Assembly: GCF_003815535.1 (NCBI RefSeq)
Contig: NZ_RPFZ01000001.1
Coordinates: 2,418,001 to 2,482,000, forward strand
Direction: 5' to 3'
From: Aurantiacibacter spongiae
Lineage (GTDB): Bacteria > Pseudomonadota > Alphaproteobacteria > Sphingomonadales > Sphingomonadaceae
Length of the DNA: 64,000 nucleotides
Position numbers and translations under genes: made by a program. A model generated the notes under the pieces. The model was not told where the DNA came from and ran no database searches. It was given only the letters and a program-made list of their open reading frames with translations. Positions 1 to 64,000 of this stretch are shown in pieces. The stretch's first letter is position 1. Each line of letters begins with the position of its first letter.

Positions 1-296
1 ACGAGGACGAATGGGCCTTCGCCTTCAACGATATCAACCCGCAGGCCGAAACGCATATCCTCGTCGTGCCGAAGGGCGACTATGTCAGCTGGGACGACTT
101 TTCCGAAACGGCGTCCGCCGAGGAAATCGCCGGTTTCGTGCGGGCTGTCGGGATCGTCGCGCGGGAACGCGGACTGGTGGCGCCGGGGTATCGCCTGCTT
201 GCTAATATCGGCGCGCATGGCGGGCAGGAAGTGCCCCATCTGCACGTCCATCTGTTCGGCGGCGAACCGCTCGGCCCGATGATCGCGCGCCGCTGA
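1..296 (+). CDS. HIT family nucleotide-binding hydrolase, 3' part
   Basis: The open frame enters from the left edge and stops at 294-296, so the true start lies outside the window. The C-terminal part carries the histidine triad HLHVHLF, the HIT nucleotide-binding and catalytic motif, preceded by NIGAHGGQEVP as in Hint/HinT (protein kinase C inhibitor-like) proteins. These small cytosolic proteins hydrolyse purine nucleoside phosphoramidates and adenylates. The visible upstream residues (ITP-like turn replaced by FNDINPQAETHILVVPK) fit the N-terminal half of the same fold. It is separated from the tol operon by about 95 bases. Family assignment is secure; the substrate is not known. Confidence 0.9.
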   Translation, partial: EDEWAFAFNDINPQAETHILVVPKGDYVSWDDFSETASAEEIAGFVRAVGIVARERGLVAPGYRLLANIGAHGGQEVPHLHVHLFGGEPLGPMIARR

Positions 297-390
297 TCGC
301 TTCGATGACTCGCTTCGCCGTGCAACGCCCGTCGCGCAAGCCCGCCGGGGTTTGCCTTTCGGGGTGTCGCCGGTAAGGCGCCGTTCATCG

Positions 391-842
391 ATGGACCAGC
401 AACTGCAACCGCCCTCCGGCCTTATCGACGGGTCGCGCCATTATTACCCGGTGCGCGTTTTCTTCGAGGATACGGACCTGTCCGGCATCGCCTATCATGC
501 CAATTACCTGAAATGGTGCGAACGCGCGCGCAGCGACATCCTGCGCCTGCTCGGGATAGACCAGCGCGCGGCCCATGCCGCGGGAGAAGGCTATTACGCC
601 GTGGCCGAGGCCAACCTCAAATATCGCCGGCCGGCCCTGTTCGAGGACGTGCTGACCGTGGTGACGCAGGCGACCGACATCCGCGCCGCCAGCGCCCGGA
701 TGCACCAGCAGGTCCGCCGGGGGGAAGAGGTGCTGGCCGACGTCCACATCCTCGCCGCCTTCGTTTCCGCCGATGGCCGGCCGCAACGCCAGCCTGCCGC
801 CTGGCGTGAAGCCTTCGCCACCTTTGCCGCGAAAGACCCCGA

Positions 843-846
<4 letters not shown>
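391..846 (+). CDS. ybgC: YbgC-type acyl-CoA thioesterase, Tol-Pal associated
   Basis: Hotdog-fold thioesterase of about 151 residues, the usual length for YbgC. The 4HBT signature FEDTDLSGIAYHANYLKW near residues 28-45 contains the catalytic Asp and the conserved YHANYL segment. It acts on acyl-CoA or acyl-ACP in the cytosol and is characteristically the first gene of the tol-pal cluster. The ATG at 391 is chosen because the hotdog domain begins shortly after it; an upstream in-frame ATG at 352 would add a low-complexity tail. Its stop overlaps the tolQ start (ATGA at 843-846), so the two genes are translationally coupled. Confidence 0.93.
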
Positions 847-1559
<713 letters not shown>

Positions 1560-1560
1560 C

Positions 1561-2007
1561 ATGGCGATGGGTGTCATGAAAGGCCGCCGGCGCTCCCGCT
1601 CCGGCCGGCGCGCGCCGATGGCGGAGATCAACGTCACCCCGTTCGTCGACGTGATGCTCGTCCTGCTCATCATCTTCATGGTGACCGCGCCCCTGCTGGC
1701 GAGCGGCGTGCCCGTCGATCTGCCGGAAAGCCGCGCCAACCCGCTCGACCAGACGCCCGACCAGATCACCGTCGCCATAGACGAGCGCGGCTTCGTCTAT
1801 ATCGACGATGCGCTGGTCGAACGTGGCGCTCTGCCCGAAGCGCTCGACGCGCTCAATATGGCCGACGTCGCCGACAAGCCGCTTGTCAACCTGCGCGCCG
1901 ATCGCTCGATCGACTGGGGCCGGGCAATGGCCGTGATGGGGGAACTGAACCGCGCGGGCTTCACCTCCATCTCGCTGGTCACTACCGGTTCAGCCGAAGA
2001 ACCATAG
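1561..2007 (+). CDS. tolR: TolR, Tol-Pal motor subunit
   Basis: A 148-residue ExbD/TolR family protein. The N-terminal basic stretch is followed by the signature EINVTPFVDVMLVLLIIFMV, a single membrane helix with the conserved proton-path aspartate (D in PFVDVMLVLL). The periplasmic domain that follows includes LPESRANPLDQ. The ATG at 1561 is one base after the tolQ stop and fits the start of the basic segment; a frame-open ATG at 1519 lies within tolQ and is unlikely. It works with TolQ and TolA. Confidence 0.96.
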   Translation: MAMGVMKGRRRSRSGRRAPMAEINVTPFVDVMLVLLIIFMVTAPLLASGVPVDLPESRANPLDQTPDQITVAIDERGFVYIDDALVERGALPEALDALNMADVADKPLVNLRADRSIDWGRAMAVMGELNRAGFTSISLVTTGSAEEP

Positions 2008-2019
2008 CCGGAAGCGACG

Positions 2020-2880
2020 ATGGCCAGCCTGTCCGATCTTTCCACCGAAGAACGCGTCGGCGTCGGCATTGCCGCGGTCGGGCATGTCGCGCTGGCGGCG
2101 GCGCTGGCCTGGCACGCGACGCGCGAACCGCCGGTGATCGAGCCGACGGAGCGCATCGACGTCAGCCTCGCCAACGACATCAGCCTCGAATCCACCGCGC
2201 CCGACCCTTCCGCCGATCCGGTGGGGGCCTTCGCTCCCGAACTGGGCGACGTGCCGCAGCAGGCGGTGGACGCGCCGCTGGAAACGGTGCAGGCGCCGGT
2301 GGAGCCGGCGGTGACATCGCCGCCTCCGCCACCCGCGCCCCGCCGTGCGACGCCCGATCGTCCACGTCCGCAACCAACGCCGCAGCCGCGCGCCAGCCAG
2401 CGGCAGGAACGGCCAACGCCCGCCCCGTCCCCGGCAAGGAGCAGCCGCCCGACCCCGGCACCGTCTCCCGCCCGCAGCCAGTCGGCGCGCGCGCCGCGCA
2501 TCGGCAGCGACTTCCTGGAAGGCGCCAGCAACGCCGATGGCAATCGCGGCTCGCCGGCCGCCACGTTCGGCGCGGCGGAAAGCGCGGCGCTCAATTCCGC
2601 CGTCACGCGCCAGCTACGCCCGCGCTGGAGCGCTCCGAGCGGAGTCGACGTCGAACTGCTGGTGACGGTCGTGGCGTGGGAGCTCAATCCCGATGGCAGC
2701 CTGAAGGGGCAGCCGCGCGTGGTCAGCCAGTCGGGAATCAATGCATCCAACCGGGCGCAGGCCGACCTCCACGCCGAACGCGCCGTGCGCGCGGTGCAGC
2801 TTGCCGCGCCGTTCAATCTGCCCGAACAGTTCTACAGCCGCTGGCGGCGGTTGCAGTGGACGTTCGACAGGAGGTTATGA
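2020..2880 (+). CDS. tolA: TolA-like energy-transducing protein
   Basis: A 286-residue protein with one N-terminal membrane helix (about residues 13-32, containing GHVALAAALAW). A long Pro/Ala/Arg-rich spacer (about 95-160) includes an imperfect tandem repeat of RPTPAPSPARS. The C-terminal TonB/TolA-type domain spans about 190-286. Spacer length and composition replace the long Ala/Lys helix of E. coli TolA, as is common in sphingomonads. The role is to connect the TolQR motor with TolB-Pal at the outer membrane. The SD GGAAG lies 6 bases before the ATG. The gene immediately downstream encodes a second copy of the C-terminal domain. Confidence 0.9.
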   Translation: MASLSDLSTEERVGVGIAAVGHVALAAALAWHATREPPVIEPTERIDVSLANDISLESTAPDPSADPVGAFAPELGDVPQQAVDAPLETVQAPVEPAVTSPPPPPAPRRATPDRPRPQPTPQPRASQRQERPTPAPSPARSSRPTPAPSPARSQSARAPRIGSDFLEGASNADGNRGSPAATFGAAESAALNSAVTRQLRPRWSAPSGVDVELLVTVVAWELNPDGSLKGQPRVVSQSGINASNRAQADLHAERAVRAVQLAAPFNLPEQFYSRWRRLQWTFDRRL

Positions 2881-2882
2881 CG

Positions 2883-3323
2883 ATGCGCGCGATCCTGCTT
2901 GCGAGTGCCCTCGCGGCGCTGTCGCTGCCCGTCGCGGCGCAGGATCGCCGGCCCGACCGCGAATTGCGAGCCGTACCGGGCGCGGCTCCGCAGGAAGATG
3001 CCGCCGCCGGGCTCGACGCGCAGACGCGGCTTGCCCTCGCGGAAGCCGTCCTGCGCCAGCTTCGTGTGCATTACCCGCCGCGCGGCGAGCGTGCCCGCGG
3101 CATCGCGACCGTCGTGACCTGGGGACTGAACCCGGACGGCACGATCAGCCGTACCCCGCAGGTTGTCAGTCAGGACGGCGTGACCGCCGCCAATCGCCGG
3201 GAGGCCGCAGCGCAGGCCGCCGCCGCCATCCGCGCGATCGAAGCGGCGGCACCGTTCGCGCTGCCGCGCCAGTACTACGCCGCATGGAGCCGGCTCACCA
3301 TACGATTCGACGAGAGGATGTAA
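2883..3323 (+). CDS. Exported protein consisting of a second TolA C-terminal domain
   Basis: A 146-residue protein with a signal peptide (MRAILLASALAALSLPVAAQ) and then a domain that aligns by eye with the C-terminus of the preceding TolA. Shared landmarks in the same order are AVxRQLR, WxLNPDG, VVSQxG, AANR/ASNR, AAPFxLPxQYY/FY, and a terminal FDxR. It lacks the membrane anchor and the spacer, so it should be a free periplasmic domain. The start at 2883 has the SD AGGAGG at 8 bases. An ATG at 2877 overlaps the tolA stop but is only 2 bases from the SD. A local duplication is the simplest origin; function is not known. Confidence 0.85.
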   Translation: MRAILLASALAALSLPVAAQDRRPDRELRAVPGAAPQEDAAAGLDAQTRLALAEAVLRQLRVHYPPRGERARGIATVVTWGLNPDGTISRTPQVVSQDGVTAANRREAAAQAAAAIRAIEAAAPFALPRQYYAAWSRLTIRFDERM

Positions 3324-3328
3324 TCAAT

Positions 3329-4741
3329 ATGCGTACCGCCCTTCTTGCCAGCATCCTGCTGAGCTTCACGGCGATGCCGGTGGCCGCGCAGACCGCTTCG
3401 CAGAGCGACCTCAATCCGTCCGCGGAGGCTCAGCCGACAGGCGTCGACACCGCGTTCGAGGACGATCAGGGGCCGCTGACCGGCACCGTTACCGACGATT
3501 CCGCCTGGCAGGATCTGGGCATCGCCATTCCCGCCTTCGCCACCAATCGCGACGTGCCCACCCCCGCCAACGCCCAGGGCACACGCGCATTGGGGACCGA
3601 ACTGGCGCGGGTGGTGTTCAACGATCTTCGCAATAACGGCCTGTTCCGCCCGGTCGGTCCCGATGCGCTGCCGCGCCCGAGCTACGACCAGATCACCGCC
3701 CCGGCCTGGAACACCTGGCAGGGCCGGTCGGCGGAAATGCTCGTGCACGGTTATGTCCGCCCCTCCGACGACGGGCGGCTGACGGTGGGCTGCTATGTCT
3801 ACGACGTCGCGCTGCAAAGCGAACTCGTGCGGGAGGGATGGGTAGTACGCCCTGCCGAATGGCGGCGCGCCGCACACAAATGCGCCGATCTGGTCTATTC
3901 CCGCCTCTCGGGCGAAGACCCGTTCTTCGACAGCCGCATCGCCTATATCGCCGAAACCGGTCCCAAGGATAACCGGGTGAAGCGGCTCGCCATCATGGAC
4001 AGCGACGGGGCCAACCATCGCTTCATAACCAATGGCCAGTCGACCGCGCTCACCCCGCGCTATTCGCCCGACTATTCCAAGATCGCCTATCTGTCCTACG
4101 TCGATGGCAACCCGCGCATCTACGTCTACGACATCGGCACCGGGCAGCAGACGCTGGTGACGCAGAGCGCCAACCCGACCTTCGCCCCGCGCTGGAGCCC
4201 GGACGGACGTCACATCCTCTATTCGATGGCGATCGGCGGCAATACCGACATCTACCGCGTGTCCTCCGCGGGCGGGGGGCAGCCCGAACGCCTGACCAAC
4301 AGCCCCGCGATCGAGGTCGGGGGATCCTATTCGCCCGACGGTCGGCGGATCGTTTTCGAAAGCGACCAGTCTGGCTCCCAGCAGTGCTACGTGATGAATG
4401 CAGACGGTTCGAACCAGCGGCGCATCAGCTTTTCGGGCGGACGCTGCGCAACGCCCGAATGGAGCCCGCGCGGCGATCAGATCGCCTTCACCCGCATCGC
4501 CGGGGACTTCCATATCGCGGTGATGAACCCCGACGGGGGCAACATGCGGGTGCTGACCAACGCCTGGCACGACGAAGCGCCGACCTGGGCGCCCAACGGC
4601 CGGATCATCCAGTTCTTCCGCACCGAGCGCGGATCGGGGGACACCTCCATCTGGCAGGTCGATCTGACCGGCGAGAACGAACGCCGCCTGCAGACCCCGG
4701 TCGGCGCGTCGGACCCGGCGTGGGGACCGGTTCTGCCGTAA
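3329..4741 (+). CDS. tolB: TolB, periplasmic beta-propeller of Tol-Pal
   Basis: A 470-residue exported protein with signal peptide MRTALLASILLSFTAMPVAAQ. The TolB N-terminal domain (about residues 60-190) is followed by a six-bladed propeller. Its WD40-like repeats recur as YSPDYSKIAYLS, WSPDGRHILYS, YSPDGRRIVFES, WSPRGDQIAFTR and WAPNGRIIQFFR. It binds Pal and TolA in the periplasm. Length is somewhat above E. coli TolB (about 430) because of an N-terminal linker. GAGAGGA lies about 10 bases before the ATG. Confidence 0.96.
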   Translation: MRTALLASILLSFTAMPVAAQTASQSDLNPSAEAQPTGVDTAFEDDQGPLTGTVTDDSAWQDLGIAIPAFATNRDVPTPANAQGTRALGTELARVVFNDLRNNGLFRPVGPDALPRPSYDQITAPAWNTWQGRSAEMLVHGYVRPSDDGRLTVGCYVYDVALQSELVREGWVVRPAEWRRAAHKCADLVYSRLSGEDPFFDSRIAYIAETGPKDNRVKRLAIMDSDGANHRFITNGQSTALTPRYSPDYSKIAYLSYVDGNPRIYVYDIGTGQQTLVTQSANPTFAPRWSPDGRHILYSMAIGGNTDIYRVSSAGGGQPERLTNSPAIEVGGSYSPDGRRIVFESDQSGSQQCYVMNADGSNQRRISFSGGRCATPEWSPRGDQIAFTRIAGDFHIAVMNPDGGNMRVLTNAWHDEAPTWAPNGRIIQFFRTERGSGDTSIWQVDLTGENERRLQTPVGASDPAWGPVLP

Positions 4742-4816
4742 CTGCGTTGGTTCAGGACAAGGGTCGACTAGACAACATAACGACAACGTGCCCAACAGGT
4801 TCAAGGAGAGCCCGAC

Positions 4817-5335
4817 ATGAAGCGTATCTGCATCGTCCTTACCCTATCAACCGCCCTGGCGCTGGGCGCCTGCAAGAAGGAGCCGCCGGAAACCACGCCG
4901 CTGCCCCCGCAGGACACCCAGACCGCGACGCCCACGCCGACGCCGACGCAGAGCATGATGAACCAGCCCGGTTCGCAGGGCCACTTCTCGCAGGCGATGG
5001 CGGGTGCGGACACGATCTATTTCGATACCGACCGCTACAATATCGACAACGAGGACGCGGCGGCCCTGCGTCGTCAGGCCGAGTATCTGATCCAGTATCC
5101 GACCGCCCGGGCCACCGTGGAAGGCCATGCGGACGAACGCGGCACGCGCGACTACAACCTCGCTCTGGGTGAGCGGCGAGCCAATGCGGCGAAGAACTAC
5201 CTGGTGAGCCTGGGCGTGCCCGAGGCGCGCCTGCGGACTGTCAGCTATGGCGAGGAACGGCCCGTCGCCACAGGTTCGACCGAAGCAGCCTGGGCGCGCA
5301 ATCGCCGCGCCGTGACGGTGATGATCCAGCAGTAA
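4817..5335 (+). CDS. pal: Pal, peptidoglycan-associated lipoprotein
   Basis: A 172-residue lipoprotein: signal MKRICIVLTLSTALALGAC with the lipidated Cys at residue 19, then a Pro/Thr-rich linker with a TPTPTPTQ run. The OmpA-like peptidoglycan-binding domain runs from about residue 70 to the end. IYFDTDRYNI, EGHADERGTRDYNLALGERRA and the C-terminal RNRRAV segment are the peptidoglycan-binding landmarks. It anchors the outer membrane to the wall and receives TolB. A strong SD (AAGGAGAG) precedes the ATG. The 75-base gap after tolB may hold a separate promoter, not resolved by eye. Confidence 0.97.
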   Translation: MKRICIVLTLSTALALGACKKEPPETTPLPPQDTQTATPTPTPTQSMMNQPGSQGHFSQAMAGADTIYFDTDRYNIDNEDAAALRRQAEYLIQYPTARATVEGHADERGTRDYNLALGERRANAAKNYLVSLGVPEARLRTVSYGEERPVATGSTEAAWARNRRAVTVMIQQ

Positions 5336-5518
5336 TCAACCGGTCAGGCCGGCAAGGCCCGGCCATTCCGGATCGAGAGCGGGCGCGGCGATTTCCATCG
5401 TCGCGCCCGTTTTCGTCGCACCACGGGAGAACGGCCCGGCCGCCGGCGTCGCGCACAGGGCAAAGGCGCTCATGGCGAGGATGGAAAACGCCGCGGCGAT
5501 GGCCAGGGGCTTGCTCAT
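5336..5518 (-). CDS. Small exported protein of unknown function (60 aa)
   Basis: The reading frame encodes a signal peptide (MSKPLAIAAAFSILAMSAFALCATPAAG) and about 32 mature residues with no recognisable domain. The ATG at 5518 is preceded by AAGGAA about 13 bases upstream, weak but present. The stop abuts the pal stop in convergent orientation. An in-frame extension to 5830 would be a low-complexity arginine-rich tail overlapping the divergent J-domain gene, so the short form is preferred. No function can be assigned. Confidence 0.5.
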   Translation of the reverse strand: MSKPLAIAAAFSILAMSAFALCATPAAGPFSRGATKTGATMEIAAPALDPEWPGLAGLTG

Positions 5519-5700
5519 GCTTCGAACGGGTTCCTTGCGACTGGTCGAGGCGATCCGGGGTGGTGGCCGTAGAATCGCAACGGGGCATCTACGATGAAAC
5601 GGTGTCGCTACCGTGAACGCGCGCGGCGGGTTTTCCCGGTTCACGGGGGAGCGGCAAGACCCTATATGGCCTGCATGATTTCCCGGTTCCCCGCTTTCTG

Positions 5701-6234
5701 ATGGCTGGTTCGCGTCGCTCGAACGACTGGGGCTTTCCCCGCTGGCGCGGCTACGACGAAGGCCGCGAGGCGGCGACCGTGCGCCTGTGCGACCGGCACG
5801 GTTGCGAGGAAAAGGGCGACTGTCCGGCACCGAAATCCCCCAACAGCCCCGACCGGTGGTATTTCTGCCAGAAGCATGCCGCCGAATACAATCGCGGCTG
5901 GGACTATTTCGAAGGCCTCGACAAGGAGGAAGCCGCCTCCCGCGCGAAAAGCGAACAGGCGGAGAATGCCGGCTACGCCGAGGCGCAGCATTATGGCTGG
6001 GGCGGCAGCGGCGACGGGTCGCGCAGCGCTGACGAGATGCGCGCGCTCGAGGTGCTCGAGCTGGAGGCCGATGCCGATTTCGCCGAGGTGAAGCGTGAAT
6101 GGCGCGCGCGGGCGAAAAGGGTTCATCCCGACGTGAAGCCGGGCGATACCGAGGCGGCGGAGGAGTTCCAGAAGCTCCAGCTCGCCTACGAGATCCTCAA
6201 GTCCGCCGAGGAACGGCGCGAGTGGAAGGGGTGA
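5701..6234 (+). CDS. J-domain (DnaJ-like) co-chaperone
   Basis: A 177-residue protein. The N-terminal half (residues 1-75) has cysteine/histidine-containing segments (LCDRHGCEEKGDC and YFCQKHAAEYN). The C-terminal 60 residues are a J domain with the diagnostic HPD tripeptide (RAKRVHPDVKPGD) and a helix ending YEILKSAEER. The HPD motif stimulates DnaK ATPase. The domain order, with the J domain at the C-terminus, is the type common in alphaproteobacteria and distinct from DnaJ proper. No clear SD precedes the ATG. Its stop overlaps the GTG start of the next gene. Confidence 0.9.
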   Translation: MAGSRRSNDWGFPRWRGYDEGREAATVRLCDRHGCEEKGDCPAPKSPNSPDRWYFCQKHAAEYNRGWDYFEGLDKEEAASRAKSEQAENAGYAEAQHYGWGGSGDGSRSADEMRALEVLELEADADFAEVKREWRARAKRVHPDVKPGDTEAAEEFQKLQLAYEILKSAEERREWKG

Positions 6235-6833
6235 AGCGCCTCGCGTCGCGGTCCGGCAGGGGCGGCGCGTTCGAGGTCTGGACCGTGCGCCTGCTCCTGC
6301 CCGCGCTCGTCCTTGCGCTGCTGGCAACCGTCGCGGCGGTGGCGGGCTTCCGGTATGAAGAATTGCCGGCGCTGTTCGACGGGCCGGAGCGCGGCACGTG
6401 GCTGGCGCTTTCCCTCAATGGCGAGGATGTCGCGGCGCGCGGCTTCCTCGTGCGTGTGGAGGGCGGCGACGTGGTGGCCGGTCATGACGGATGCAACGCG
6501 TGGGGCCGCACCGGCGAGACCGATCCCGCTTCGGGTCGGCCGATCACGACCACCACGCTGGTCGCCTGCGATCCGATACCCTACCAGCAGGCCTACCGCC
6601 GCCTCGCGTTCGGCGACGCCGCCATGCAAGTGGGTGCCGATGGCCGTCTTGCGCTGCGCATCGGCGACACGGCCGGCACCTTCCGCCGCTGGACCGGGGA
6701 CGATACCGAAACGCAACGGGACCGGGCCGAACGCCCCGGGCCGGCGCGATCCGCTCCGCCGCCGCCTTCCGCCCCACCGCCGGCACCTTCGCCCCCGCTC
6801 GATCCGGTGGCGGCAAACTTTCCGACCGGATAG
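6231..6833 (+). CDS. Membrane-anchored META/HslJ-like domain protein
   Basis: The GTG at 6231 overlaps the J-domain stop (GTGA), implying coupling. The product is about 200 residues: a basic N-terminus, one membrane helix (about residues 18-40, LLLPALVLALLATVAAVAGF), then a periplasmic domain. GHDGCNAWG, ITTTTLVACDP and AYRRLAFGD resemble the META domain of HslJ-like proteins, where the GCN motif is typical. It ends in a proline-rich tail. Assignment to META is from these motifs only; function in the family is poorly known (stress and antibiotic tolerance have been suggested). Confidence 0.65.
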   Translation: MKRLASRSGRGGAFEVWTVRLLLPALVLALLATVAAVAGFRYEELPALFDGPERGTWLALSLNGEDVAARGFLVRVEGGDVVAGHDGCNAWGRTGETDPASGRPITTTTLVACDPIPYQQAYRRLAFGDAAMQVGADGRLALRIGDTAGTFRRWTGDDTETQRDRAERPGPARSAPPPPSAPPPAPSPPLDPVAANFPTG

Positions 6834-6843
6834 GCCGAAGCCC

Positions 6844-7779
6844 TCAACGCGCGGCGATCAGCGTACCGACGTAGCGTTCGGTAATGGTGTCGTCATCGTC
6901 GATGTCGGAGACGGAAAACAGCACCACCAGTTCTTCGCGGTTGGCGCCCGCCAGCGCGCCGACGATCCGCCCGGTCAGGCCGCGCGCGGTATCGTCCACC
7001 TCCTCCACGAACTGGCCGCTTGCATCGACTTGTTCGCTGATCGGCAGTTCGGCGACGAGCTGCTGTGTGCCGCCCGTCATGCGGTAGATGCGTATCGTGC
7101 CCGTGACCGTTCCGTCGGTCGCGACCGAAAGGGTGATGGCGGGGGAGGAAATCGCGCCCGACGGGGTTTCGCCCAGAACGCCGCCTGCGACCTGCGGCTG
7201 TCCGGAGTAGCTGAGCGTCGATCCGATCGCCGTCGTCGTCGTTACCGGATTGAAGAAGATCGCGACTCGCTGGCTGCGAAGAGTCCCGGCAATGCTGTCC
7301 TGCGTGTAATCCTGACTGCGCTGCAACGTCGCGCGCAGGACGTCGCCGTTCGGGATCGACAGCGTCAGCGTGTCGTCCCCCTGCTCGTAAGTCACGCTGG
7401 TGGTCGTCTTGCCCGTCTGCGTGCCGTTGGGGAAGGTGACGTTCTGCGACAGGCCGGGGAAGGCGAACACCGTGTCGCCGTCCACGCTGTACTGGACGGC
7501 CGCCGTCCCGTTCAGGCGGGACGCGTCGTTGAACACTTCCGTGCCGCCGGATTGCGGAGTGAAGTAGGCGTAGATGATGTTCGCGTTGGTGGTCGTCTTC
7601 TCGAAGTCCTGGCCGAAATCGAGGTTGGACGTTGTCGGCGTGGGCGTCGGCGTCGGGCTTGGCGTTTCGCTCGGCGTCGGGGTGGGGCTACCGATGGGAT
7701 CGTTGTTCCCCCCGCCGCATGATGCGACCAGCGCGCCGCAGGCGGCGACACTCAACAAATAGGCTAGATTGCGACGCAC
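6844..7779 (-). CDS. Lipoprotein of unknown function with Thr/Pro linker
   Basis: A 311-residue product. The start chosen is GTG at 7779 because GGGAAG lies 6 bases upstream and the signal peptide then begins directly; a GTG six codons earlier (7797) is also open. The lipobox LVASC is followed by a run of glycines and a TPTPTPT-rich linker (about residues 30-50). The beta-rich domain that follows has SRLNGTAAVQYSVDGDTVFAF and later ATDGTVTGTIRIYRM, suggestive of an outer-membrane barrel-like or transferrin-binding-protein-like fold. No family could be named with confidence. It is convergent with the META-like gene and lies downstream of the cystathionine synthase-like gene. Confidence 0.75.
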   Translation of the reverse strand: MRRNLAYLLSVAACGALVASCGGGNNDPIGSPTPTPSETPSPTPTPTPTTSNLDFGQDFEKTTTNANIIYAYFTPQSGGTEVFNDASRLNGTAAVQYSVDGDTVFAFPGLSQNVTFPNGTQTGKTTTSVTYEQGDDTLTLSIPNGDVLRATLQRSQDYTQDSIAGTLRSQRVAIFFNPVTTTTAIGSTLSYSGQPQVAGGVLGETPSGAISSPAITLSVATDGTVTGTIRIYRMTGGTQQLVAELPISEQVDASGQFVEEVDDTARGLTGRIVGALAGANREELVVLFSVSDIDDDDTITERYVGTLIAAR

Positions 7780-7881
7780 TTGGTTCTTCCCGTCCACTGG
7801 TTCGAGGCACGCGCCGCCATCGGCGCGCCGGCGATGCCATAGCCCCCGGCCGCCCCTGCGGGCAAGCCGGGTTGCGACGGA

Positions 7882-9198
7882 TTACACCTGTTCCAGCGCC
7901 TGATCGAAATCGGCGATGAGGTCGCCTGCATCCTCGATCCCGATGGAAATGCGAACGAGGTTGTCGGAGATGCCGAGTTCCGCCCTGCGCCCCTGGGCCA
8001 CGGACAGGTGCGTCATGCTGGCCGGGTGGCTGGCGAGCGTTTCCGTCCCGCCGAGACTGACTGCCAGCTTGGCGACCTTGAGCGCGTCGAGGAAGCGGAA
8101 GCATTCCTCCTCTCCGCCCTTGATGAAGACGGAGAAGGTGGAGCCGGCGCCCAGGCAATGCCTGTCGTATATGTCCTTCTGCCGCGCGTCGGACAGGAAG
8201 CCGAGATAGCCCAGCCCCTCCACCTTGGGATGATCGCGCAGGAAGGCGCAGACCTTCTCCGCGTTCTCGCCCGCGCGCTGCATCCGCAGTTCCACCGTCT
8301 CGAGCGATCGCAGCAGCATCCAGGCGGTGTTGGGATCGGTGATGCCGCCCATCGTGTTCCTGAGCGCGCGCACCGGGTCCATCCATCGCTTCGCCCCGGC
8401 GACGGAGCCGGCGACGAGATCGGAATGCCCGCCGACATATTTCGTCAGCGAATAGGCGACGATATCCGCGCCGTGTTCCAGCGGGCGTTGCCACAGCGGC
8501 CCGAGGAAGGTGTTGTCGATGGCGATCGGGCAGGACGGGTCGAGCGCCGCGTCGCGGGCTTCGCGCACCATCTCGATGTCGACCAGCGCGTTGGTGGGAT
8601 TGCCCGGGCTTTCGAGGTAGATCATCGCGACCTTGCCGCCGTTTTCCCCGGCCTGCGCCTTCGCCTTTTCCAGCACGCCGTCGAACGTCTCGCGATCCGC
8701 GCCCGCGGGGAAGGCGATGTAGGTGACACCGAACTTCGCCAGTACCTTAGCCACGAAGCCTTCGGACGCGGCGTAGAGCGGGCCGGAATGGACGATGACG
8801 TCGTTCTGGCTGCAATAGGCCAGCATGAGAATGCAGATCGCGGTCATTCCGCTCGAAAAGCTGAGCGCGTCCTCCGCCCCGTCCCAGACGGCGAGGCGGT
8901 CCTCCAGGATTTCCTGGTTAGGGCCGTTGAAGCGCGAATAGACGAGGCCTTCCGCCCCGCCTTCGCGCAGGCCCGTGATGCCTTCGAAGTGCCGCTTGCC
9001 GGCGGCCGCGTTATCGAAGGCGAAGGTGCTGGTCAGGAAGATGGGCGGCTTGAGCGAGCCTTCGGACAGGGCCGGATCGTAGCCGTGACCCATCATCAGC
9101 GTGCTGGGCTTCAGTTTCGATCCGCCGATCTTCTCGACCTGCGGCTTGGGCTTGCGGCGCGGGGTCGGCTGGTCGGTGGAATCAACGGCGTCGGTCAT
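7882..9198 (-). CDS. Cystathionine gamma-synthase family PLP enzyme
   Basis: A 438-residue cytosolic enzyme of the Cys/Met-metabolism PLP family (MetB/MetZ/MegL group). The PLP lysine sits in YSLTKYVGGHSDL. Other landmarks are SSGMTAI near residue 115, ESPGNPTN and a DNTFLGPLWQRPLEHGAD block. Family members carry out gamma- or beta-elimination/replacement on homoserine esters, cystathionine or methionine; which one applies here cannot be told from sequence. The ATG at 9198 is preceded by GGAAGG. The 5' region has three short hairpins (separate entry). The methionine operon lies 36 kb away. Confidence 0.88.
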   Translation of the reverse strand: MTDAVDSTDQPTPRRKPKPQVEKIGGSKLKPSTLMMGHGYDPALSEGSLKPPIFLTSTFAFDNAAAGKRHFEGITGLREGGAEGLVYSRFNGPNQEILEDRLAVWDGAEDALSFSSGMTAICILMLAYCSQNDVIVHSGPLYAASEGFVAKVLAKFGVTYIAFPAGADRETFDGVLEKAKAQAGENGGKVAMIYLESPGNPTNALVDIEMVREARDAALDPSCPIAIDNTFLGPLWQRPLEHGADIVAYSLTKYVGGHSDLVAGSVAGAKRWMDPVRALRNTMGGITDPNTAWMLLRSLETVELRMQRAGENAEKVCAFLRDHPKVEGLGYLGFLSDARQKDIYDRHCLGAGSTFSVFIKGGEEECFRFLDALKVAKLAVSLGGTETLASHPASMTHLSVAQGRRAELGISDNLVRISIGIEDAGDLIADFDQALEQV

Positions 9199-9224
9199 GG
9201 CGGTGGACCTTCCTTTGCTGGCGT

Positions 9225-9289
9225 GCCCCCAGGAAGGCAGGGGCGTCATCGGGCGGTGCGGGCTGCCCGTTCCTAACCTCCGCAGGAAC
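9225..9289 (-). promoter_or_regulatory. Possible structured 5' leader (three hairpins)
   Basis: Between the two divergent genes there are three consecutive inverted repeats: GCCCC/GGGGC (9225-9229 with 9240-9244), GGGC/GCCC (9251-9254 with 9265-9268) and GTTCCT/AGGAAC (9269-9274 with 9284-9289). They lie just upstream of the PLP enzyme's SD. They do not match the SAM-II, SAH or ZTP riboswitch consensus as I remember them. A leader RNA is possible, but GC-rich DNA makes such hairpins common. Confidence 0.3.
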
Positions 9290-9406
9290 GCATCTGCGCC
9301 GTGGCCCTCGCTATGGTGTGCGCTCTATCGCGGCGCGATTTGCCTTTCAATGGGGCAACATCCCGGTTCAGCGATGCGCAACGCCCCGCAGACCATGATA
9401 CCTGGC

Positions 9407-10099
9407 ATGGACAGACGATTTTTCATGACCGCCGCCACCGGGTCGGCGCTGGCCGCGACCGGTTCGCTCTTCGTGCCGAGACAGCCGGCTGCGGCGCAGG
9501 ACCGCCGCCAGCCCGAATCGCGGTTCGACATGGTGCGGGAATGGGAAATCGGTCCGGTTATCCGCGGTCGCAACTATTCGCAGGGGATGCCGCCCCATCC
9601 GTTTGCCGTCCGCGGCGGCTGGTTTTTCGAATTTCCCGGCCCGACCGCGCGCGACGGCCATGTCCACTATCTTACGACCAGCGCGAACGGCCTTGGTGGA
9701 GCGCGCGGGCTGCGAATGCGCTACCGCATCGACGCGGCGCCCGGCGCCCGCTTCATTCCGCAGGAAAATCCGCGCGAACCCGCGACGCTTTCGCTCTACG
9801 TGCAGCGCGACGGCGACGACTGGAGCGGCCGCGGCGACCGGGCCGCTGCCCGCTGGTATTCGCCGGACCCCGCGATGCAGCGGCTGGAGCCGGGCGAGCA
9901 CGAGGTGCGGGTGATGTTCGACGAGGACTGGAAGGGCGTCATGGGCCAGAGCTCGCACCGCGCATCGCGCCAGTTTGCCGACACGCTCGCGCGGGCGGGG
10001 CGCATGGGCTTCACGCTGGGATCGGCACACGGTCGCGGGCACGGCGTCTTCTCGACCGCGCCCGCGCGCATGCTGGTTCGCGATTTTTCGGTGATCTAG
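9407..10099 (+). CDS. Exported protein with Tat-like signal, unknown function
   Basis: A product of 230 residues when read from the ATG at 9407. It starts with a twin-arginine-like signal (MDRRFFMTAATGSALAATG) and the cleavage-like segment PAAAQDRR. Upstream in-frame ATGs at 9395, 9374 and 9350 exist, but 9407 puts the RR motif at the correct place. The mature part is beta-rich (WEIGPVIRGRNYSQGMP, GWFFEFPGP, HVHYLTTSANGLGGA, SLYVQRDGDDWSG, HEVRVMFDEDWKGVMG) and resembles carbohydrate-binding or jelly-roll proteins in style, but I cannot name a family. It is convergent with infC. Confidence 0.7.
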   Translation: MDRRFFMTAATGSALAATGSLFVPRQPAAAQDRRQPESRFDMVREWEIGPVIRGRNYSQGMPPHPFAVRGGWFFEFPGPTARDGHVHYLTTSANGLGGARGLRMRYRIDAAPGARFIPQENPREPATLSLYVQRDGDDWSGRGDRAAARWYSPDPAMQRLEPGEHEVRVMFDEDWKGVMGQSSHRASRQFADTLARAGRMGFTLGSAHGRGHGVFSTAPARMLVRDFSVI

Positions 10100-10128
10100 C
10101 AGCGACGAAAACTGCTCGCGGGGGCGCC

Positions 10129-10671
10129 CTACTTGGGTGCGAGGACCATCAGCATCTGGCGCCCTTCGAGCCGTGGATAGGCCTCGACCTTGGCGATTTC
10201 CTCCACGTCGGACTGGACGCGCTTCAACAAGTCCATGCCGAGATGCTGGTGCGCCATCTCGCGCCCGCGGAAGCGCAGCGTGACCTTGACCTTGTCGCCG
10301 TTGTCGATGAACTTGTTCACGTTGCGCATCTTCACATCGTAATCGTGATCGTCGATGTTCGGACGCATCTTGATTTCCTTGATATCCTGCGTCTTCTGCG
10401 TCTTGCGCGCCGCATTCGCCTTCTTCTGGGCTTCGTAGCGGTACTTGCCGACATCGAGGAACTTGCACACCGGCGGGTTCGCGTTGGGCGACACCTCGAC
10501 CAGATTGAGGCCGGCGTCGGCGGCCTGTTCGATCGCTTCGCGGGTGTACATCACGCCGAGATTCTCGCCCTCGTCATCGATGACGCGGACTTTGTCGGCC
10601 TGGATCATATTGTCGTATCGGGGGCCGGATTTGACCGGCGGTGCCATGGATCGGCGGGGTGGACGAGGTAT
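10129..10671 (-). CDS. infC: Translation initiation factor IF-3, AUA start proposed
   Basis: The IF-3 N- and C-terminal domains are clear: [13 protein letters not shown] and [17 protein letters not shown] in the N-domain, [20 protein letters not shown] and [19 protein letters not shown] in the C-domain. The first in-frame ATG (10647) has no SD. An AUA codon at 10669-10671 lies 7 bases after a perfect AAGGAG (complement of 10679-10684) and gives a 180-residue protein starting (I/M)[15 protein letters not shown]-3 discriminates against non-AUG starts and represses its own mRNA through such a start (AUU in E. coli), so a non-AUG start is expected biology here. Gene identity is certain; the start is inferred. 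Confidence 0.95.
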
Positions 10672-10678
10672 GGGTAGG

Positions 10679-10684
10679 CTCCTT
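10679..10684 (-). promoter_or_regulatory. Shine-Dalgarno of infC that decides an AUA start
   Basis: The minus strand reads AAGGAG here, followed by the 7-base spacer CCTACCC and then AUA. No comparable SD precedes the downstream ATG at 10647, whose 20 upstream bases are C-rich. Confidence 0.75.
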
Positions 10685-10939
10685 TCGGTGGTTGAACGTA
10701 TCGGGCAATGTAGGGATTCGGGCGGGCGAGCGCCAGAGTCTTTTGCTGTGGCGACCGTGTATCGCGGTGTCCGGCCCTCCGGCTGTTCCCTTCTCCGCTG
10801 CCAGCCGGTCGGCGCGGCGGCGCCCGCGCGTTCGAAGGCGCGGTTCTTCAGGTCGGCGGAAACAGGAAGCGCGACCATCGCGCCGGACGGGTGACACCGC
10901 GCGGTCGGCGACCGCCCGCGCCGCAGCCGAGCGCGGCTT

Positions 10940-11647
10940 TCACCCCCGCTCGCGCCACAGCGGAAAGCGCGCCAGCTTCCTGCCGGCGGGCACGACGGCG
11001 TCGATCGCCGCTGCCGGCTGAAGCGCTTTCAGGATCGCAGGATCGCCGGCGTCCATCCCGCCGGTCAGCGCGCCGAAGGCCGGCAGGATCATGCGTCCGC
11101 ACGTCGCGTTGCCACTATGCGCGACGACGGCGCAGGGGCGGTTGATCCGGCGATGGTGGATCTTCACCTGCACGCGCGGGTGATAATGGCCCGAAAGCTC
11201 GGGGCGGGTCTCGCCGCGCATCGCCCGGTGACGCAGCACCATGCCGGCGATTTCCAATTCGTCGACAATGGTGCCGCCGCTCCTCGCTTCCATCGCGGGG
11301 TCGTGATTGCCCGTCAGCCATACCCAGTCGACCGCGCGGGTGAGCGCGGCGAGCATTCCGCTTTCATGCTCGCCAAGCGTCTGCGACCCCTGCGAATCGT
11401 GGAAGTTGTCGCCCAGCGTATAGACCCGCCGCGCGCCCGTCTCGCGGATCGTTTCCGCCACCCGTTCCAGCGTCTCGCGCGTGTCGTACGGCGGCAGGAA
11501 CTGGTTGTGGCGAGCGAAGAAGCTGGCCTTTTCCAGGTGCAGGTCGGCAACCAGCAACGCGTTCTCGCGCGGCCAGAACAGCGCGCGCGACTTCGTCAGG
11601 CGAAACTCCTCTCCGCAGAAAGGGAAGGCGAACGAAACGGGAACCAT
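10940..11647 (-). CDS. pdeM: PdeM-like calcineurin-type phosphoesterase
   Basis: A 235-residue metallophosphoesterase with all motif blocks: [14 protein letters not shown] (D-x-H), TLGDNFHDS (GD), WLTGNHDP (GNHD) and SGHYHPR (GHxH). This matches PdeM, the 'ligase-associated DNA damage response endonuclease' family, which usually sits beside an Lhr-type helicase and an ATP-dependent ligase. No such partners are in the window. The ATG at 11647 begins the conserved [10 protein letters not shown] segment; the open frame upstream runs through an intergenic repeat and is not coding. Divergent from hemF. Confidence 0.85.
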
Positions 11648-11792
11648 GCGCCGCCTAGTGGCCTGATTGGCGACGGCTGGCAACCCCCGACGAAGCCGCG
11701 CGAGGGGGCGAGACTTGAAACCGCCCCGGCGGTTGCCTAGTCGCATCGGGGACGGGGCCCTTCGGCCCAGCGCCACGCGCGCCCACCCACGG

Positions 11793-11814
11793 CCCCTCCC
11801 GCACGCGGGAGGGG
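11793..11814. repeat. Perfect GC-rich palindrome (REP-like) next to hemF RBS
   Basis: CCCCTCCCGC and GCGGGAGGGG form a perfect 10-bp inverted repeat separated by AC. Palindromes of this C4TCCCGC type recur between genes in sphingomonad genomes (from memory), so this is probably a dispersed REP-like unit. Its right arm merges with the purine run GGGAGGGGGGAG that serves as the SD of hemF. Confidence 0.65.
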
Positions 11815-11825
11815 GGAGCTTGGAC

Positions 11826-12680
11826 ATGGACTGGACGACCCAAACCGCTACCGCCCGCGAATGGTTCGAGACCCTGAGGGACCGTATCTGCGCCGAGTTC
11901 GAGGCGATCGAGCGCGAGGCGGGGTCCGGGGCGGCGTTCGACTACATCGCATGGGACCGGGAAACCGACGACGGCTCGGACGGCGGCGGCGGCGTGCGCG
12001 GGGCGATGAAGGGCAAGGTGTTCGAGAAGGTCGGGGTCAACGTTTCCACCGTCACCGGCGCCTTCGCCCCGCAATTCGCCGCGACGATCAACGGCGCGAG
12101 CGAGGACGCCCCCGAATTCACCGCCACCGGCATCAGCCTGGTCGCCCACATGGCCAATCCGCACGTTCCCGCCGTCCACATGAACACCCGCTTCCTGACG
12201 ACGCAGACGGCCTGGTTCGGCGGCGGGGCGGATCTCAATCCGCCGATCCCCTACCGCGAGGATACCGACCGTTTCCACGCCCGGCTCCGCGCCGCGTGCA
12301 GCGGCCACAACCCGCAATATTACGAACGGTTCTCTAAATGGGCGGATGACTATTTCTACATTCCCCACCGGGACGAGCACAGGGGTGTCGGCGGCATCTT
12401 CTACGATCACTTGGAATGCCGCGACGAGGCCGAGTTCGAACGCCATTTCGCCTTCACCCGCGACGTGGGAGAGGCCTTTCTCGACGCCTTCCCGGCCATC
12501 GTTCGTCAGCGCATGGAGCAGGACTGGACGCCCGCCGACAAGGCCCGCCAGCTCGAATGGCGCGGTCGCTACGTCGAGTTCAACCTCGTCTACGACCGCG
12601 GCACGCTGTTCGGGCTCAAGACCGGCGGCAATATCGATGCCATCCTGATGAGCCTTCCGCCAGAGGTAACGTGGAGCTGA
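11826..12680 (+). CDS. hemF: Oxygen-dependent coproporphyrinogen III oxidase
   Basis: A 284-residue cytosolic enzyme that converts coproporphyrinogen III to protoporphyrinogen IX with O2 in haem synthesis. Signature blocks are GKVFEKVGVNVSTV, GISLVAHMANPHVPAVHMNTR, WFGGGADLNPP, YYERFSKWADDYFYIPHRDEHRGVGGIFYDH and YVEFNLVYDRGTLFGLKTGGN. Length fits the family. The start at 11826 follows the purine-rich SD that is part of the palindrome at 11793-11814. The 3' end overlaps the GTG start of the following transporter gene. Confidence 0.97.
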   Translation: MDWTTQTATAREWFETLRDRICAEFEAIEREAGSGAAFDYIAWDRETDDGSDGGGGVRGAMKGKVFEKVGVNVSTVTGAFAPQFAATINGASEDAPEFTATGISLVAHMANPHVPAVHMNTRFLTTQTAWFGGGADLNPPIPYREDTDRFHARLRAACSGHNPQYYERFSKWADDYFYIPHRDEHRGVGGIFYDHLECRDEAEFERHFAFTRDVGEAFLDAFPAIVRQRMEQDWTPADKARQLEWRGRYVEFNLVYDRGTLFGLKTGGNIDAILMSLPPEVTWS

Positions 12681-13918
12681 GCGGCGCGACCGGCGCCGCC
12701 CGCTTCATCCGCGTCAATGCCCGGTGGCTGGCCGGCGGCTTTCTGCTGACCGCGTTCAGTTCGTTCGGGCAGACCTTCTTCATCGGCCTTTCGGGCGCCG
12801 ACATCCGGCGCGTTTTCGACCTGTCGGCCGGCGAGTTCGGCGGCCTCTACATGATCGCCACCCTGGGCAGCGCGGCGACGCTCCCCTTCCTCGGCCGCAC
12901 GCTCGACATCATGCCGGGATGGAAGGTTGCGCGCTTCTGCCTGCCGGCGCTCGCGCTCGCCTGTCTCGCGCTGCCGCTCGCCCCCGGCATCGTCTGGCTC
13001 GGCGCCGCGCTCTACCTGCTGCGCCTGTTCGGGCAGGGGATGATGACCGAGATCGCCTATACCGAGATCGGTCGCTGGTTCGCGGCCAGCCGGGGGCGGG
13101 CCATGGCGCTCACGGCGATGGGGTTGCAGGCGGGCAACGCGCTTATGCCGCTGGGCTTCGTCGCATTGGCGTCGGCGGGGGGCTGGCACTGGCCGTGGTT
13201 CGGCGCGGCAGCGCTGACCCTCGCACTGGGCTGGCCTGTCATCGTGAAGCTGATCGGGGTCGAGCGGCAGCCGAGCGCGGCGGAGGCGCAAGGGGCCACC
13301 GGCCTCGTCGCGCGCGACTGGACGCGGGGGCAGGTGCTGCGCGACCCGGTGCTCTACATGCTGCTGGCGGGCACGCTCGCACCGCCCTTCATCGGGACCA
13401 TCGTGTTCTTCCACCTGGGCTATCTGATCGAGCTGCGCGGCTACGATCCGCTGGCCTTTGCCTTCGCCTTCCCGGTGATGGCCGGAACGACGGTGCTGTT
13501 CAGCCTGGCCTGCGGCGTGCTGGTGGACAGGTTCACCGCACTGCGCCTGCTGCCCTTCTACCTGCTGCCGCTGGCGGTCGCCTCGCTGGCGGTCGGCCTG
13601 ATCGAGCCGGTCTGGGGCATCTACCTGTTCATGATGCTGCTGGGCGTCAGCAACGGCTTTACCCAGACCATCGTGGGTGCGCTGTGGCCCGAGGTCTACG
13701 GCCTTGCCAATCTCGGCGGCATCCGTGCCATAGTGGTGGCGGCGATGGTCCTGTCGACCGCCGTCGGACCGGGATTGACGGGGCTGCTGATCGACCGCGG
13801 CGTGCCGCTGCCCGAGCAGATGCTGGGAATGGCCGCCTGGTGTCTCGCCGCGTCCGCCAGCCTGGCGCTGGCCAGCCGCGCGGTCATGCGGCGCGAGGGG
13901 TACCGGGCGGCGACGTGA
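12671..13918 (+). CDS. MFS transporter
   Basis: A 415-residue polytopic membrane protein with about 12 hydrophobic segments. It has an MFS-like loop (GRTLDIMPGWKVARF) after TM2 and a central cytosolic loop (VERQPSAAEAQGATG) near residue 205. The GTG at 12671 is preceded by AGAGG and overlaps the hemF stop by 10 bases. Substrate cannot be inferred. The coupling to hemF is probably positional rather than functional. Confidence 0.85.
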   Translation: MELSGATGAARFIRVNARWLAGGFLLTAFSSFGQTFFIGLSGADIRRVFDLSAGEFGGLYMIATLGSAATLPFLGRTLDIMPGWKVARFCLPALALACLALPLAPGIVWLGAALYLLRLFGQGMMTEIAYTEIGRWFAASRGRAMALTAMGLQAGNALMPLGFVALASAGGWHWPWFGAAALTLALGWPVIVKLIGVERQPSAAEAQGATGLVARDWTRGQVLRDPVLYMLLAGTLAPPFIGTIVFFHLGYLIELRGYDPLAFAFAFPVMAGTTVLFSLACGVLVDRFTALRLLPFYLLPLAVASLAVGLIEPVWGIYLFMMLLGVSNGFTQTIVGALWPEVYGLANLGGIRAIVVAAMVLSTAVGPGLTGLLIDRGVPLPEQMLGMAAWCLAASASLALASRAVMRREGYRAAT

Positions 13919-13933
13919 ACCGGACGGACCGGG

Positions 13934-14836
13934 CTATTCGCGTTCCTCGAGATCTTCTTCCATCAGATAGCCGATATCGCCCAGCGCCTGGTTGGAGGGG
14001 CGCGTTTCCGACCCGCGATAGACGCTGCGCAGATAGGCACGGTCGAACGAGGTGAGGCGGTCGGGCGCGGTTCCCGTCCCGTCGAACAGCGCCAGCACCG
14101 TATCGAAGGCGGCACCCTGTTCCGGCGGTTCCGTCAGCGCGAGCGCGCGCATCGAGGCGTAATCGGCGATGGCATAGGCATCGAGCCGGGCGAGTTCGGA
14201 CCTCCTGATCATGACGATGGACAATTCGATGTCCTTGCGAATGCCTGTCGAAAGACGGCTCATGGCGAAAACCTGCTGACCTTCGGCGGGGTTGCGCATC
14301 CGGTTGGTCACCGCGTCGAAGCCGGTGGCGATCGGCATCCCTTCGCGATTGCGCGTCGACACGATGTTCCATGCCAGCGCGGGTCCGGTATCCTCTTCCA
14401 CCTGTTCGCGCTGGCGCTTGGTCAGTTCGCTGACGAGATAGCTGCGTTCGTCCTGCAACTTGGCGAATTCCGCCTGCGGATCGTCGACCACGATGACCCA
14501 CATGTTCGCCGCGCAACCGGGGTTGGCATCGATCGCGATATCGGCGCGTTCGGCATTGTCGTAGATGCGGTCGATCACGGCCTGCGCGTTTTCCGGCGCC
14601 AGCCCCCAGACTCCGGGGCACACCTCGCGCTGGAAGCGGGCCAGCGGCTCGGAATAGCTGCCGGGGCGTTCGGTCACTTCGCGCGCCTGGTCGCGCGCTT
14701 CGGCGCCGTCCACCTCGCGCTGCCCCTCGACAACGATCTCCGGATCGCTTTCGGGCGGTCCCGCGTCCTGTGCAAGGGCGGGGAAGGCGACGGCGAGCGA
14801 CGTCGCCAGGGCGAGGCATGTGCGAAGCGGGGTCAT
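13934..14836 (-). CDS. Exported protein of unknown function (300 aa)
   Basis: Signal peptide MTPLRTCLALATSLAVAFPALAQ, then an acidic linker, then a globular region. The N-terminal globular part has REVCPGVWGLAPENAQAVIDRIYDNA and ANPGCAANMWVIVVDD, with two cysteines that could form a disulphide. Later comes FDAVTNRMRNPAEGQQVF. The type is a secreted hypothetical protein seen in sphingomonads; I do not recognise an assigned function. The ATG at 14836 is used; an upstream TTG adds only two residues. Convergent with the MFS gene, with a 15-base gap. Confidence 0.75.
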   Translation of the reverse strand: MTPLRTCLALATSLAVAFPALAQDAGPPESDPEIVVEGQREVDGAEARDQAREVTERPGSYSEPLARFQREVCPGVWGLAPENAQAVIDRIYDNAERADIAIDANPGCAANMWVIVVDDPQAEFAKLQDERSYLVSELTKRQREQVEEDTGPALAWNIVSTRNREGMPIATGFDAVTNRMRNPAEGQQVFAMSRLSTGIRKDIELSIVMIRRSELARLDAYAIADYASMRALALTEPPEQGAAFDTVLALFDGTGTAPDRLTSFDRAYLRSVYRGSETRPSNQALGDIGYLMEEDLEERE

Positions 14837-14911
14837 GCGCAATCATGTAGCGACGGTGCGCCGCGATTGCGAACGCCCTTCGCCCAAGGGGCGACACGGC
14901 TGGACGAACGA

Positions 14912-15781
14912 CTACCGCGCCGGCGGGCCCCAGACGCGCACCCAGTCCACCTCCATCGCCAGTTCGCCCGCCTTCACGCGCTCTACCGTCTCCGGCGGCA
15001 GGCCGGGATAGGGCTGCGCGACGAGGTTGTTCTTTTCGGGATAGGCGCCGCCCAGCGCGAAATTGAGGATCACGAACTTGGGCGTGTCGAAATTCCACGT
15101 GCCGTAATTCTCGATCATCCTGTGCGTCGCGACGTAGGTGGTGCGTCCGTCGACCTCGAAACGGATCTCCTCGGGGGTCCATTCGACGGCGTAGTCGTGC
15201 CAGTCGGTCGCATCGGTGCCGGGTGCGAAGTACCAGCGGTTGACGATGGGCGTCTCGCCCGAATAGCCATCGCCGTGCACCGCGACGCCGACCCAGTCTT
15301 TTTCCCCGACATATTCCATGATGTCGATCTCGCCCGTCTGCGGCCAGCGCCCGTTGCCAAGCAGCCAGAAGGCCGGCCACGCCCCGACCGCATCGGGCAT
15401 GCGGATGCGGGCCTCCGCCCGGCCATAGGTGAAATCGAAATGGCCGCGCGTGTTGATCCGGCCCGAGACGAAATCCGGCTGTCGGCCGTCGGGCGTGGGG
15501 TAGTCCTCCCGGAATTGCGGCGTCAGCAACAGGCTGGTGCCGGTGAAGCGGACCGTGGCGGGATCGTCGATATAGGCCTGCTGTTCGTTGTTGACCCAGA
15601 AATCGGGGCCGACGACGTTCCACTTTTCCCGGTCGAGCGTCCCCGTATCGAACTCGTCGGCGAAAAGCAGCGGGCGGTCGGCGCGCATTGGCGCCGACGA
15701 GGCGGTGCCGGGCGTTTGTACCGTCTGACAGGCGGCGAGCGCTGCAAAACCCAGCGCGGCGGTGGCAAATCTGGCGAACAT
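14912..15781 (-). CDS. GH16 family glycosidase, lipoprotein
   Basis: A 289-residue protein with a lipobox (MFARFATAALGFAALAAC) and a GH16 domain. The retaining catalytic motif is GEIDIMEYVG (E-x-D-x-x-E), preceded by AWPAFWLLG and followed by HDYAVEWTPEEIRFEVDG, as in laminarinases/beta-1,3-glucanases. It should act at the outer membrane or in the periplasm on beta-glucans, but GH16 also covers agarases and others. The ATG at 15781 has GGGGAGAG 7 bases upstream. It is divergent from the M1 peptidase gene. Confidence 0.9.
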   Translation of the reverse strand: MFARFATAALGFAALAACQTVQTPGTASSAPMRADRPLLFADEFDTGTLDREKWNVVGPDFWVNNEQQAYIDDPATVRFTGTSLLLTPQFREDYPTPDGRQPDFVSGRINTRGHFDFTYGRAEARIRMPDAVGAWPAFWLLGNGRWPQTGEIDIMEYVGEKDWVGVAVHGDGYSGETPIVNRWYFAPGTDATDWHDYAVEWTPEEIRFEVDGRTTYVATHRMIENYGTWNFDTPKFVILNFALGGAYPEKNNLVAQPYPGLPPETVERVKAGELAMEVDWVRVWGPPAR

Positions 15782-15959
15782 CGAACTCTCCCCGTTGCAT
15801 CGACCATCGTTGTGATCGTTCACATCGGTGACATAGACCGCCCCATGTGCCAAGCCAAGCCATGCGCCGTGCCCGCCAGTGGATGACCCGGTTGATGACA
15901 TCGCCCGTCCCGCTGCTATGGTTGCGCGCGAAACCGATCAGCCTGTTGCCGGAGTGTCC

Positions 15960-17888
15960 ATGCGTTTTTCCGCCCCCGTCCTCGCCTTCACCGTGCCGTT
16001 CCTGATGGGAGGCTGCACGACTGCGGGGCCGGCGGATACGGCGCGTTCCATCGCACCAATCCTGACGACGGAACAGGCGCGCGACGAATTTACCTATGCG
16101 CAGCCGACCGAGGCGCGCGTCACGCATGTCGCGCTCGACCTCGATCTCGATTTCGAGGCGCGCCGGGTGCAGGGCACCGCCACGCTCGACGTTACCGCCG
16201 CTCCGGGTGCGGACGAGATCGTCCTCGATTCGAACGGGCTGCTGATCGGCGGGATCACCGATGGCAGGGGCAATGCCCTTGGCTACACCATCGGCGAAAG
16301 CGTGCCCGACAAGGGGGAGCCGATCATCGTCGAGCTGGGCGATTCGGGCGGCGCTTCGTCTCGGAAAATCGTCATTTCCTACGCCAGCGGGCCAGACGCG
16401 CCGGCGCTCCAGTGGCTCGATCCCGAACAGACGGCGGGCGGCGAATATCCGTTCGTCTTCAGCCAGGGGCAGGCGATCCTCAACCGCAGCTGGATCCCGA
16501 CGCAGGATTCGCCCGGCATCCGCCAGACCTGGGAAGCGCGCATCACCGCGCCCAGGCCGCTCACGGTAGTCATGTCGGGTATCCGGCAGGGCCAGCCCAC
16601 GGACGTGGGCGGGGGGCGCCGCGCCTTCGAATTCGCGATGGACAACAACATCCCGCCCTATCTGATAGCGGTCGCCGCCGGCAATCTGGAGTTCGCCGAT
16701 CTCGGCCCGCGCTCGGGCGTCTGGGCGGAACCGGAAGTGCTGCCCGCCGCGCGGCAGGAGCTGGGCGATACGGAGCAGCTGATCGAGGCGGGCGAAAGTC
16801 TGTTCGGCGATTATCGCTGGGGCCGCTACGACATGATCGTGCTGCCTCCCTCCTTCCCCTATGGCGGGATGGAAAATCCCACGCTGACCTTCCTCACCCC
16901 CACCTTCATCGCCGGGGACCGGTCGAACAACGGCCTGATCGCGCACGAACTGGCGCATAGCTGGTCGGGCAACCTCACCACCTACGCCACCTGGCGCGAC
17001 GGCTGGCTGAACGAGGGCGTCACCTCCTATATCGAGAGCCGGATCACCGAAGAGGTCTATGGCAAGCCGCGTGCCGAACAGGAATACGCACTGAGCTACG
17101 CCGCCCTCGCGAACGCGGTGGAGGAAAACGGCGCCGACAATCCCAACACGGCCATGCGTTCCCCCGCCGCGATCAGCCCCTTCGACACCGTCGGAGAGGC
17201 GATCTACGACAAGGGCACGGTCTTCCTGCGCACGGTCGAGAATATCGTCGGCCGCGAGCGGTTCGACGCCTGGCTGACGCAGTGGTTCGATGCCCACGCC
17301 TTCCAGCCCGTGACCAGCGAGATGTTCCTCGCGGACATGCGCGCCAACCTGATCGATGGCGATTCCGATCTCGAAGACCGGCTGATGCTCGACGAGTGGG
17401 TCTACGGCACCGGCATCCCGTCCAATGCCTGGCAACCCGAGGCGACGGCGTTCGCGGCGGTGGACGATGCCGTGGCGGCTTACGCCCGGGCCGGTACGCT
17501 GCCGGCCACGCGGACCTGGGAAGGCTGGACCGCTGCCGAGCAGCGCCGGTTCCTGGAAGAACTGCCCGAAGATCTGGACGATACCGACCTGGCCGCGATG
17601 GACCGGCAGCTCGGCCTGTCGCGAAGCGGCAATAACGAGGTGCTGTTCCTCTGGCTGCAGGCGGCCTTGCGCAACGAATACGATCCCGCCGTCCCGCAGG
17701 CCGAGGCGTTCCTCGCCCGCGTCGGCCGCAACAAGTTCGTGGAGCCGCTATTCAGGGCGCTGTGGGCGACGGGCGACTGGGGCCGCCCCGTCGCCACGCG
17801 CATCTATGCCCGGACGCGCGGCGGTTATCACAGCTTCACGCGCGGGCGCGTGGACGCGGTTCTCGGCTACGAGGGGGCGGGAGGCTGA
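15960..17888 (+). CDS. M1 family metallopeptidase, lipoprotein
   Basis: A 642-residue protein with a lipobox (FTVPFLMGGC). The M1 motifs are complete: exopeptidase motif GGMEN (in FPYGGMENPTLTF), zinc motif HELAHSW with the third ligand Glu in WLNEGVTSY, and a downstream C-terminal helical domain. Architecture and size match the leukotriene A4 hydrolase-like aminopeptidases. It removes N-terminal residues from peptides in the periplasm. The ATG at 15960 has GGAG 5 bases before it and starts exactly at the signal peptide. Confidence 0.93.
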   Translation: MRFSAPVLAFTVPFLMGGCTTAGPADTARSIAPILTTEQARDEFTYAQPTEARVTHVALDLDLDFEARRVQGTATLDVTAAPGADEIVLDSNGLLIGGITDGRGNALGYTIGESVPDKGEPIIVELGDSGGASSRKIVISYASGPDAPALQWLDPEQTAGGEYPFVFSQGQAILNRSWIPTQDSPGIRQTWEARITAPRPLTVVMSGIRQGQPTDVGGGRRAFEFAMDNNIPPYLIAVAAGNLEFADLGPRSGVWAEPEVLPAARQELGDTEQLIEAGESLFGDYRWGRYDMIVLPPSFPYGGMENPTLTFLTPTFIAGDRSNNGLIAHELAHSWSGNLTTYATWRDGWLNEGVTSYIESRITEEVYGKPRAEQEYALSYAALANAVEENGADNPNTAMRSPAAISPFDTVGEAIYDKGTVFLRTVENIVGRERFDAWLTQWFDAHAFQPVTSEMFLADMRANLIDGDSDLEDRLMLDEWVYGTGIPSNAWQPEATAFAAVDDAVAAYARAGTLPATRTWEGWTAAEQRRFLEELPEDLDDTDLAAMDRQLGLSRSGNNEVLFLWLQAALRNEYDPAVPQAEAFLARVGRNKFVEPLFRALWATGDWGRPVATRIYARTRGGYHSFTRGRVDAVLGYEGAGG

Positions 17889-17910
17889 CGGGCGCGGCAC
17901 GCGCCGGCCA

Positions 17911-18507
17911 TCACGCGGCGGCAGCGTCGTCCAGCACGCGGTAGCCGATCGGCTTGAACGTCCCGCCATTGCTGGCATAGGCCGAGCACGCCGTAAGGCC
18001 GATCACCAGGTCCATGCGCGCCCGCAGGCGCAGCACGTCGCCCGCCTTCGACACCGGCGGATCGACGCTGATCCGCCCGCTCGAACCGTCGACAGGTACG
18101 TTCATGAACACGTTGAACGCGCACGGAATATCGTCCTCCGCGATCCCGTAGGGCGCCAGCGCTTCGGCCAGGTTGCCGAAGCAGCCGCGATGGATCGGCC
18201 TATCGGGATAGAAATGGCGGAAGGTATCCTCGCTGCACGGCGTCAGCAGGAAATCGTGGCAGCCGACATCGTCGCGCACGATGTCCAGCATGGGATTGGA
18301 GCGATTGGACCATAGCGTGTTCCCCGCGCTCAGCTTCAGCGTCTCCTCGTAATCGAAGGTCCGCCCGTTGGAAATGACCTCGCGCACGTCCGCCGCATTG
18401 TAGGCGAGCAGGTCGGAAACCTGGCAGCCGTCCACGTCGATAACCTCCAGCGTCGCGCCTTGCGCCAGGCGAAAGGCGGTGCCGGAACGCGGCGCGATCA
18501 CGGTCAT
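17911..18507 (-). CDS. DUF1989 (urea carboxylase-associated) family protein
   Basis: A 198-residue cytosolic protein with the DUF1989 landmarks VDVDGCQVSDLLAYN, SNPMLDIVRDDVGCHDFLLTPCSE and IPCAFNVFMNVPV. The Cys/His residues of the CHDxLxxPC segment are likely metal ligands. Some DUF1989 proteins (UAAP1/2) are known to act as subunits of carboxyguanidine deiminase in guanidine breakdown; others are uncharacterised. It is the third gene of an operon with the GntA-like gene, starting 17 bases after that gene's stop. No urea carboxylase or guanidine carboxylase is nearby, so function is inferred only as guanidine/urea-type chemistry. Confidence 0.85.
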   Translation of the reverse strand: MTVIAPRSGTAFRLAQGATLEVIDVDGCQVSDLLAYNAADVREVISNGRTFDYEETLKLSAGNTLWSNRSNPMLDIVRDDVGCHDFLLTPCSEDTFRHFYPDRPIHRGCFGNLAEALAPYGIAEDDIPCAFNVFMNVPVDGSSGRISVDPPVSKAGDVLRLRARMDLVIGLTACSAYASNGGTFKPIGYRVLDDAAAA

Positions 18508-18524
18508 GTCGCGGTCTTGGGAAA

Positions 18525-19205
18525 TCAGTCCGCCCTCTTGTCGCTGAAGGGCGGCGACCAGTCGTCCTCGACCTGCCGCCCGCTGTACTGGCGCGCCTCG
18601 CTGTCCTCGCCGTGGCGGGCGAGCATCGGGTTGACATCACCGGCGAGCTTCACGTCGCGCGACAGGATCGCCTCGCGCATCCGCTCGTAGCGGCCCTCCA
18701 TCCTCAGCTTCTCGAACTGGTCGTGCAGGTTGAACACCAGCGTGGGCCGCGCGAAGCGGCGCGCCGGGCGCGAGGCGTGGGGGTGCAGTCCGACCACGAA
18801 GAATCCCTCGCCGCCGAAGCTGAGCGAGAAATGCGGGCTGCCCGGGTCCGCGCTCACTCGCTCGTCATAAGGCTGGCCGCGCCAGTGATCCTTGTCGGCG
18901 AGCGACTGGATGCGTTCCCACATCGCGCTTTCGAACTGCGTCTCGGACAGGTCGCGCGGCCCTTCGAACACCACGGCCAGGCTACGCAGCCCCTCCGGCT
19001 CCGCGCGCCAGGCGTGCGCCCATTCGAGCAGGTCGTCATGGATCGCCACGTCGTTCCACGCGCTCGTGATATCGCGTGCGGTGACGACCTTCAGCGTGCC
19101 CCTGGCGAGCGCCGATTTGGCACCGACGCAGGGAAAACCGCCATCGGCGATCCATTCCTCCAGCTCGGCGCGCAGTTCCCCCCGTTCCGCTTGGGCATTC
19201 AGCAT
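18525..19205 (-). CDS. GntA-like haem-dependent N-hydroxylase (YqcI/YcgG family)
   Basis: A 226-residue protein of the YqcI/YcgG family, to which the guanitoxin enzyme GntA belongs. Visible conserved blocks are GGFPCVGAKSALARG near residues 22-36, HFSLSFGGEGFFVVGLHPHASRPARRFARP near 125-153 and LVFNLHDQFEKLR near 156-168. GntA N-hydroxylates the guanidino group of an enduracididine-type amino acid using haem. The rest of the guanitoxin pathway is not here, so the substrate is unknown. The ATG overlaps the stop of the preceding 91-residue gene by 7 bases. Confidence 0.8.
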   Translation of the reverse strand: MLNAQAERGELRAELEEWIADGGFPCVGAKSALARGTLKVVTARDITSAWNDVAIHDDLLEWAHAWRAEPEGLRSLAVVFEGPRDLSETQFESAMWERIQSLADKDHWRGQPYDERVSADPGSPHFSLSFGGEGFFVVGLHPHASRPARRFARPTLVFNLHDQFEKLRMEGRYERMREAILSRDVKLAGDVNPMLARHGEDSEARQYSGRQVEDDWSPPFSDKRAD

Positions 19206-19474
19206 GGAGGATGCTCCGCCACCGGGTGCGGCTCGGGCGCGATGTCGGGCAGGGGCACGCCGGTGCGCGGCGCGCCCGCCGGCCCGCGCCCCATCGTCCA
19301 GTTGTTCTGCATCCTGACCTTGGGGTTGGGCGCGCACCAGAACTCGCCATTGGCATCGAGCGCGGTGACCCAGATCAGGTGATGTTCCGGGCCGTAGTCG
19401 ATGACCGCCACCGCCTGCCCCTTGCCGCGATCGGTTATGGTGACGGGGAGGGTGGGGTTGAGCTGGGTGAACAT
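19199..19474 (-). CDS. Small conserved-looking protein, first gene of gntA-like operon
   Basis: A 91-residue protein without signal peptide or membrane segment. The N-terminal 60 residues read as a compact beta-rich unit (PVTITDRGKGQAVAVIDYG, HHLIWVTALDANGEFWCAPNPKVRMQNNWTMG), and the C-terminal tail is Pro-rich. The ATG at 19474 is preferred; the upstream extension in frame is arginine-rich and overlaps the promoter region. I recall similar short proteins in phage and alphaproteobacterial genomes but no function. Its 3' end overlaps the GntA-like gene, so the two are likely co-translated. Confidence 0.6.
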   Translation of the reverse strand: MFTQLNPTLPVTITDRGKGQAVAVIDYGPEHHLIWVTALDANGEFWCAPNPKVRMQNNWTMGRGPAGAPRTGVPLPDIAPEPHPVAEHPPC

Positions 19475-19614
19475 TGCGGTCGGTGCCTCTCTCCTGCCTC
19501 TCAACAAGACTCCGCGACGCGACTGGTTCCGCCTGATTAATGTTACCCGCCTCGGCTGTGTCCGGCGGTTTTCGTATTGCCAAACGCGTGCGGCAACCCC
19601 CATCTAGGACGAGG

Positions 19615-21696
19615 ATGCTGCGCCAGTACGAACTTGTGGAACGGGTCAAGGAATACGACCCCGATGCCGACGAGGCGCTGCTCAACCGTGCCTATGTCTA
19701 TACCGTTCAGAAGCACGGCAGCCAGAAGCGCGCGAGCGGCGATCCGTATTTCAGCCACCCGGTAGAGGTCGCCGGGTTGATGACCGACCTGAAGCTCGAC
19801 CAGGAAACCATCGTCACCGCCCTGCTGCACGACACGGTGGAGGACACGCTCGCCACGATAGACGATGTGCGCACCCATTTCGGAGACGAGGTGGCAAGGC
19901 TGGTGGACGGCGTCACCAAGCTGTCCAAGATCGAGCAGATGCCGGAAGATCAGCGCGCGGCGGAAAACCTGCGCAAGTTCCTGCTGGCGATGAGCGAGGA
20001 TCTGCGCGTGCTGCTGGTCAAGCTGGCGGACCGGCTGCACAACATGCGCACGCTCGGCTACATCCGCGATCCCGAGAAAAGGAAGCGCATCGCGCGCGAG
20101 ACGCTGGAGATCTACGCCCCGCTGGCGGAGCGCGTGGGCATGTACGAATACATGCGCGAGATGCAGCTGCTCGCCTTCGAGCAGATCGAGCCGGAAGCCT
20201 ATCGCACTATCACCAACCGGCTGGAACAGCTGCGCCAGTCCGATGCCGGCCAGGTCGACCGCATCGCGCTCGACATCAAGCAGGCGCTGGCCGCGGCCGG
20301 GGTCGAGGTGGAGGTGTGGGGGCGCGAGAAACACCCCTATTCGATCTGGCGCAAGATGGCGGAGCGCCATGTCAGCTTCGAACAGGTCAGCGACATCATG
20401 GCCTTCCGCGTGCTGACCGACAGCGCCCAGGATTGCTACCGCGCGCTGGGCGTGCTGCACCAGGCGTTCCAGTTCGTGCCGGGACGGTTCAAGGATTACA
20501 TCTCCACCCCGAAGATGAACGGCTACAAGAGCCTCCACACCACCTTGTTCTACGATCAGTCGATGCGGGTGGAGGTGCAGATCCGCACGCGTGAGATGCA
20601 CCGCACCAACGGCTTCGGCCTCGCCGCGCACTGGGCCTACAAGCAGGGCGGTCGGCACGATGGCGAGGTCGGCTGGCTGCGCGACCTGATCGAGATCGTC
20701 GATGCCAGCCACAACGCCGAAGAGCTGCTGGAACATACCAAGCTGGCGATCTACCAGGATCGCATCTTCGCCTTTACCCCCAAGGGATCGCTGTTCCAGC
20801 TGCCCAAGGGTTCGACCGCGGTGGATTTCGCCTTCGCCGTGCATACCGATCTGGGGGCGCAGACGGTCGGCGCGAAGATCAACGGGCGGCACATGCCGCT
20901 GCGCACGCCGCTGGGCAATGGCGACGTGGTGGAAATCATCAAGGGCAAGAACGCCGAACCGCAACTGTCGTGGCTCGGCTTCGTCGTCACCGGCAAGGCG
21001 CGTGCCGCCATTCGTCGCTTCGTGCGCGCGCGCGAACGGGCGGAGATCGCCGGCATCGGGCGCAAGCTGTTCGACGAGATCGCCGAACGCCTGCCCGCCA
21101 AGGTCGGCAAGAAGGCCATCGCCAAGGCTGTCGAACGACTGGGGATGGACGATACAGAAGACCTCATGTTCGCCATCGGCAGCGCCAAGCTGTCGGACCG
21201 GGAGGTGATGGAGGCGGTGGTTCCCGGCAGCACCTCTGATCTGCCGGCGGAACCCGCGCAGGGGCGGGCCATCTCCATCAAGGGGCTGACGCCGGGCATG
21301 GGCTTCACGCTGGCGCAATGCTGCCACCCGGTGCCGGGCGACCGCATCGTCGGCCTGCGCCGGCCGGGGGACGCGGTGGAAGTCCACGCGATCGACTGTT
21401 TCGAACTGGCGAACGGCGTCGATGCGGACTGGGTCGACCTGTCCTGGGGCCAGCGCTCGCAGGGCGCGGTCGGTCGGCTGAACGTCGTGCTCTACCACCG
21501 CCCCGGCACGCTCGCCGACATGGCGGCTGTCTTCGCCAAGAACAACGCCAACGTCATCGGCCTGGACCTGACCCAGCGCGACGATCCCTTCCATACCTAT
21601 CGCATCGATCTGGAGGTGCAGGACCTGGCGCATCTCACCCGCATCCTCAGCGCGCTGCGGGCCAGCGACGCCGTGGCGCAGGCCGAGCGGGTCTGA
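19615..21696 (+). CDS. Bifunctional (p)ppGpp synthetase/hydrolase (RelA/SpoT)
   Basis: A 693-residue protein with the complete Rel/Spo order: HD hydrolase (about residues 25-180, ALLHDTVED and KLADRLHNMRTL), synthetase (about 235-350, REKHPYSIWRKM and KMNGYKSLHTTLFY), TGS (about 385-445, FTPKGSLFQLPKGSTAVDFAF) and a C-terminal ACT (about 620-690, YHRPGTLADMAAVFAKNNANV). The RFKD sequence before the GYKSLH block and the intact HD/ED residues mark a bifunctional enzyme. It is the central stringent-response enzyme. The gene is divergent from the GntA-like operon. Confidence 0.96.
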   Translation: MLRQYELVERVKEYDPDADEALLNRAYVYTVQKHGSQKRASGDPYFSHPVEVAGLMTDLKLDQETIVTALLHDTVEDTLATIDDVRTHFGDEVARLVDGVTKLSKIEQMPEDQRAAENLRKFLLAMSEDLRVLLVKLADRLHNMRTLGYIRDPEKRKRIARETLEIYAPLAERVGMYEYMREMQLLAFEQIEPEAYRTITNRLEQLRQSDAGQVDRIALDIKQALAAAGVEVEVWGREKHPYSIWRKMAERHVSFEQVSDIMAFRVLTDSAQDCYRALGVLHQAFQFVPGRFKDYISTPKMNGYKSLHTTLFYDQSMRVEVQIRTREMHRTNGFGLAAHWAYKQGGRHDGEVGWLRDLIEIVDASHNAEELLEHTKLAIYQDRIFAFTPKGSLFQLPKGSTAVDFAFAVHTDLGAQTVGAKINGRHMPLRTPLGNGDVVEIIKGKNAEPQLSWLGFVVTGKARAAIRRFVRARERAEIAGIGRKLFDEIAERLPAKVGKKAIAKAVERLGMDDTEDLMFAIGSAKLSDREVMEAVVPGSTSDLPAEPAQGRAISIKGLTPGMGFTLAQCCHPVPGDRIVGLRRPGDAVEVHAIDCFELANGVDADWVDLSWGQRSQGAVGRLNVVLYHRPGTLADMAAVFAKNNANVIGLDLTQRDDPFHTYRIDLEVQDLAHLTRILSALRASDAVAQAERV

Positions 21697-21785
21697 ACGC
21701 TTTCCTACATGCGGGCAGGCGGATTACCGCGGGCGGCGTTCTTTCCCATTGTCGAGACCCGGCCCGGCCGTTTTTTCATCGTCCG

Positions 21786-21871
21786 CGGTGTCAACTTCGC
21801 TTTTCGGCGACAGGCTGTTGATAGATCAGGGAAATCCGGTTCCCAAGCCGGTTGACACGGTGTCAACTTCG
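21786..21871. repeat. Direct repeat of CGGTGTCAACTTCG with a 17-bp palindrome
   Basis: The 14-base sequence CGGTGTCAACTTCG occurs twice in the convergent gap after relA/spoT, at 21786-21799 and 21858-21871. The second copy completes the palindrome GTTGACAC-G-GTGTCAAC at 21851-21867. The location between two gene 3' ends argues against a promoter operator for either neighbour. An intergenic repeat unit is the likelier explanation. Confidence 0.6.
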
Positions 21872-21885
21872 TCTGCTTCGGCGGA

Positions 21886-22878
21886 TCACTCTGGCGCGGT
21901 GCGCCGGATCGGCACCTGCACCGAACACAGGTCCGCGCCGCCTGCCGGAACGGTGTAGAAGCTGTCGTCGCGGTTGGCGCGCACCGCCACGTACCGCGCG
22001 AAGCTGTCGCTCGTGGTATCGAGATATTCGAAGGCGGGCGGCTCGGCCATGTCGCTGGCGAGGCGCACGGACACGATCGGCGTGCGAAGGTCCGCCTCCT
22101 CCTCGGTGTAGAAGCCCAGTTCGCCATGCCCGCGCGGCAGGCTGGCAAGGTGTTCCATCCCCTCGATCACCCGGCCCACGACCGCGAGATTGCGATCCAT
22201 GTGCCGCTGCGGCTGTCCGATGATCGCGTAGAGTTCGGCCCCGGTGCCGGTATCGGGCGCGACATTCCGGCCCACACCGATATAGCCGTAGCAGTGGACC
22301 GGCCAGATCACGCTGGAATGCGGGGTCATCGTTCCGGCGAAGGGAATGCCGCCGAGAAATCCCGCATAGTCCCGCGGTCCCGGCCCGCGAAACACCGGGA
22401 AACCGTCGACCATCGCGGGCGAGGGGCGGTCCGGATCGACCTGGAAGGCGTAGGGAACATCGGGGGGCAGGGCATCGCCGCGAAGTCCGCTCTCATAGGA
22501 CGCATTCGGGGATTCCACCCCGTCGGGCAGCGGCTTTTCCTCGGTCGCGTCGCCCCACTGCGCGACGTAGTTGTCCTGCACCCGGTTCACGCTCGTCCCG
22601 TCCCACCAGTGCGCGCGGGCGAGCGTACGGATGTTCTCCACCCAGGGCTGGCTGAAGGGCTGGGGCATCAGCTGGATGATCACGCGGCGAGGATTGCCCC
22701 GCGCATCGGGCGCAAGGTCCATCACCAGCAGATCCTGCGCGGGAATGGCGTTCCATTCCTTCTGCGCGGCGGCCTCCACCACCGATCCGGGGGTGACGTA
22801 GTCCGGTTCCTTCTGCGCGGCGGCGGGGGCGGCTGCGGCGATGATGGCGAGCGCGCAAAGCGCGAAGAGAGGTTTCAT
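21886..22878 (-). CDS. Exported cyclophilin-type peptidyl-prolyl isomerase
   Basis: A 330-residue protein with signal peptide MKPLFALCALAIIAAAAPAAAQ. A cyclophilin-like domain is spread over about residues 70-280, with WWDGTSVNRVQDNYVAQWGD near the start, PFAGTMTPHSSVIWPVHCYG and AIIGQPQRHMDRNLAVVGRVIEGMEHL near the end. The N-terminal segment is longer than minimal cyclophilins. The role would be proline isomerisation in the periplasm; catalytic Arg conservation cannot be judged by eye. Confidence 0.82.
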   Translation of the reverse strand: MKPLFALCALAIIAAAAPAAAQKEPDYVTPGSVVEAAAQKEWNAIPAQDLLVMDLAPDARGNPRRVIIQLMPQPFSQPWVENIRTLARAHWWDGTSVNRVQDNYVAQWGDATEEKPLPDGVESPNASYESGLRGDALPPDVPYAFQVDPDRPSPAMVDGFPVFRGPGPRDYAGFLGGIPFAGTMTPHSSVIWPVHCYGYIGVGRNVAPDTGTGAELYAIIGQPQRHMDRNLAVVGRVIEGMEHLASLPRGHGELGFYTEEEADLRTPIVSVRLASDMAEPPAFEYLDTTSDSFARYVAVRANRDDSFYTVPAGGADLCSVQVPIRRTAPE

Positions 22879-22938
22879 GCGCCGCACTTTGCCACGGGGA
22901 GCGGCAAATGCAATTCGCAAGGTTGCCGTGCCCGTGCG

Positions 22939-24645
22939 TCAGTCGCCGCTGCCGTCCAGCCGCACCTCGCGTTCGCGCGGCATGAAGGCGGGGCCGGGCT
23001 CGTTGCCGAAGCCGGCATCCATTTCCATGGCGGCGGCGAGCAGCTTCTCCCGCAGGCGGCAGTGCATCGACCAGCCGATCTTCGGATCCCTGGCCCAGAC
23101 GCAGGCCCGCACGATCATGGAACGGTCGGTATGGTCGATGACCTCGAGCTTGGCATCGTCCTTGTTGATGATGTCATCGTCCTCGGCGACGATAGCGTCG
23201 AATTTCTCGCGCAGCGCGGCGACGTCGGCGCGGTGGTCAAGGTGGATCGGCACGCGCTTGATGAGGGCGGGATCCTGCTTGGTCCAGTTCTCGAAGCTGG
23301 AGCCGACGAACTCGGCAACCGGTGCCATGACCCGCCGTTCGTCCCATGTCCTGAGGCGCAGATGGGTGAAGCCGATCTTCTCGACGTAGCACCACTGGCC
23401 TTCATACTCGACGGCGTCGCCGATCCGCGCGGTCTTGGCGAAGGCGATCTGGAGCGAGGCCATGACATCGCCCAGCACCTTGCGCGCTGCGAAGGCGATG
23501 ACGAGGCCGAGGACGCCCGCCCCCGCCAGCAGCGAGAAGCCGAGTGTCTGCGTCAGGTCGCTCTGCACCAGCACGATGCCGAGGCCCGCCAGCATGATCA
23601 GCACGATCATGACCCGCCGCACCGCCGAAGCCTGGGTGTAGAAATCACGGCTGTCCTCGTTTTCCGGCGCTTCGATCTCCTGGACGTTGCGATCCGTCGC
23701 GACGTCGAGCAGCGCCTCGATCACGGCGAGCACGATGGCGCCGATGGCGACCACCACCAGCGTCAGCTGAACCGGGCCGAGCACCCCGTCCACCGGCCCG
23801 GTGAAGTTGAACAGCCAGGTGCGCATGACCGCGAAACTGCCCGCCAGCGCCAGCAGTGCCGCGGGGATCTGCACGGCACGCAGGATCGCGGCGACGAAGC
23901 TGTCCTTCTCGTCGAAGCGCCGCTTCATCCGCTCGATCGCCTTGTAGGTCATGATCGAGGCGACGAAGGCGAGCAGCAGCACCAGCGGGATGGCAATGAC
24001 CTCCCACCAGGCCAGCGTCCAGAAGGCCTGCCGCCGCAGCCATGTCGGGAGCGCCTGCTCGAACCGGGTTGGCCCGTAGCGGGCGTAGAGTTCGGGCAGG
24101 TTGCCGACCGACTGGCGGCTGAACACCCATACCGGCTCGCCGCCCTGCGGGCGCACCCGGGCGATGCTGATCGGCACGGAACGCCGGCCGAGATCGAGGC
24201 GGGCGAGGGTGATGTGGCGGCGTTCGGTGCCGGCCATCGGATCCTTGTCGCTGGCGATGGTATCGACGGCGTCGGGGCGGTCGGGCAGACCGGCCCAGTC
24301 GAGCGCGATGGAGCGATGGACGATCTCGTACATCATCGCGGCAAGGTTTTCCGCCTCGCGCGATTGCTCCTCCGGATCGAGATTGCTCATGTCGAGCGCG
24401 GTGGCGGCCCGCCGCCATTCATGCGCCTCCGCGGCGGCGAGGAAGCTTTCCATCAGCGCCTGCGGCGTATCGAGTTCGAGCGGCTCGCCCTCCACGCCGA
24501 GGCCGGAGTTCAGGGTCTCCACCTGGTAGACATAGGGCTCGGAGGCGTTGGGCACCTCGTCGTCGCCCTGCGCCACGGCGGGCGCGGCAAGCGTGGTGAG
24601 GCAGAGCGCGATGAGCGCGGCGAAGCGTCTGACAAGCAAATCCAT
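22939..24645 (-). CDS. MscS-family mechanosensitive channel with long N-terminal domain
   Basis: A 568-residue protein. Signal-like N-terminus (MDLLVRRFAALIALCLTTLAAPAVAQ), periplasmic helical region to about residue 200, several membrane helices (about 210-235, 255-285, 295-320, 340-365), then the MscS pore helix (LAGAGVLGLVIAFAARKVLGDVMASLQIAF). The beta-domain that follows has RIGDAVEYEGQWCYVEKIGFTHLRLRTWDERRVMAP. MscS channels open on membrane tension during osmotic downshock; long-form members may be regulated differently. Confidence 0.92.
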   Translation of the reverse strand: MDLLVRRFAALIALCLTTLAAPAVAQGDDEVPNASEPYVYQVETLNSGLGVEGEPLELDTPQALMESFLAAAEAHEWRRAATALDMSNLDPEEQSREAENLAAMMYEIVHRSIALDWAGLPDRPDAVDTIASDKDPMAGTERRHITLARLDLGRRSVPISIARVRPQGGEPVWVFSRQSVGNLPELYARYGPTRFEQALPTWLRRQAFWTLAWWEVIAIPLVLLLAFVASIMTYKAIERMKRRFDEKDSFVAAILRAVQIPAALLALAGSFAVMRTWLFNFTGPVDGVLGPVQLTLVVVAIGAIVLAVIEALLDVATDRNVQEIEAPENEDSRDFYTQASAVRRVMIVLIMLAGLGIVLVQSDLTQTLGFSLLAGAGVLGLVIAFAARKVLGDVMASLQIAFAKTARIGDAVEYEGQWCYVEKIGFTHLRLRTWDERRVMAPVAEFVGSSFENWTKQDPALIKRVPIHLDHRADVAALREKFDAIVAEDDDIINKDDAKLEVIDHTDRSMIVRACVWARDPKIGWSMHCRLREKLLAAAMEMDAGFGNEPGPAFMPREREVRLDGSGD

Positions 24646-24690
24646 CCCGACATCATACGCACCAGCCCGCCTGCGGGTCCGGAAACGCGG

Positions 24691-25131
24691 TCAGCCGGCC
24701 ATGTCTTCCAGCGCGTGCATGTCCGCGTCGGAAAGCCCGAAATGGTGGCCGATCTCGTGAATGACCACGTGCGCGACGAGGTGTTCGAGCGTCTCGTCGC
24801 CGCGTTCGGCCCACTCGTCGAGAATCGGCCGGCGAAACAGGCGGATGCGGTCGGGCATGGTGCCCGAATGCTCGATGCTACGCTCGGTCAGCGGCAGGCC
24901 TTCGTAAACCCCGGTCAGTCCGAAGGCATCGTCGATGCCCAATTGCGCGAGCAGGGCGCGATCGGCGAAATCCTCGACCTGCAGGATCACCTCGCCCAGG
25001 TGCCGGGCGAATTGATCGGGCAGGCGCGCCAGGGTGCGGCAGGCCATCGCCTCCAATTCGGAGGCGGTCGGGGGCAGTCCGACGGTGCGGTCCATGAAGG
25101 CGAATGTAGGAGGGCGCGCGGCATCTGTCAT
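24691..25131 (-). CDS. Zincin-like metallopeptidase family protein (DUF1025 type)
   Basis: A 146-residue protein with the zinc motif HEIGHHFGLSDADMHALE near its C-terminus (HExxHxxGxxD, third ligand Asp) and the upstream segment IRLFRRPILDEW. This pattern is that of the 'metallopeptidase family protein' group, a small zincin without known substrate. The ATG at 25131 has AAGG about 8 bases upstream. It is divergent from the tRNA-Ser gene. Confidence 0.85.
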   Translation of the reverse strand: MTDAARPPTFAFMDRTVGLPPTASELEAMACRTLARLPDQFARHLGEVILQVEDFADRALLAQLGIDDAFGLTGVYEGLPLTERSIEHSGTMPDRIRLFRRPILDEWAERGDETLEHLVAHVVIHEIGHHFGLSDADMHALEDMAG

Positions 25132-25192
25132 CACTGCCTTGCCACGGTCGGGAACGAAGGCTAGGGGCACGCCTCTGCCCGATCAGGCATGC

Positions 25193-25283
25193 GGAGCGGT
25201 GGCCGAGTGGTCGAAGGCGCACGCCTGGAAAGTGTGTATACGGTAACCCCGTATCGAGGGTTCGAATCCCTCCCGCTCCGCCA
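25193..25283 (+). tRNA. tRNA-Ser (anticodon GGA)
   Basis: A complete class II tRNA cloverleaf of 91 bases including an encoded CCA. The acceptor stem GGAGCGG pairs with CCGCTCC. The anticodon stem is CACGC/GTGTG with loop CTGGAAA, giving anticodon GGA. The long variable arm has TACGG/CCGTA. The T arm is GAGGGTTCGAATCCCTC. Reads UCC and UCU codons. Confidence 0.97.
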
Positions 25284-25406
25284 TCCACGCTGCATCGCCG
25301 TAATCAGGTCTTGCCGGTCGCGTGGCGCCCCTGCCCGGAGCATCCGGGTTCTCGATGCGTTGCCGGGGTTGGCGCCAGAAGCCCCCGATCAGGTAGAGGA
25401 GTTTTC

Positions 25407-26291
25407 ATGCTCACGACAGACAACGCGGTCGCCAATTCGGGAACCTTCGCGCTCGGAAGTCGCACCGTTCATCGGATGGGTTACGGCGCCATGCAACTGG
25501 CCGGACCTCACGTTTTCGGACCTCCCGAAGATCGCGAAGGCGCGATGGCCGTGCTGCGCGAAGCTGTCGCGCTCGGCATCGATCATATCGATACGAGCGA
25601 TTTTTACGGTCCGCACCATACCAACCGCGTGATCCGCGAGGCGCTGTCCCCTTTCCCGGACAGGCTGACGATCGTGACCAAGCTTGGCGCGCGCCGTGAT
25701 GATGCGGGCGCCTGGCTGCCGGCGATGGAGCCGGACGAACTCGTCGACGCGGTGGAAAGCAACTGCGATAACCTCGGGATCGAGCGGGTCGAGATCGCGA
25801 ATTTGCGCCTCATGTTCGGCGAGGGGGATTCCGGACCCGCACCCGGCGACGTTCGGCCCCTGCTCGATCCGCTCGTCGAACTGAAGGAGCGTGGCCGCAT
25901 TGGTGCACTCGGCATCAGCAACGCCCTTCCCGAACAGGTCGAGACTGCGCGTTCGATGACAGAAATCGCCTGTGTGTAGAACATGTACAACCTCGCCAAT
26001 CGGGGCGACGACGAGCTGATCGATCACCTCGCAGGGGAAGGCATTGCCTATGTCCCGTTCTTCCCTCTCGGCGGGTACGATAGCCTGCAATCGGACACGC
26101 TCGACAACGTTGCCGCCGATGTCGACGCAACGCCCATGCAGGTCGCGCTTGCCTGGTTGCTGCAACGCTCGCCCAATATCCTTCTCATTCCCGGCACGAG
26201 TTCGGTGACGCATTTGCGAGAGAACGTCGCAGCGGCAAACCTGCGTCTTCCCGCGGAGGCGATTGCGACACTGGACCGGATAGGAACTTGA
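25407..26291 (+). pseudogene. Aldo/keto reductase interrupted by in-frame TAG
   Basis: One reading frame of 294 sense codons broken by TAG at 25977-25979. The upstream half (190 codons) carries the aldo/keto reductase N-terminal barrel: RMGYGAMQLAG, IDHIDTSDFYGPHHTNRVIREAL with the catalytic Asp and Tyr, and GALGISN. The downstream half (NMYNLANRGDDEL to the end) has the barrel C-terminus with QVALAWLLQRSPNILLIPGTSS. Family members usually have Gln before NxYN (VQNxYN), so a single CAG-to-TAG change explains the break. The start has AGAGGA before the ATG. Confidence 0.8.
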
Positions 26292-26455
26292 TCGGCTCCT
26301 TGCCGCGTATTGGGTTCCGATCGTCAGAAGCGCTGCCTGAAGCAAGCAGCCGCTCCGTTAGAGATCCGCGTTCGCTGGCGCATGGCACGGTGTCCAAGAC
26401 GTAGTCGAAGGCGAGATCCTAGGAACCCGTGACGCGGACAGTGCGTAAGGTAATC

Positions 26456-26914
26456 ATGAAACATCAAGGCTTACGCAGCGGTCGAGGCGGGCGCAGAGCC
26501 ATCTCGATCCTGGGACATCCCGTCTTTCCGGCCTTGGCGAGCGTGCCGCTCGTATGCTTCGCCGGAGCCCTCCTTACCGACATCGTTTACGCGCAATCGC
26601 CTTACATGCAGTGGACGAACTTCTCCGCCTGGCTCATCACGGCCGGCCTCGTGTTCGCGCTGTTCGCGGCGATCGTCGCGATCATCGATTTCTTCCGTAA
26701 TCCGAAAGGCGGCCTCGCCGTCGCGCATATCGTGCTGGTTTTCGGGGCATACGTGATCGAACTGTTCAATATCTTCGTTCACAGCCGCGACGCCTACACT
26801 TCCGTCGTGCCCACCGGCCTCACGCTGTCGGTCGTGGCGGTTGCGCTGCTGCTTGTCGGCAACTGTCTCGGCGCCTTTCTGAGTGGACGGTACTACGCGA
26901 GGAGCGAGGCATGA
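26456..26914 (+). CDS. DUF2231 membrane protein
   Basis: A 152-residue protein with four hydrophobic segments (HPVFPALASVPLVCFAGALLTDIVY, the WLITAGLVFALFAAIVAIIDF stretch, HIVLVFGAYVIELFNIFVH and VVAVALLLVGNCLGAFLSG). The N-terminal GHPVFP and the D of TDIVY match DUF2231 proteins, which often accompany periplasmic redox or PQQ-type dehydrogenases. The ATG at 26456 has AAGG 5 bases before it. It shares an ATGA overlap with the dehydrogenase gene that follows, which supports a joint role, possibly electron transfer; that is inference. Confidence 0.8.
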   Translation: MKHQGLRSGRGGRRAISILGHPVFPALASVPLVCFAGALLTDIVYAQSPYMQWTNFSAWLITAGLVFALFAAIVAIIDFFRNPKGGLAVAHIVLVFGAYVIELFNIFVHSRDAYTSVVPTGLTLSVVAVALLLVGNCLGAFLSGRYYARSEA

Positions 26915-28272
26915 AGAACCGTTTACTGCTTGGCCTCGCGAGCGGCCTGCTGGTCGCGTCTTGCGGCAGCAGCGGCACGTTCGACAAATCTTCGCAGATC
27001 GGTGCCGATCCGGTCTTGCCCGAAGCCGAGCAATATCTCGTTCCACCGTTCAAGGTGGCCGAGGTCGTTGGCTGGGAGGAAGGCGAAGCTCCGGTTGCTC
27101 CGGCTGGATTCGAAGTGCGTGCTTTCGCCAGCAATCTGGGGGGACCGCGTCAGATGCTTCCCCTGGACAATGGCGATGTGCTCGTCGTCGAGACGAAGGG
27201 GCCGGGCCTTGAAGATCCGCTTCGTCCGAAGGATTTCATGATGGGGTGGGCGATGTCGATGGCTCACGGGTCGAGCGGTGGAGAGGCGCCGCCGACCAAC
27301 CAGATAACCCTGCTGCGCGATGCGGATGGCAACGGCATTCCGGAAATGCGCTCTGTCCTGGTTGACGATCTGTTCTCGCCCTTCGGCATCGCCTATGCCG
27401 ACGGCACTCTTTACGTCGCCAACACCGACGCGATCGTGACCTATCCGTTCTCGCCCGGACAGACGCACATCACCGCACCGCCCCATGTGCTGACCCAATT
27501 GCCGGGCGGGCCGATCGATCACCACTGGACGAAGGATCTGGCGCTGGGACCGGACGGTACCAAGCTGTTCGCCAGCGTGGGCTCGAACAGCAACATCACG
27601 GAGAATGGCAAAGAAGCGGAAAAGGGCCGCGCGGCAATCTGGGAAATCGACCGGCAAACGGGGGCCGCTCGCGAATTCGCTACCGGTTTGCGCAATCCGA
27701 ACGGGCTGACGTTCTACCCCGGTTCGGATACGCTGTGGACGGTTGTCAACGAACGCGACGAGCTCGGTCCGAACCTCGTTCCCGACTATATGACGTCCGT
27801 ACGGCCCGGTGGCTTCTATGGCTGGCCCTACAGTTATTACGGTCAGCACGTCGACCGCCGGGTGCAGCCGCAGCGTCCTGACCTCGTGGCGAGGGCGATC
27901 AAGCCCGATTACGCGCTCAGCAGTCATGTCGCGCCGCTCGGCCTGACATTCTACACCGGCGGCAGTTTCCCGGAAGCCTACGAGGGTGGCGCGTTCATCG
28001 GCGAACACGGCAGTTGGGACCGCGACCATTTCAACGGCTACAAGGTGGTATTCGTCCCCTTCGCCGACGATGGCAAACCCAACGGGATGGCGCAGGATTT
28101 CCTTACCGGCTTCCTTACTGGCGATGGCTCCACTCACGGCAGACCCGTCGGCGTTGCGGTCGATCGCACCGGGGCCTTGCTCGTCGCCGACGATGCGGGC
28201 GGGACGGTCTGGCGAGTGACCCCGCGGGGTCGCACGGGCGGAGGGAACAATCCCGCGCAGGATCGCTCCTGA
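26911..28272 (+). CDS. Sorbosone dehydrogenase-like (PQQ-type) lipoprotein
   Basis: A 453-residue protein with a lipobox (LLLGLASGLLVASC) and a six-bladed propeller of the L-sorbosone/soluble glucose dehydrogenase superfamily. Landmarks are APAGFEVRAFASNLGGPRQM, DHHWTKDLALGPDG, NPNGLTFYPGSDTLWTVVNERDELG, GGFYGWPYSYYG and FIGEHGSWDRDHFNGYKVVFVPF. Members bind PQQ and oxidise sugars or aldehydes in the periplasm. Whether PQQ is used here is inferred. It is coupled to the upstream DUF2231 gene. Confidence 0.88.
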   Translation: MKNRLLLGLASGLLVASCGSSGTFDKSSQIGADPVLPEAEQYLVPPFKVAEVVGWEEGEAPVAPAGFEVRAFASNLGGPRQMLPLDNGDVLVVETKGPGLEDPLRPKDFMMGWAMSMAHGSSGGEAPPTNQITLLRDADGNGIPEMRSVLVDDLFSPFGIAYADGTLYVANTDAIVTYPFSPGQTHITAPPHVLTQLPGGPIDHHWTKDLALGPDGTKLFASVGSNSNITENGKEAEKGRAAIWEIDRQTGAAREFATGLRNPNGLTFYPGSDTLWTVVNERDELGPNLVPDYMTSVRPGGFYGWPYSYYGQHVDRRVQPQRPDLVARAIKPDYALSSHVAPLGLTFYTGGSFPEAYEGGAFIGEHGSWDRDHFNGYKVVFVPFADDGKPNGMAQDFLTGFLTGDGSTHGRPVGVAVDRTGALLVADDAGGTVWRVTPRGRTGGGNNPAQDRS

Positions 28273-28400
28273 CAGGACTGTCCGGAAACCAAAGGCTGAA
28301 CGCTTTGGCGGATGTCCGAACGCTCCGCGATATCGGCAAGGGCGCGACGATAAAGGCAAATTCGCTGGCGCGGTGATACGCTTCGCGAGTATGGAGCGTC

Positions 28401-29204
28401 ATGGACGCACAATTGCTGGCGATCTGCCTGCTGACCGCCGGAATACACCTGATCGGAACACTGGCCTACGGCGCCCGCATCGCCGGCGTGCGGACCGGTC
28501 GTATCGCCATGAGTTTCGCGCTTTTCAACATCCTCGTGCTGGTATCGCGCACTTCAAACGGTTTTCTCGGCCCGTTCCTCGCCAAACGGATCGAAACGCG
28601 GCTCGCCGTAGGGGGCGGGGAGGCACTTGCAGGGGACTTCAGGCTCGTCCTGCTGTCGGCATCGATCGCTGTAGCGGTCGGCGTTCTAGCCGTTCCGACA
28701 GCACAGCGCCTGTTCGTAAGCGCGATAGGCCATTTCCAGGTCAATCGGTCGACCGGTCGTCTTCTGATGCGTTTGGCAACACCGAGCGGATTGCGACGGG
28801 TGCGCCAGTCCGTTGCTTTGCCGACGCGGGCGCACTGGCGCGGATTTCTCCGGTCCCCCGGCGTGGGCTGGGGTGTCCTGACCGCGAACTGTCTGGCGCA
28901 GGCCTTGCTGACTGTGGGTGTGCTGGCCTCGCTTTACGCAGGTTATCTAAACCCGGAATTCCGGGTAACCGCGGCTCAGCTTTCCGCCATAGTCAATGGC
29001 GTTGCGACGATCCTGCTCTTTGCTCTGATCGACCCGCAGCTTTCCGTGATCACCGACGATGCGGCAGGAGGTCAGGTTTCGCAGGCCGATTTCCGCCGGA
29101 CCATCACCGCCATTTCGTTGAGCCGGCTGGCCGGTACGATCCTGGCACAGGCGTTGTTCCTCCCCGCCGCCATGCTGGTGGCGGTGGTCGCCAACATGAT
29201 CTGA
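28401..29204 (+). CDS. Amj-family lipid II flippase
   Basis: A 267-residue polytopic membrane protein. The N-terminal block LLTAGIHLIGTLAYGARIAGVRTGRIAMSFALFNILVLVSRTSN matches the signature of Amj (YdaH, alternate to MurJ) of Bacillus subtilis. About six hydrophobic segments follow. Amj translocates the peptidoglycan precursor lipid II across the inner membrane and can replace MurJ. In this window it stands alone. Assignment rests on the strong N-terminal motif; activity in this organism is inferred. Confidence 0.8.
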   Translation: MDAQLLAICLLTAGIHLIGTLAYGARIAGVRTGRIAMSFALFNILVLVSRTSNGFLGPFLAKRIETRLAVGGGEALAGDFRLVLLSASIAVAVGVLAVPTAQRLFVSAIGHFQVNRSTGRLLMRLATPSGLRRVRQSVALPTRAHWRGFLRSPGVGWGVLTANCLAQALLTVGVLASLYAGYLNPEFRVTAAQLSAIVNGVATILLFALIDPQLSVITDDAAGGQVSQADFRRTITAISLSRLAGTILAQALFLPAAMLVAVVANMI

Positions 29205-29214
29205 TCAAGCGGCG

Positions 29215-30606
29215 TCAGTTCGGTCTGTTCGATAGCAGACGATAGCCCCACGCCGGCAGCGTTATGTGATCCCGGGACGCAAGGTTCACCTCTTCGCCGC
29301 TGGCAAAATCGCGATAGGTGCCGGCTGCGTGAGCATCGAGGAGCATCGCGTCCACCGGCTCGGCGGAAAGATTGAACAGACCGACGACCTTGTTGTCCCC
29401 TTCCTGCCTGACCCATGCGAACAGCTGCCGCGGCTTGTCGCTCACCACCTGGCTTATGCGCGCCCCCCAGCGACCGTTCTCGAGCGCCGGATTGGCCTTT
29501 CGAAAGTCGATCAGCCTCGCAAGCAGGTCGCCATAGGCGCAATCGTCTCCCTGGCTCCAGTCGATTGGATCTTTCTCGAAGAATTCCAGTCGTTTGGCGT
29601 TGCAAGCTTCCATGCCGTTATAGATGAGGGGTAGCCCCTCGTTGGTGAAGCTGAGAGCCGTCATCGCACCCAGCGCGGGACCGAAATTCTCGTACATGGT
29701 GCCTTCCCAGGCATTGCTGTCGTGGTTGGCGATGTAGGTCATTCGCATGGCGCTGGCGGGCCAGGCGCTCTCGTTCTCGGCGTAATATCCATAGAGCGCG
29801 GTCGCATCCGCCTCTCCGGCCGCGATCTGCTTGATAGTCTGGTGCCATTCCCACGCGTAGACCGCATCGAAAGCCTTGCGGACCATCTCGGAAGATTTCC
29901 ATTCGGCCAGCATGAAGACCGGCTTGATCGCTTCCAGCCGTTCGCGTTCGGTCTCCCAGAAGTCGAGCGGGACGTATCCCGCCACGTCAGCGCGGTATCC
30001 GTCTACATCGAATTTGCGCACCCAGTATTCCATCGCCTCCCCGACATGCTGGCGCACACCCGGTTTGGACCAGTCGAGATCGATGATGTCCGACCAGTCC
30101 CACCAGGGAGTCGGGCGGAAGTCGCCTTTCCAGTCCTTCTCGTACCAGTCGGGATGATCGTAGCGCAGCTCGTTGTCCCAGGCGGTATGATTGGCGACGA
30201 GATCGAGGATGACGTGAAATCCCTGGGCGTGCGCAGCGTCGATGAAGGTCTTCAGATCCTGTTCGGTGCCCAGTTCCGGGTTTACCGCGAAATAGTCGCG
30301 CACCGAATACGGGCTTCCCAACGTGCCCTTGCGGTTCTCCTCCCCGATGGGATGGATCGGCATGAGCCATAGGATGTCGACGCCAAGCGCCTTCAGTCGG
30401 GGCAGTTCCCGCTGGGCTGCGGCGAAGGTTCCTTCAGGTGTGAACTGGCGAGTGTTGATCTGATAGAGCACTGCGTCGCGCGACCAGGCGGGATTTTCGA
30501 TGGTTGCGTAGGGTCGGGGTTGCCACGGATCGGCGTCCTGTGCGGCGGTGGGGACGAGGGGTAGGTAAAGGGCAGCGAGGGTCAGGGCGAGAGCGAACTT
30601 AGGCAA
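29215..30606 (-). CDS. GH13 family alpha-amylase, exported
   Basis: A 463-residue GH13 enzyme with a signal peptide (PKFALALTLAALYLPLVPTAAQ). Conserved GH13 regions: region I DLVANHTAWD, region II VDGYRADVAG (nucleophile Asp), region III FMLAEWKS (acid Glu), region IV YIANHDSNAWEG (Asp). It should cleave alpha-1,4-glucans in the periplasm. The start is a TTG at 30606 with GGAGA 7 bases upstream; no suitable ATG exists. It overlaps the 3' end of the MFS gene by 8 bases, so both are one operon under the LacI-type operator candidate upstream. Confidence 0.93.
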   Translation of the reverse strand: MPKFALALTLAALYLPLVPTAAQDADPWQPRPYATIENPAWSRDAVLYQINTRQFTPEGTFAAAQRELPRLKALGVDILWLMPIHPIGEENRKGTLGSPYSVRDYFAVNPELGTEQDLKTFIDAAHAQGFHVILDLVANHTAWDNELRYDHPDWYEKDWKGDFRPTPWWDWSDIIDLDWSKPGVRQHVGEAMEYWVRKFDVDGYRADVAGYVPLDFWETERERLEAIKPVFMLAEWKSSEMVRKAFDAVYAWEWHQTIKQIAAGEADATALYGYYAENESAWPASAMRMTYIANHDSNAWEGTMYENFGPALGAMTALSFTNEGLPLIYNGMEACNAKRLEFFEKDPIDWSQGDDCAYGDLLARLIDFRKANPALENGRWGARISQVVSDKPRQLFAWVRQEGDNKVVGLFNLSAEPVDAMLLDAHAAGTYRDFASGEEVNLASRDHITLPAWGYRLLSNRPN

Positions 30607-32128
30607 GAGCGGTCTCCGTGGGGGTCGAGGGCAGGGCAGCCGCGACGCGAAGCATGGCGCCGGCCGCGATCAGGAAGGTGACGGCGGCGAACAGCATCGT
30701 CCACACCGGCTCGCCCGGGAAGAAGGCCTGCATGATCGATCCCATCACCGTTGCCACCAGCAGCTGCGGCACGACGACGAAGATGTTGAACAGGCCCATG
30801 TAGATGCCGAGCTTGGCTTGCGGCAGGTTGCTGGCGAGAATGGCGTAGGGCATGGCGAGAATGCTTGCCCAGGCTATGCCGATTCCGATCTCTGCCACGA
30901 GCAGCACCTGCGCATCCCGTACGAAGAAGAACATCAGGAAGCCGACCGCGCCGGCAGTGAGGCAGATGGAATGCGTCGCTACCTGCCCGAAGCGACGGCT
31001 CATGGCGGGCAGCAAGGCGAGGGCGGCAATGGCGGCGATGCCGTTATAGACCGTGAACAGCACGTTCACCCAGTTCGCGCCCTCGTTATAGGCAATGCTC
31101 GTCGTATCGGTGCTGCCGAAGACGTACTGGGTTACGACGGGCGTGGTGTTGATCCACATGATGAACAACGCCGACCAGCTGAAGAACTGCACGACGGCGA
31201 GACGCTTCATCACCTCCGGCATGCCGGAGAAATCGCCGACGATGCTCGAGAGCATGTTGGCCGCCTTCCCCCGCCGGGCCAGTGCGATCGCAACCGCGCT
31301 CAGCACTCCGTAGAGCGCCAAGAGCGCGCCGAGAAGAAGCACTTCCTTTTCGAGGTCGAGCAGACCTACGAGCAGCGCGACAACGGCGCCCAGCACTATC
31401 CAGGCGCCGCTCGATAGGTAGGATTTTTCCGCCAGCATCGACGCCGGCGGCGCTTCGGCAACCTTGCCGTCTCCGGCCGCGAACGCGGCCTGTTCGTCCG
31501 GGCTGTATTCGCGGGTCGTCACCACCGTCCAGACGACCGCAGCCAGGAGCGCGACCGATCCGGCCCAGAAACTCCAGCGCACGGTATCGGGGATGCCACC
31601 GCCGGGTGCCACGTTGGCGATGCCGAGATGTTCGAGCACGAAGGGAAATATCGACCCGACCACCGCGCCGGTGCCGATGAACGCGGTCTGCACCGCATAA
31701 CCGGCGGCGTGCTGATCGGTGCGCAGCATGTCCCCCACGAAGGCGCGGAACGGCTCCATCGAAATGTTGAGCGAGGCGTCTAGCACCCACAGCATCGCGG
31801 CGGCAAAGATCAGCGGCGCGCCGAACGCAGGTGAGAGCGGCATCACGAACAGGGCGACGGCTGCGAGAACCGCGCCTGTCAGGATATAGGGGCGACGCCG
31901 CCCAAGCCGGTTCCAGGTACGATCGGACAGATGACCGATGACCGGCTGTACCAGCAGCCCGGTGAGCGGGGCCGCGACCCAGAGCGCCGGGAGGTCGTCC
32001 ATGCTGGCGCCCAGGGTCTGGAAGACGCGGCTCATGTTCGCGTTCTGCAGGGCGAAGCCGATCTGGATGCCGAAGAAGCCGAAACTGATGTTCCAAAGGC
32101 CCCAGAAGCCCTGGCGCGGCTTTTCCAT
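30599..32128 (-). CDS. SLC45-type MFS sugar transporter
   Basis: A 509-residue MFS protein with twelve predicted membrane segments. The N-terminus (GFWGLWNISFGFFGIQIGFALQNANMSRVFQTLGA) and the PVIGHLSDRTWNRLGRRRPYIL loop, an extended MFS motif with an RRRPY run, are typical of the SLC45/sucrose-maltose symporter group found in sphingomonad and Caulobacter carbohydrate loci. It would import the glucose or maltose released in the periplasm. The ATG at 32128 follows AAAGGA-like purines. It is the first gene of the MFS-GH13 operon. Confidence 0.9.
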   Translation of the reverse strand: MEKPRQGFWGLWNISFGFFGIQIGFALQNANMSRVFQTLGASMDDLPALWVAAPLTGLLVQPVIGHLSDRTWNRLGRRRPYILTGAVLAAVALFVMPLSPAFGAPLIFAAAMLWVLDASLNISMEPFRAFVGDMLRTDQHAAGYAVQTAFIGTGAVVGSIFPFVLEHLGIANVAPGGGIPDTVRWSFWAGSVALLAAVVWTVVTTREYSPDEQAAFAAGDGKVAEAPPASMLAEKSYLSSGAWIVLGAVVALLVGLLDLEKEVLLLGALLALYGVLSAVAIALARRGKAANMLSSIVGDFSGMPEVMKRLAVVQFFSWSALFIMWINTTPVVTQYVFGSTDTTSIAYNEGANWVNVLFTVYNGIAAIAALALLPAMSRRFGQVATHSICLTAGAVGFLMFFFVRDAQVLLVAEIGIGIAWASILAMPYAILASNLPQAKLGIYMGLFNIFVVVPQLLVATVMGSIMQAFFPGEPVWTMLFAAVTFLIAAGAMLRVAAALPSTPTETALA

Positions 32129-32220
32129 TATGGTCGTCCTTTCCCGAACGGCCGGACGAACTTGGTGCCGCCCTTGCCGTGCGCGTGACGGGTCGCATGA
32201 AAATACGCCGTCCGCCAACA

Positions 32221-32234
32221 TGTATACGAATGTA
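32221..32234. promoter_or_regulatory. Candidate LacI-family operator upstream of MFS-GH13
   Basis: TGTATACGAATGTA lies between the divergent ends of the MFS gene and the lacI gene. Its left half TGTATACG is identical to a site at 34165 upstream of the TonB receptor. LacI-family operators are imperfect palindromes centred on CG, and TGTATA-CG-NATNNN fits this. These are the only two TGTATACG sequences I found outside the tRNA gene. Confidence 0.6.
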
Positions 32235-32254
32235 TCGCGCCCGGACGGGCGTTG

Positions 32255-33289
32255 TCAGGCGACGGTGCTGCCGCGCACGATAAGGCGCGTCGGCAGGCGG
32301 TTGTCGGGTCGGTCGCGTTCTTCGATCTGCGCCATCAGAGTTTCGAGCAGGCGCTCCCCGGCGCCCTTGATATCCTGCATGATCGTGGTGAGCGGCGGGC
32401 TGGTGAGACTGGCGGCGGGTATATCGTCGAAACCGACCACCGCCACGTCGTCGGGCACGCTGCGACCGGCTTCCGCCAATGCGCGCAGCGCTCCTATGGC
32501 GATGAGGTCGCTCGCGGCGAATATCGCGTCGAACACCTTGCCCGACGCCAGCAGACGGCAAACCGCATCGTAGCCTGCTTCTTCCGTGGTTATCGCATCC
32601 ATGCGCAGGGCGGGATCGGCATCGATGCCCGCTTTCCCCATCGCCTCCACCAGCCCGCGATAGCGTCCGTCGAATTCCGGACAGTCCTCCCCCACTTCGC
32701 CGATGAAGGCGATGTCGCGCCGGCCGAGACCGGCAAGATGCTCGCCTGCCTGCCGCCCGGCCCCGACATTGTCCGAACCCACCGTCGGCCCCCAGAGGTC
32801 GCGGCTGACCGAACCCCAGCGGGCGTAATGCGTGCCGTGATCCTCCAGTTCCGCGAGGCGCGCGGTATAGGCGGTGTAGTCGCCATAGCCGAGTAGGATG
32901 AGGCCGTCCGCCCGGTGACTGTCCTGATAGCGAGCGTGCCAGTCATCCTCCATCTTCTGAAAGGAAATCAGCAGGTCCAGCCCGCGATTGGCGCAGGCGC
33001 GGGTGATGGACCCCAGCATGGCCAGGAAGAACGGGTTTATCATGCTGTCGTCGGGCGTCGGATCCTCGAAGAACAGCAGCGCGATGGTGTTCGATCGCTG
33101 AGAGCGCAGCGAAGACGCGTTCTTGTCGACCGTATAGTTGAGTTCATCGGCGATCTTGCGGATACGCAAGCGCGTCGCCTCGGACACGGACCTGTCTCCG
33201 CGCAGCGCCCTGCTGACCGTCGGCTGAGAAACGCCGGCAAGATAAGCAATGTCGAAACTGGTTGGCTTGCCAGTTGGTGGACGTCCCAT
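32255..33289 (-). CDS. LacI-family transcriptional regulator of the sugar locus
   Basis: A 344-residue regulator. The N-terminal HTH (FDIAYLAGVSQPTVSRALRGDRSVSEATRLRI) is typical LacI. A periplasmic-binding-protein-like effector domain follows from about residue 60 (SNTIALLFFEDP to PTRLIVRGST). It binds DNA as a dimer and usually releases it on binding a sugar or oligosaccharide. The ATG at 33289 gives MGRPPTGKPTSFD; the open frame upstream is shadow. Its own stop faces the TGTATACG site; the DUF6445 gene is divergent, 128 bases away. Confidence 0.94.
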   Translation of the reverse strand: MGRPPTGKPTSFDIAYLAGVSQPTVSRALRGDRSVSEATRLRIRKIADELNYTVDKNASSLRSQRSNTIALLFFEDPTPDDSMINPFFLAMLGSITRACANRGLDLLISFQKMEDDWHARYQDSHRADGLILLGYGDYTAYTARLAELEDHGTHYARWGSVSRDLWGPTVGSDNVGAGRQAGEHLAGLGRRDIAFIGEVGEDCPEFDGRYRGLVEAMGKAGIDADPALRMDAITTEEAGYDAVCRLLASGKVFDAIFAASDLIAIGALRALAEAGRSVPDDVAVVGFDDIPAASLTSPPLTTIMQDIKGAGERLLETLMAQIEERDRPDNRLPTRLIVRGSTVA

Positions 33290-33417
33290 GAACCTGATCC
33301 CAGCGATCCGTCTCCCTTGCGGACCTGACGAGGATGCTACCCCATGCATGCCGATAAGAAAACCACGGCGAAAGGGGGTGGGCCGAGTGTGTCCGCAAGG
33401 ATACAGCGACAAGCGTC

Positions 33418-34110
33418 ATGACATCACCTCTTGCCCTTTCCGATCGGGCGCGGACCCATGTGCGCACCTTCGGCAGCGAGCAACAACCCGTCCTCGTGGT
33501 CGACGACGTGCTGGCGGACCTGTCCCTGGTTCGGGGAATCGCTGCCAGGCACAGCTTCCGACCCATCGGACCGCACTATCCGGGAATCCGCGCGGCCGTT
33601 TCCGAAAGGGTGGTCATGCCACTCGCCGATCCCCTGACGGCACTGCTGACAGAAATCTTCGCGCTCGATCGCGCGCCGCATTACGCCGAATGCTTCCTTT
33701 CCGTCGTCACCAAGGGGGGCGGAGATCTCGCGCCGATTCAGCGTCTGCCGCATTTCGATGGAACCGAACGGGGCCGGATTGCCGTGCTTCTCTACCTGGG
33801 CGATACCGAGACGCACGGTACCGGCTTCTATCGCCAGCGGTCCACCGGCTTCGAAAGCGTCACGGCCGATCGGTTCGCCGCTTACGAGAAGGCCCTGCGC
33901 GATGGTGTTGCCGAACATGGCTTGCCGGTCGGTTATATCGGCGAAGGCAATGCCCTGTTCGACCGTATATTCGCGGTCCGGGGACGCGCGAACCGCCTGA
34001 TCGCCTATCGCGGGAACACCTTGCATTGCGCCGCGCTGCCCGAAGGATTTGCGCCCGACGCCGACCCGCGCCGCGGGCGTTTGACACTCAACCTGTTCCT
34101 GTCCGCCTGA
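33418..34110 (+). CDS. DUF6445 family protein, putative Fe(II)/2OG oxygenase-like
   Basis: A 230-residue cytosolic protein of the DUF6445 type. LPHFDGTERGRIAVLLYLGDTE contains an HxD pair; NTLHCAALPEGFAPD and DPRRGRLTLNLFL contain a further His and an Arg. In the order HxD...H...R this resembles a double-stranded beta-helix non-haem iron oxygenase. No activity is known to me. Such genes recur beside TonB receptors and flavin halogenase-like genes in sphingomonads and Caulobacter, which is also the case here. It is divergent from lacI and upstream of the TonB receptor. Confidence 0.75.
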   Translation: MTSPLALSDRARTHVRTFGSEQQPVLVVDDVLADLSLVRGIAARHSFRPIGPHYPGIRAAVSERVVMPLADPLTALLTEIFALDRAPHYAECFLSVVTKGGGDLAPIQRLPHFDGTERGRIAVLLYLGDTETHGTGFYRQRSTGFESVTADRFAAYEKALRDGVAEHGLPVGYIGEGNALFDRIFAVRGRANRLIAYRGNTLHCAALPEGFAPDADPRRGRLTLNLFLSA

Positions 34111-34111
34111 C

Positions 34112-34126
34112 ACGCCCGCGGGGCGT
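34112..34126 (+). terminator. Short perfect hairpin after the DUF6445 stop
   Basis: ACGCCC-GCG-GGGCGT is a 6-bp stem with a 3-base loop, two bases after the stop codon. No U-run follows, so it is at most a weak or Rho-assisted stop. Confidence 0.35.
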
Positions 34127-34164
34127 TGCCCGAATGTCACATCGGTGTTGCGCGCCAACCTTTG

Positions 34165-34178
34165 TGTATACGTATGCT
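34165..34178. promoter_or_regulatory. Candidate LacI-family operator upstream of the TonB receptor
   Basis: TGTATACGTATGCT shares TGTATACG with the site at 32221 and contains the exact palindrome GTATACGTAT core (ATACGTAT). It lies about 140 bases before the receptor start. The LacI-type regulator encoded at 32255-33289 is the obvious candidate to bind it. Confidence 0.6.
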
Positions 34179-34318
34179 TTCTTCCCAACCCCGCAAACCC
34201 GGCGCACACGGTATGGCAGGCGCACCGGACCGACAGCGATCGGCCCCGGCGCCGATGGGAACAGGATGTACCGGAACCAGGCCCGCGTGCCCGTCCGGTC
34301 GGGATTGGGACAGACCTT

Positions 34319-37168
34319 ATGAAAACTCGCTCCATGCTTCGCGCCGGCACCAGCACCGCCGCCTTCGTGCTCGCAACGGTGACGCTGACCGCGCCGACGC
34401 TGGCGCAGGAGGCGTCCATCGACCCCAACGACACCACCGTATCCGAAGATGATCCAGGCGATCCGCAGAGCGAGGCGATCGTCGTCACCGGTTTCCGCCA
34501 GGCGCTGGAAACCGCGATAAACACCAAGCGCGAGGCATCGGTCATCGTCGAGGCGTTCAGCGCCGAGGACATCGGCAAGCTGCCCGACATCTCCATCGCG
34601 GAGACGCTGGGACGGCTGCCGGGCCTCGCAGTCCAGCGTATCGACGGACGCGCGCAAAGCCTGTCGATCCGCGGCCTGGGGCCCGATTATTCGACCTCGC
34701 TGCTCAACGGCCGCCAGCTTGTCTCTTCCGGTGACAACCGCGCCGTGGAATATGACCAGTATCCGTCCGAACTGATCGACAGCGGCGTCGTCTACAAGAC
34801 ACCCTATGCCGGCCTCATCGGGCAGGGGCTGGCTGGCACGGTCGACCTGCGCACGATCCGTCCGCTGGCGAAGAACGAACAGATCATCAATGTCAGTGGC
34901 CGCCTCGAATTCAACGAGGACGGTTCGCTCAATCCCGATATCGATGGCTGGGGCTGGCGTGCGACGGGCACCTATGTCGACCAGTTTGCGGACGATACGC
35001 TCGGCGTGGCGATGGGCGTCGCCTACCAGTCCAGCCCGACGCAGGTGGAGCGCTTCAATTCATGGGGCTATCCGCAGCTTTCCGATGGTGACGTGGCCGG
35101 CGGCGTGGCCCCCGCCGGCAGCGCCGGAACCACCGTGCTCGGCGGCATGAAGCCCTACGCCCGATCGGTCGAGCTCAACCGCTTGGGGGTATTCGGCACG
35201 CTGGAATGGCAGCCGAGCCTGGCGCTCAACACCACGCTCGATGTCTTCTATGCGGACTATCGCGAGAAGATTCCGCAACGCGGCATCGAATTTCCGCTCA
35301 ATCCCGGTTGGGGCGCGACCGACCGCGTGACCGAAGTGAGCGATCCGGGCCAGTTCGCGCAGAGTGCGACCTTTGCCGGCGTGCAACCGGTGGTCCGCAA
35401 CGACTTCGACCGCAAGGATACCGAGACCTTCGCGATCGGCTGGAACACCAAGTACGAAAACGACGCGGTGCTTCTCGATTTCGACGTGGCCTATTCGAGC
35501 GCGGATCGGCGGCTTCAGCAGATTGAGAGCTATTCCGGACTCAGTTATGCAGCGAGCGGTTCGGTATCCGATACCGTCACCTACAACCGCCAGTCGAGCG
35601 GCTTCCCATTCCAGTTCTCGAACACGATCGACTATTCCGACACCAACCTCATCCAGCTCACCGATCCGCGCGGGTGGGGCGCGAACGGTATCGTCCAGGC
35701 CGGTTTCATCAACGACACGGCGACCGAAGACGAGTTGTGGACCGCGAAGGCCGAAGCCGCCTTCCCGGTGCGCGATGCCTTCATCGGCCAGGTGGTACTC
35801 GGTTTCGCCTATGACGACCGTACGAAATCGCGCGATATCACGCAGAACTTCCTGAGCCTGGCCGGCGGTCCTTCGGTCTATGCCGGACAGGGTGCCGTTA
35901 CCCGCCTGCCCATTCCGGACGACGCCCTGCTCGATCCGACCGCGGCGCTCGGCTTCCTCGGGCTGGGGCCGCAGGTCGCCTACGATCCCTTCGTTCTGCT
36001 GGAAGACGGCACCTACGTCCTGACCGACGTGCAGAGTTCGGATTTGCCCTTTCCGGGCGACTGGACGGTGAACGAGAAGGTCTACACGGGCTATGCCCGG
36101 CTGGACATCGACGCGATGCTCGGGCGGATGCCGGTAACGGGCAATGTCGGTGTGCAGTTCGTCCATACCGATCAGAGCTCGACCGGCTTCAGTTCGCCCG
36201 GCGGCATCGGGGCGACGCGCATCCCGACCGAAGGCGGCGACACTTATCTGGATATCCTGCCCAGTGCGACGCTGAATTTCGAGGTGGGACCGGACACGAT
36301 CGTGCGTCTCGGCGCGGCGCGCACGCTGGCCCGTCCCCGGATGGACCAGCTCAACGCCTCGTCCAACGCCTCCATCGGCAATCAGCCGCAAGGCTCGCTC
36401 GCGTCGATCTTCAGCGGCGGCGGCGGCAATCCGGAACTGCGGCCCTACATCGCCGACAGCGTGGACCTATCGGCCGAGCACTACTTCGCCAACGACGGCT
36501 ACATCGCGCTGGCGACCTATTACAAATGGCTCGATGACTTCGTGAACCCGAATGCTTCGGTCCTGCGTGATTTCAGCTATCTGGTACCTTCGCTGACCGG
36601 CGCACAGCTTGACGCTTTCCGTGCCAGCGGCGGGCAGACGCTGGGCTTCGTGAGCGGGCCGGATAATGGCGCGTCCGGTCACATCTTCGGGGTCGAGGCG
36701 AGCCTCGCCCTGCCGCTCTCGGTCCTGGCCAGCACGTTCGATGGCTTCGGCTTCCAGACGAGCGTTTCCTTCACCGACAGCAACCTGACGGTCACTCCGC
36801 CCAGCGGCGATCCGTTCGATACCGACGTGCCGGGCCTGTCGAAATGGGTGGTCAACTCGACCGTCTTCTATGAAAATTCAGGCTTCGAAGCGCGCCTCAG
36901 CCATCGCTACCGAACCGAATTTCTCGCCGAATTCATCGGCATTTCGGCCAGCCGGACCTTCCGCGAGACGCGCCCCGAATCGATCTTCGACGCCCAGATC
37001 GGCTACCGCTGGGAAAGTGGCCCGCTCGACGGGCTGGGCATAACCCTCCAGGCGCTGAACCTGACGGACGAACCGTTCATCAGCTTCCAGAACGGCGACG
37101 AGGAGCAGATCATCGATTACGAGCGCTACGGTCGCACCTACCTGATCGGGGCGTCCTACCGCTTCTGA
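34319..37168 (+). CDS. TonB-dependent receptor, starch/maltodextrin locus
   Basis: A 949-residue outer-membrane receptor. Signal peptide MKTRSMLRAGTSTAAFVLATVTLTAPTLAQ, a TonB box-like SEAIVVTGFRQ near residue 52, and the plug domain (about 60-200, EDIGKLPDISIAETLGRLPGLAVQRIDGR and LSIRGLGPDYS). A 22-stranded barrel follows, ending in the aromatic ILIGASYRF-type terminus. The VxVTGFRxAL and DIGKLPD plug type is that of carbohydrate-transporting receptors in Caulobacter and sphingomonads such as the maltose receptor MalA. It should import oligosaccharides. It is the first gene of the run that ends at 45763. Confidence 0.94.
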   Translation: MKTRSMLRAGTSTAAFVLATVTLTAPTLAQEASIDPNDTTVSEDDPGDPQSEAIVVTGFRQALETAINTKREASVIVEAFSAEDIGKLPDISIAETLGRLPGLAVQRIDGRAQSLSIRGLGPDYSTSLLNGRQLVSSGDNRAVEYDQYPSELIDSGVVYKTPYAGLIGQGLAGTVDLRTIRPLAKNEQIINVSGRLEFNEDGSLNPDIDGWGWRATGTYVDQFADDTLGVAMGVAYQSSPTQVERFNSWGYPQLSDGDVAGGVAPAGSAGTTVLGGMKPYARSVELNRLGVFGTLEWQPSLALNTTLDVFYADYREKIPQRGIEFPLNPGWGATDRVTEVSDPGQFAQSATFAGVQPVVRNDFDRKDTETFAIGWNTKYENDAVLLDFDVAYSSADRRLQQIESYSGLSYAASGSVSDTVTYNRQSSGFPFQFSNTIDYSDTNLIQLTDPRGWGANGIVQAGFINDTATEDELWTAKAEAAFPVRDAFIGQVVLGFAYDDRTKSRDITQNFLSLAGGPSVYAGQGAVTRLPIPDDALLDPTAALGFLGLGPQVAYDPFVLLEDGTYVLTDVQSSDLPFPGDWTVNEKVYTGYARLDIDAMLGRMPVTGNVGVQFVHTDQSSTGFSSPGGIGATRIPTEGGDTYLDILPSATLNFEVGPDTIVRLGAARTLARPRMDQLNASSNASIGNQPQGSLASIFSGGGGNPELRPYIADSVDLSAEHYFANDGYIALATYYKWLDDFVNPNASVLRDFSYLVPSLTGAQLDAFRASGGQTLGFVSGPDNGASGHIFGVEASLALPLSVLASTFDGFGFQTSVSFTDSNLTVTPPSGDPFDTDVPGLSKWVVNSTVFYENSGFEARLSHRYRTEFLAEFIGISASRTFRETRPESIFDAQIGYRWESGPLDGLGITLQALNLTDEPFISFQNGDEEQIIDYERYGRTYLIGASYRF

Positions 37169-37174
37169 CAGGGC

Positions 37175-37228
37175 GGACCGGCGGGAGGCCTTGCTCCTCC
37201 CTGAAAAAATGGGGTTTCCCGCCGGTCC
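37175..37228 (+). repeat. Large stable hairpin between TonB receptor and halogenase gene
   Basis: GGACCGGCGGGA (37175-37186) and TCCCGCCGGTCC (37217-37228) form a perfect 12-bp inverted repeat around a 30-base loop. The outer bases GACA/TGTC (37167-37170 and 37229-37232) can extend the stem across a four-base bulge. It begins 7 bases after the receptor stop and lacks a trailing U-run, so it is more likely an mRNA-stabilising or partial-termination element inside the operon than a full terminator. Confidence 0.7.
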
Positions 37229-37288
37229 TGTCTCGCCCCGCTCACCCGCTTCGCTATGGTTGCGGGCAGGACGTGGAAGGACAGCGCG

Positions 37289-38803
37289 ATGACCGACAGG
37301 CCCATCACCCGATACTGCATCGCCGGCGGGGGAACCGCCGGCTGGATGGCGGCCGCCGCGCTCGCCCGCTTTCTGCCCGGCGGCCACACGGTCGAACTGG
37401 TCGAGAGCGAAGCGATCGGTACGGTCGGCGTGGGTGAAGCGACCATTCCGCAAATTCACCTGTTCAACGGCGCGCTGGGGCTCGATGAGGCCGAGTTCCT
37501 GCGCGAGACGAAGGGGAGCATCAAGCTCGGCATCGAGTTCGACGGCTGGCTCCGCGAGGGAGCGGCGTACATGCACGCTTTCGGCAATATCGGCCGGAGC
37601 GCGGGCCTGCTGCCGTTCCAGCACTACTGGTTGCGCGCGCACGCGCTTGGCTTCGCCAAACCACTCCAGCGCTACTCGCTCAACGAACTGGCGGGGCGCA
37701 CCATGCGGATGCAGCGCGGGAAAACCGCGGGAGGGCAGGAGATGCCCTACGCCTACCATTTCGATGCCGCTTTATATGCGCGTTACCTGCGACGCTTCGC
37801 CGAGGAGCGCGGCGTGACCAGGTACGAGGGACGGATCGAACAGGTCGAACGCGCCGGGCAGAGCGGGGATATCTCCGCGCTCCTACTTGACGGCGACAGG
37901 CGGATCGAAGCCGATTTTTTCATCGACTGCACCGGTTTTCGCGGTCTGCTGATCGAAGGCGCACTGGAAACGGGCTTCGAGGATTGGAGCGACTGGCTTC
38001 CCTGCGACCGCGCGCTGGCCGTGGCGTGCGAGGGCGGCGGTGATTTCACCCCCTATACCCGCTCGATCGCGCGACCCGCGGGTTGGCAGTGGCGCATTCC
38101 CTTGCAGCACCGGCTGGGCAACGGACTGGTCTACTGCTCCGCCCAGTGGTCCGACGATGAAGCCGCCGAGACGCTGCTGGCCAATCTCGACGGTGCGCCG
38201 CAGACCGATCCGCGTCCGATCCGCTTCACTACCGGCACGCGCCGCCGTCACTGGAACCGCAATTGTCTCGCGCTGGGGCTGGCGGCGGGGTTCATGGAGC
38301 CGCTCGAATCGACCAGCATTCATCTCGTGCAGAGTGCCATCAGCCGCTTCCTCGCGGTTCTGCCCCACGCCGCGCCCGATCCGGCGATCGTCGGCTGGTT
38401 CAACCAGCAGGCGCGGTTCGAATGGGAGCGCATTCGCGATTTCCTCATCCTGCATTACACTGCGAACGACCGTGTGGGGCAGCCTTTCTGGGATCAGGTT
38501 CGCACCATGATCCCGCCCGATACCCTGACCGCCAAACTCGACCAGTGGCGCGCCACCGGTTTCATTCACCGTGAGCACGAGGAACTGTTCACGGACGTCG
38601 GATGGTTTCAGGTGCTGGTGGGGCAGGGCGTCGCCGCGCGCGGATACAATCGGCTGGCCGACGCCATGCCCGAAGACGACCTTCGCCGCTTTCTCGGCGA
38701 AACCGAACGGGCGCTGATCGAGCAGGTCAAGCCGATGCCGCGCCATCTCGACTTCCTGCGCGATTGCATCGCACGGTCCGAGCGGCAGGGAGTGGACGCG
38801 TGA
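37289..38803 (+). CDS. Flavin-dependent tryptophan halogenase-like protein (1)
   Basis: A 504-residue FAD enzyme. It has the dinucleotide motif GGGTAGW near residue 13, and GSIKLGIEF with the Lys in the position of the halogenase catalytic Lys. GWQWRIP is the GWxWxIP halogenase signature, and FMEPLESTSIH carries the conserved Glu. No signal peptide, so it is cytosolic. Canonical members halogenate tryptophan or other aromatics via HOCl; copies in sugar/TonB loci have unknown substrates. The next gene overlaps its stop (GTGA), coupling it to starch enzymes. Family assignment is strong, substrate unknown. Confidence 0.88.
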   Translation: MTDRPITRYCIAGGGTAGWMAAAALARFLPGGHTVELVESEAIGTVGVGEATIPQIHLFNGALGLDEAEFLRETKGSIKLGIEFDGWLREGAAYMHAFGNIGRSAGLLPFQHYWLRAHALGFAKPLQRYSLNELAGRTMRMQRGKTAGGQEMPYAYHFDAALYARYLRRFAEERGVTRYEGRIEQVERAGQSGDISALLLDGDRRIEADFFIDCTGFRGLLIEGALETGFEDWSDWLPCDRALAVACEGGGDFTPYTRSIARPAGWQWRIPLQHRLGNGLVYCSAQWSDDEAAETLLANLDGAPQTDPRPIRFTTGTRRRHWNRNCLALGLAAGFMEPLESTSIHLVQSAISRFLAVLPHAAPDPAIVGWFNQQARFEWERIRDFLILHYTANDRVGQPFWDQVRTMIPPDTLTAKLDQWRATGFIHREHEELFTDVGWFQVLVGQGVAARGYNRLADAMPEDDLRRFLGETERALIEQVKPMPRHLDFLRDCIARSERQGVDA

Positions 38804-40644
38804 GCGCATTGCGATGCCTTGCCGCCATGCTGCTTCCCGCGCTCGCGAGCTGTGCGACAATGCGCGATGCGACGCCTTCGCCGACCCCGTCCGGCGCGGC
38901 CTATCTGGCGCGGGAACCATCGGAGGAGGTGGTCTATTTCGTCCTCCCCGATCGGTTCGAAAACGGGAATAGCGTCAACGATACCGGCGGCCTTGCGGGG
39001 GATCGCCTGTCGACCGGATACGATCCTGGCGCACAAGGTTTCTTTCACGGCGGCGATATGGCGGGTCTGACATCCCGGCTCGATTACCTCGAACGCCTCG
39101 GCATTACCGCGATCTGGTTCGCGCCGATCTTCCAGAACAAGGCCGTGCAGGGTCCGCCGGGCGAGGAGAGCGCCGGCTATCACGGTTACTGGGTCACGGA
39201 CTTTACCCGCCCCGACAGCCATTTCGGGACGAGGGAGGAGTTCGCGCAGTTTGTCGATGCCGCTCATGCCCGCGGCATGAAGGTCTACATGGACATCATC
39301 ACCAATCACACCGCCGACGTCATTCGCTACGCGGATGGGGACGAGACCAATTACGAGTATCGCAGCCGCGGCGACTATCCCTATTCCACGCGGGGCGGGC
39401 CCGACGGGCCACCCATCAACACGGGCTTTGGCGGAGACACGGATTCGAGCGAAGCCAATTTCGCGAAGCTGGTGAACCCCGACTACGCCTATGTCCCCAT
39501 GGTGCCGGAAGCCGAACGCACCGTGAAGGTACCGGCCTGGCTCAACGATCCGATCTATTACCACAACCGGGGCAACAGCAGCTTTACCGGGGAAGACAGC
39601 CGGTTTGGCGATTTTTCCGGACTGGACGACCTTTTCACCGAACATCCGCGCGTGCGGGCCGGCATGCAGGACATCTACTGCACCTGGATCTCCGATACCC
39701 GCGTGGACGGCTTTCGCATCGATACGGCGCGCCACGTCGACCCCGGCTTCTGGCGCGCTTTCGTGCCGGCGATGGAAGGCTGCGCAGAGCGCGTGGGCAT
39801 CGTCAACTTCCACATGTTCGGCGAGGTCTACAAGGACGTGCCGGAAAACGGCTACATCGCCGAATATACCCGGCGCGACAAATTGCCGGCCGTGCTCGAT
39901 TTCGCGTTCCAGGCGTCGATGCGAAATGTGCTGGGGCGCGGCTCGGGGACCGTGGTTCTGGCCCAGCTTTTCGATGGCGACGTGCTGTATGACGGCGGAG
40001 AAGACACCGCACGAACCCTGCCGACATTCCTCGGCAATCATGACATGGGCCGTTTCGCGACGCTGATCCGCGAAGATATGCCCGGCATCTCGCAGCAGGA
40101 ATTGCTGGCGCGAACGATGCTTGGCCACGCCATGATGCTGACGCTTCGCGGCAGCCCGGTGATCTATTACGGGGACGAACAGGGTTTCGTGGGAGATGGG
40201 GGCGATCAACTGGCACGCGAGGACATGTTTCCCAGTCGAACGGCAGTCTATAACGACAATGACCTCCTTGGTACGGACGCGACGACCGTGCAGTCCAATT
40301 TCGACGAGACTCATCCCCTCTATCGCCTGATTGCCCGGTTCAGCGCGATCAGGCGCGCGCATTCCGCCTTCACCCGGGGCGGGCAGCAGGTCCGCCACTA
40401 CGAGCAGGAACCCGGCCTGTTCGCCGTGAGCCGGTTCGATCCCGAGGACGGAACAGAATATCTGGCCGTGTTCAACACGGCGGCATCGCCGCGTGCAGCG
40501 AATATCTGGCTGGACTACGACGCGAGAACCTTCGAGGCGCTGGCGGGGGCGTGTCCCGACAGGGTCAGCGCTCCGGGCAGCGCGGCATTTTCGCTGCCCG
40601 CATTCGGCTGGGCGGTATGCCGCGTAAGCGAGAGCGCGCGATGA
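38800..40644 (+). CDS. GH13 family alpha-amylase, lipoprotein
   Basis: A GTG start at 38800 overlaps the previous stop. The 614-residue product has a lipobox (CLAAMLLPALASC, Cys near residue 18) and GH13 regions: DIITNHTADV (I), VDGFRIDTARH with nucleophile Asp (II), HMFGEVYK with acid Glu (III), FLGNHDMGRF (IV). Insertions such as GGPDGPPINTGFGGDTDSSE near 200 are typical of the periplasmic or surface alpha-amylases of this group. It would cleave starch or maltodextrins at the outer membrane. Confidence 0.93.
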   Translation: MSALRCLAAMLLPALASCATMRDATPSPTPSGAAYLAREPSEEVVYFVLPDRFENGNSVNDTGGLAGDRLSTGYDPGAQGFFHGGDMAGLTSRLDYLERLGITAIWFAPIFQNKAVQGPPGEESAGYHGYWVTDFTRPDSHFGTREEFAQFVDAAHARGMKVYMDIITNHTADVIRYADGDETNYEYRSRGDYPYSTRGGPDGPPINTGFGGDTDSSEANFAKLVNPDYAYVPMVPEAERTVKVPAWLNDPIYYHNRGNSSFTGEDSRFGDFSGLDDLFTEHPRVRAGMQDIYCTWISDTRVDGFRIDTARHVDPGFWRAFVPAMEGCAERVGIVNFHMFGEVYKDVPENGYIAEYTRRDKLPAVLDFAFQASMRNVLGRGSGTVVLAQLFDGDVLYDGGEDTARTLPTFLGNHDMGRFATLIREDMPGISQQELLARTMLGHAMMLTLRGSPVIYYGDEQGFVGDGGDQLAREDMFPSRTAVYNDNDLLGTDATTVQSNFDETHPLYRLIARFSAIRRAHSAFTRGGQQVRHYEQEPGLFAVSRFDPEDGTEYLAVFNTAASPRAANIWLDYDARTFEALAGACPDRVSAPGSAAFSLPAFGWAVCRVSESAR

Positions 40645-42233
40645 GCGGAGCCGACGATGCTCTCCCCTGGTGGAAAGGCGCGACGATCTACCAGATCTAT
40701 CCGCGCAGTTTCATGGACAGCGACGGCGACGGGGTGGGCGATCTGCCTGGCATCACTCGGCGGCTGGACCATGTGGCGAAGCTCGGCGTGGACGCAATCT
40801 GGGTGTCGCCCTTCTTCCGTTCGCCGATGAAGGACTTCGGATATGACGTCGCCGATTACCGGGACGTGGATCCACTGTTCGGATCGCTTGCCGATTTCGA
40901 CGCGATGGTGGGGAGGGCGCACGAGCTGGGCCTGAAGGTGTTGATCGACCAGGTCTATTCGCATACGTCCGACGAGCACGAATGGTTCACGCAAAGCCGT
41001 TCGAGCCGCGATAACGCCAAGGCGGACTGGTATGTGTGGGCCGATGCCAAGCCGGACGGTTCTCCACCTTCGAACTGGCAGTCGGTGTTCGGCGGGCCGG
41101 CCTGGACCTGGGATGCGCGGCGGGGGCAGTATTACCTGCACAACTTCCTCGCCTGCCAGCCACAGCTCAATCTGCACCAGGCCGCGGTGCAGGACGCAGT
41201 GCTGGATGTCATGCGCTTCTGGCTGGATCGCGGCGTCGACGGCTTTCGTATCGATGCGCTCAACTTCGCGATGCACGATCCCATGCTGCGCGACAATCCG
41301 CCCGCTCCGCCGAACGGGCGGCAGCGCACCCGACCGTTCGATTTCCAGCGGCGCATCTACAATCAGTCACACGCCGACATTCCGGCCTTCGTTAAACGCA
41401 TCCGCCGCCTGACCGACCGCTATCAGGCGATCTTCACCGTCGCCGAGGTAGGCGGGGATGATGCCGATGCGGAGATGAAGGCGTTTACCGCGGGAGAAAG
41501 CCACCTCAATTCCGCCTATGGGTTCGACTTTCTCTACGCCGAGGCCCTCACCCCGCAACTGGTGTGCGAAGCCCTGTCCCACTGGCCGGACGAGACCGGC
41601 ATGGGTTGGCCGAGCTGGGCGTTCGAGAACCACGATGCGCCTCGCGCCCTGTCACGCTGGTGCGCCCCCGCCCATCGCGATGCCTTTGCGCGAATGAAGA
41701 TGCTGCTTTTGGCCTGCCTGCGGGGCAACATCATCCTCTATCAGGGGGAGGAGCTGGGGTTGACGCAGGTCGACATACCCTTCGACCAGCTCCACGATCC
41801 GGAGGCCATCGCCAACTGGCCCCTCACGCTCAGCCGCGACGGTGCGCGCACGCCGATGCCGTGGGAAGCGCGCAGCAATTGCGGTGGCTTCGGGAGCGGT
41901 GAGCCCTGGCTTCCGCTGGGCGAGGACAATCACCGGCGCGCCGTCGATACGCAAGAGGGCGATCCGGCTTCGCTGCTACACCACACCCGCGCTGCCCTGC
42001 AATTGCGCAACAACAACCCCGCGCTCCACCGCGGTTCCGTCGCGAACTGCAGGGCCGGGGAAACGCTGCTCGACCTGACGCGCGCGGGCGATGGTCAGCG
42101 GGTGCGGTGTCTGTTCAACATGGGTAGCAACCCTGTCACGTTGAACGATGCGCAGGGACGGATCCTTGCCGGCGTGAACGGGGCCGACACTCGCATATTG
42201 CCGCCTTTCGGTGCGCTCATTCTGGAGATTTGA
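40641..42233 (+). CDS. GH13 alpha-glucosidase (oligo-1,6/maltase type), cytosolic
   Basis: A 530-residue GH13 enzyme without signal peptide. DGVGDLPGI is the region V sequence of alpha-glucosidases/oligo-1,6-glucosidases. Catalytic blocks are DQVYSHTSDEH (I), VDGFRIDALNF (II), FTVAEVGGDD (III) and FENHDAPR (IV). It should release glucose from imported maltose or short oligosaccharides in the cytosol. The ATG overlaps the previous stop (ATGA) and the next gene starts 3 bases after its stop. Confidence 0.93.
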   Translation: MSGADDALPWWKGATIYQIYPRSFMDSDGDGVGDLPGITRRLDHVAKLGVDAIWVSPFFRSPMKDFGYDVADYRDVDPLFGSLADFDAMVGRAHELGLKVLIDQVYSHTSDEHEWFTQSRSSRDNAKADWYVWADAKPDGSPPSNWQSVFGGPAWTWDARRGQYYLHNFLACQPQLNLHQAAVQDAVLDVMRFWLDRGVDGFRIDALNFAMHDPMLRDNPPAPPNGRQRTRPFDFQRRIYNQSHADIPAFVKRIRRLTDRYQAIFTVAEVGGDDADAEMKAFTAGESHLNSAYGFDFLYAEALTPQLVCEALSHWPDETGMGWPSWAFENHDAPRALSRWCAPAHRDAFARMKMLLLACLRGNIILYQGEELGLTQVDIPFDQLHDPEAIANWPLTLSRDGARTPMPWEARSNCGGFGSGEPWLPLGEDNHRRAVDTQEGDPASLLHHTRAALQLRNNNPALHRGSVANCRAGETLLDLTRAGDGQRVRCLFNMGSNPVTLNDAQGRILAGVNGADTRILPPFGALILEI

Positions 42234-42236
42234 ACC

Positions 42237-44279
42237 ATGCGCCTAGCCACTGCCGCCCTCGTCACCGCTCTCACGCTGGGCACCTCGCACGCGGTTCTCG
42301 CCGGCACCGTCTTATCGCCCGATGGGCGTATCGAGGCCACGCTCGACGTGGATGGGGAGGGCAAGCCGATCTGGTCCGTCACTCGCGATGGCGAAGTCCT
42401 GATCGCTCCGTCCGCGCTCGGTTTCAACCTGGAGAACGAAGATCCCCTGCGGCGCAACTTCGCGATCGTGGCCGAGGAAACCGACAGCGCCGATACCACT
42501 TGGGAGCAGCCTTGGGGAGAGCGGCAATTCGTCACCGACCGCCATAACGAGCTCGCCGCCACGTTCCGCCAGCAGGACGATGCCGCGCGCCAGTTCACCG
42601 TGCGGATGCGGGTTTTCGATGACGGGGTCGGGTTTCGCTACGAACTGCCCGCACAGCCCGCTCATCCCGAAACGCGCATCGCCGAGGAGCTGACCGAATT
42701 CACCATCGCCCCCGAGGGCGAGGCGTGGTGGATCCAGGCCGGCGACTGGAACCGCTACGAATATCTTTACAAGAACACCCCCATCGAGGCGGTCAGCGTA
42801 GCGCATACGCCGATCACCTTCCGGCTCGGCGTCGGAACCCATCTCTCGATCCACGAAGCGGCGCTGGTCGACTATTCCGGCATGTGGTTGCAACGCATGG
42901 ACGAGCGCCGCTTCCGGGCGACGCTCGCACCCTCCAGTCGCGGAGCCAAGGTCGTTCGCAGCGGCGCCTTCACCACGCCCTGGCGCACCGTAAGGATCGC
43001 CGACGATGCCGCCGGGCTGGTCGAGAACGACCTCGAGCTCAATCTCAACGAGCCGAACAAGCTTGGCGATGTCAGCTGGTTCGAACCCGGCAAATATATC
43101 GGCATCTGGTGGGGCATGATTTCGAACCGCTGGACATGGGCACAGGGGCCGCGCCACGGTGCCACGACCGAACGGACGAAGGACTATATCGACTTCGCGG
43201 CGGAAAACGGCTTTCGCGGCGTGCTGGTCGAGGGTTGGGACCAGGGTTGGGATGGAACCTGGTTCGGCAACGGACGCGACTTCAGCTTCACCGAGGCCTA
43301 TCCCGATTTCGATATCGAGGAAGTGACGGATTACGCCCGGTCCAAGGGAGTGCATCTGATCGGCCATCACGAGACGGGCGGCAACATCGCGAATTACGAA
43401 GCGCAACTGGCCGATGCGATGGCGCTTTACGGTAGGCTCGGCGTCGACGTGGTCAAGACCGGCTACGTGGCTGACGCAGGATCCATCATCAGTTGCAATG
43501 CCGACATCGCGGCGCCGTGCGAAGGGCAGGTCATGGAATGGCACGATGGCCAGCGGCAGGTTCAGCATCATCTGCGCGTGGTCGAGGAGGCGGCGAGGAA
43601 TCGCATCGCCGTCAATCCGCACGAGCCGGTGAAGGATACAGGGCTTCGCCGCACCTATCCCAACTGGGTCGCTCGCGAGGGTGCTCGCGGGCAGGAATAC
43701 AACGCCTGGGGACCGTTCAACAACGGACCCGACCACGAACCGACGCTCGTCTATACCCGGATGCTGTCCGGCCCGATGGACTACACTCCCGGGATCCTGT
43801 CGCTGAAAGGCGATAACGACGTGCCGTTGGCCTCGACGCTTGCGAAGCAGCTGGGACTGTATCTGGCGATCTACTCGCCGATCCAGATGGCGGCCGACTT
43901 CATCGAGAGCCTCGCCGATCATCCGCGCGAACTGGAATTCATTCGCGCCGTACCCACCGACTGGGCGGAAAGCCATCTGATCGCGGGGGAGGTGGGGGAC
44001 TACGCCATCTTCGCCCGCAAGGATCGCAATTCCCAGGACTGGTATGCAGGCGGGGTGAACGACGCCACCGAGCGCCAGGTCACGCTCGACTTCGCATTCC
44101 TCGACCCCGGCAAGACCTATCGCGCCAGCGTATGGAAAGACGGCGAGGATGCCACCTACCTTACCGAAGCGCGCCACTCCATCGCCTACGATGACTTCGA
44201 GGTGCGGGCGGGGGACGAGCACAGCTTTCGACTGGCCCCGGGCGGCGGGCTGGCGATCCGTCTGCAACCGGTCGAGTGA
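42237..44279 (+). CDS. GH97 alpha-glucosidase (SusB-like), exported
   Basis: A 680-residue GH97 enzyme with signal peptide MRLATAALVTALTLGTSHAVLAG. The N-terminal beta-domain (about 25-300) is followed by a barrel with VLVEGWDQGWDG, LIGHHETGGNI, VVKTGYVAD and VNPHEPVKDTGLRRTYPN, then a C-terminal beta-domain. The Glu residues in HHETGG and NPHEPV suggest the inverting, SusB-type mechanism (from memory). It releases glucose from starch oligosaccharides in the periplasm. It lies between the cytosolic GH13 and the second halogenase-like gene. Confidence 0.93.
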   Translation: MRLATAALVTALTLGTSHAVLAGTVLSPDGRIEATLDVDGEGKPIWSVTRDGEVLIAPSALGFNLENEDPLRRNFAIVAEETDSADTTWEQPWGERQFVTDRHNELAATFRQQDDAARQFTVRMRVFDDGVGFRYELPAQPAHPETRIAEELTEFTIAPEGEAWWIQAGDWNRYEYLYKNTPIEAVSVAHTPITFRLGVGTHLSIHEAALVDYSGMWLQRMDERRFRATLAPSSRGAKVVRSGAFTTPWRTVRIADDAAGLVENDLELNLNEPNKLGDVSWFEPGKYIGIWWGMISNRWTWAQGPRHGATTERTKDYIDFAAENGFRGVLVEGWDQGWDGTWFGNGRDFSFTEAYPDFDIEEVTDYARSKGVHLIGHHETGGNIANYEAQLADAMALYGRLGVDVVKTGYVADAGSIISCNADIAAPCEGQVMEWHDGQRQVQHHLRVVEEAARNRIAVNPHEPVKDTGLRRTYPNWVAREGARGQEYNAWGPFNNGPDHEPTLVYTRMLSGPMDYTPGILSLKGDNDVPLASTLAKQLGLYLAIYSPIQMAADFIESLADHPRELEFIRAVPTDWAESHLIAGEVGDYAIFARKDRNSQDWYAGGVNDATERQVTLDFAFLDPGKTYRASVWKDGEDATYLTEARHSIAYDDFEVRAGDEHSFRLAPGGGLAIRLQPVE

Positions 44280-45763
44280 GCGAGCGCCGCCCTCCGCACG
44301 TCGTTGTCTTGGGGGGCGGCAGCGCCGGGTGGATCACCGCCTGCCTGCTGCACCGCGCCTGGCACGAACGGGGCGGACGGGTGACTGTGGTCGAAAGCCC
44401 GGATATCGGCATCGTCGGGGTAGGCGAAGGTTCGACGCCCCAGCTGAAAGCGATGTTCGACCATCTCGGCATCGCGGAAGCCGAATGGATGGCAGCGTGC
44501 GACGCCACCTTCAAGCTGGGTATCCGCTTTACGGGCTGGAGCGAGCGGCCGGGCTTTCAGACCTATTTCCATCCGTTTCCCGGGCCTGTGGACCTTCATA
44601 CCGAACCGGCCTTTGCGCGCAATTGCGCGCTCGCACGACGCGGTTTCGCAATCTCCGCCCTGCCCGACGACTATTTCCTCGCCGCCCGGCTGGCGATGGA
44701 GGGGAAGGGGCCGCGCGCATCCGATACGTTCCCCTTCGCACCCAGCTACGGCTACCATTTTGACGCCTACAGGCTCGGCGCTTTCCTGCGTGACTGGGGG
44801 GTGAGGCGCGGAGTCGATCACCTGTCCCGAACGGTAGACGATGTCGAGATGGCCGCAGACGGGAGCGTCGCGGCCCTGCTATGCGAAGACGGCATCCGCA
44901 TCGATGGCGATATCTTCGTCGATTGTTCGGGTTTTCGCGCCATGATCGCGCAAGGTGCGCTTGGCGCGCGGTATATCAGCTTTTCAGACAATCTGTTCAA
45001 CGACCGAGCCGTCGTGATGCAGACGATGGCAAACCGGGATTGCCACCCGCAGACCGACAGTGTCGCCATGCGCGCGGGCTGGCGCTGGCGCATCCCCCTG
45101 ACGACGCGGGCCGGCAACGGTTATGTCTATTCCTCGCGCCATATCAGCGACGAGGACGCCGAGGCGGAATTGCGTTCCGCGATCGATGCCGGCGCCGACG
45201 TAGATGCGCGCATCGTGCGCATGAAGGTCGGGCGGCTGGAGGAAAGCTGGCAGCAAAACTGTCTCGCGACGGGTCTGGCCCAGGGCTTCATCGAGCCGCT
45301 GGAGGCGACCGCCCTGCATATCGTCATCGCCACGGCCCTCGATTTCGCGCGAAGCTACGAAGAGGGCGGCTTCGGTCCGCGAAACCGCGATGCTTTCAAC
45401 GCCAGGACCGCGATGCGGTATGACGGCATCCGCGACTATATCGTAGCTCATTACCGGATGAACCAGCGCAGCGATACCGCCTACTGGAGGGAGAACGCCG
45501 CGAACGCGGCTCTCTCCGACAATCTCAAGACGATGATGACCGCATGGTTCACTCACCGCGACATCGCATCGGTCAATCGCGAAACCTATGCCGAACCGCC
45601 CTATCCCGCAATGAGCTGGCTGGCGCTGTTCGCGGGATACGGCACCTTTCCACCGCGCGAGAAAGCGCAGGGTCTGCCGCCGCCAGGCAGCGCCGCCGAT
45701 CCGCAGGCGATAACGGACATGCTCACCGCCTGCACCCGCAACTTCGCCCCGGCAACCCGGTGA
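44276..45763 (+). CDS. Flavin-dependent tryptophan halogenase-like protein (2)
   Basis: The GTG at 44276 overlaps the GH97 stop (GTGA). The 495-residue product has GGGSAGW near residue 13, GIVGVGEGSTPQ, ATFKLGIRFTGW with the Lys, GWRWRIP and FIEPLEATALH. It is clearly homologous to the copy at 37289 but divergent from it, so the two were not recently duplicated. No signal peptide. Both catalytic positions known for halogenases (Lys and Glu) are kept. Role in a sugar locus unknown. Confidence 0.88.
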   Translation: MSERRPPHVVVLGGGSAGWITACLLHRAWHERGGRVTVVESPDIGIVGVGEGSTPQLKAMFDHLGIAEAEWMAACDATFKLGIRFTGWSERPGFQTYFHPFPGPVDLHTEPAFARNCALARRGFAISALPDDYFLAARLAMEGKGPRASDTFPFAPSYGYHFDAYRLGAFLRDWGVRRGVDHLSRTVDDVEMAADGSVAALLCEDGIRIDGDIFVDCSGFRAMIAQGALGARYISFSDNLFNDRAVVMQTMANRDCHPQTDSVAMRAGWRWRIPLTTRAGNGYVYSSRHISDEDAEAELRSAIDAGADVDARIVRMKVGRLEESWQQNCLATGLAQGFIEPLEATALHIVIATALDFARSYEEGGFGPRNRDAFNARTAMRYDGIRDYIVAHYRMNQRSDTAYWRENAANAALSDNLKTMMTAWFTHRDIASVNRETYAEPPYPAMSWLALFAGYGTFPPREKAQGLPPPGSAADPQAITDMLTACTRNFAPATR

Positions 45764-48397
45764 TCAGTCGAGATTGGGGCGCAGCCACCGCTCGGCGATC
45801 TCCACGCCGACGCCGCGCCGTCGGGCGTAATCCTCAAGCTGATCGCGGCCGATGCGAGCCACGCCGAAATACTGGCTGTCGGGATGGCCGAAATACATGC
45901 CCGACACCGCCGCGGTCGGCAGCATGGCCTGGCTCTCGGTCAATTCCAGCCCCGCGTTCTCCTGCGCGCCGAGCAGATCGAACAGGATCGGCTTCAGGCT
46001 ATGGTCGGGGCATGCGGGATAGCCGGGGGCGGGGCGGATACCGTCATAACGTTCTCGAATGAGCGCCGCGTTGTCCAGACATTCTCGCGGGGCATATCCC
46101 CACAGCGTCGTGCGAACATGCTGGTGCAGCCGTTCCGCGAAGGCTTCCGCCAGTCGGTCCGCGAGCGCCTTGAGCAGGATATCCGAATAATCGTCGTGGT
46201 CGTCCCTGAAGCGCGCCAAATGCGGTTCGATGCCGTGGATGGCGACGGCAAAGCCGCCGATCCAGTCGCCGGCCGGATCGACGAAATCGGAAAGGCAGTA
46301 ATTCGCCCGGTCGCGGCTCTTGCCAACCTGCTGGCGCAGCATGGGGAGGCGGGTGCCGTCCTCGAGCAGAACGTCGTCGCCATCCTGTCGGCAAGCCCAT
46401 AGCCCGCAGACCCCCTTGGCCGTCAGCCAATTTTCTTCCACGAGCTGTTTCAGCATCGCCTGGGCATCGTCATGCAGGCTGCGCGCGCTTTCCCCGATGA
46501 TCCCGTCATCCAGAAGGGCGGGGTAGGTGCCGGCAAGCTCCCAGGCGCGAAAGAACGGCGTCCAGTCGATGTAGTCGACCAGTTCGGCGATGCTCCAGCC
46601 GTCATAGACATGCAGGCCGGGCTGAGCGGGGGCCGCGGGCTTCTTGGCGAAATCGGCCTGAAACGCATTGGCGCGCGCTTCCGCTAGCGAGAGCACCTCT
46701 GACTTGCCCTTGTTCGCGCGCTTGATGCGGACCTGATCGTATTCGTCGGCAGTCTTCTCCACGAAGCCATCGCGTTGCGTGTCGCTGAGCAACTGGCTCG
46801 CAACGCCCACCGCGCGGCTGGCGTCGAGAACGTGAATGACCGGCCCGTCGAAGGCGGGATCGATCCGCAGGGCGGTATGGACCTTGCTGGTGGTCGCTCC
46901 GCCTATCAGCAGCGGAATGGCAAGGTTCGCGCGCTGCATTTCCTCTGCCACCGTCACCATTTCGTCGAGCGAGGGGGTGATGAGTCCTGACAGACCGATG
47001 ATGTCGGCACCTTCCTTTTGCGCGGTTTCGATGATCTTCGTCCACGGCGTCATCACGCCCAGATCGATCACCTCGTACCCGTTGCATTGCAGTACGACGC
47101 CTACGATGTTCTTGCCGATATCGTGCACGTCGCCCTTTACCGTGGCCATCACGATCTTGCCCTTGGCGCGCGCGCCCTCGTCCTTTTCCGCCTCGATGTA
47201 GGGGATAAGATGGGCGACGGCCTTTTTCATGACGCGTGCGGATTTGACCACCTGCGGAAGAAACATCTTGCCGCTCCCAAACAGGTCGCCGACAACGTTC
47301 ATGCCGTCCATCAAGGGGCCTTCGATGACCTCGATCGGGCGTCCACCGGCATGCTGCGTAGCGGCGCGCATCTCCTCGGTATCGTCGACGATATGCGTAT
47401 CGATGCCCTTGACCAGCGCATGTTCGAGTCGCTTCGCGACCGGCCAGCCGCGCCATTCCGCGCTTGTCGTCTCGGTTCGCCTGCCGTCCCCGCGGTAGCG
47501 TTCGGCCAGTTCTATCAAGCGCTCGGTCGCGCCATCTCGGCGATCGAGAATGACGTCCTCGCATGCCTCGCGCAGTTCGGGATCGATCGTGTCGTAGACG
47601 TCGAGCTGGCCGGCATTGACGATGGCCATGTCCATCCCCGCCGGAATGGCGTGGTAGAGGAATACCGAATGCATGGCCCGGCGCACGGTCTCGTTACCGC
47701 GAAAGCTGAATGACAGGTTCGACAGGCCGCCGCTGATATGGACATGCGGACAGCGGGCCTTGATCTCGCTCACCGCCTCTATGAAGTCCAGGCCGTAGCG
47801 GTCGTGTTCCTCCATGCCTGTTGCGACCGCGAAGATGTTCGGATCGAAGATTATGTCTTCCGGCGGAAAGCCGATGCCGGTGAGCAGGTCGTAGGCCCTG
47901 GCACAGATCTCGACCTTGCGATCCTTCGTGTCGGCCTGGCCTTTCTCGTCGAACGCCATGACGACGACCGCGGCGCCGAAATCCAGACAGGTGCGCGCCT
48001 GTTGAAGGAACTGCTGCTCGCCTTCCTTCAGACTGATTGAATTGACCACCGGCTTGCCCGGCACGCATTTCAGCCCCGCCTCGATGACGTTCCAGCGGCT
48101 CGAATCAATCATGATCGGAACCCGCGCGATATCGGGTTCGGCCGCGATCAGCTTGAGGAAAGTGGTCATCGCCTCCTCCGCGTCGAGCAGGCCTTCGTCC
48201 ATGTTGATGTCGATGATCTGCGCGCCATTCTCGACCTGCTGGCGCGCGACCTCGAGCGCGGCCGGATAGTCGCCGTCGAGAATCAGTTTCTTGAACCGCG
48301 CGGAACCGGTGACGTTGGTACGCTCGCCGATATTGACGAAGCGGGCGATGTCGGTCGTTCTATCGATGTCGGTATCGTCCTTCAAATCGACGGGCAT
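45764..48397 (-). CDS. metH: Cobalamin-dependent methionine synthase, C-terminal part (MetH2)
   Basis: A 877-residue protein that lacks the homocysteine-binding module. Order: pterin/methyltetrahydrofolate domain ([15 protein letters not shown] near residue 25), cobalamin-binding domain ([25 protein letters not shown] near 440, with DxHxxG), and the AdoMet activation domain ([13 protein letters not shown] near 810). The homocysteine domain is encoded as a separate protein just upstream, and the stop/start overlap is TGATG. Together they make a split MetH. Function: transfers methyl from 5-methyl-THF to homocysteine. Confidence 0.95.
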
Positions 48398-49443
48398 CAG
48401 CCTGGCACCGTAAAGGGCTCGAGACCGGCGAGCCGCATGTCGTGATCCCCGCGGGCCGGCCTGCGCGGCGCGATCGTGTCCACGGCCCGGGCAATCGCGG
48501 CAATGTGGGCAGGCGTCGATCCGCAACAGCCGCCGACGATGTTGGTGTGACCGGCTTCAGCCCATTCGCGAAGGGCGGCGGCGGTGGTTTGCGGCTGTTC
48601 GTCGTATTCGCCCAGTTCGTTGGGAAGACCCGCATTGGGGTAAGTCAGCAAGAGGGTATCGGCGATGCGGCTCAACAACTGCACATGAGGCCGCAGCTGT
48701 TCCGCGCCGAACGAGCAATTGAGTCCCACGGCCAGCGGATCGGCATGGCGGATGGAATGCCAGAACGCCTCGACGGTATGCCCCGAAAGATTGCGGCCCG
48801 ACAGGTCCGTCAGCGTGAGCGAGAGGATGATCGGAATGTCTTCATCCCGCTCTCGCGCCAATTGGCGGACGGCGTGGATTGCGGATTTCGCGTTCAGCGT
48901 ATCGAAGATTGTCTCAACCAGGACGAAGTCCGCGCCGCCGTCCAGCAATGCTGCAGCCTGCTCGCGGTAAACGTCGGAAAGATAATCGAAATCGATCTCG
49001 CGAAAACCGGGATCCTCGACCCTTGGCGAAAGCGAGAGGGTCTTGTTCGTCGGTCCGATCGCGCCGGCGACGAAGCGCGGTCTGCCGTCGCGCGCGGCGA
49101 ATTCATCGGCGGCGGCTCGGGCTATCTCGGCCGAGGCGCGGTTGATCTGCGGCACAAGGTCTTCCGCCGCGTAGTCAGTCTGACTGATACGGTTGGCGGA
49201 AAAGGTGTTGGTCGAAACCATATCCGCACCGGCATTAAGATAATCGCGCGTAATCGCACCGATGACATCGGGGCGTGACAGGGCGAGAATATCGTTGTTC
49301 CCTGCCTGATCCCGCGCAAGATCCAAATCGCCGGCGAAGTCCTCCGCCGTCAGCCGGCGCCGCTGGATCTCCGTCCCGAACGCACCGTCGAAAACCAGCA
49401 CGCGTTCGCGCGCCGCCCGCTCGAATTCATCGCGTCTGCTCAT
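48397..49443 (-). CDS. Homocysteine S-methyltransferase domain (MetH1)
   Basis: A 348-residue zinc-dependent homocysteine methyltransferase module. [13 protein letters not shown] starts it; GLNCSFGA and [14 protein letters not shown] supply the three Cys zinc ligands. It corresponds to MetH residues 1-350 of the E. coli enzyme and acts with the neighbouring MetH2. Its stop overlaps the MetH2 ATG (TGATG), and its ATG overlaps the metF stop, so all three are translationally coupled. Confidence 0.93.
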
Positions 49444-50369
49444 GCCGCTACCGGCTCCCGTGCTTTCTCGCGGAGGCCGAGCAGATGGCAGATCGCGTAG
49501 CTCAAGTCGGCGCGGTTCAAGGTGTAGAAATGGAAGTCGCGCACGCCTTCCTCGTAAAGTTTGCCGCAGAATTCCGCCGCAAGAGTTGCAGCGACAAGGT
49601 TGCGGATGGCGGGTTCGTCGTCCAGCCCGTCGAAGGCATTGGCCATCCAGTCGGGGATGGTCGCGCCGCATATCCCCGCGAACTTGCAGGTCTGCTTGAA
49701 ATTCGTGATCGGAAGGACGCCGGGAATGATCGGCACGTCGATTCCCGCGGCCACGGCACGATCGCGGAAGCGCAGGAACGTTTCCGGTTCGAAGAAGAAT
49801 TGCGTCAGGGCGCGGTTGGCTCCGGCATCGACCTTGCGCCTGAGATTGGCGATATCGTCCTCGACGCTGGGGGATTCGGGATGCGCCTCCGGGTAGGCGG
49901 CGACGGAAATATCGAAATGGCCGGTTCGCGCCAGCGCTTCCACCAGTTCGGCTGCGCCGCGATACCCCTGTGCATGGGGGCTGTAGGGCGTTCCGGGAGG
50001 ACTGGCATCGCCGCGCAGCGCGACGATGTGAGTAACCCCCATGGCGCGGTAGCGTTCGGCCACCTCGTTCACTTCGACCTTCGATGCGCCCACACATGTC
50101 AGATGGCCTGCAACCGGCACCGACGTGGATCCGACGATCCTTTCCAGCGCGGTGATCGTCCCTGCACGGGTCGAGCCGCCCGCTCCATAGGTTACCGAGA
50201 CGAAATCGGGTTCGTAAGGTGCGAGCCGCTCGACCGTGCGTTGCAGTTGTTCGTCGCCCTTGTCCCCCTTGGGCGGGAAGAACTCGAACGATACCGCAAT
50301 GTCGCCGGGAAGGCCGGCAAAGCGTGACGGCGCATCGGCAAGGCGCGTGCCTGGGTCTGGCTGGGTCAA
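49440..50369 (-). CDS. metF: Methylenetetrahydrofolate reductase
   Basis: A 309-residue FAD enzyme that supplies 5-methyl-THF to MetH. Landmarks: VSFEFFPPKG with the catalytic Glu region, VSVTYGAGGSTR, GHLTCVGAS, MGVTHIVALRGD, ANRALTQFFFE and VPIIPGVLPITNF. The start is a TTG at 50369 with GGAG 7 bases upstream and a 4-base overlap with the preceding regulator stop (TTGA). Length is normal. It is in the methionine-cycle operon. Confidence 0.95.
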   Translation of the reverse strand: MTQPDPGTRLADAPSRFAGLPGDIAVSFEFFPPKGDKGDEQLQRTVERLAPYEPDFVSVTYGAGGSTRAGTITALERIVGSTSVPVAGHLTCVGASKVEVNEVAERYRAMGVTHIVALRGDASPPGTPYSPHAQGYRGAAELVEALARTGHFDISVAAYPEAHPESPSVEDDIANLRRKVDAGANRALTQFFFEPETFLRFRDRAVAAGIDVPIIPGVLPITNFKQTCKFAGICGATIPDWMANAFDGLDDEPAIRNLVAATLAAEFCGKLYEEGVRDFHFYTLNRADLSYAICHLLGLREKAREPVAA

Positions 50370-51358
50370 ACGGCGGCTCCTGTCGCGTGGGAATGGGACC
50401 GCCCGTTTTCCGCCGCGCGGTACGCGATCCAGATTTTCGTGGTCAGACCCTGACCGGGCATCGCTATGGGACGCCTCGGCTCGAGTCCGCTCGCGCGGAA
50501 CCAGTCCGCAATCTGTTCATCGGTGAACCCTAACCGGGCGTGCGCGTGCTGTTCTCGCAATTCCTCGCGTTCGTGCGCGTCGAGATCGACCACGGCGATA
50601 CGACCGCCAGGGCGGCAGACACGGGCCGCCTCTGCCACGGGAAGGGCAGGTTCGGAGGCGTAGTGAAGCACCTGATGCATCACGACGGTGTCGAAGCTGG
50701 CATCGGCGAACGGCAGGGCGCCGAAATCGGCCTGAATGAGCTCCCACTCGCCAGAGGGCAGCGCTTGCAGACGGGAACGGGCCACGCGCAGCATTTCCGG
50801 GCTGCGATCAAGCCCGACGATGTGTTCGGTGGAATTCGCAAGAAGGTGGGCGATCCTCCCCGTTCCCGTCCCGATATCGAGAAGTCGTCCGAGCGGTGCA
50901 TCCTCGAGCGCCTCGGACAGCCGAGCCTCGACTTGTTCGCCCGGACACAGCAGGGTGCTCAGCCTGTCCCACTCGTCGGCGTGACGCGCGAAATATTCGG
51001 CGGCGTTCTTCTCGCGCGTGGAGCGGATGGCGGACAGGTGGCGGCGGTCCTCCGCGCAGCGGGCAGCAAATTCCGCATCGTTGTCTTCAGCAGAACACAG
51101 CAATCCGGCCACGGCCGCGTCGAAACCCGAACCGGAGGTCGGTGGCAGGGTGTTTCGCAGGAACGTCCAGCTACCCTCGCGCCGTCTTTCTACCAGACCG
51201 CAATCGCACAAGATGGAGATGTGACGGGAGACCCGGGGCTGACTTTGTCCGAGCACCTGTGCGACTTCGCCTACTGCGAGATCCATGTGCGACAGCAACC
51301 GCATGATACGGAGCCGGGTGAGATCGTCGAGCGCGCGTATGACGGTTTCGGTCCGCAT
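50366..51358 (-). CDS. ArsR-family regulator fused to SAM methyltransferase domain
   Basis: A 330-residue fusion. Residues 1-75 are an ArsR-type winged helix (DDLTRLRIMRLLSHMDLAVGEVAQVLGQSQPRVSRHISIL). Residues 120-310 are a class I methyltransferase fold (LLDIGTGTGRIAHLLA motif I, VGLDRSPEMLRVARSRL, FDTVVMHQVLHY, RVCRPGGRIAVVDL). Its place at the head of metF-metH and the SAM/SAH-binding fold suggest a SahR-like regulator that senses S-adenosylhomocysteine. The ATG at 51358 lies a few bases from a predicted -10, so the mRNA may be near-leaderless. Confidence 0.85.
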   Translation of the reverse strand: MRTETVIRALDDLTRLRIMRLLSHMDLAVGEVAQVLGQSQPRVSRHISILCDCGLVERRREGSWTFLRNTLPPTSGSGFDAAVAGLLCSAEDNDAEFAARCAEDRRHLSAIRSTREKNAAEYFARHADEWDRLSTLLCPGEQVEARLSEALEDAPLGRLLDIGTGTGRIAHLLANSTEHIVGLDRSPEMLRVARSRLQALPSGEWELIQADFGALPFADASFDTVVMHQVLHYASEPALPVAEAARVCRPGGRIAVVDLDAHEREELREQHAHARLGFTDEQIADWFRASGLEPRRPIAMPGQGLTTKIWIAYRAAENGRSHSHATGAAV

Positions 51359-51367
51359 CGTGGGCAA

Positions 51368-51412
51368 TTACTAGGCCGCAATTTCGCATATAGCAATATC
51401 TTTATATGCGAA
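51368..51412 (-). promoter_or_regulatory. Promoter and 10-bp inverted-repeat operator of the met operon
   Basis: TTCGCATATA (51383-51392) and TATATGCGAA (51403-51412) form a perfect inverted repeat with a 10-base spacer. On the minus strand TTGCTA (51391-51396) and TAGTAA (51368-51373) are separated by 17 bases and fit -35/-10 elements. The operator overlaps the -35, as expected for autorepression by the ArsR-type regulator just downstream. Confidence 0.65.
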
Positions 51413-51414
51413 TA

Positions 51415-52035
51415 TCAGCTTTTGCTGCGGATGCCTTCGCTTATCATCGCGTTCGCCGCTTCGGTCACCTGCTCCAGGTCTTCGCCATTCGCCCAGACCG
51501 CGTAGCGCAGCCCGAGAAACACGTTCATTCCCATGATCGCCCAGGCATGAACGTCGCTCATGCCGCGACGCAATTCCCCGGCGTCCTCACCGGCCCTGAG
51601 GCGTTCGGCGATGCGGTTTGCCGTCGTCTCGTAATGCAGTCGGAAGCTTGCGGGATCGATGAATTCCGCTTCATCGATGATTCGATAGATTTCCTGGTGC
51701 TCGCTGGCGAAGCCTAGGAAGGCGAGAAGCGCCGCCCGCTCGGTTTCCAGCGCACCCAGCCCGGGCGACAACGCTCCGCGCGCGCGCTCCCCGACGCGGG
51801 CGCTCATGTCCTGTACCAGCGCCCGGAACAGTTCTTCCTTGGAACCGAAGTAATTGTAAAAATTCCCGAGTGCGGTGCCGGCCCGGGCGGTGATGCCGCT
51901 GATCGAGGTGTCGTGGAAACCCTTCTCTCCGAATTCCAGCGCGGCCGCATCCAGCAGGCGGCGCATCGTCGCCCGGCCGCGTGCGGTTCGCGGTCGTTTG
52001 TCGGATGCCGACATAGGCGGGGCGGGGGGTGCCAT
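51415..52035 (-). CDS. TetR-family regulator
   Basis: A 206-residue regulator. The N-terminal HTH (RRLLDAAALEFGEKGFHDTSISGITARAGTALGNFYNYFGSKEELF) is classic TetR; the C-terminal helical domain would bind a ligand. Starts at 52035 or 52014 are both open and neither has a clear SD. It is divergent from the TonB receptor gene, 115 bases away, and probably controls the receptor-hydrolase-MFS group. Its stop lies two bases from the met-operon operator. Confidence 0.9.
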   Translation of the reverse strand: MAPPAPPMSASDKRPRTARGRATMRRLLDAAALEFGEKGFHDTSISGITARAGTALGNFYNYFGSKEELFRALVQDMSARVGERARGALSPGLGALETERAALLAFLGFASEHQEIYRIIDEAEFIDPASFRLHYETTANRIAERLRAGEDAGELRRGMSDVHAWAIMGMNVFLGLRYAVWANGEDLEQVTEAANAMISEGIRSKS

Positions 52036-52150
52036 AGAATCGCAGCGCTACCGCGTTTTCCGACACGTGGCAAAGATTGAAGTTGAAAGCTGGTTCAGGT
52101 TTCAATATGGAATGCGACAAGGACGTCAAAGTTCGTCAGGGAGAGAACCA

Positions 52151-54523
52151 GTGAACAAAGCCCGCCTGCGGCACTCCGCCGCCGTCATCGCCTTCATTTC
52201 CGCGTTCTGCGCCGCGCCCGCCGCTGCGCAGACGCAGGAAGAGGTTTCCACTTCGACACCTGAAGTCGACGGATACACCGATGATGATACCCAGGATGCC
52301 ATCATCGTCACCGCCCGCCGGCGGGAAGAGCGACTGGTGGACGTTCCGATCGCCGTCTCTTCGTTCGATGGCGAGGCGCTCGAGCGGCGCGGTGCGATCG
52401 ACATCACCGATATCGCACAGATCACCCCCAATACCACGCTGGAGGAATCCCGCGGTACGAACTCCACCCTGACCGCGTTCATCCGCGGGATCGGCCAACA
52501 GGATCCGGTATCCGGTTTCGAACAGGGCGTGGGCATATATCTCGACGATGTTTACCTTAACCGGCCGCAAGCCGCCGTCCTCGACATCTACGACGTCGAG
52601 AGAATAGAGGTGCTGCGCGGGCCGCAGGGTACGCTTTACGGGCGCAACACCATCGGCGGCGCGGTGAAGTACGTGACCCGCCTGCTGCCCCAGGATTTCT
52701 CGCTGAAGGTGCGCGGCACATTCGGCAATTACGACCGGGCCGACGGCATCTTTTCGGTTTCGGCCCCGATCGCGGACGTGGTGCGTGCCGGCGCTTCAGT
52801 TGCCCGGCTATCCCGCGGCGGGTTCGGAGAGAACCTCACGACGGGTCTCGAAAACTACAACAAGGACATCTGGGCCGCCCGTGCAACGCTGGAGCTGGGC
52901 GATTACGGGGAGCCGTATTCGATCCGCATCTCTGGCGACTACACGCATGATCGCAGCAACCCGCGAGGGGGGCACCGCCTGATTCCGGGGGCGGCGTCCG
53001 GCGCTCCGGTACTGGACGACGTGTATGACTCGCGCGGGGCGCTGAACGATCCGAAGCAGGACGTTGAAGCCTACGGCTTTGCCATCAACGCCAGCTTCGA
53101 CCTCAGCGATGCGCTGACCTTCCGCTCGATCACCGGATACCGCTACGACGACAGCGCCTCGCCCATTGATTTCGACGCGCTGCCCGCCGTCGATGTGGAC
53201 GTACCCGCCATCTACATCAACGAGCAGGTCAGTCAGGAGCTGCAACTGCTTTTCGACAATGGCGGCCGCTTCACCGCGTTGCTCGGAGGATACTACCTCG
53301 ACGCGCGTGCCGACACCCAGTTCGACGTCCGCATCTTCACGACTTTCGCCGGCCTGACCGCGTTCACGCAGGCAAACGTCGATACCGAAACCTTCGCCGT
53401 CTTCGCCGATGCGACCTACGACCTGACCGACAGGATCAGCCTGTCGCTCGGCGGCCGCTACACCTGGGACGAACGCAGCGCCGACATCTTCCGTCAGAAT
53501 TATCTCGGCGGGGGATCACCGACCTTCGGCGGGGCGGGTGTTCCGTTCGGCACGCCGAGCACGGATTTCCAGGGTGATGAGAACTTTGACAAGTTCACTC
53601 CGCGCGTATCGATCAGCTTTCAGCCGACGCCGGATCACAACATCTACGCAAGCTATTCGCAGGGCTTCAAGGGTGGCGGTTTCGATCCGCGCGGAGTGGG
53701 GGTCAATGCGCCGGCCGCCACGCCCGGAATGCCTACCGATGCGGAGGTTGCGGATTTCCTGAGCTTTGCCCCGGAAACGGTCGACAGCTACGAGGTGGGG
53801 TACAAGGGCAGTCTGTTGAACGACGCGCTCTATATCGCGCTCGCCGGCTTCTACGCCGATTATACCGATGTGCAGATTCCCGGATCGGCTGCCTGCAATG
53901 TCGGTGGCATCGCCACCTTCTGCGGCATCGTGACCAATGCCGGCAAGGTCGAGATCAAGGGTCTCGAATTCGAGACGAACGCCCGGCTCGGGCGCGATAT
54001 GCTGTCGAGCGGGGACGATCTGCGCCTCCTCGGCTCGCTTGGCTGGATCGACGCCGAATATAAGGAATACGTTGCCAATATCGGCGGCGTGCCGACCGAT
54101 GTTTCGGACTTCCGCGAGGTCCAGAATACACCGGAATGGAGCGGCAGCGCCACGCTGGCCTATACCACCCCGGTTGGCGCCGGTGACCTGTATCTGGGCA
54201 GCACCGTCTCCTATCGCAGTTCGGTCAACCAGTTCGAGATCCCCAATCCCTATCTCGATCAGGATGGCTATGCGCTGCTCGACGCCAGCATCGTCTACAC
54301 AGGGGCGAGCGGCCGGTGGAGCCTGGGTGTTCATGGCAAGAACCTGACCGACGAGCGATACAAGACGTCGGGCTATACCTTCGTGGTAGCCGATCCGGTG
54401 ACGGGCGAACTGGCGACGGGCGCCAACGGCTTGCCGGTCCCCTCGCTCGGGACCGAAGGGACGTTGACCGCGTTCTACGGTGCTCCGCGGCAGGTCTTCG
54501 TCACTGCCAGCTTCGAATTCTGA
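52151..54523 (+). CDS. TonB-dependent receptor
   Basis: A 790-residue receptor. The GTG at 52151 with GGGAGA upstream gives a clean signal peptide (NKARLRHSAAVIAFISAFCAAPAAAQ). A TonB box-like DAIIVTARRREERLVDVPIAVS follows, then plug (TAFIRGIGQQDP, YLDDVYLNRPQ, IEVLRGPQGTLYGRNTIGGAVKYVT) and barrel with a terminal VFVTASFEF. The plug style is that of the large sphingomonad receptor group for siderophores, aromatic or natural-product ligands. Substrate unknown; genes downstream suggest an ester or lactone. Confidence 0.93.
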   Translation: MNKARLRHSAAVIAFISAFCAAPAAAQTQEEVSTSTPEVDGYTDDDTQDAIIVTARRREERLVDVPIAVSSFDGEALERRGAIDITDIAQITPNTTLEESRGTNSTLTAFIRGIGQQDPVSGFEQGVGIYLDDVYLNRPQAAVLDIYDVERIEVLRGPQGTLYGRNTIGGAVKYVTRLLPQDFSLKVRGTFGNYDRADGIFSVSAPIADVVRAGASVARLSRGGFGENLTTGLENYNKDIWAARATLELGDYGEPYSIRISGDYTHDRSNPRGGHRLIPGAASGAPVLDDVYDSRGALNDPKQDVEAYGFAINASFDLSDALTFRSITGYRYDDSASPIDFDALPAVDVDVPAIYINEQVSQELQLLFDNGGRFTALLGGYYLDARADTQFDVRIFTTFAGLTAFTQANVDTETFAVFADATYDLTDRISLSLGGRYTWDERSADIFRQNYLGGGSPTFGGAGVPFGTPSTDFQGDENFDKFTPRVSISFQPTPDHNIYASYSQGFKGGGFDPRGVGVNAPAATPGMPTDAEVADFLSFAPETVDSYEVGYKGSLLNDALYIALAGFYADYTDVQIPGSAACNVGGIATFCGIVTNAGKVEIKGLEFETNARLGRDMLSSGDDLRLLGSLGWIDAEYKEYVANIGGVPTDVSDFREVQNTPEWSGSATLAYTTPVGAGDLYLGSTVSYRSSVNQFEIPNPYLDQDGYALLDASIVYTGASGRWSLGVHGKNLTDERYKTSGYTFVVADPVTGELATGANGLPVPSLGTEGTLTAFYGAPRQVFVTASFEF

Positions 54524-54562
54524 TTGCCGGACAGACGAACCACGGTCAGGGAGGCCGGACCG

Positions 54563-55420
54563 ATGACCTATGCGACCCATCGCTACCGCAGTTCCTGCGG
54601 CAGGCTCGATCTGCACGCTCGCGACTACGGGGGCGATGGGCCGCCGATCCTCCTCATGCATGGATTGACGCGCAACAGCGCCGATTTCGCGCCCCTGGCA
54701 ACGCATCTGGCGAGCGATTACCGACTGATCGTGCCCGATCAGCGCGGGCGCGGGCTGTCCGGGTTCGATCCCGACCCGACGAATTATCGTCCGCCCGTTT
54801 ATGCGGCGGACATGTTTGCCCTCCTCGCGGAACTGAAAATCGAACGTGCCGCCCTGATCGGCACGTCGATGGGCGGGCTGATAGCCATGCTGATGCAAGC
54901 TATGAAGCCCGAAACCATCGGCCCGGTCGTGCTGAACGATGTCGGCCCGGTGCTCGAGGCCGAAGGGTTGTCCCGCATCGCCGGATATGTCGGCGGCAGC
55001 GCCACCATGGCGAACTGGAATGAAGCGTGCGAGGCGGTGGCGTCCATCAATGGCTACGCATTCCCCGATGCGACCGACAAAGACTGGATGGCCTTCGCGC
55101 GCCGCGTATGCCGGGAACGAGAGGACGGTGCGATCAAATTCGCCTACGATCCGGCGATTGCCGAAGGTTTCGCCGAAGTCGAAGGGGAGGCACAGCCCGA
55201 TCTCTGGCCCTTGTGGGAAAAGATGGCCGATACGCCCGTGCTTGTAGTGCGCGGCGCGCTGTCCGATTTGTTCTCGACGGCGACGCTTCGACAGATGGAG
55301 GAGCGCCATGCAGGTCCGTTCTCGAGCGTGGAGGTTCCCCGTGTGGGCCATGCGCCGGTGCTCGACGAGCCGGAGGCGGTGAAAGCGATTCTTACCTTTC
55401 TCGGCGAATACTGGTCGTGA
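54563..55420 (+). CDS. Alpha/beta hydrolase
   Basis: A 285-residue hydrolase without signal peptide. ILLMHGLTRNSADF gives the oxyanion HG, IVPDQRGRGLSGFD the following strand, IGTSMGGLIAM the nucleophile Ser (GxSxG), VVRGALSDLFS the probable acid Asp, and PRVGHAPVLDEPE the catalytic His. The triad is complete. The ATG at 54563 has GGGAGG 9 bases upstream. It is located between a receptor and an MFS transporter, so it probably hydrolyses the imported compound; that is inference. Confidence 0.9.
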   Translation: MTYATHRYRSSCGRLDLHARDYGGDGPPILLMHGLTRNSADFAPLATHLASDYRLIVPDQRGRGLSGFDPDPTNYRPPVYAADMFALLAELKIERAALIGTSMGGLIAMLMQAMKPETIGPVVLNDVGPVLEAEGLSRIAGYVGGSATMANWNEACEAVASINGYAFPDATDKDWMAFARRVCREREDGAIKFAYDPAIAEGFAEVEGEAQPDLWPLWEKMADTPVLVVRGALSDLFSTATLRQMEERHAGPFSSVEVPRVGHAPVLDEPEAVKAILTFLGEYWS

Positions 55421-56700
55421 CGACGGGCGCGGCAACCGGTGTCTCGCATCGCGATCCCAACCGCAATGTCGTGCTGGGAATGCTGCTGCTCGTCTATGTC
55501 TTCAATTTCGTCGACCGACAGATTCTTTCCATCCTCGCGGCACCAATCCAGGCCGAACTGGAACTCGATGATGCGGAGATGGGGCTGCTTGGCGGGGTGG
55601 CATTCGCGCTGCTCTATTCCACCATGGCGGTTCCGCTTGCGGCTCTGGCCGACCGAACCAGTCGCAGCTGGGTCATCACCGTGTCGCTGGCGGCGTGGAG
55701 CGGATTTACCGCTCTGTGCGGACTGGCCCAAGGGTTCTGGCATATTTTCCTCGCTCGGCTGGGCGTTGGGATCGGCGAGGCGGGGGGCGTTGCGCCGTCC
55801 TATGCGCTGATCGGGGACTATTTTCCCAGCAAGCAGCGCGCCACCGCGCTTTCGGTCTATTCGCTTGGCATTCCTTTGGGGTCCGCTGCGGGTGTCGTCC
55901 TGGGCGGATACATAGCCGCAACCGTCGACTGGAGGGCCGCGTTCTTCACCGTGGGCGTGATCGGCATCGTCATCACGCCGCTGTTCAAACTGCTTGTGCG
56001 GGACCGGGCGCCGGTTGGCGCAGGCGACCGAATGCAGGAAATCGACGCGCCCACCTTTCTCGAGACGGCGCGACTACTCGCGGGAAAACGGTCGTTCTGG
56101 TTGCTCTCCTTCGGGGCGGCCATCGGTTCGATGCTGGGCTACGGCATCGCCTTCTGGCTCCCGAGCCTGCTGGTTCGCAGCTTCGGCTTCGATCTGGTGC
56201 AGGCCTCGCAATTCTTCGGCGGGCTTTTGCTGCTCGGCGGAGTGGTCGGCGTCATGGCGGGCGGTATCCTGGCCGACCGTCTGGGGAGCCGTGACCGCGC
56301 CTTCTACAGCTGGCTGCCGGGCATCGGCTATTTCGTCGGCGCACCGTTGTTTGCGGCCGGCATCCTGACTGATGATGCGACCGTCGCCTTCCTCCTGTTC
56401 CTGGTTCCGCAGGCGCTTGCTTATGTCTGGCTCGGCCCGGTCTTGTCCGCGGTGCAGCATCTGGTGGTCCCACCGGCCCGCGCAACCGCATCCTCACTGT
56501 TCCTCCTCATCAACAACCTGATCGGACTGGGCGGCGGAATTTACGCCCTGGGGGCGTTTTCAGAGACCCTGGTGCCGATATACGGCGACGAATCCTTGCG
56601 CTATTCTATGCTTTATTCGCTGTTGCTCTACGGTATTTCCGCACTGCTGATGGCGCTTGCCGGACGCAGTTTGCGACGGGATTGGGTAGAAGAACGCTAG
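55417..56700 (+). CDS. MFS transporter of the receptor-hydrolase module
   Basis: The GTG at 55417 overlaps the hydrolase stop (GTGA). The 427-residue product has 12 hydrophobic segments, with VYVFNFVDRQILSILAAPIQAELELDDAEMGLLGGVAFALLYS at the start and RLGVGIGEAGGVAPSYALIGDYFPSKQRATALS in TM4-5. These are the motifs of the sphingomonad anion:cation symporter-like MFS group (spinster/ACS). It would carry the compound or its hydrolysis product over the inner membrane. Confidence 0.9.
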   Translation: MTTGAATGVSHRDPNRNVVLGMLLLVYVFNFVDRQILSILAAPIQAELELDDAEMGLLGGVAFALLYSTMAVPLAALADRTSRSWVITVSLAAWSGFTALCGLAQGFWHIFLARLGVGIGEAGGVAPSYALIGDYFPSKQRATALSVYSLGIPLGSAAGVVLGGYIAATVDWRAAFFTVGVIGIVITPLFKLLVRDRAPVGAGDRMQEIDAPTFLETARLLAGKRSFWLLSFGAAIGSMLGYGIAFWLPSLLVRSFGFDLVQASQFFGGLLLLGGVVGVMAGGILADRLGSRDRAFYSWLPGIGYFVGAPLFAAGILTDDATVAFLLFLVPQALAYVWLGPVLSAVQHLVVPPARATASSLFLLINNLIGLGGGIYALGAFSETLVPIYGDESLRYSMLYSLLLYGISALLMALAGRSLRRDWVEER

Positions 56701-56807
56701 GCTGCTCCGGCAAGACGCATCCGCGATCGTCCTTAACGAAATCTTGCCGATTACCCCGGTAAAGCCGTAGGCTAGAGATACTTGGCTATCGATGGCACCG
56801 TTGACCC

Positions 56808-57395
56808 ATGATGCGCAAACGCAGCTTTAGCCGTGTTCTGGCGAATGCCGGAGCATTCGGAGCGGTAATCTTCGCTGGCTCGGCTCTGCCTCCGGTTGCG
56901 CCCGCGAGGGCCGACGTTCCGGAAATCCGTATCGTACCCGACAGTCAATTGCGTTTCGGCGCATTCATGATTTTCGGCAGCGGATCGCGCTCGGTCAGCC
57001 CCAGCGGCGATGTCAGCGATCTGGCCGTCGTGCCGATAGAGGGGTCGCGTACGGGACCTGCCCATTTCACCATCAGCTACGATCGCGGAAACGAGAGCAA
57101 TCACGTACTCGATATCGAACTCGAGCTCGTGCTTTCACCTGCCCAGGCGGTCCGCGTTCGCGGTGTGGAGGGCCGGCTTTCCGGCTACGACACCGATATT
57201 CCCGGCTATCTGCGCGTGCAACCGGGACAGGCCATCCGGTTGACACTTTCCAATTGCCGTACCCGCATCTGTTCGCGCAGTTTCAATGTCGGCGGAACGC
57301 TGCACGTCAGCCGCCAGTTCGGCGGGGCGGAAATCGTCGTGCCGATCCCGATCGACGCGGCTGTGATTTCCGCCGAACGGCAACGACGCAACTGA
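56808..57395 (+). CDS. DUF4402 protein (1), putative pilin-like subunit
   Basis: A 195-residue exported protein with signal-like N-terminus (RVLANAGAFGAVIFAGSALPPVAPARA). DUF4402 pattern: LRFGAFMIFGSG near residue 45, PAHFTISYD, NVGGTLHVSRQFGG near the C-terminus. DUF4402 proteins are beta-sandwich, and here they stand upstream of a PapD-like chaperone and an usher, which implies they are assembled surface subunits. It has two Cys (NCRTRIC) that may form a disulphide. It is the first gene of the cluster. Confidence 0.8.
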   Translation: MMRKRSFSRVLANAGAFGAVIFAGSALPPVAPARADVPEIRIVPDSQLRFGAFMIFGSGSRSVSPSGDVSDLAVVPIEGSRTGPAHFTISYDRGNESNHVLDIELELVLSPAQAVRVRGVEGRLSGYDTDIPGYLRVQPGQAIRLTLSNCRTRICSRSFNVGGTLHVSRQFGGAEIVVPIPIDAAVISAERQRRN

Positions 57396-57430
57396 TTGGG
57401 CCAGCGTTTGCGCCGCATTTTCGGTGTTCC

Positions 57431-57502
57431 CCCCTAGTAATGCGTTAACCAGTAGGGGCTAATACCTAACGCCGTCCGGGTGACGGCCAGGGCCGCGCCT
57501 GG
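57431..57502 (+). promoter_or_regulatory. Possible structured leader of DUF4402 gene 2
   Basis: Three adjacent inverted repeats lie in the 164-base gap before 57560: CCCCTA/TAGGGG (57431-57436, 57453-57458), GCCGTC/GACGGC (57471-57476, 57482-57487) and CCAGG/CCTGG (57487-57491, 57498-57502). I did not recognise a known riboswitch. Confidence 0.35.
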
Positions 57503-57559
57503 TGGGCTCCGAACTTTCTCGGGGCAGGGTTCGATCACAACTGCCAGGGTACACAAATC

Positions 57560-58063
57560 ATGAAAAAGCTTCTTCTCGTTGCTGCCGCCACCGCGGCCCT
57601 TTCCACTCCCGCTGCCGCGCAGTCCGTATTCGGCGATGCCGACAATGAAGCGTTGGGCGAGGCGACCGCCACCGTCATCGCGCCGATCACGCTGACCCAT
57701 GTCGATGGCGCGGCGCTTGCCTTCGGCTCGTTCACCGTCGACGGCGGAGGGACCATCGCCGTGACGCAGGCCGGTGTTCCGACCGCGACCGGACCGACGC
57801 TCATGAGCGACTCCGTTTCCAGTGCCGATTCCTTCACCGTCTCGGGTGATGAGGACCGCGCCTACTCGATCGACGCAGCCGGTGGCAGCGTCACCGACCC
57901 CGTCAGCGGCGACAGCATGAGCTTCACCGTCGACGCGCCCGCCGGCGGCACGCTGACCGGCGGCACCGACAGCTTCGACGTCGGTGGCACGCTGACCGTC
58001 GTCGGCGACGAGAGCGCGGGCAGCTATTCGGGCACCTACGAGGTTTCCGTCTCCTACAACTGA
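57560..58063 (+). CDS. DUF4402 protein (2), probable major subunit
   Basis: A 167-residue acidic, Gly/Ser/Thr-rich protein with signal peptide MKKLLLVAAATAALSTPAAAQ. The body has ALAFGSFTVDGGGTIAV, SGDEDRAYSIDAAGG and FDVGGTLTVVGDESAGSYSGTYEVSVSYN at the C-terminus, the DUF4402 ending. It is the shortest and most regular of the three DUF4402 proteins and has a long structured leader, so it is the best candidate for a repeating subunit. Inference only. Confidence 0.85.
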   Translation: MKKLLLVAAATAALSTPAAAQSVFGDADNEALGEATATVIAPITLTHVDGAALAFGSFTVDGGGTIAVTQAGVPTATGPTLMSDSVSSADSFTVSGDEDRAYSIDAAGGSVTDPVSGDSMSFTVDAPAGGTLTGGTDSFDVGGTLTVVGDESAGSYSGTYEVSVSYN

Positions 58064-58127
58064 GGCGTTGCGGGCGCGGATCGGCGAACGCCGGTTCGCG
58101 CCCGAATTCCGCAGGGACCGTCTTGTC

Positions 58128-58664
58128 ATGCGCGCCATAGGGACCATCTTTGCAGGACTCGTGCTGGCGCTCGTCGCCATGCCTGCAGCGCTGCATGCGC
58201 AAGCGGTTGCCGATCCGGGCACCGATACGGGCGCGGCCACTGCCGAGGTCGTCGAGCCGGGGACGCTGACCCGGATGGAAGACCTGCGCTTTGGTGCCTT
58301 CATACAGCCGAGCACTTCCGGGACGATCACGATCCGGCCCAACGGCTCTTATACCGCCACGGGCGAGCTGCTTGCGAACATGAGCATTCAGCAGCCGGCC
58401 GAGGGTCGCGGGCCCGCCCGTTTTCGCCTGCTTGGCGACGACAACCGGTTTTTCATCGTCAAGATTCCGCGAAAGATGACGATAACGAACGGCACGAGCA
58501 CGATGCAGATCACCAATATGCTGGCCAATGTTCGCAACGGGCGCATCGATTTCGATATTTCGGAGTTCTTCTCGATCTATGTCGGAGGAACACTCAACGT
58601 AGGCGCCATGCAGGAGCAGGGCACTTATCGCGGCGAATTCGAGGCGGTTGTCCTGTTGCAATAG
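58128..58664 (+). CDS. DUF4402 protein (3), putative pilin-like subunit
   Basis: A 178-residue exported protein with signal segment IGTIFAGLVLALVAMPAALHAQ. DUF4402 landmarks are LRFGAFIQPSTSGTITIRPNG, PARFRLLGDDNRFFIVKIP and IYVGGTLNVGAMQEQGTYRGEFEAVVLLQ. The ATG at 58128 is chosen because the signal peptide begins there, with GGGA about 12 bases upstream. It lies 64 bases after DUF4402 gene 2. Confidence 0.82.
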   Translation: MRAIGTIFAGLVLALVAMPAALHAQAVADPGTDTGAATAEVVEPGTLTRMEDLRFGAFIQPSTSGTITIRPNGSYTATGELLANMSIQQPAEGRGPARFRLLGDDNRFFIVKIPRKMTITNGTSTMQITNMLANVRNGRIDFDISEFFSIYVGGTLNVGAMQEQGTYRGEFEAVVLLQ

Positions 58665-58749
58665 GGGCTCTTGTCAGCGACTCGCCGATTCTCCATAGGT
58701 TTCGCCTGAGCATACGGGGCGGACCGACGGGGCCAGGGAGACAGTTCAG

Positions 58750-59715
58750 ATGAAATTGGTCGCATTCTGCGGGAAGCTGTCGCTTCGCCCGTTAACCATG
58801 TTTTCAGGTCTCGCGTATGTCGCTGCGGCTCTTTCCGGTCCTGCGCTTGCGCAGGAAGATCTGGAACTCGGCCCGCCGCCCGCCGCGAGCGTCGCGGAGC
58901 CGCCCGAAGGCTCGGTTTCCGGCATGGGCGACGTCAATCTCTATCCCAAGCGAGTGGTGATCGACCGTCGCCAGCGCGTTGCGAGCATCGGCCTCTACAA
59001 TCGCACGGCGGATAAAGGCGACTACGAGATTTCGATCCTCGACATGCTGATGGGACCGGACGGCAATCTCTATCGTCTGGACAATCTCCCCGACGGTGCG
59101 AACGCCGACCGGCTTCAGGCGGCGTCCTCGATGCTGCGCTACTCCCCGCGCCGGGTTGAACTGCGCGGTAACGAGGCGCAGACAGTGCGGATCATGGCGC
59201 GTCCGCCCGCCGACCTTCCCGACGGTGAATATCGCGCGCACTTCCAGGTCATCTCCAAGCCGCGCGATGCGGACCAGGGGCTGTCGATAGACGATGCCGT
59301 CAACGGTCTCGCAGCGTCTGGCCAGGGCATCGGCGTGAGCATCCGCCCCCGCTTCGGCATCGCCATTCCGGTGATCGTGCGGGTGGGCGAGACGACGCTC
59401 GACGTTTCCCTGTCCGAACCGCGCCTTGTCGAGACCGACGCCGGCCCGGCCATTGCGCTGACAATCAATCGGAGCGGGACGCGCTCTGCCTTCGGCGACC
59501 TGATCGTCACCGCGCCGGGAAGCGACGAACCGGTTGCCATCGCGCGCGGCGTGGGGGTCTATCCCGAAGTCGATACGCGCGACGTGCTGCTTGGTATCGA
59601 CGCCGATTTCGATCGCACGCTGCTGCGGTCGGGAACGACCTTGACCGTCACCTATCTTGACGACGACGTGACGCCGGGCGCCACTTTGGCCATGCGGGAA
59701 TTCCAGGTGCCGTGA
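58750..59715 (+). CDS. PapD-like periplasmic chaperone
   Basis: A 321-residue exported protein with signal peptide (LTMFSGLAYVAAALSGPALAQ). The N-terminal Ig-like domain has NLYPKRVVIDRRQRVASIGLYNRTADKGDYEI, the second PARSVEL-like RRVELRGNEAQTVRIMAR and DGEYRAHFQVISKP. It is longer than PapD/FimC (about 230) because of extra residues. Role: holds DUF4402 subunits for delivery to the usher. The next gene overlaps its stop (GTGA). Confidence 0.85.
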   Translation: MKLVAFCGKLSLRPLTMFSGLAYVAAALSGPALAQEDLELGPPPAASVAEPPEGSVSGMGDVNLYPKRVVIDRRQRVASIGLYNRTADKGDYEISILDMLMGPDGNLYRLDNLPDGANADRLQAASSMLRYSPRRVELRGNEAQTVRIMARPPADLPDGEYRAHFQVISKPRDADQGLSIDDAVNGLAASGQGIGVSIRPRFGIAIPVIVRVGETTLDVSLSEPRLVETDAGPAIALTINRSGTRSAFGDLIVTAPGSDEPVAIARGVGVYPEVDTRDVLLGIDADFDRTLLRSGTTLTVTYLDDDVTPGATLAMREFQVP

Positions 59716-62700
59716 CCGGGCAGCGTGCGATCCGCATTCTGGGGCCGGTCACGGTGGGATCGGCGCTGGTCGGGGTATCGCTCTTCATCCGAGCCGACGC
59801 AGAGGGGGATCGGCCCGGCCGGTCCCTTGCCGAGAAGCCTTCGCCCCCGGCCGGGGCCGAAACGCCCGACGCAAGCGCCGCCGGAACGGCAAGCGCTTAC
59901 GAGCTTGCGCCGGTCGATATCAGCGGTGCGTCCGGTATCACCCATGCTTCACCACATCGGGTCAACCTGCCGCGCCGCGCGTGGCCCCGCCCCGCGTTCG
60001 GCGCATCGGCAATCGAACACAGCGACGCCGCGCAATTGAACCCCGCCCTGTCGGTCCACCCCGGTGCCGGCACGCTTGTTCCGTCCGGCACCGACGTGAC
60101 GGCCGCCTCGGTCCTGGCGGAGGGCCAGATGCGAAACCCTGCCGTCCGCCAACTCGACCTGCCGCAGGGCGCGCAGACGAGGCTGGCTGCTCGTGAGGTC
60201 ATGGCGGCGTTGCTCGCGCTCAAGCTGCCGCAACTTCGCCCGTCCCTCGCCGAAGCGAGCGTCGTCTTAATTGCCGAACGGGAGCCCGAACCGAATTTCG
60301 CGTTGCCGAAGGCGGAGGATGAACTGGCGCTCTCGGTCCAGCCTATTCATGTGTCCGCACCGATCGTTGCGGACCCTGCTCCGGATCCGGCAGTCGTGCG
60401 ACCGCTCGAGCGGGGGGAGGACGGCGCGCGAACGGCCTCGCGCACCATAGCGCCCCGTCGCGGTCAGTTCCCGCTTCCTCTCCGGGCCGAGGCGGCCGAA
60501 GCGGCGCCTCGCGCGGATCGTATAACGAATGTCGGGCATCCCGATGTGCCAGTTGCCGATGATCCTGCCGACCCTGGTGCCGTCGGCTTCTTGGACCACG
60601 CGTCTGACACCGAAACCGCTGTCGCTGTTCCGGGGTCGAATTCCCCTGCGATTGCGGCCCAGCCAATGGGCGAGAGGTCCGTCGCGACACCGGAAACCGC
60701 TTTGGCCGACGAGGCACAGCTGCGCCAGGACTTCGATCTATCGCCGGGTCGACAGACCTTTCCGGCAGCCGACGACGCCCCGACTTTTACCTACGACGAC
60801 GAACTGATCCTGCAAATCCGTGTCGCCGGGGTCGACATGACCGACACCATTCTCGCCTACGGTACGCGCGCGGGTGTCTATCTTCCGCTGGGCGAGCTGG
60901 CGCGCCTGCTCGATCTCGCCATCGTGGTCAGTGACGACGGCAACTATGCGAGCGGGTGGTTCCTCTCGGAGAACCGCCGCCTGATCGTCGATCTTCGCAA
61001 TGGCGAGATCACGACTGCTGGCGGCACGCGTCCGCTCCCGCGCGGCCTGGCGCAGGCGATGGACGGAGAGCTGTTCCTGCGTAGCGATGTCTTCGCCACC
61101 ATCTTTCCGCTGACAGTTGAACCCGACCTTAGGGCGAGTGCGGTGCGGCTGGAAACGCGCGAACCCTTTCCCTTCGAGGAACGCCTTGCACGCGAGGCTG
61201 AACGCGCCCGGCTTGCATCGCGCGGCGGCCCGCGGGAACCGGAGCGCTGGCCGCGCGAGGAGACACCATGGCTGCTGGCATCGGTTCCCATCGGCGATGT
61301 GGAGGTGCGCGCGGTCACCGATTCCGCCCGGGGTGCGCGGGGGGAGGGCGATTTGCGGCTGGCCGGCGACCTGGCGATGATGACCGCACAGACATTCCTC
61401 AGCGGCGACACCGAATACGGCCTGACCGCGGCGCTGGTGCAACTCGGCCGGCGCGATGTCGACGGTGATCTGCTCGGTCCGCTTCGGGCGACCGAGTTCC
61501 AGATGGGAGACGTCGCGACGCGGGCCATGCCCATCGGACTGACAGGCACATCGGGCCGGGGCACCTTCGTCACGAACGAACCGTTCGAGACGCTCTCTGT
61601 GTTCGATCAGATCGACCTTCGCGGCGTGCTTCCCGATGGCTACGAGGTCGAGCTGTATCGCAACGACGTTCTTGTCGGCTCGACGCGCGAGGAAACGAAC
61701 GGTCAATACGAATTTCTGCAGGTCGCGGTGGATTACGGTCTCAACGTCTTCCGCCTGGTGTTCTACGGGCCGCAGGGCCAGCGGCGCGAGGAGGTGCGGC
61801 GCGTCAGCGTGGGCGGCGGGCAGTTGGCGCAGGGGCAGCTGGTCTATTCGCTGGGAGCGGTGCAGCGCGGAGTGAACCTGCTCGGCGTTCGCGGACCGAA
61901 CTTCTCGCGCGGTGCGCGTTACGGTGACTGGCAGGCGGTGGGCGAAGTCTCCTACGGCGTCAGCGCGGGGGTTACGGCGCTGGCGAGCGGAGCGGTGTTC
62001 GAACAGAACGGGGAAATGCGCTGGATCGGTTCGGGCGGTATCAGGACGGGGATCGGCGCCTTCGCGCTGCGGGCCGACGGCGCCCTGTCCGACGATGGCG
62101 GCGTGGCGGCGGGCGTGGGGCTGGGCGGCCGGGCGCTTGGCGGATCGTTCGTTGCTTCCCACTTCGAATATCGCGGCAATTTCCTCGACGAAGTGCGGAC
62201 CATCGGTACGACACTGCTGCGCCGCGCGACGGAACTGGATTTCAACACGTCGATCCCGCTGGGAGGAAGGAAGTTCGCCTTTCTTCCCGTGTCGCTGCGC
62301 GCGCGCAATATCGCCTATTCGGACGGGCGTGCACGGTTCGAGAGCGCCGTGCGGTCGTCGCTTCGGTTTCCTGGCATGATTGCGTCGGCCAACCTCGAAT
62401 ATACACGATCCGGGAATGCCGACGGACGTGATTTCTCCCAACTGATGGGCAATTTCGACCTCGCGACGTTCAACCGTTCGGACACGCAGTTACGCGCTAC
62501 GGTCGGTTATCGCGCATTGCCCGAACTCGCGCTGACCACGGTGGGTGCCCAGGTCAATCATGCGCTGGACGACCGGACGGTCCTGCGCGCATCGGCCGTC
62601 TACAGTTTCACGGTGGACGATCTGGGGGTCGGTCTTTCGGCCATCCGCGAATTCGACACGTTTACCTTGGCACTTGATGGCCGACATACGTTGCGCGAAG

Positions 62701-63386
62701 GCGATTACTCGCTCGCCCTTCGGTTGGGTTTCAGCTTCGGGCGCGATCCGCTGCGCGATCGGTTCTTCGTCGACCAACCGGGCCAGGCATCGTCGGGAGC
62801 CCTGGCGATCCGCGCATTTCGGGATCTCGACGGTGATCGGATCTTTTCCGAGGGCGACGAAGTGCTGCCCGATGTCAATTTCGCGGTGTTCAATTCGGTC
62901 GCGACAACCGATTCAGCCGGCCTGGCCCGGATGGGCGAACTGGGCAACGGTAACCGCGTGAGTGTCCAGGTCGATCCCAGCAGCCTGCCAGACATCCTTC
63001 TCGCACCGGTAAGCCGGGGGATCGAGATCGTCCCGCGCGCAGGGCGCTTCCATGTGACGGATTTCCCCATCGTGGCGCTCAGCGAGGTCGAGGGCACAGT
63101 GACCTTCGCCGGAGCAAATGCAGCGCGCGGCGTGTCCGGCTTGCGCCTTCAGTTGCGCGACGCGTCAGGCAACATTGCACATCACGTGCGGACCGAGCGC
63201 GGGGGATACTACTTCTTCGAGCAGGTCATGCCGGGCACCTACGACCTGATCGTCGATCCGGAACAGGCCGAACGGCTCGACATCTGCCTGACCGCCCCCG
63301 AACCGCTGACGGTCGGGGCGGGCGGGGACATCATCACCCGCGACATGACGGTCACGAGTTGCGCCGAGCTTGCCGAAGCCGCCTAG
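59712..63386 (+). CDS. Outer-membrane usher-like protein with long N-terminal extension
   Basis: A 1224-residue protein; the GTG overlaps the chaperone stop. Residues 1-30 form a signal/anchor, 30-360 a low-complexity Ala/Pro/Glu region, and 365-880 usher-like regions (RVAGVDMTDTILAYG, VYLPLGELARLLD, LRGVLPDGYEVELYRNDVLVGST, RLVFYGPQGQRREEVRRVSVGGGQL). The barrel continues to about 1010 (DRTVLRASAVYSF, FTLALDGRHTL). The C-terminal tail (1025-1224) has SdrD B-like motifs (AIRAFRDLDGDRIFSEGDEVLPDV and HVRTERGGYYFFEQVMPGTYDLIVD). The family is the chaperone-usher secretion pore. Confidence 0.88.
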   Translation: MTGQRAIRILGPVTVGSALVGVSLFIRADAEGDRPGRSLAEKPSPPAGAETPDASAAGTASAYELAPVDISGASGITHASPHRVNLPRRAWPRPAFGASAIEHSDAAQLNPALSVHPGAGTLVPSGTDVTAASVLAEGQMRNPAVRQLDLPQGAQTRLAAREVMAALLALKLPQLRPSLAEASVVLIAEREPEPNFALPKAEDELALSVQPIHVSAPIVADPAPDPAVVRPLERGEDGARTASRTIAPRRGQFPLPLRAEAAEAAPRADRITNVGHPDVPVADDPADPGAVGFLDHASDTETAVAVPGSNSPAIAAQPMGERSVATPETALADEAQLRQDFDLSPGRQTFPAADDAPTFTYDDELILQIRVAGVDMTDTILAYGTRAGVYLPLGELARLLDLAIVVSDDGNYASGWFLSENRRLIVDLRNGEITTAGGTRPLPRGLAQAMDGELFLRSDVFATIFPLTVEPDLRASAVRLETREPFPFEERLAREAERARLASRGGPREPERWPREETPWLLASVPIGDVEVRAVTDSARGARGEGDLRLAGDLAMMTAQTFLSGDTEYGLTAALVQLGRRDVDGDLLGPLRATEFQMGDVATRAMPIGLTGTSGRGTFVTNEPFETLSVFDQIDLRGVLPDGYEVELYRNDVLVGSTREETNGQYEFLQVAVDYGLNVFRLVFYGPQGQRREEVRRVSVGGGQLAQGQLVYSLGAVQRGVNLLGVRGPNFSRGARYGDWQAVGEVSYGVSAGVTALASGAVFEQNGEMRWIGSGGIRTGIGAFALRADGALSDDGGVAAGVGLGGRALGGSFVASHFEYRGNFLDEVRTIGTTLLRRATELDFNTSIPLGGRKFAFLPVSLRARNIAYSDGRARFESAVRSSLRFPGMIASANLEYTRSGNADGRDFSQLMGNFDLATFNRSDTQLRATVGYRALPELALTTVGAQVNHALDDRTVLRASAVYSFTVDDLGVGLSAIREFDTFTLALDGRHTLREGDYSLALRLGFSFGRDPLRDRFFVDQPGQASSGALAIRAFRDLDGDRIFSEGDEVLPDVNFAVFNSVATTDSAGLARMGELGNGNRVSVQVDPSSLPDILLAPVSRGIEIVPRAGRFHVTDFPIVALSEVEGTVTFAGANAARGVSGLRLQLRDASGNIAHHVRTERGGYYFFEQVMPGTYDLIVDPEQAERLDICLTAPEPLTVGAGGDIITRDMTVTSCAELAEAA

Positions 63387-64000
63387 GGCGCGTCGGGCTG
63401 TTTGTCCGGGTGGGCGGCTGCGAACGCGGGATGCGCCAGACATGCCCGCTCGATCCGGACCATTCGCGGGCTGTCCGACAGATCGAAGTCGAACCTTCGG
63501 GCATTGTACAATTGCGGGATCAGAACGGCTTCGAACAGTCCGGGCCCGTCGAACAGGAAGTCCCCGGTATCGAACTGACGCAGACGCTGCTCCAATGGCA
63601 CGAACGTCTTCGTCAGCCAGTGTCGGTACCAGCTATCGACCTCGTCCTGATCGTGACCGAGTTCGTTCTTCAGATACTTCAGCACTGGCAGGTTCAGCGG
63701 CGCGTGCAGTTCCGTGGCGACGGCGTAGGCGAGTTCGCGCGCGGTAAAGCGCCGCTCGATATCGCTCGGGAGAAGCGGGCGGTCCGGATACCGCTCGTCG
63801 AGCCATTCGAGGATTGCCATGCTCTGCGCCCGGTCACGCCCGTCAGCCTCCAGCATCGGCACGCCGGCGAAGGGGTTGCGCGCGGTGTAGGCCTCGTCCT
63901 TTTGCGCGGATTCGAGCAGGTTCACCGGTTCGTTCTCGTAGGCGAGGCCTTTCAGATTGAGGGCAATCCGCAAGCGGTAGGAGGTGGAGCTGCGCCAGTA
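63383..64000 (-). CDS. Maleylacetoacetate isomerase-type glutathione transferase, 5' end missing
   Basis: The frame stays open to the right edge; 205 codons are visible and the start is outside the window. YWRSSTSYRLRIALNLKGLAYE at the N-terminal side carries the SSxSxRxRIAL motif of zeta-class GSTs/MaiA. AQSMAILEWLDERYPDRPLLP follows at the thioredoxin-domain end. These enzymes isomerise maleylacetoacetate (tyrosine degradation) or act on related cis-dienes with glutathione. The stop shares the CTAG of the usher stop, so the two genes converge and overlap. Confidence 0.92.
   Translation of the reverse strand, partial: YWRSSTSYRLRIALNLKGLAYENEPVNLLESAQKDEAYTARNPFAGVPMLEADGRDRAQSMAILEWLDERYPDRPLLPSDIERRFTARELAYAVATELHAPLNLPVLKYLKNELGHDQDEVDSWYRHWLTKTFVPLEQRLRQFDTGDFLFDGPGLFEAVLIPQLYNARRFDFDLSDSPRMVRIERACLAHPAFAAAHPDKQPDAP

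What the first reader, a model, noticed from the sequence alone, without database searches (positions are those of the whole stretch)
37289..45763. Two flavin halogenase-like enzymes translationally coupled to a starch-utilisation operon
Seen: TonB receptor, halogenase-like gene, lipoprotein GH13, cytosolic GH13, GH97, second halogenase-like gene, with GTGA, ATGA, 3-base gap and GTGA junctions, so both flavoenzymes are locked to sugar enzymes. Both keep the halogenase Lys and Glu positions and GWxWxIP, and neither is exported. Known: such enzymes halogenate tryptophan and other aromatics; copies in sugar/TonB loci lack an assigned role. Inference: they modify a cytosolic molecule made or imported with the sugars, for example a signal, an aromatic aglycone or a receptor ligand. 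This is my main candidate for an undescribed system.
Basis: partly seen in the sequence, partly recalled or inferred. Interest (0 to 1): 0.75.

Follow-up and report, generated by a model that had tools for sequence, protein, structure and literature searches.

The report
Halogenase-like enzymes paired with TonB receptors
A starch-uptake operon carries two intact halogenase-like flavoenzymes, and wider sampling shows that such enzymes usually sit beside outer-membrane TonB receptors in alpha- and gammaproteobacteria, which points to a shared but still unknown job.

Summary
In detail: 34319-45763 (+) is one tight gene series, TonB receptor (TBDR)-H1-GH13 lipoprotein-GH13-GH97-H2, with the stated junctions. 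H1 is a BrvH/Xcc4156-type flavin halogenase, H2 a sister type; both keep the catalytic Lys and Glu. The linkage is conserved: a Qipengyuania citrea plasmid has the same six genes, and 17 fetched loci share the first five. The constant partner is the TBDR, not the sugar enzymes: in 29 family genomes 55 of 61 halogenase genes lie within 10 kb of a TIGR01782 TBDR (40 within 3 kb, 0.8 expected), and all 20 held-out loci had a TBDR beside the halogenase, four of them of other TBDR classes. Halogenase and TBDR subclades travel together (113 of 120). I tested whether TBDR tryptophans are the target. Linked clades carry invariant x-W-G tryptophans, but TBDRs in halogenase-free genomes keep them, so co-loss does not support it. 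Best reading: TBDR-dedicated flavoenzymes modifying an aromatic group in the cytosol, perhaps in the TBDR precursor. Substrate unproven.

The parts
33418..34110 (+). DUF6445 gene (PF20043), putative Fe(II)/2-oxoglutarate oxygenase by an HxD...H...R pattern
   Evidence: Pfam 215 bits; H112, D114, H203, R221 invariant in 13 aligned members; the oxygenase reading of the pattern is recalled; no PDB relative found
34319..37168 (+). TonB-dependent receptor, TIGR01782 (TonB-Xanth-Caul) class, starch-type subclade
   Evidence: NCBIfam 551.7 bits, cut-off 310; tree
35063..35065 (+). Codon of TBDR Trp249 (FNSWGYP), conserved in 95% of the 22 starch-clade TBDRs; tested as candidate target
35675..35677 (+). 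Codon of TBDR Trp453 (LTDPRGWG), conserved in 22 of 22 starch-clade TBDRs; tested as candidate target
37166..37230 (+). Strong hairpin in the TBDR-H1 gap
   Evidence: RNA fold -35.8 kcal/mol, z -3.44, 0 of 200 shuffles as good
37289..38803 (+). H1, BrvH/Xcc4156-type flavin-dependent halogenase homologue
   Evidence: PF04820 600 bits; best PDB matches 9luq, 6y1w, 6frl; catalytic residues
38800..40644 (+). GH13 lipoprotein
   Evidence: PF00128 203.8 bits; lipobox by eye; GTGA overlap
40641..42233 (+). GH13 enzyme, no apparent signal peptide
   Evidence: PF00128 390.6 bits; ATGA overlap
42237..44279 (+). GH97 enzyme with an apparent signal peptide
   Evidence: PF10566, PF14508, PF14509; signal by eye
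44276..45763 (+). H2, second flavin halogenase homologue, EPLEATA subtype
   Evidence: PF04820 426.8 bits; Ala at both halide-loop positions in 14 of 14 H2-like sequences; GTGA overlap
32255..33412 (-). LacI-family regulator
   Evidence: Pfam LacI and Peripla_BP_3
30599..32221 (-). MFS sugar transporter
   Evidence: Pfam MFS_1 56.7 bits
29215..30606 (-). GH13 enzyme of the divergent arm
   Evidence: PF00128 108 bits

Best explanation
SHOWN: the locus is a starch/maltodextrin-type uptake operon whose two flavin halogenase homologues are coupled to it, keep the catalytic Lys and Glu, and belong to a family that accompanies TonB-dependent receptors over long times, whatever the glycan enzymes and even across TBDR classes. 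INFERRED: they are accessory enzymes of the receptor rather than of sugar catabolism. In the cytosol, with FADH2 from a general reductase (none is in the operon), they halogenate or oxygenate an electron-rich aromatic side chain in a protein of the uptake machine, most likely the unfolded TBDR precursor before export, possibly alongside other putative modifiers found in the same loci (Cupin_8/JmjC, DUF6445, SapC), which would tune ligand binding or stability of exposed loops. Rough odds: architecture 0.97, dedicated TBDR partner 0.9, protein (TBDR) substrate about 0.35.
For: 55 of 61 PF04820 genes in 29 genomes within 10 kb of a TIGR01782 TBDR, 40 within 3 kb against 0.8 expected; 20 of 20 held-out loci with a TBDR beside the halogenase, including three Oar-like and one other Plug-type TBDR; from the TBDR side, 25 of the 30 best starch-type hits in 397 genomes have a halogenase within 1.5 kb; nearest foreign halogenase sits by the same TBDR subclade in 113 of 120, shuffle mean 71, maximum 91; glycan enzymes vary; BrvH and Xcc4156 have an open site, do not take free Trp and were proposed to act on peptides (PMC7336383 section 3.1; PMC5945002 passages); QhpG is a related flavoprotein reported to act on a peptidyl residue (PMC7876137, start of abstract in a listing); linked TBDR clades share invariant x-W-G tryptophans, 15 of 16 in held-out TBDRs.
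Against: TBDRs in two genomes without any PF04820 match (G313, G392) keep both starch-clade Trp, and the A/B-type TBDR of G313 keeps its two Trp, so the Trp do not depend on the enzyme. Linkage changes only 5-7 times on the TBDR tree, so the motif association is largely clade history. Three linked TBDRs (L061, L075, L081) lack the A/B/C Trp. 8 of 69 halogenase loci in the first set show no TBDR in the stretch. No structure or mass evidence; the TBDR model failed.
Confidence: 0.35

Rival explanations
1. Small-molecule route: the enzymes halogenate or hydroxylate a cytosolic indole or other aromatic metabolite (a signal, or a molecule handled by the TBDR), and expression with glycan TBDRs ties its production to feeding.
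For: Most characterised relatives act on small aromatics; BrvH and Xcc4156 accept free indole (PMC7336383). The TBDR could be the carrier of the product.
Against: No other biosynthetic gene recurs in the loci by my neighbour clustering, which found GH3, SapC and transporters; the pairing with several TBDR classes and glycan enzymes would need one molecule serving all of them.
Confidence: 0.3
2. The reaction is oxygenation rather than halogenation: the FDH fold works here as a flavin monooxygenase on a Trp or Tyr side chain.
For: H2-like proteins have Ala at both halide-loop positions (14 of 14); plasmid-borne relatives come also from pond water, a lake, soil and plants, where I recall bromide to be scarce; QhpG hydroxylates a peptidyl residue (listing).
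Against: H1 has the Thr-Ser pair of BrvH, which brominates in vitro (PMC5945002, title and passages); QhpG profile scores are far below cut-off (36.3 and 34.5 against 240).
Confidence: 0.15
3. Hitchhiking: the halogenases have no functional tie to the TBDR; compact carbohydrate cassettes are simply inherited whole.
For: Inheritance of whole operons alone can give the co-segregation; two genomes of genus g53 have starch-type TBDRs without any halogenase.
Against: The pair recurs with at least five TBDR groups and six GH families in alpha- and gammaproteobacteria, and in the own genome all 8 PF04820 genes sit by 4 of 5 TIGR01782 TBDRs.
Confidence: 0.1

Closest known systems
BrvH (PDB 6frl) and Xcc4156 (PDB 6y1w), flavin-dependent halogenases of unknown native substrate
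   Same: H1 matches both over nearly full length (E 6e-122 and 6e-139) with GxGxxG, Lys, WxWxIP, Glu and, as in BrvH, Thr-Ser at the halide loop
   Different: Neither paper mentions TonB in its text; H1 and H2 are embedded in a starch operon; H2 is only 31% identical to H1 and has Thr-Ala
Free-tryptophan halogenases PrnA, RebH, PyrH, SttH
   Same: Same fold family and catalytic residues; H2's best PDB matches are the Trp-6 and Trp-5 halogenases 5hy5 and 2wet
   Different: H1's alignment to PrnA stops near residue 428 of 538; no metabolite cluster or dedicated flavin reductase in the operon, unlike the pyrrolnitrin-type cluster in Azotobacter
CUT loci: TonB-dependent carbohydrate utilisation of Xanthomonas and Caulobacter (PMC1790865)
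   Same: TBDR, glycosidases, inner-membrane transporter and LacI-type regulator together
   Different: That paper's text has no occurrence of halogenase, tryptophan, SapC or hydroxylase (find)
QhpG and MibH, flavoenzymes acting on Trp within a peptide
   Same: Related flavoenzymes with a peptide-bound target (QhpG: start of abstract in a listing; MibH as cited in PMC7336383)
   Different: QhpG model scores 36.3 (H1) and 34.5 (H2) bits against a cut-off of 240; no Qhp genes or obvious precursor-peptide gene in the operon

Membership tests
BrvH/Xcc-type flavin-dependent halogenase | GxGxxG, catalytic Lys, WxWxIP, catalytic Glu | tested here: met
   H1 and H2 both
BrvH/Xcc-type flavin-dependent halogenase | Second halide-loop residue Ser instead of Gly (BrvH and two Xcc enzymes, PMC7336383) | tested here: met
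   H1: EPLESTS; met for H1 only. H2 has Ala (EPLEATA) and fails this row
BrvH/Xcc-type flavin-dependent halogenase | Short substrate loops and open active site | tested here: inconclusive
   H1 aligns end to end with 6y1w and 6frl; no model of H1 was made
BrvH/Xcc-type flavin-dependent halogenase | FAD binding and bromination or chlorination of indoles | not testable with these tools
   needs purified enzyme
Free-Trp halogenase (PrnA/RebH/PyrH) | C-terminal Trp-binding region conserved | tested here: inconclusive
   H1 alignment to PrnA ends before it; H2 aligns to PyrH up to residue 472 but not residue for residue there; residue roles recalled
Free-Trp halogenase (PrnA/RebH/PyrH) | Located in a metabolite biosynthesis cluster | tested here: not met
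   Operon genes are TBDR, GH13, GH13, GH97
TonB-dependent carbohydrate utilisation (CUT) locus | TBDR with glycosidases, sugar transporter and regulator | tested here: met
TonB-dependent carbohydrate utilisation (CUT) locus | Induction by and uptake of the glycan | not testable with these tools
   needs expression and uptake data
SusCD-type polysaccharide utilisation locus | SusD-like surface lipoprotein beside the receptor | tested here: not met
   No SusD family among the 15 window proteins scanned with Pfam
QhpG peptidyl-Trp monooxygenase | Score above the NF049967 cut-off (240 bits) | tested here: not met
   H1 36.3, H2 34.5 bits

The most novel reading that the evidence does not exclude
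A widespread cytosolic modification kit for outer-membrane receptors: BrvH-type flavin halogenases, with Cupin_8/JmjC, DUF6445 and SapC proteins and in some clusters a catalytically dead halogenase paralogue, halogenate or hydroxylate tryptophans in x-W-G segments of TonB-receptor precursors before export, so that the receptor's glycan-handling loops carry modified Trp. The unmodified Trp would still serve in genomes that lack the enzyme.
Probability: 0.2. Interest if true: 0.92.

Novelty: new variant of a known kind. Interest (0 to 1): 0.6.

Why it matters
The native substrates of BrvH and of the X. campestris halogenases are stated as unknown (PMC7336383). A quantified, clade-specific pairing with TonB receptors turns that question into a short list of candidates (the receptor, its operon partners, or a co-expressed metabolite) and one mass-spectrometry experiment in tractable sphingomonads. 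If a protein is the substrate, it would be a new kind of modification of outer-membrane transporters.

Tried and rejected
Trp-target test. Halogenase-linked TBDRs are richer in [NDSTG]WG: 83% of 59 linked against 29% of 59 unlinked (six rows were dropped first: three linked and one unlinked TBDR of another class, one truncated duplicate, one cut fragment). Clade-invariant positions came, and 15 of 16 held-out linked TBDRs have WG (L167 has none). The tree shows that this is mostly clade history (5 independent starred pairs, no power), and TBDRs in halogenase-free genomes keep the Trp. I do not claim it as shown.

H2 against Trp motifs: starch-type loci with and without H2 both carry the motifs (read by eye), so two Trp do not explain two enzymes.

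Operator search: ATACGTATGC at 34168 recurs upstream of some related TBDRs but occurs once in the window. Not pursued.

Structures: the TBDR model from 4 sequences failed (mean pLDDT 26.3); the DUF6445 job was unfinished at the last poll; a DUF6445 profile found no credible PDB relative (best E 1.5).

Literature: ten searches of an open-licence library. Two papers hold both 'tryptophan halogenase' and 'TonB-dependent receptor': PMC11337851 seen in passages (no gene linkage described there) and PMC3377617 seen only in the listing. Subscription journals are mostly absent, so the pairing may be in print elsewhere.
Full report
WHAT IS THERE. The window is bases 2418001-2482000 of contig 1 of a 2.86-Mb genome. 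The closest named H1 relatives fetched are from uncultured Erythrobacter and Aurantiacibacter luteus (73-75% identity). From 34319 to 45763 on the + strand runs a TIGR01782-class TonB receptor (TBDR), H1, GH13 lipoprotein, GH13, GH97 and H2. A divergent arm holds a LacI regulator, an MFS transporter and another GH13. Directly upstream of the TBDR lies a DUF6445 gene whose family has invariant H, D, H and R in 13 aligned members, a pattern I recall from Fe(II)/2-oxoglutarate oxygenases; no credible PDB relative was found. Downstream, H2 meets a convergent gene with methionine-synthase domains.

THE TWO FLAVOENZYMES. H1 is a full-length relative of BrvH and Xcc4156 with the Lys, WxWxIP, Glu and Thr-Ser features. 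H2 is 31% identical to H1; its best PDB matches are Trp-6 and Trp-5 halogenases, and it belongs to a subtype with Ala at both halide-loop positions in 14 of 14 sequences. In the 146 homologues aligned there, 119 of 125 ordinary and 14 of 14 H2-like members keep the Lys, and the same numbers keep the Glu. A third group of 7 has lost both in every member (Lys to Arg; Glu to Gly in 6 and Ala in 1) but keeps the first two Gly of GxGxxG: conserved, apparently dead paralogues.

CONSERVATION. Seventeen fetched loci carry TBDR, H1, both GH13 and GH97; 11 of them also H2. They were fetched because they hold a halogenase, so this shows depth, not frequency. Plasmid plas1 of Qipengyuania citrea E4 has the same six genes in the same order, with 4-base overlaps at the four junctions from H1 to H2. 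Sphingomonas parapaucimobilis has the block without H2. In 397 genomes of the phylum, 71 have a match at E <= 1e-90 (only 4 candidates per genome were scored).

THE CONSTANT PARTNER IS THE TBDR. In the own genome all 8 PF04820 genes lie within about 7 kb of 4 of the 5 TIGR01782 TBDRs above the cut-off. In 29 genomes of the family, 55 of 61 lie within 10 kb and 40 within 3 kb of such a TBDR, against 0.8 expected within 3 kb under uniform placement. Of the other six, four are on contigs with no such TBDR and two are 17.7 and 161 kb away; 31 of 90 TBDRs have a halogenase within 3 kb. In the first set, 61 of 69 halogenase loci show a TBDR in the fetched stretch (60, L077); L033, L060, L070, L073, L082, L091, L092 and L093 show none. 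In 20 held-out loci, 16 have a TBDR of this general class within 3 kb, and in the other 4 a TBDR of another class lies next to the halogenase: Oar-like with CarboxypepD_reg and OMP_b-brl_4 in L151, L153 and L154, Plug-type in L168. From the TBDR side, 25 of the 30 best starch-type hits in 397 genomes have a halogenase within 1.5 kb. The glycosidases beside the pair vary: GH13/GH97, GH3, GH10, GH16, GH43, GH95. As a contrast, the pyrrolnitrin-type cluster of Azotobacter salinestris has no annotated TBDR within 6 kb; the Burkholderia hit could not be judged because its record carries no annotation there. A cluster whose representative is SapC occurs in 15 of 89 loci; Cupin_8/JmjC in 17 and DUF6445 in 13 of 71 (single-query counts, lower bounds).

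CO-INHERITANCE. For 113 of 120 halogenases with an assignable TBDR subclade, the nearest halogenase in another genome sits beside the same subclade; shuffling partners within genomes gives a mean of 71 and a maximum of 91 in 2000 trials. This shows a long-lived partnership, which whole-operon inheritance alone could produce.

A TEST OF THE TBDR AS SUBSTRATE. If the halogenase modifies a Trp of its TBDR, linked TBDRs should share a Trp that unlinked ones lack. By clade they do: the starch clade (22) has two conserved Trp, in FNAWGY (95%) and LTDPxGWGG (100%); the A/B clade (23) has two invariant Trp in segments like YNWGMLSEVW; the C clade (9) has an invariant Trp in segments like LGDWG. The A/B and C site is absent from four of five unlinked clades and present in 1 of 6 rows of the fifth (these clades cover 31 of the 59 unlinked rows, and 5 of the 59 linked rows lie outside the three linked clades). 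L061, L075 and L081, linked, lack it. Held-out TBDRs have WG in 15 of 16. But linkage changes only 5-7 times on the tree and the independent-pair test has no power. The best control went against the idea: G313 and G392 have no PF04820 match, yet their starch-type TBDRs keep both Trp, as do all 5 of the 30 starch-type hits without a halogenase in the 1.5-kb flank; the A/B-type TBDR of G313 keeps its two Trp with the following Gly replaced by Gln, and that of G263, whose listed halogenases lie elsewhere, keeps them with Thr. So the tryptophans are a trait of the TBDR clade. They may be glycan platforms that are modified where the enzyme exists, or be unrelated to it.

MOST LIKELY MECHANISM. Shown: coupled architecture, intact catalytic residues, conserved TBDR pairing. 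Published: BrvH and Xcc4156 have open active sites, do not accept free Trp, and their native substrate is unknown; a peptide was proposed. Inferred: a cytosolic modification of an aromatic residue in a protein of the uptake machine, the TBDR precursor being first candidate because it is the partner most common to these loci. A small aromatic metabolite is nearly as likely, and oxygenation instead of halogenation is possible, above all for H2.

VERDICT. The enzyme family is known, its function is not, and the pairing makes the question testable.

Noticed in passing
L024:12846-14315 (-), own genome 892001-893287: Halogenase paralogue that has lost the catalytic Lys and Glu; 7 of 7 such members in the aligned set share the loss and sit in A-type clusters with active paralogues: a conserved pseudoenzyme.
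   Followed up: partly
33418-34110: DUF6445 gene upstream of the TBDR; the family recurs near these loci and has an HxD...H...R pattern.
   Followed up: partly
37166-37230: Very stable hairpin between the TBDR stop and H1, perhaps separating expression levels of the TBDR and the rest.
   Followed up: partly
34168-34177: ATACGTATGC palindromic core upstream of the TBDR, seen also upstream of several related TBDRs; possible regulator site.
   Followed up: partly
L029:16999-18518: H2 relative appears in pieces in one uncultured Erythrobacter assembly; assembly error or decay, not resolved.
   Followed up: no
L077:6604-9126 and L168:11753-14245: Two TBDRs outside the TIGR01782-like set, each beside a halogenase, share a GYNxxWG segment reminiscent of the motifs in the main clades.
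   Followed up: no
L025:10995-13778, L054:12520-15273, L069:11818-14514: A second, different TBDR on the far side of the B-type halogenase recurs in three genomes.
   Followed up: no
L151:13936-16926: A second outer-membrane-protein-like gene of similar size lies upstream of the Oar-like TBDR next to the halogenase.
   Followed up: no
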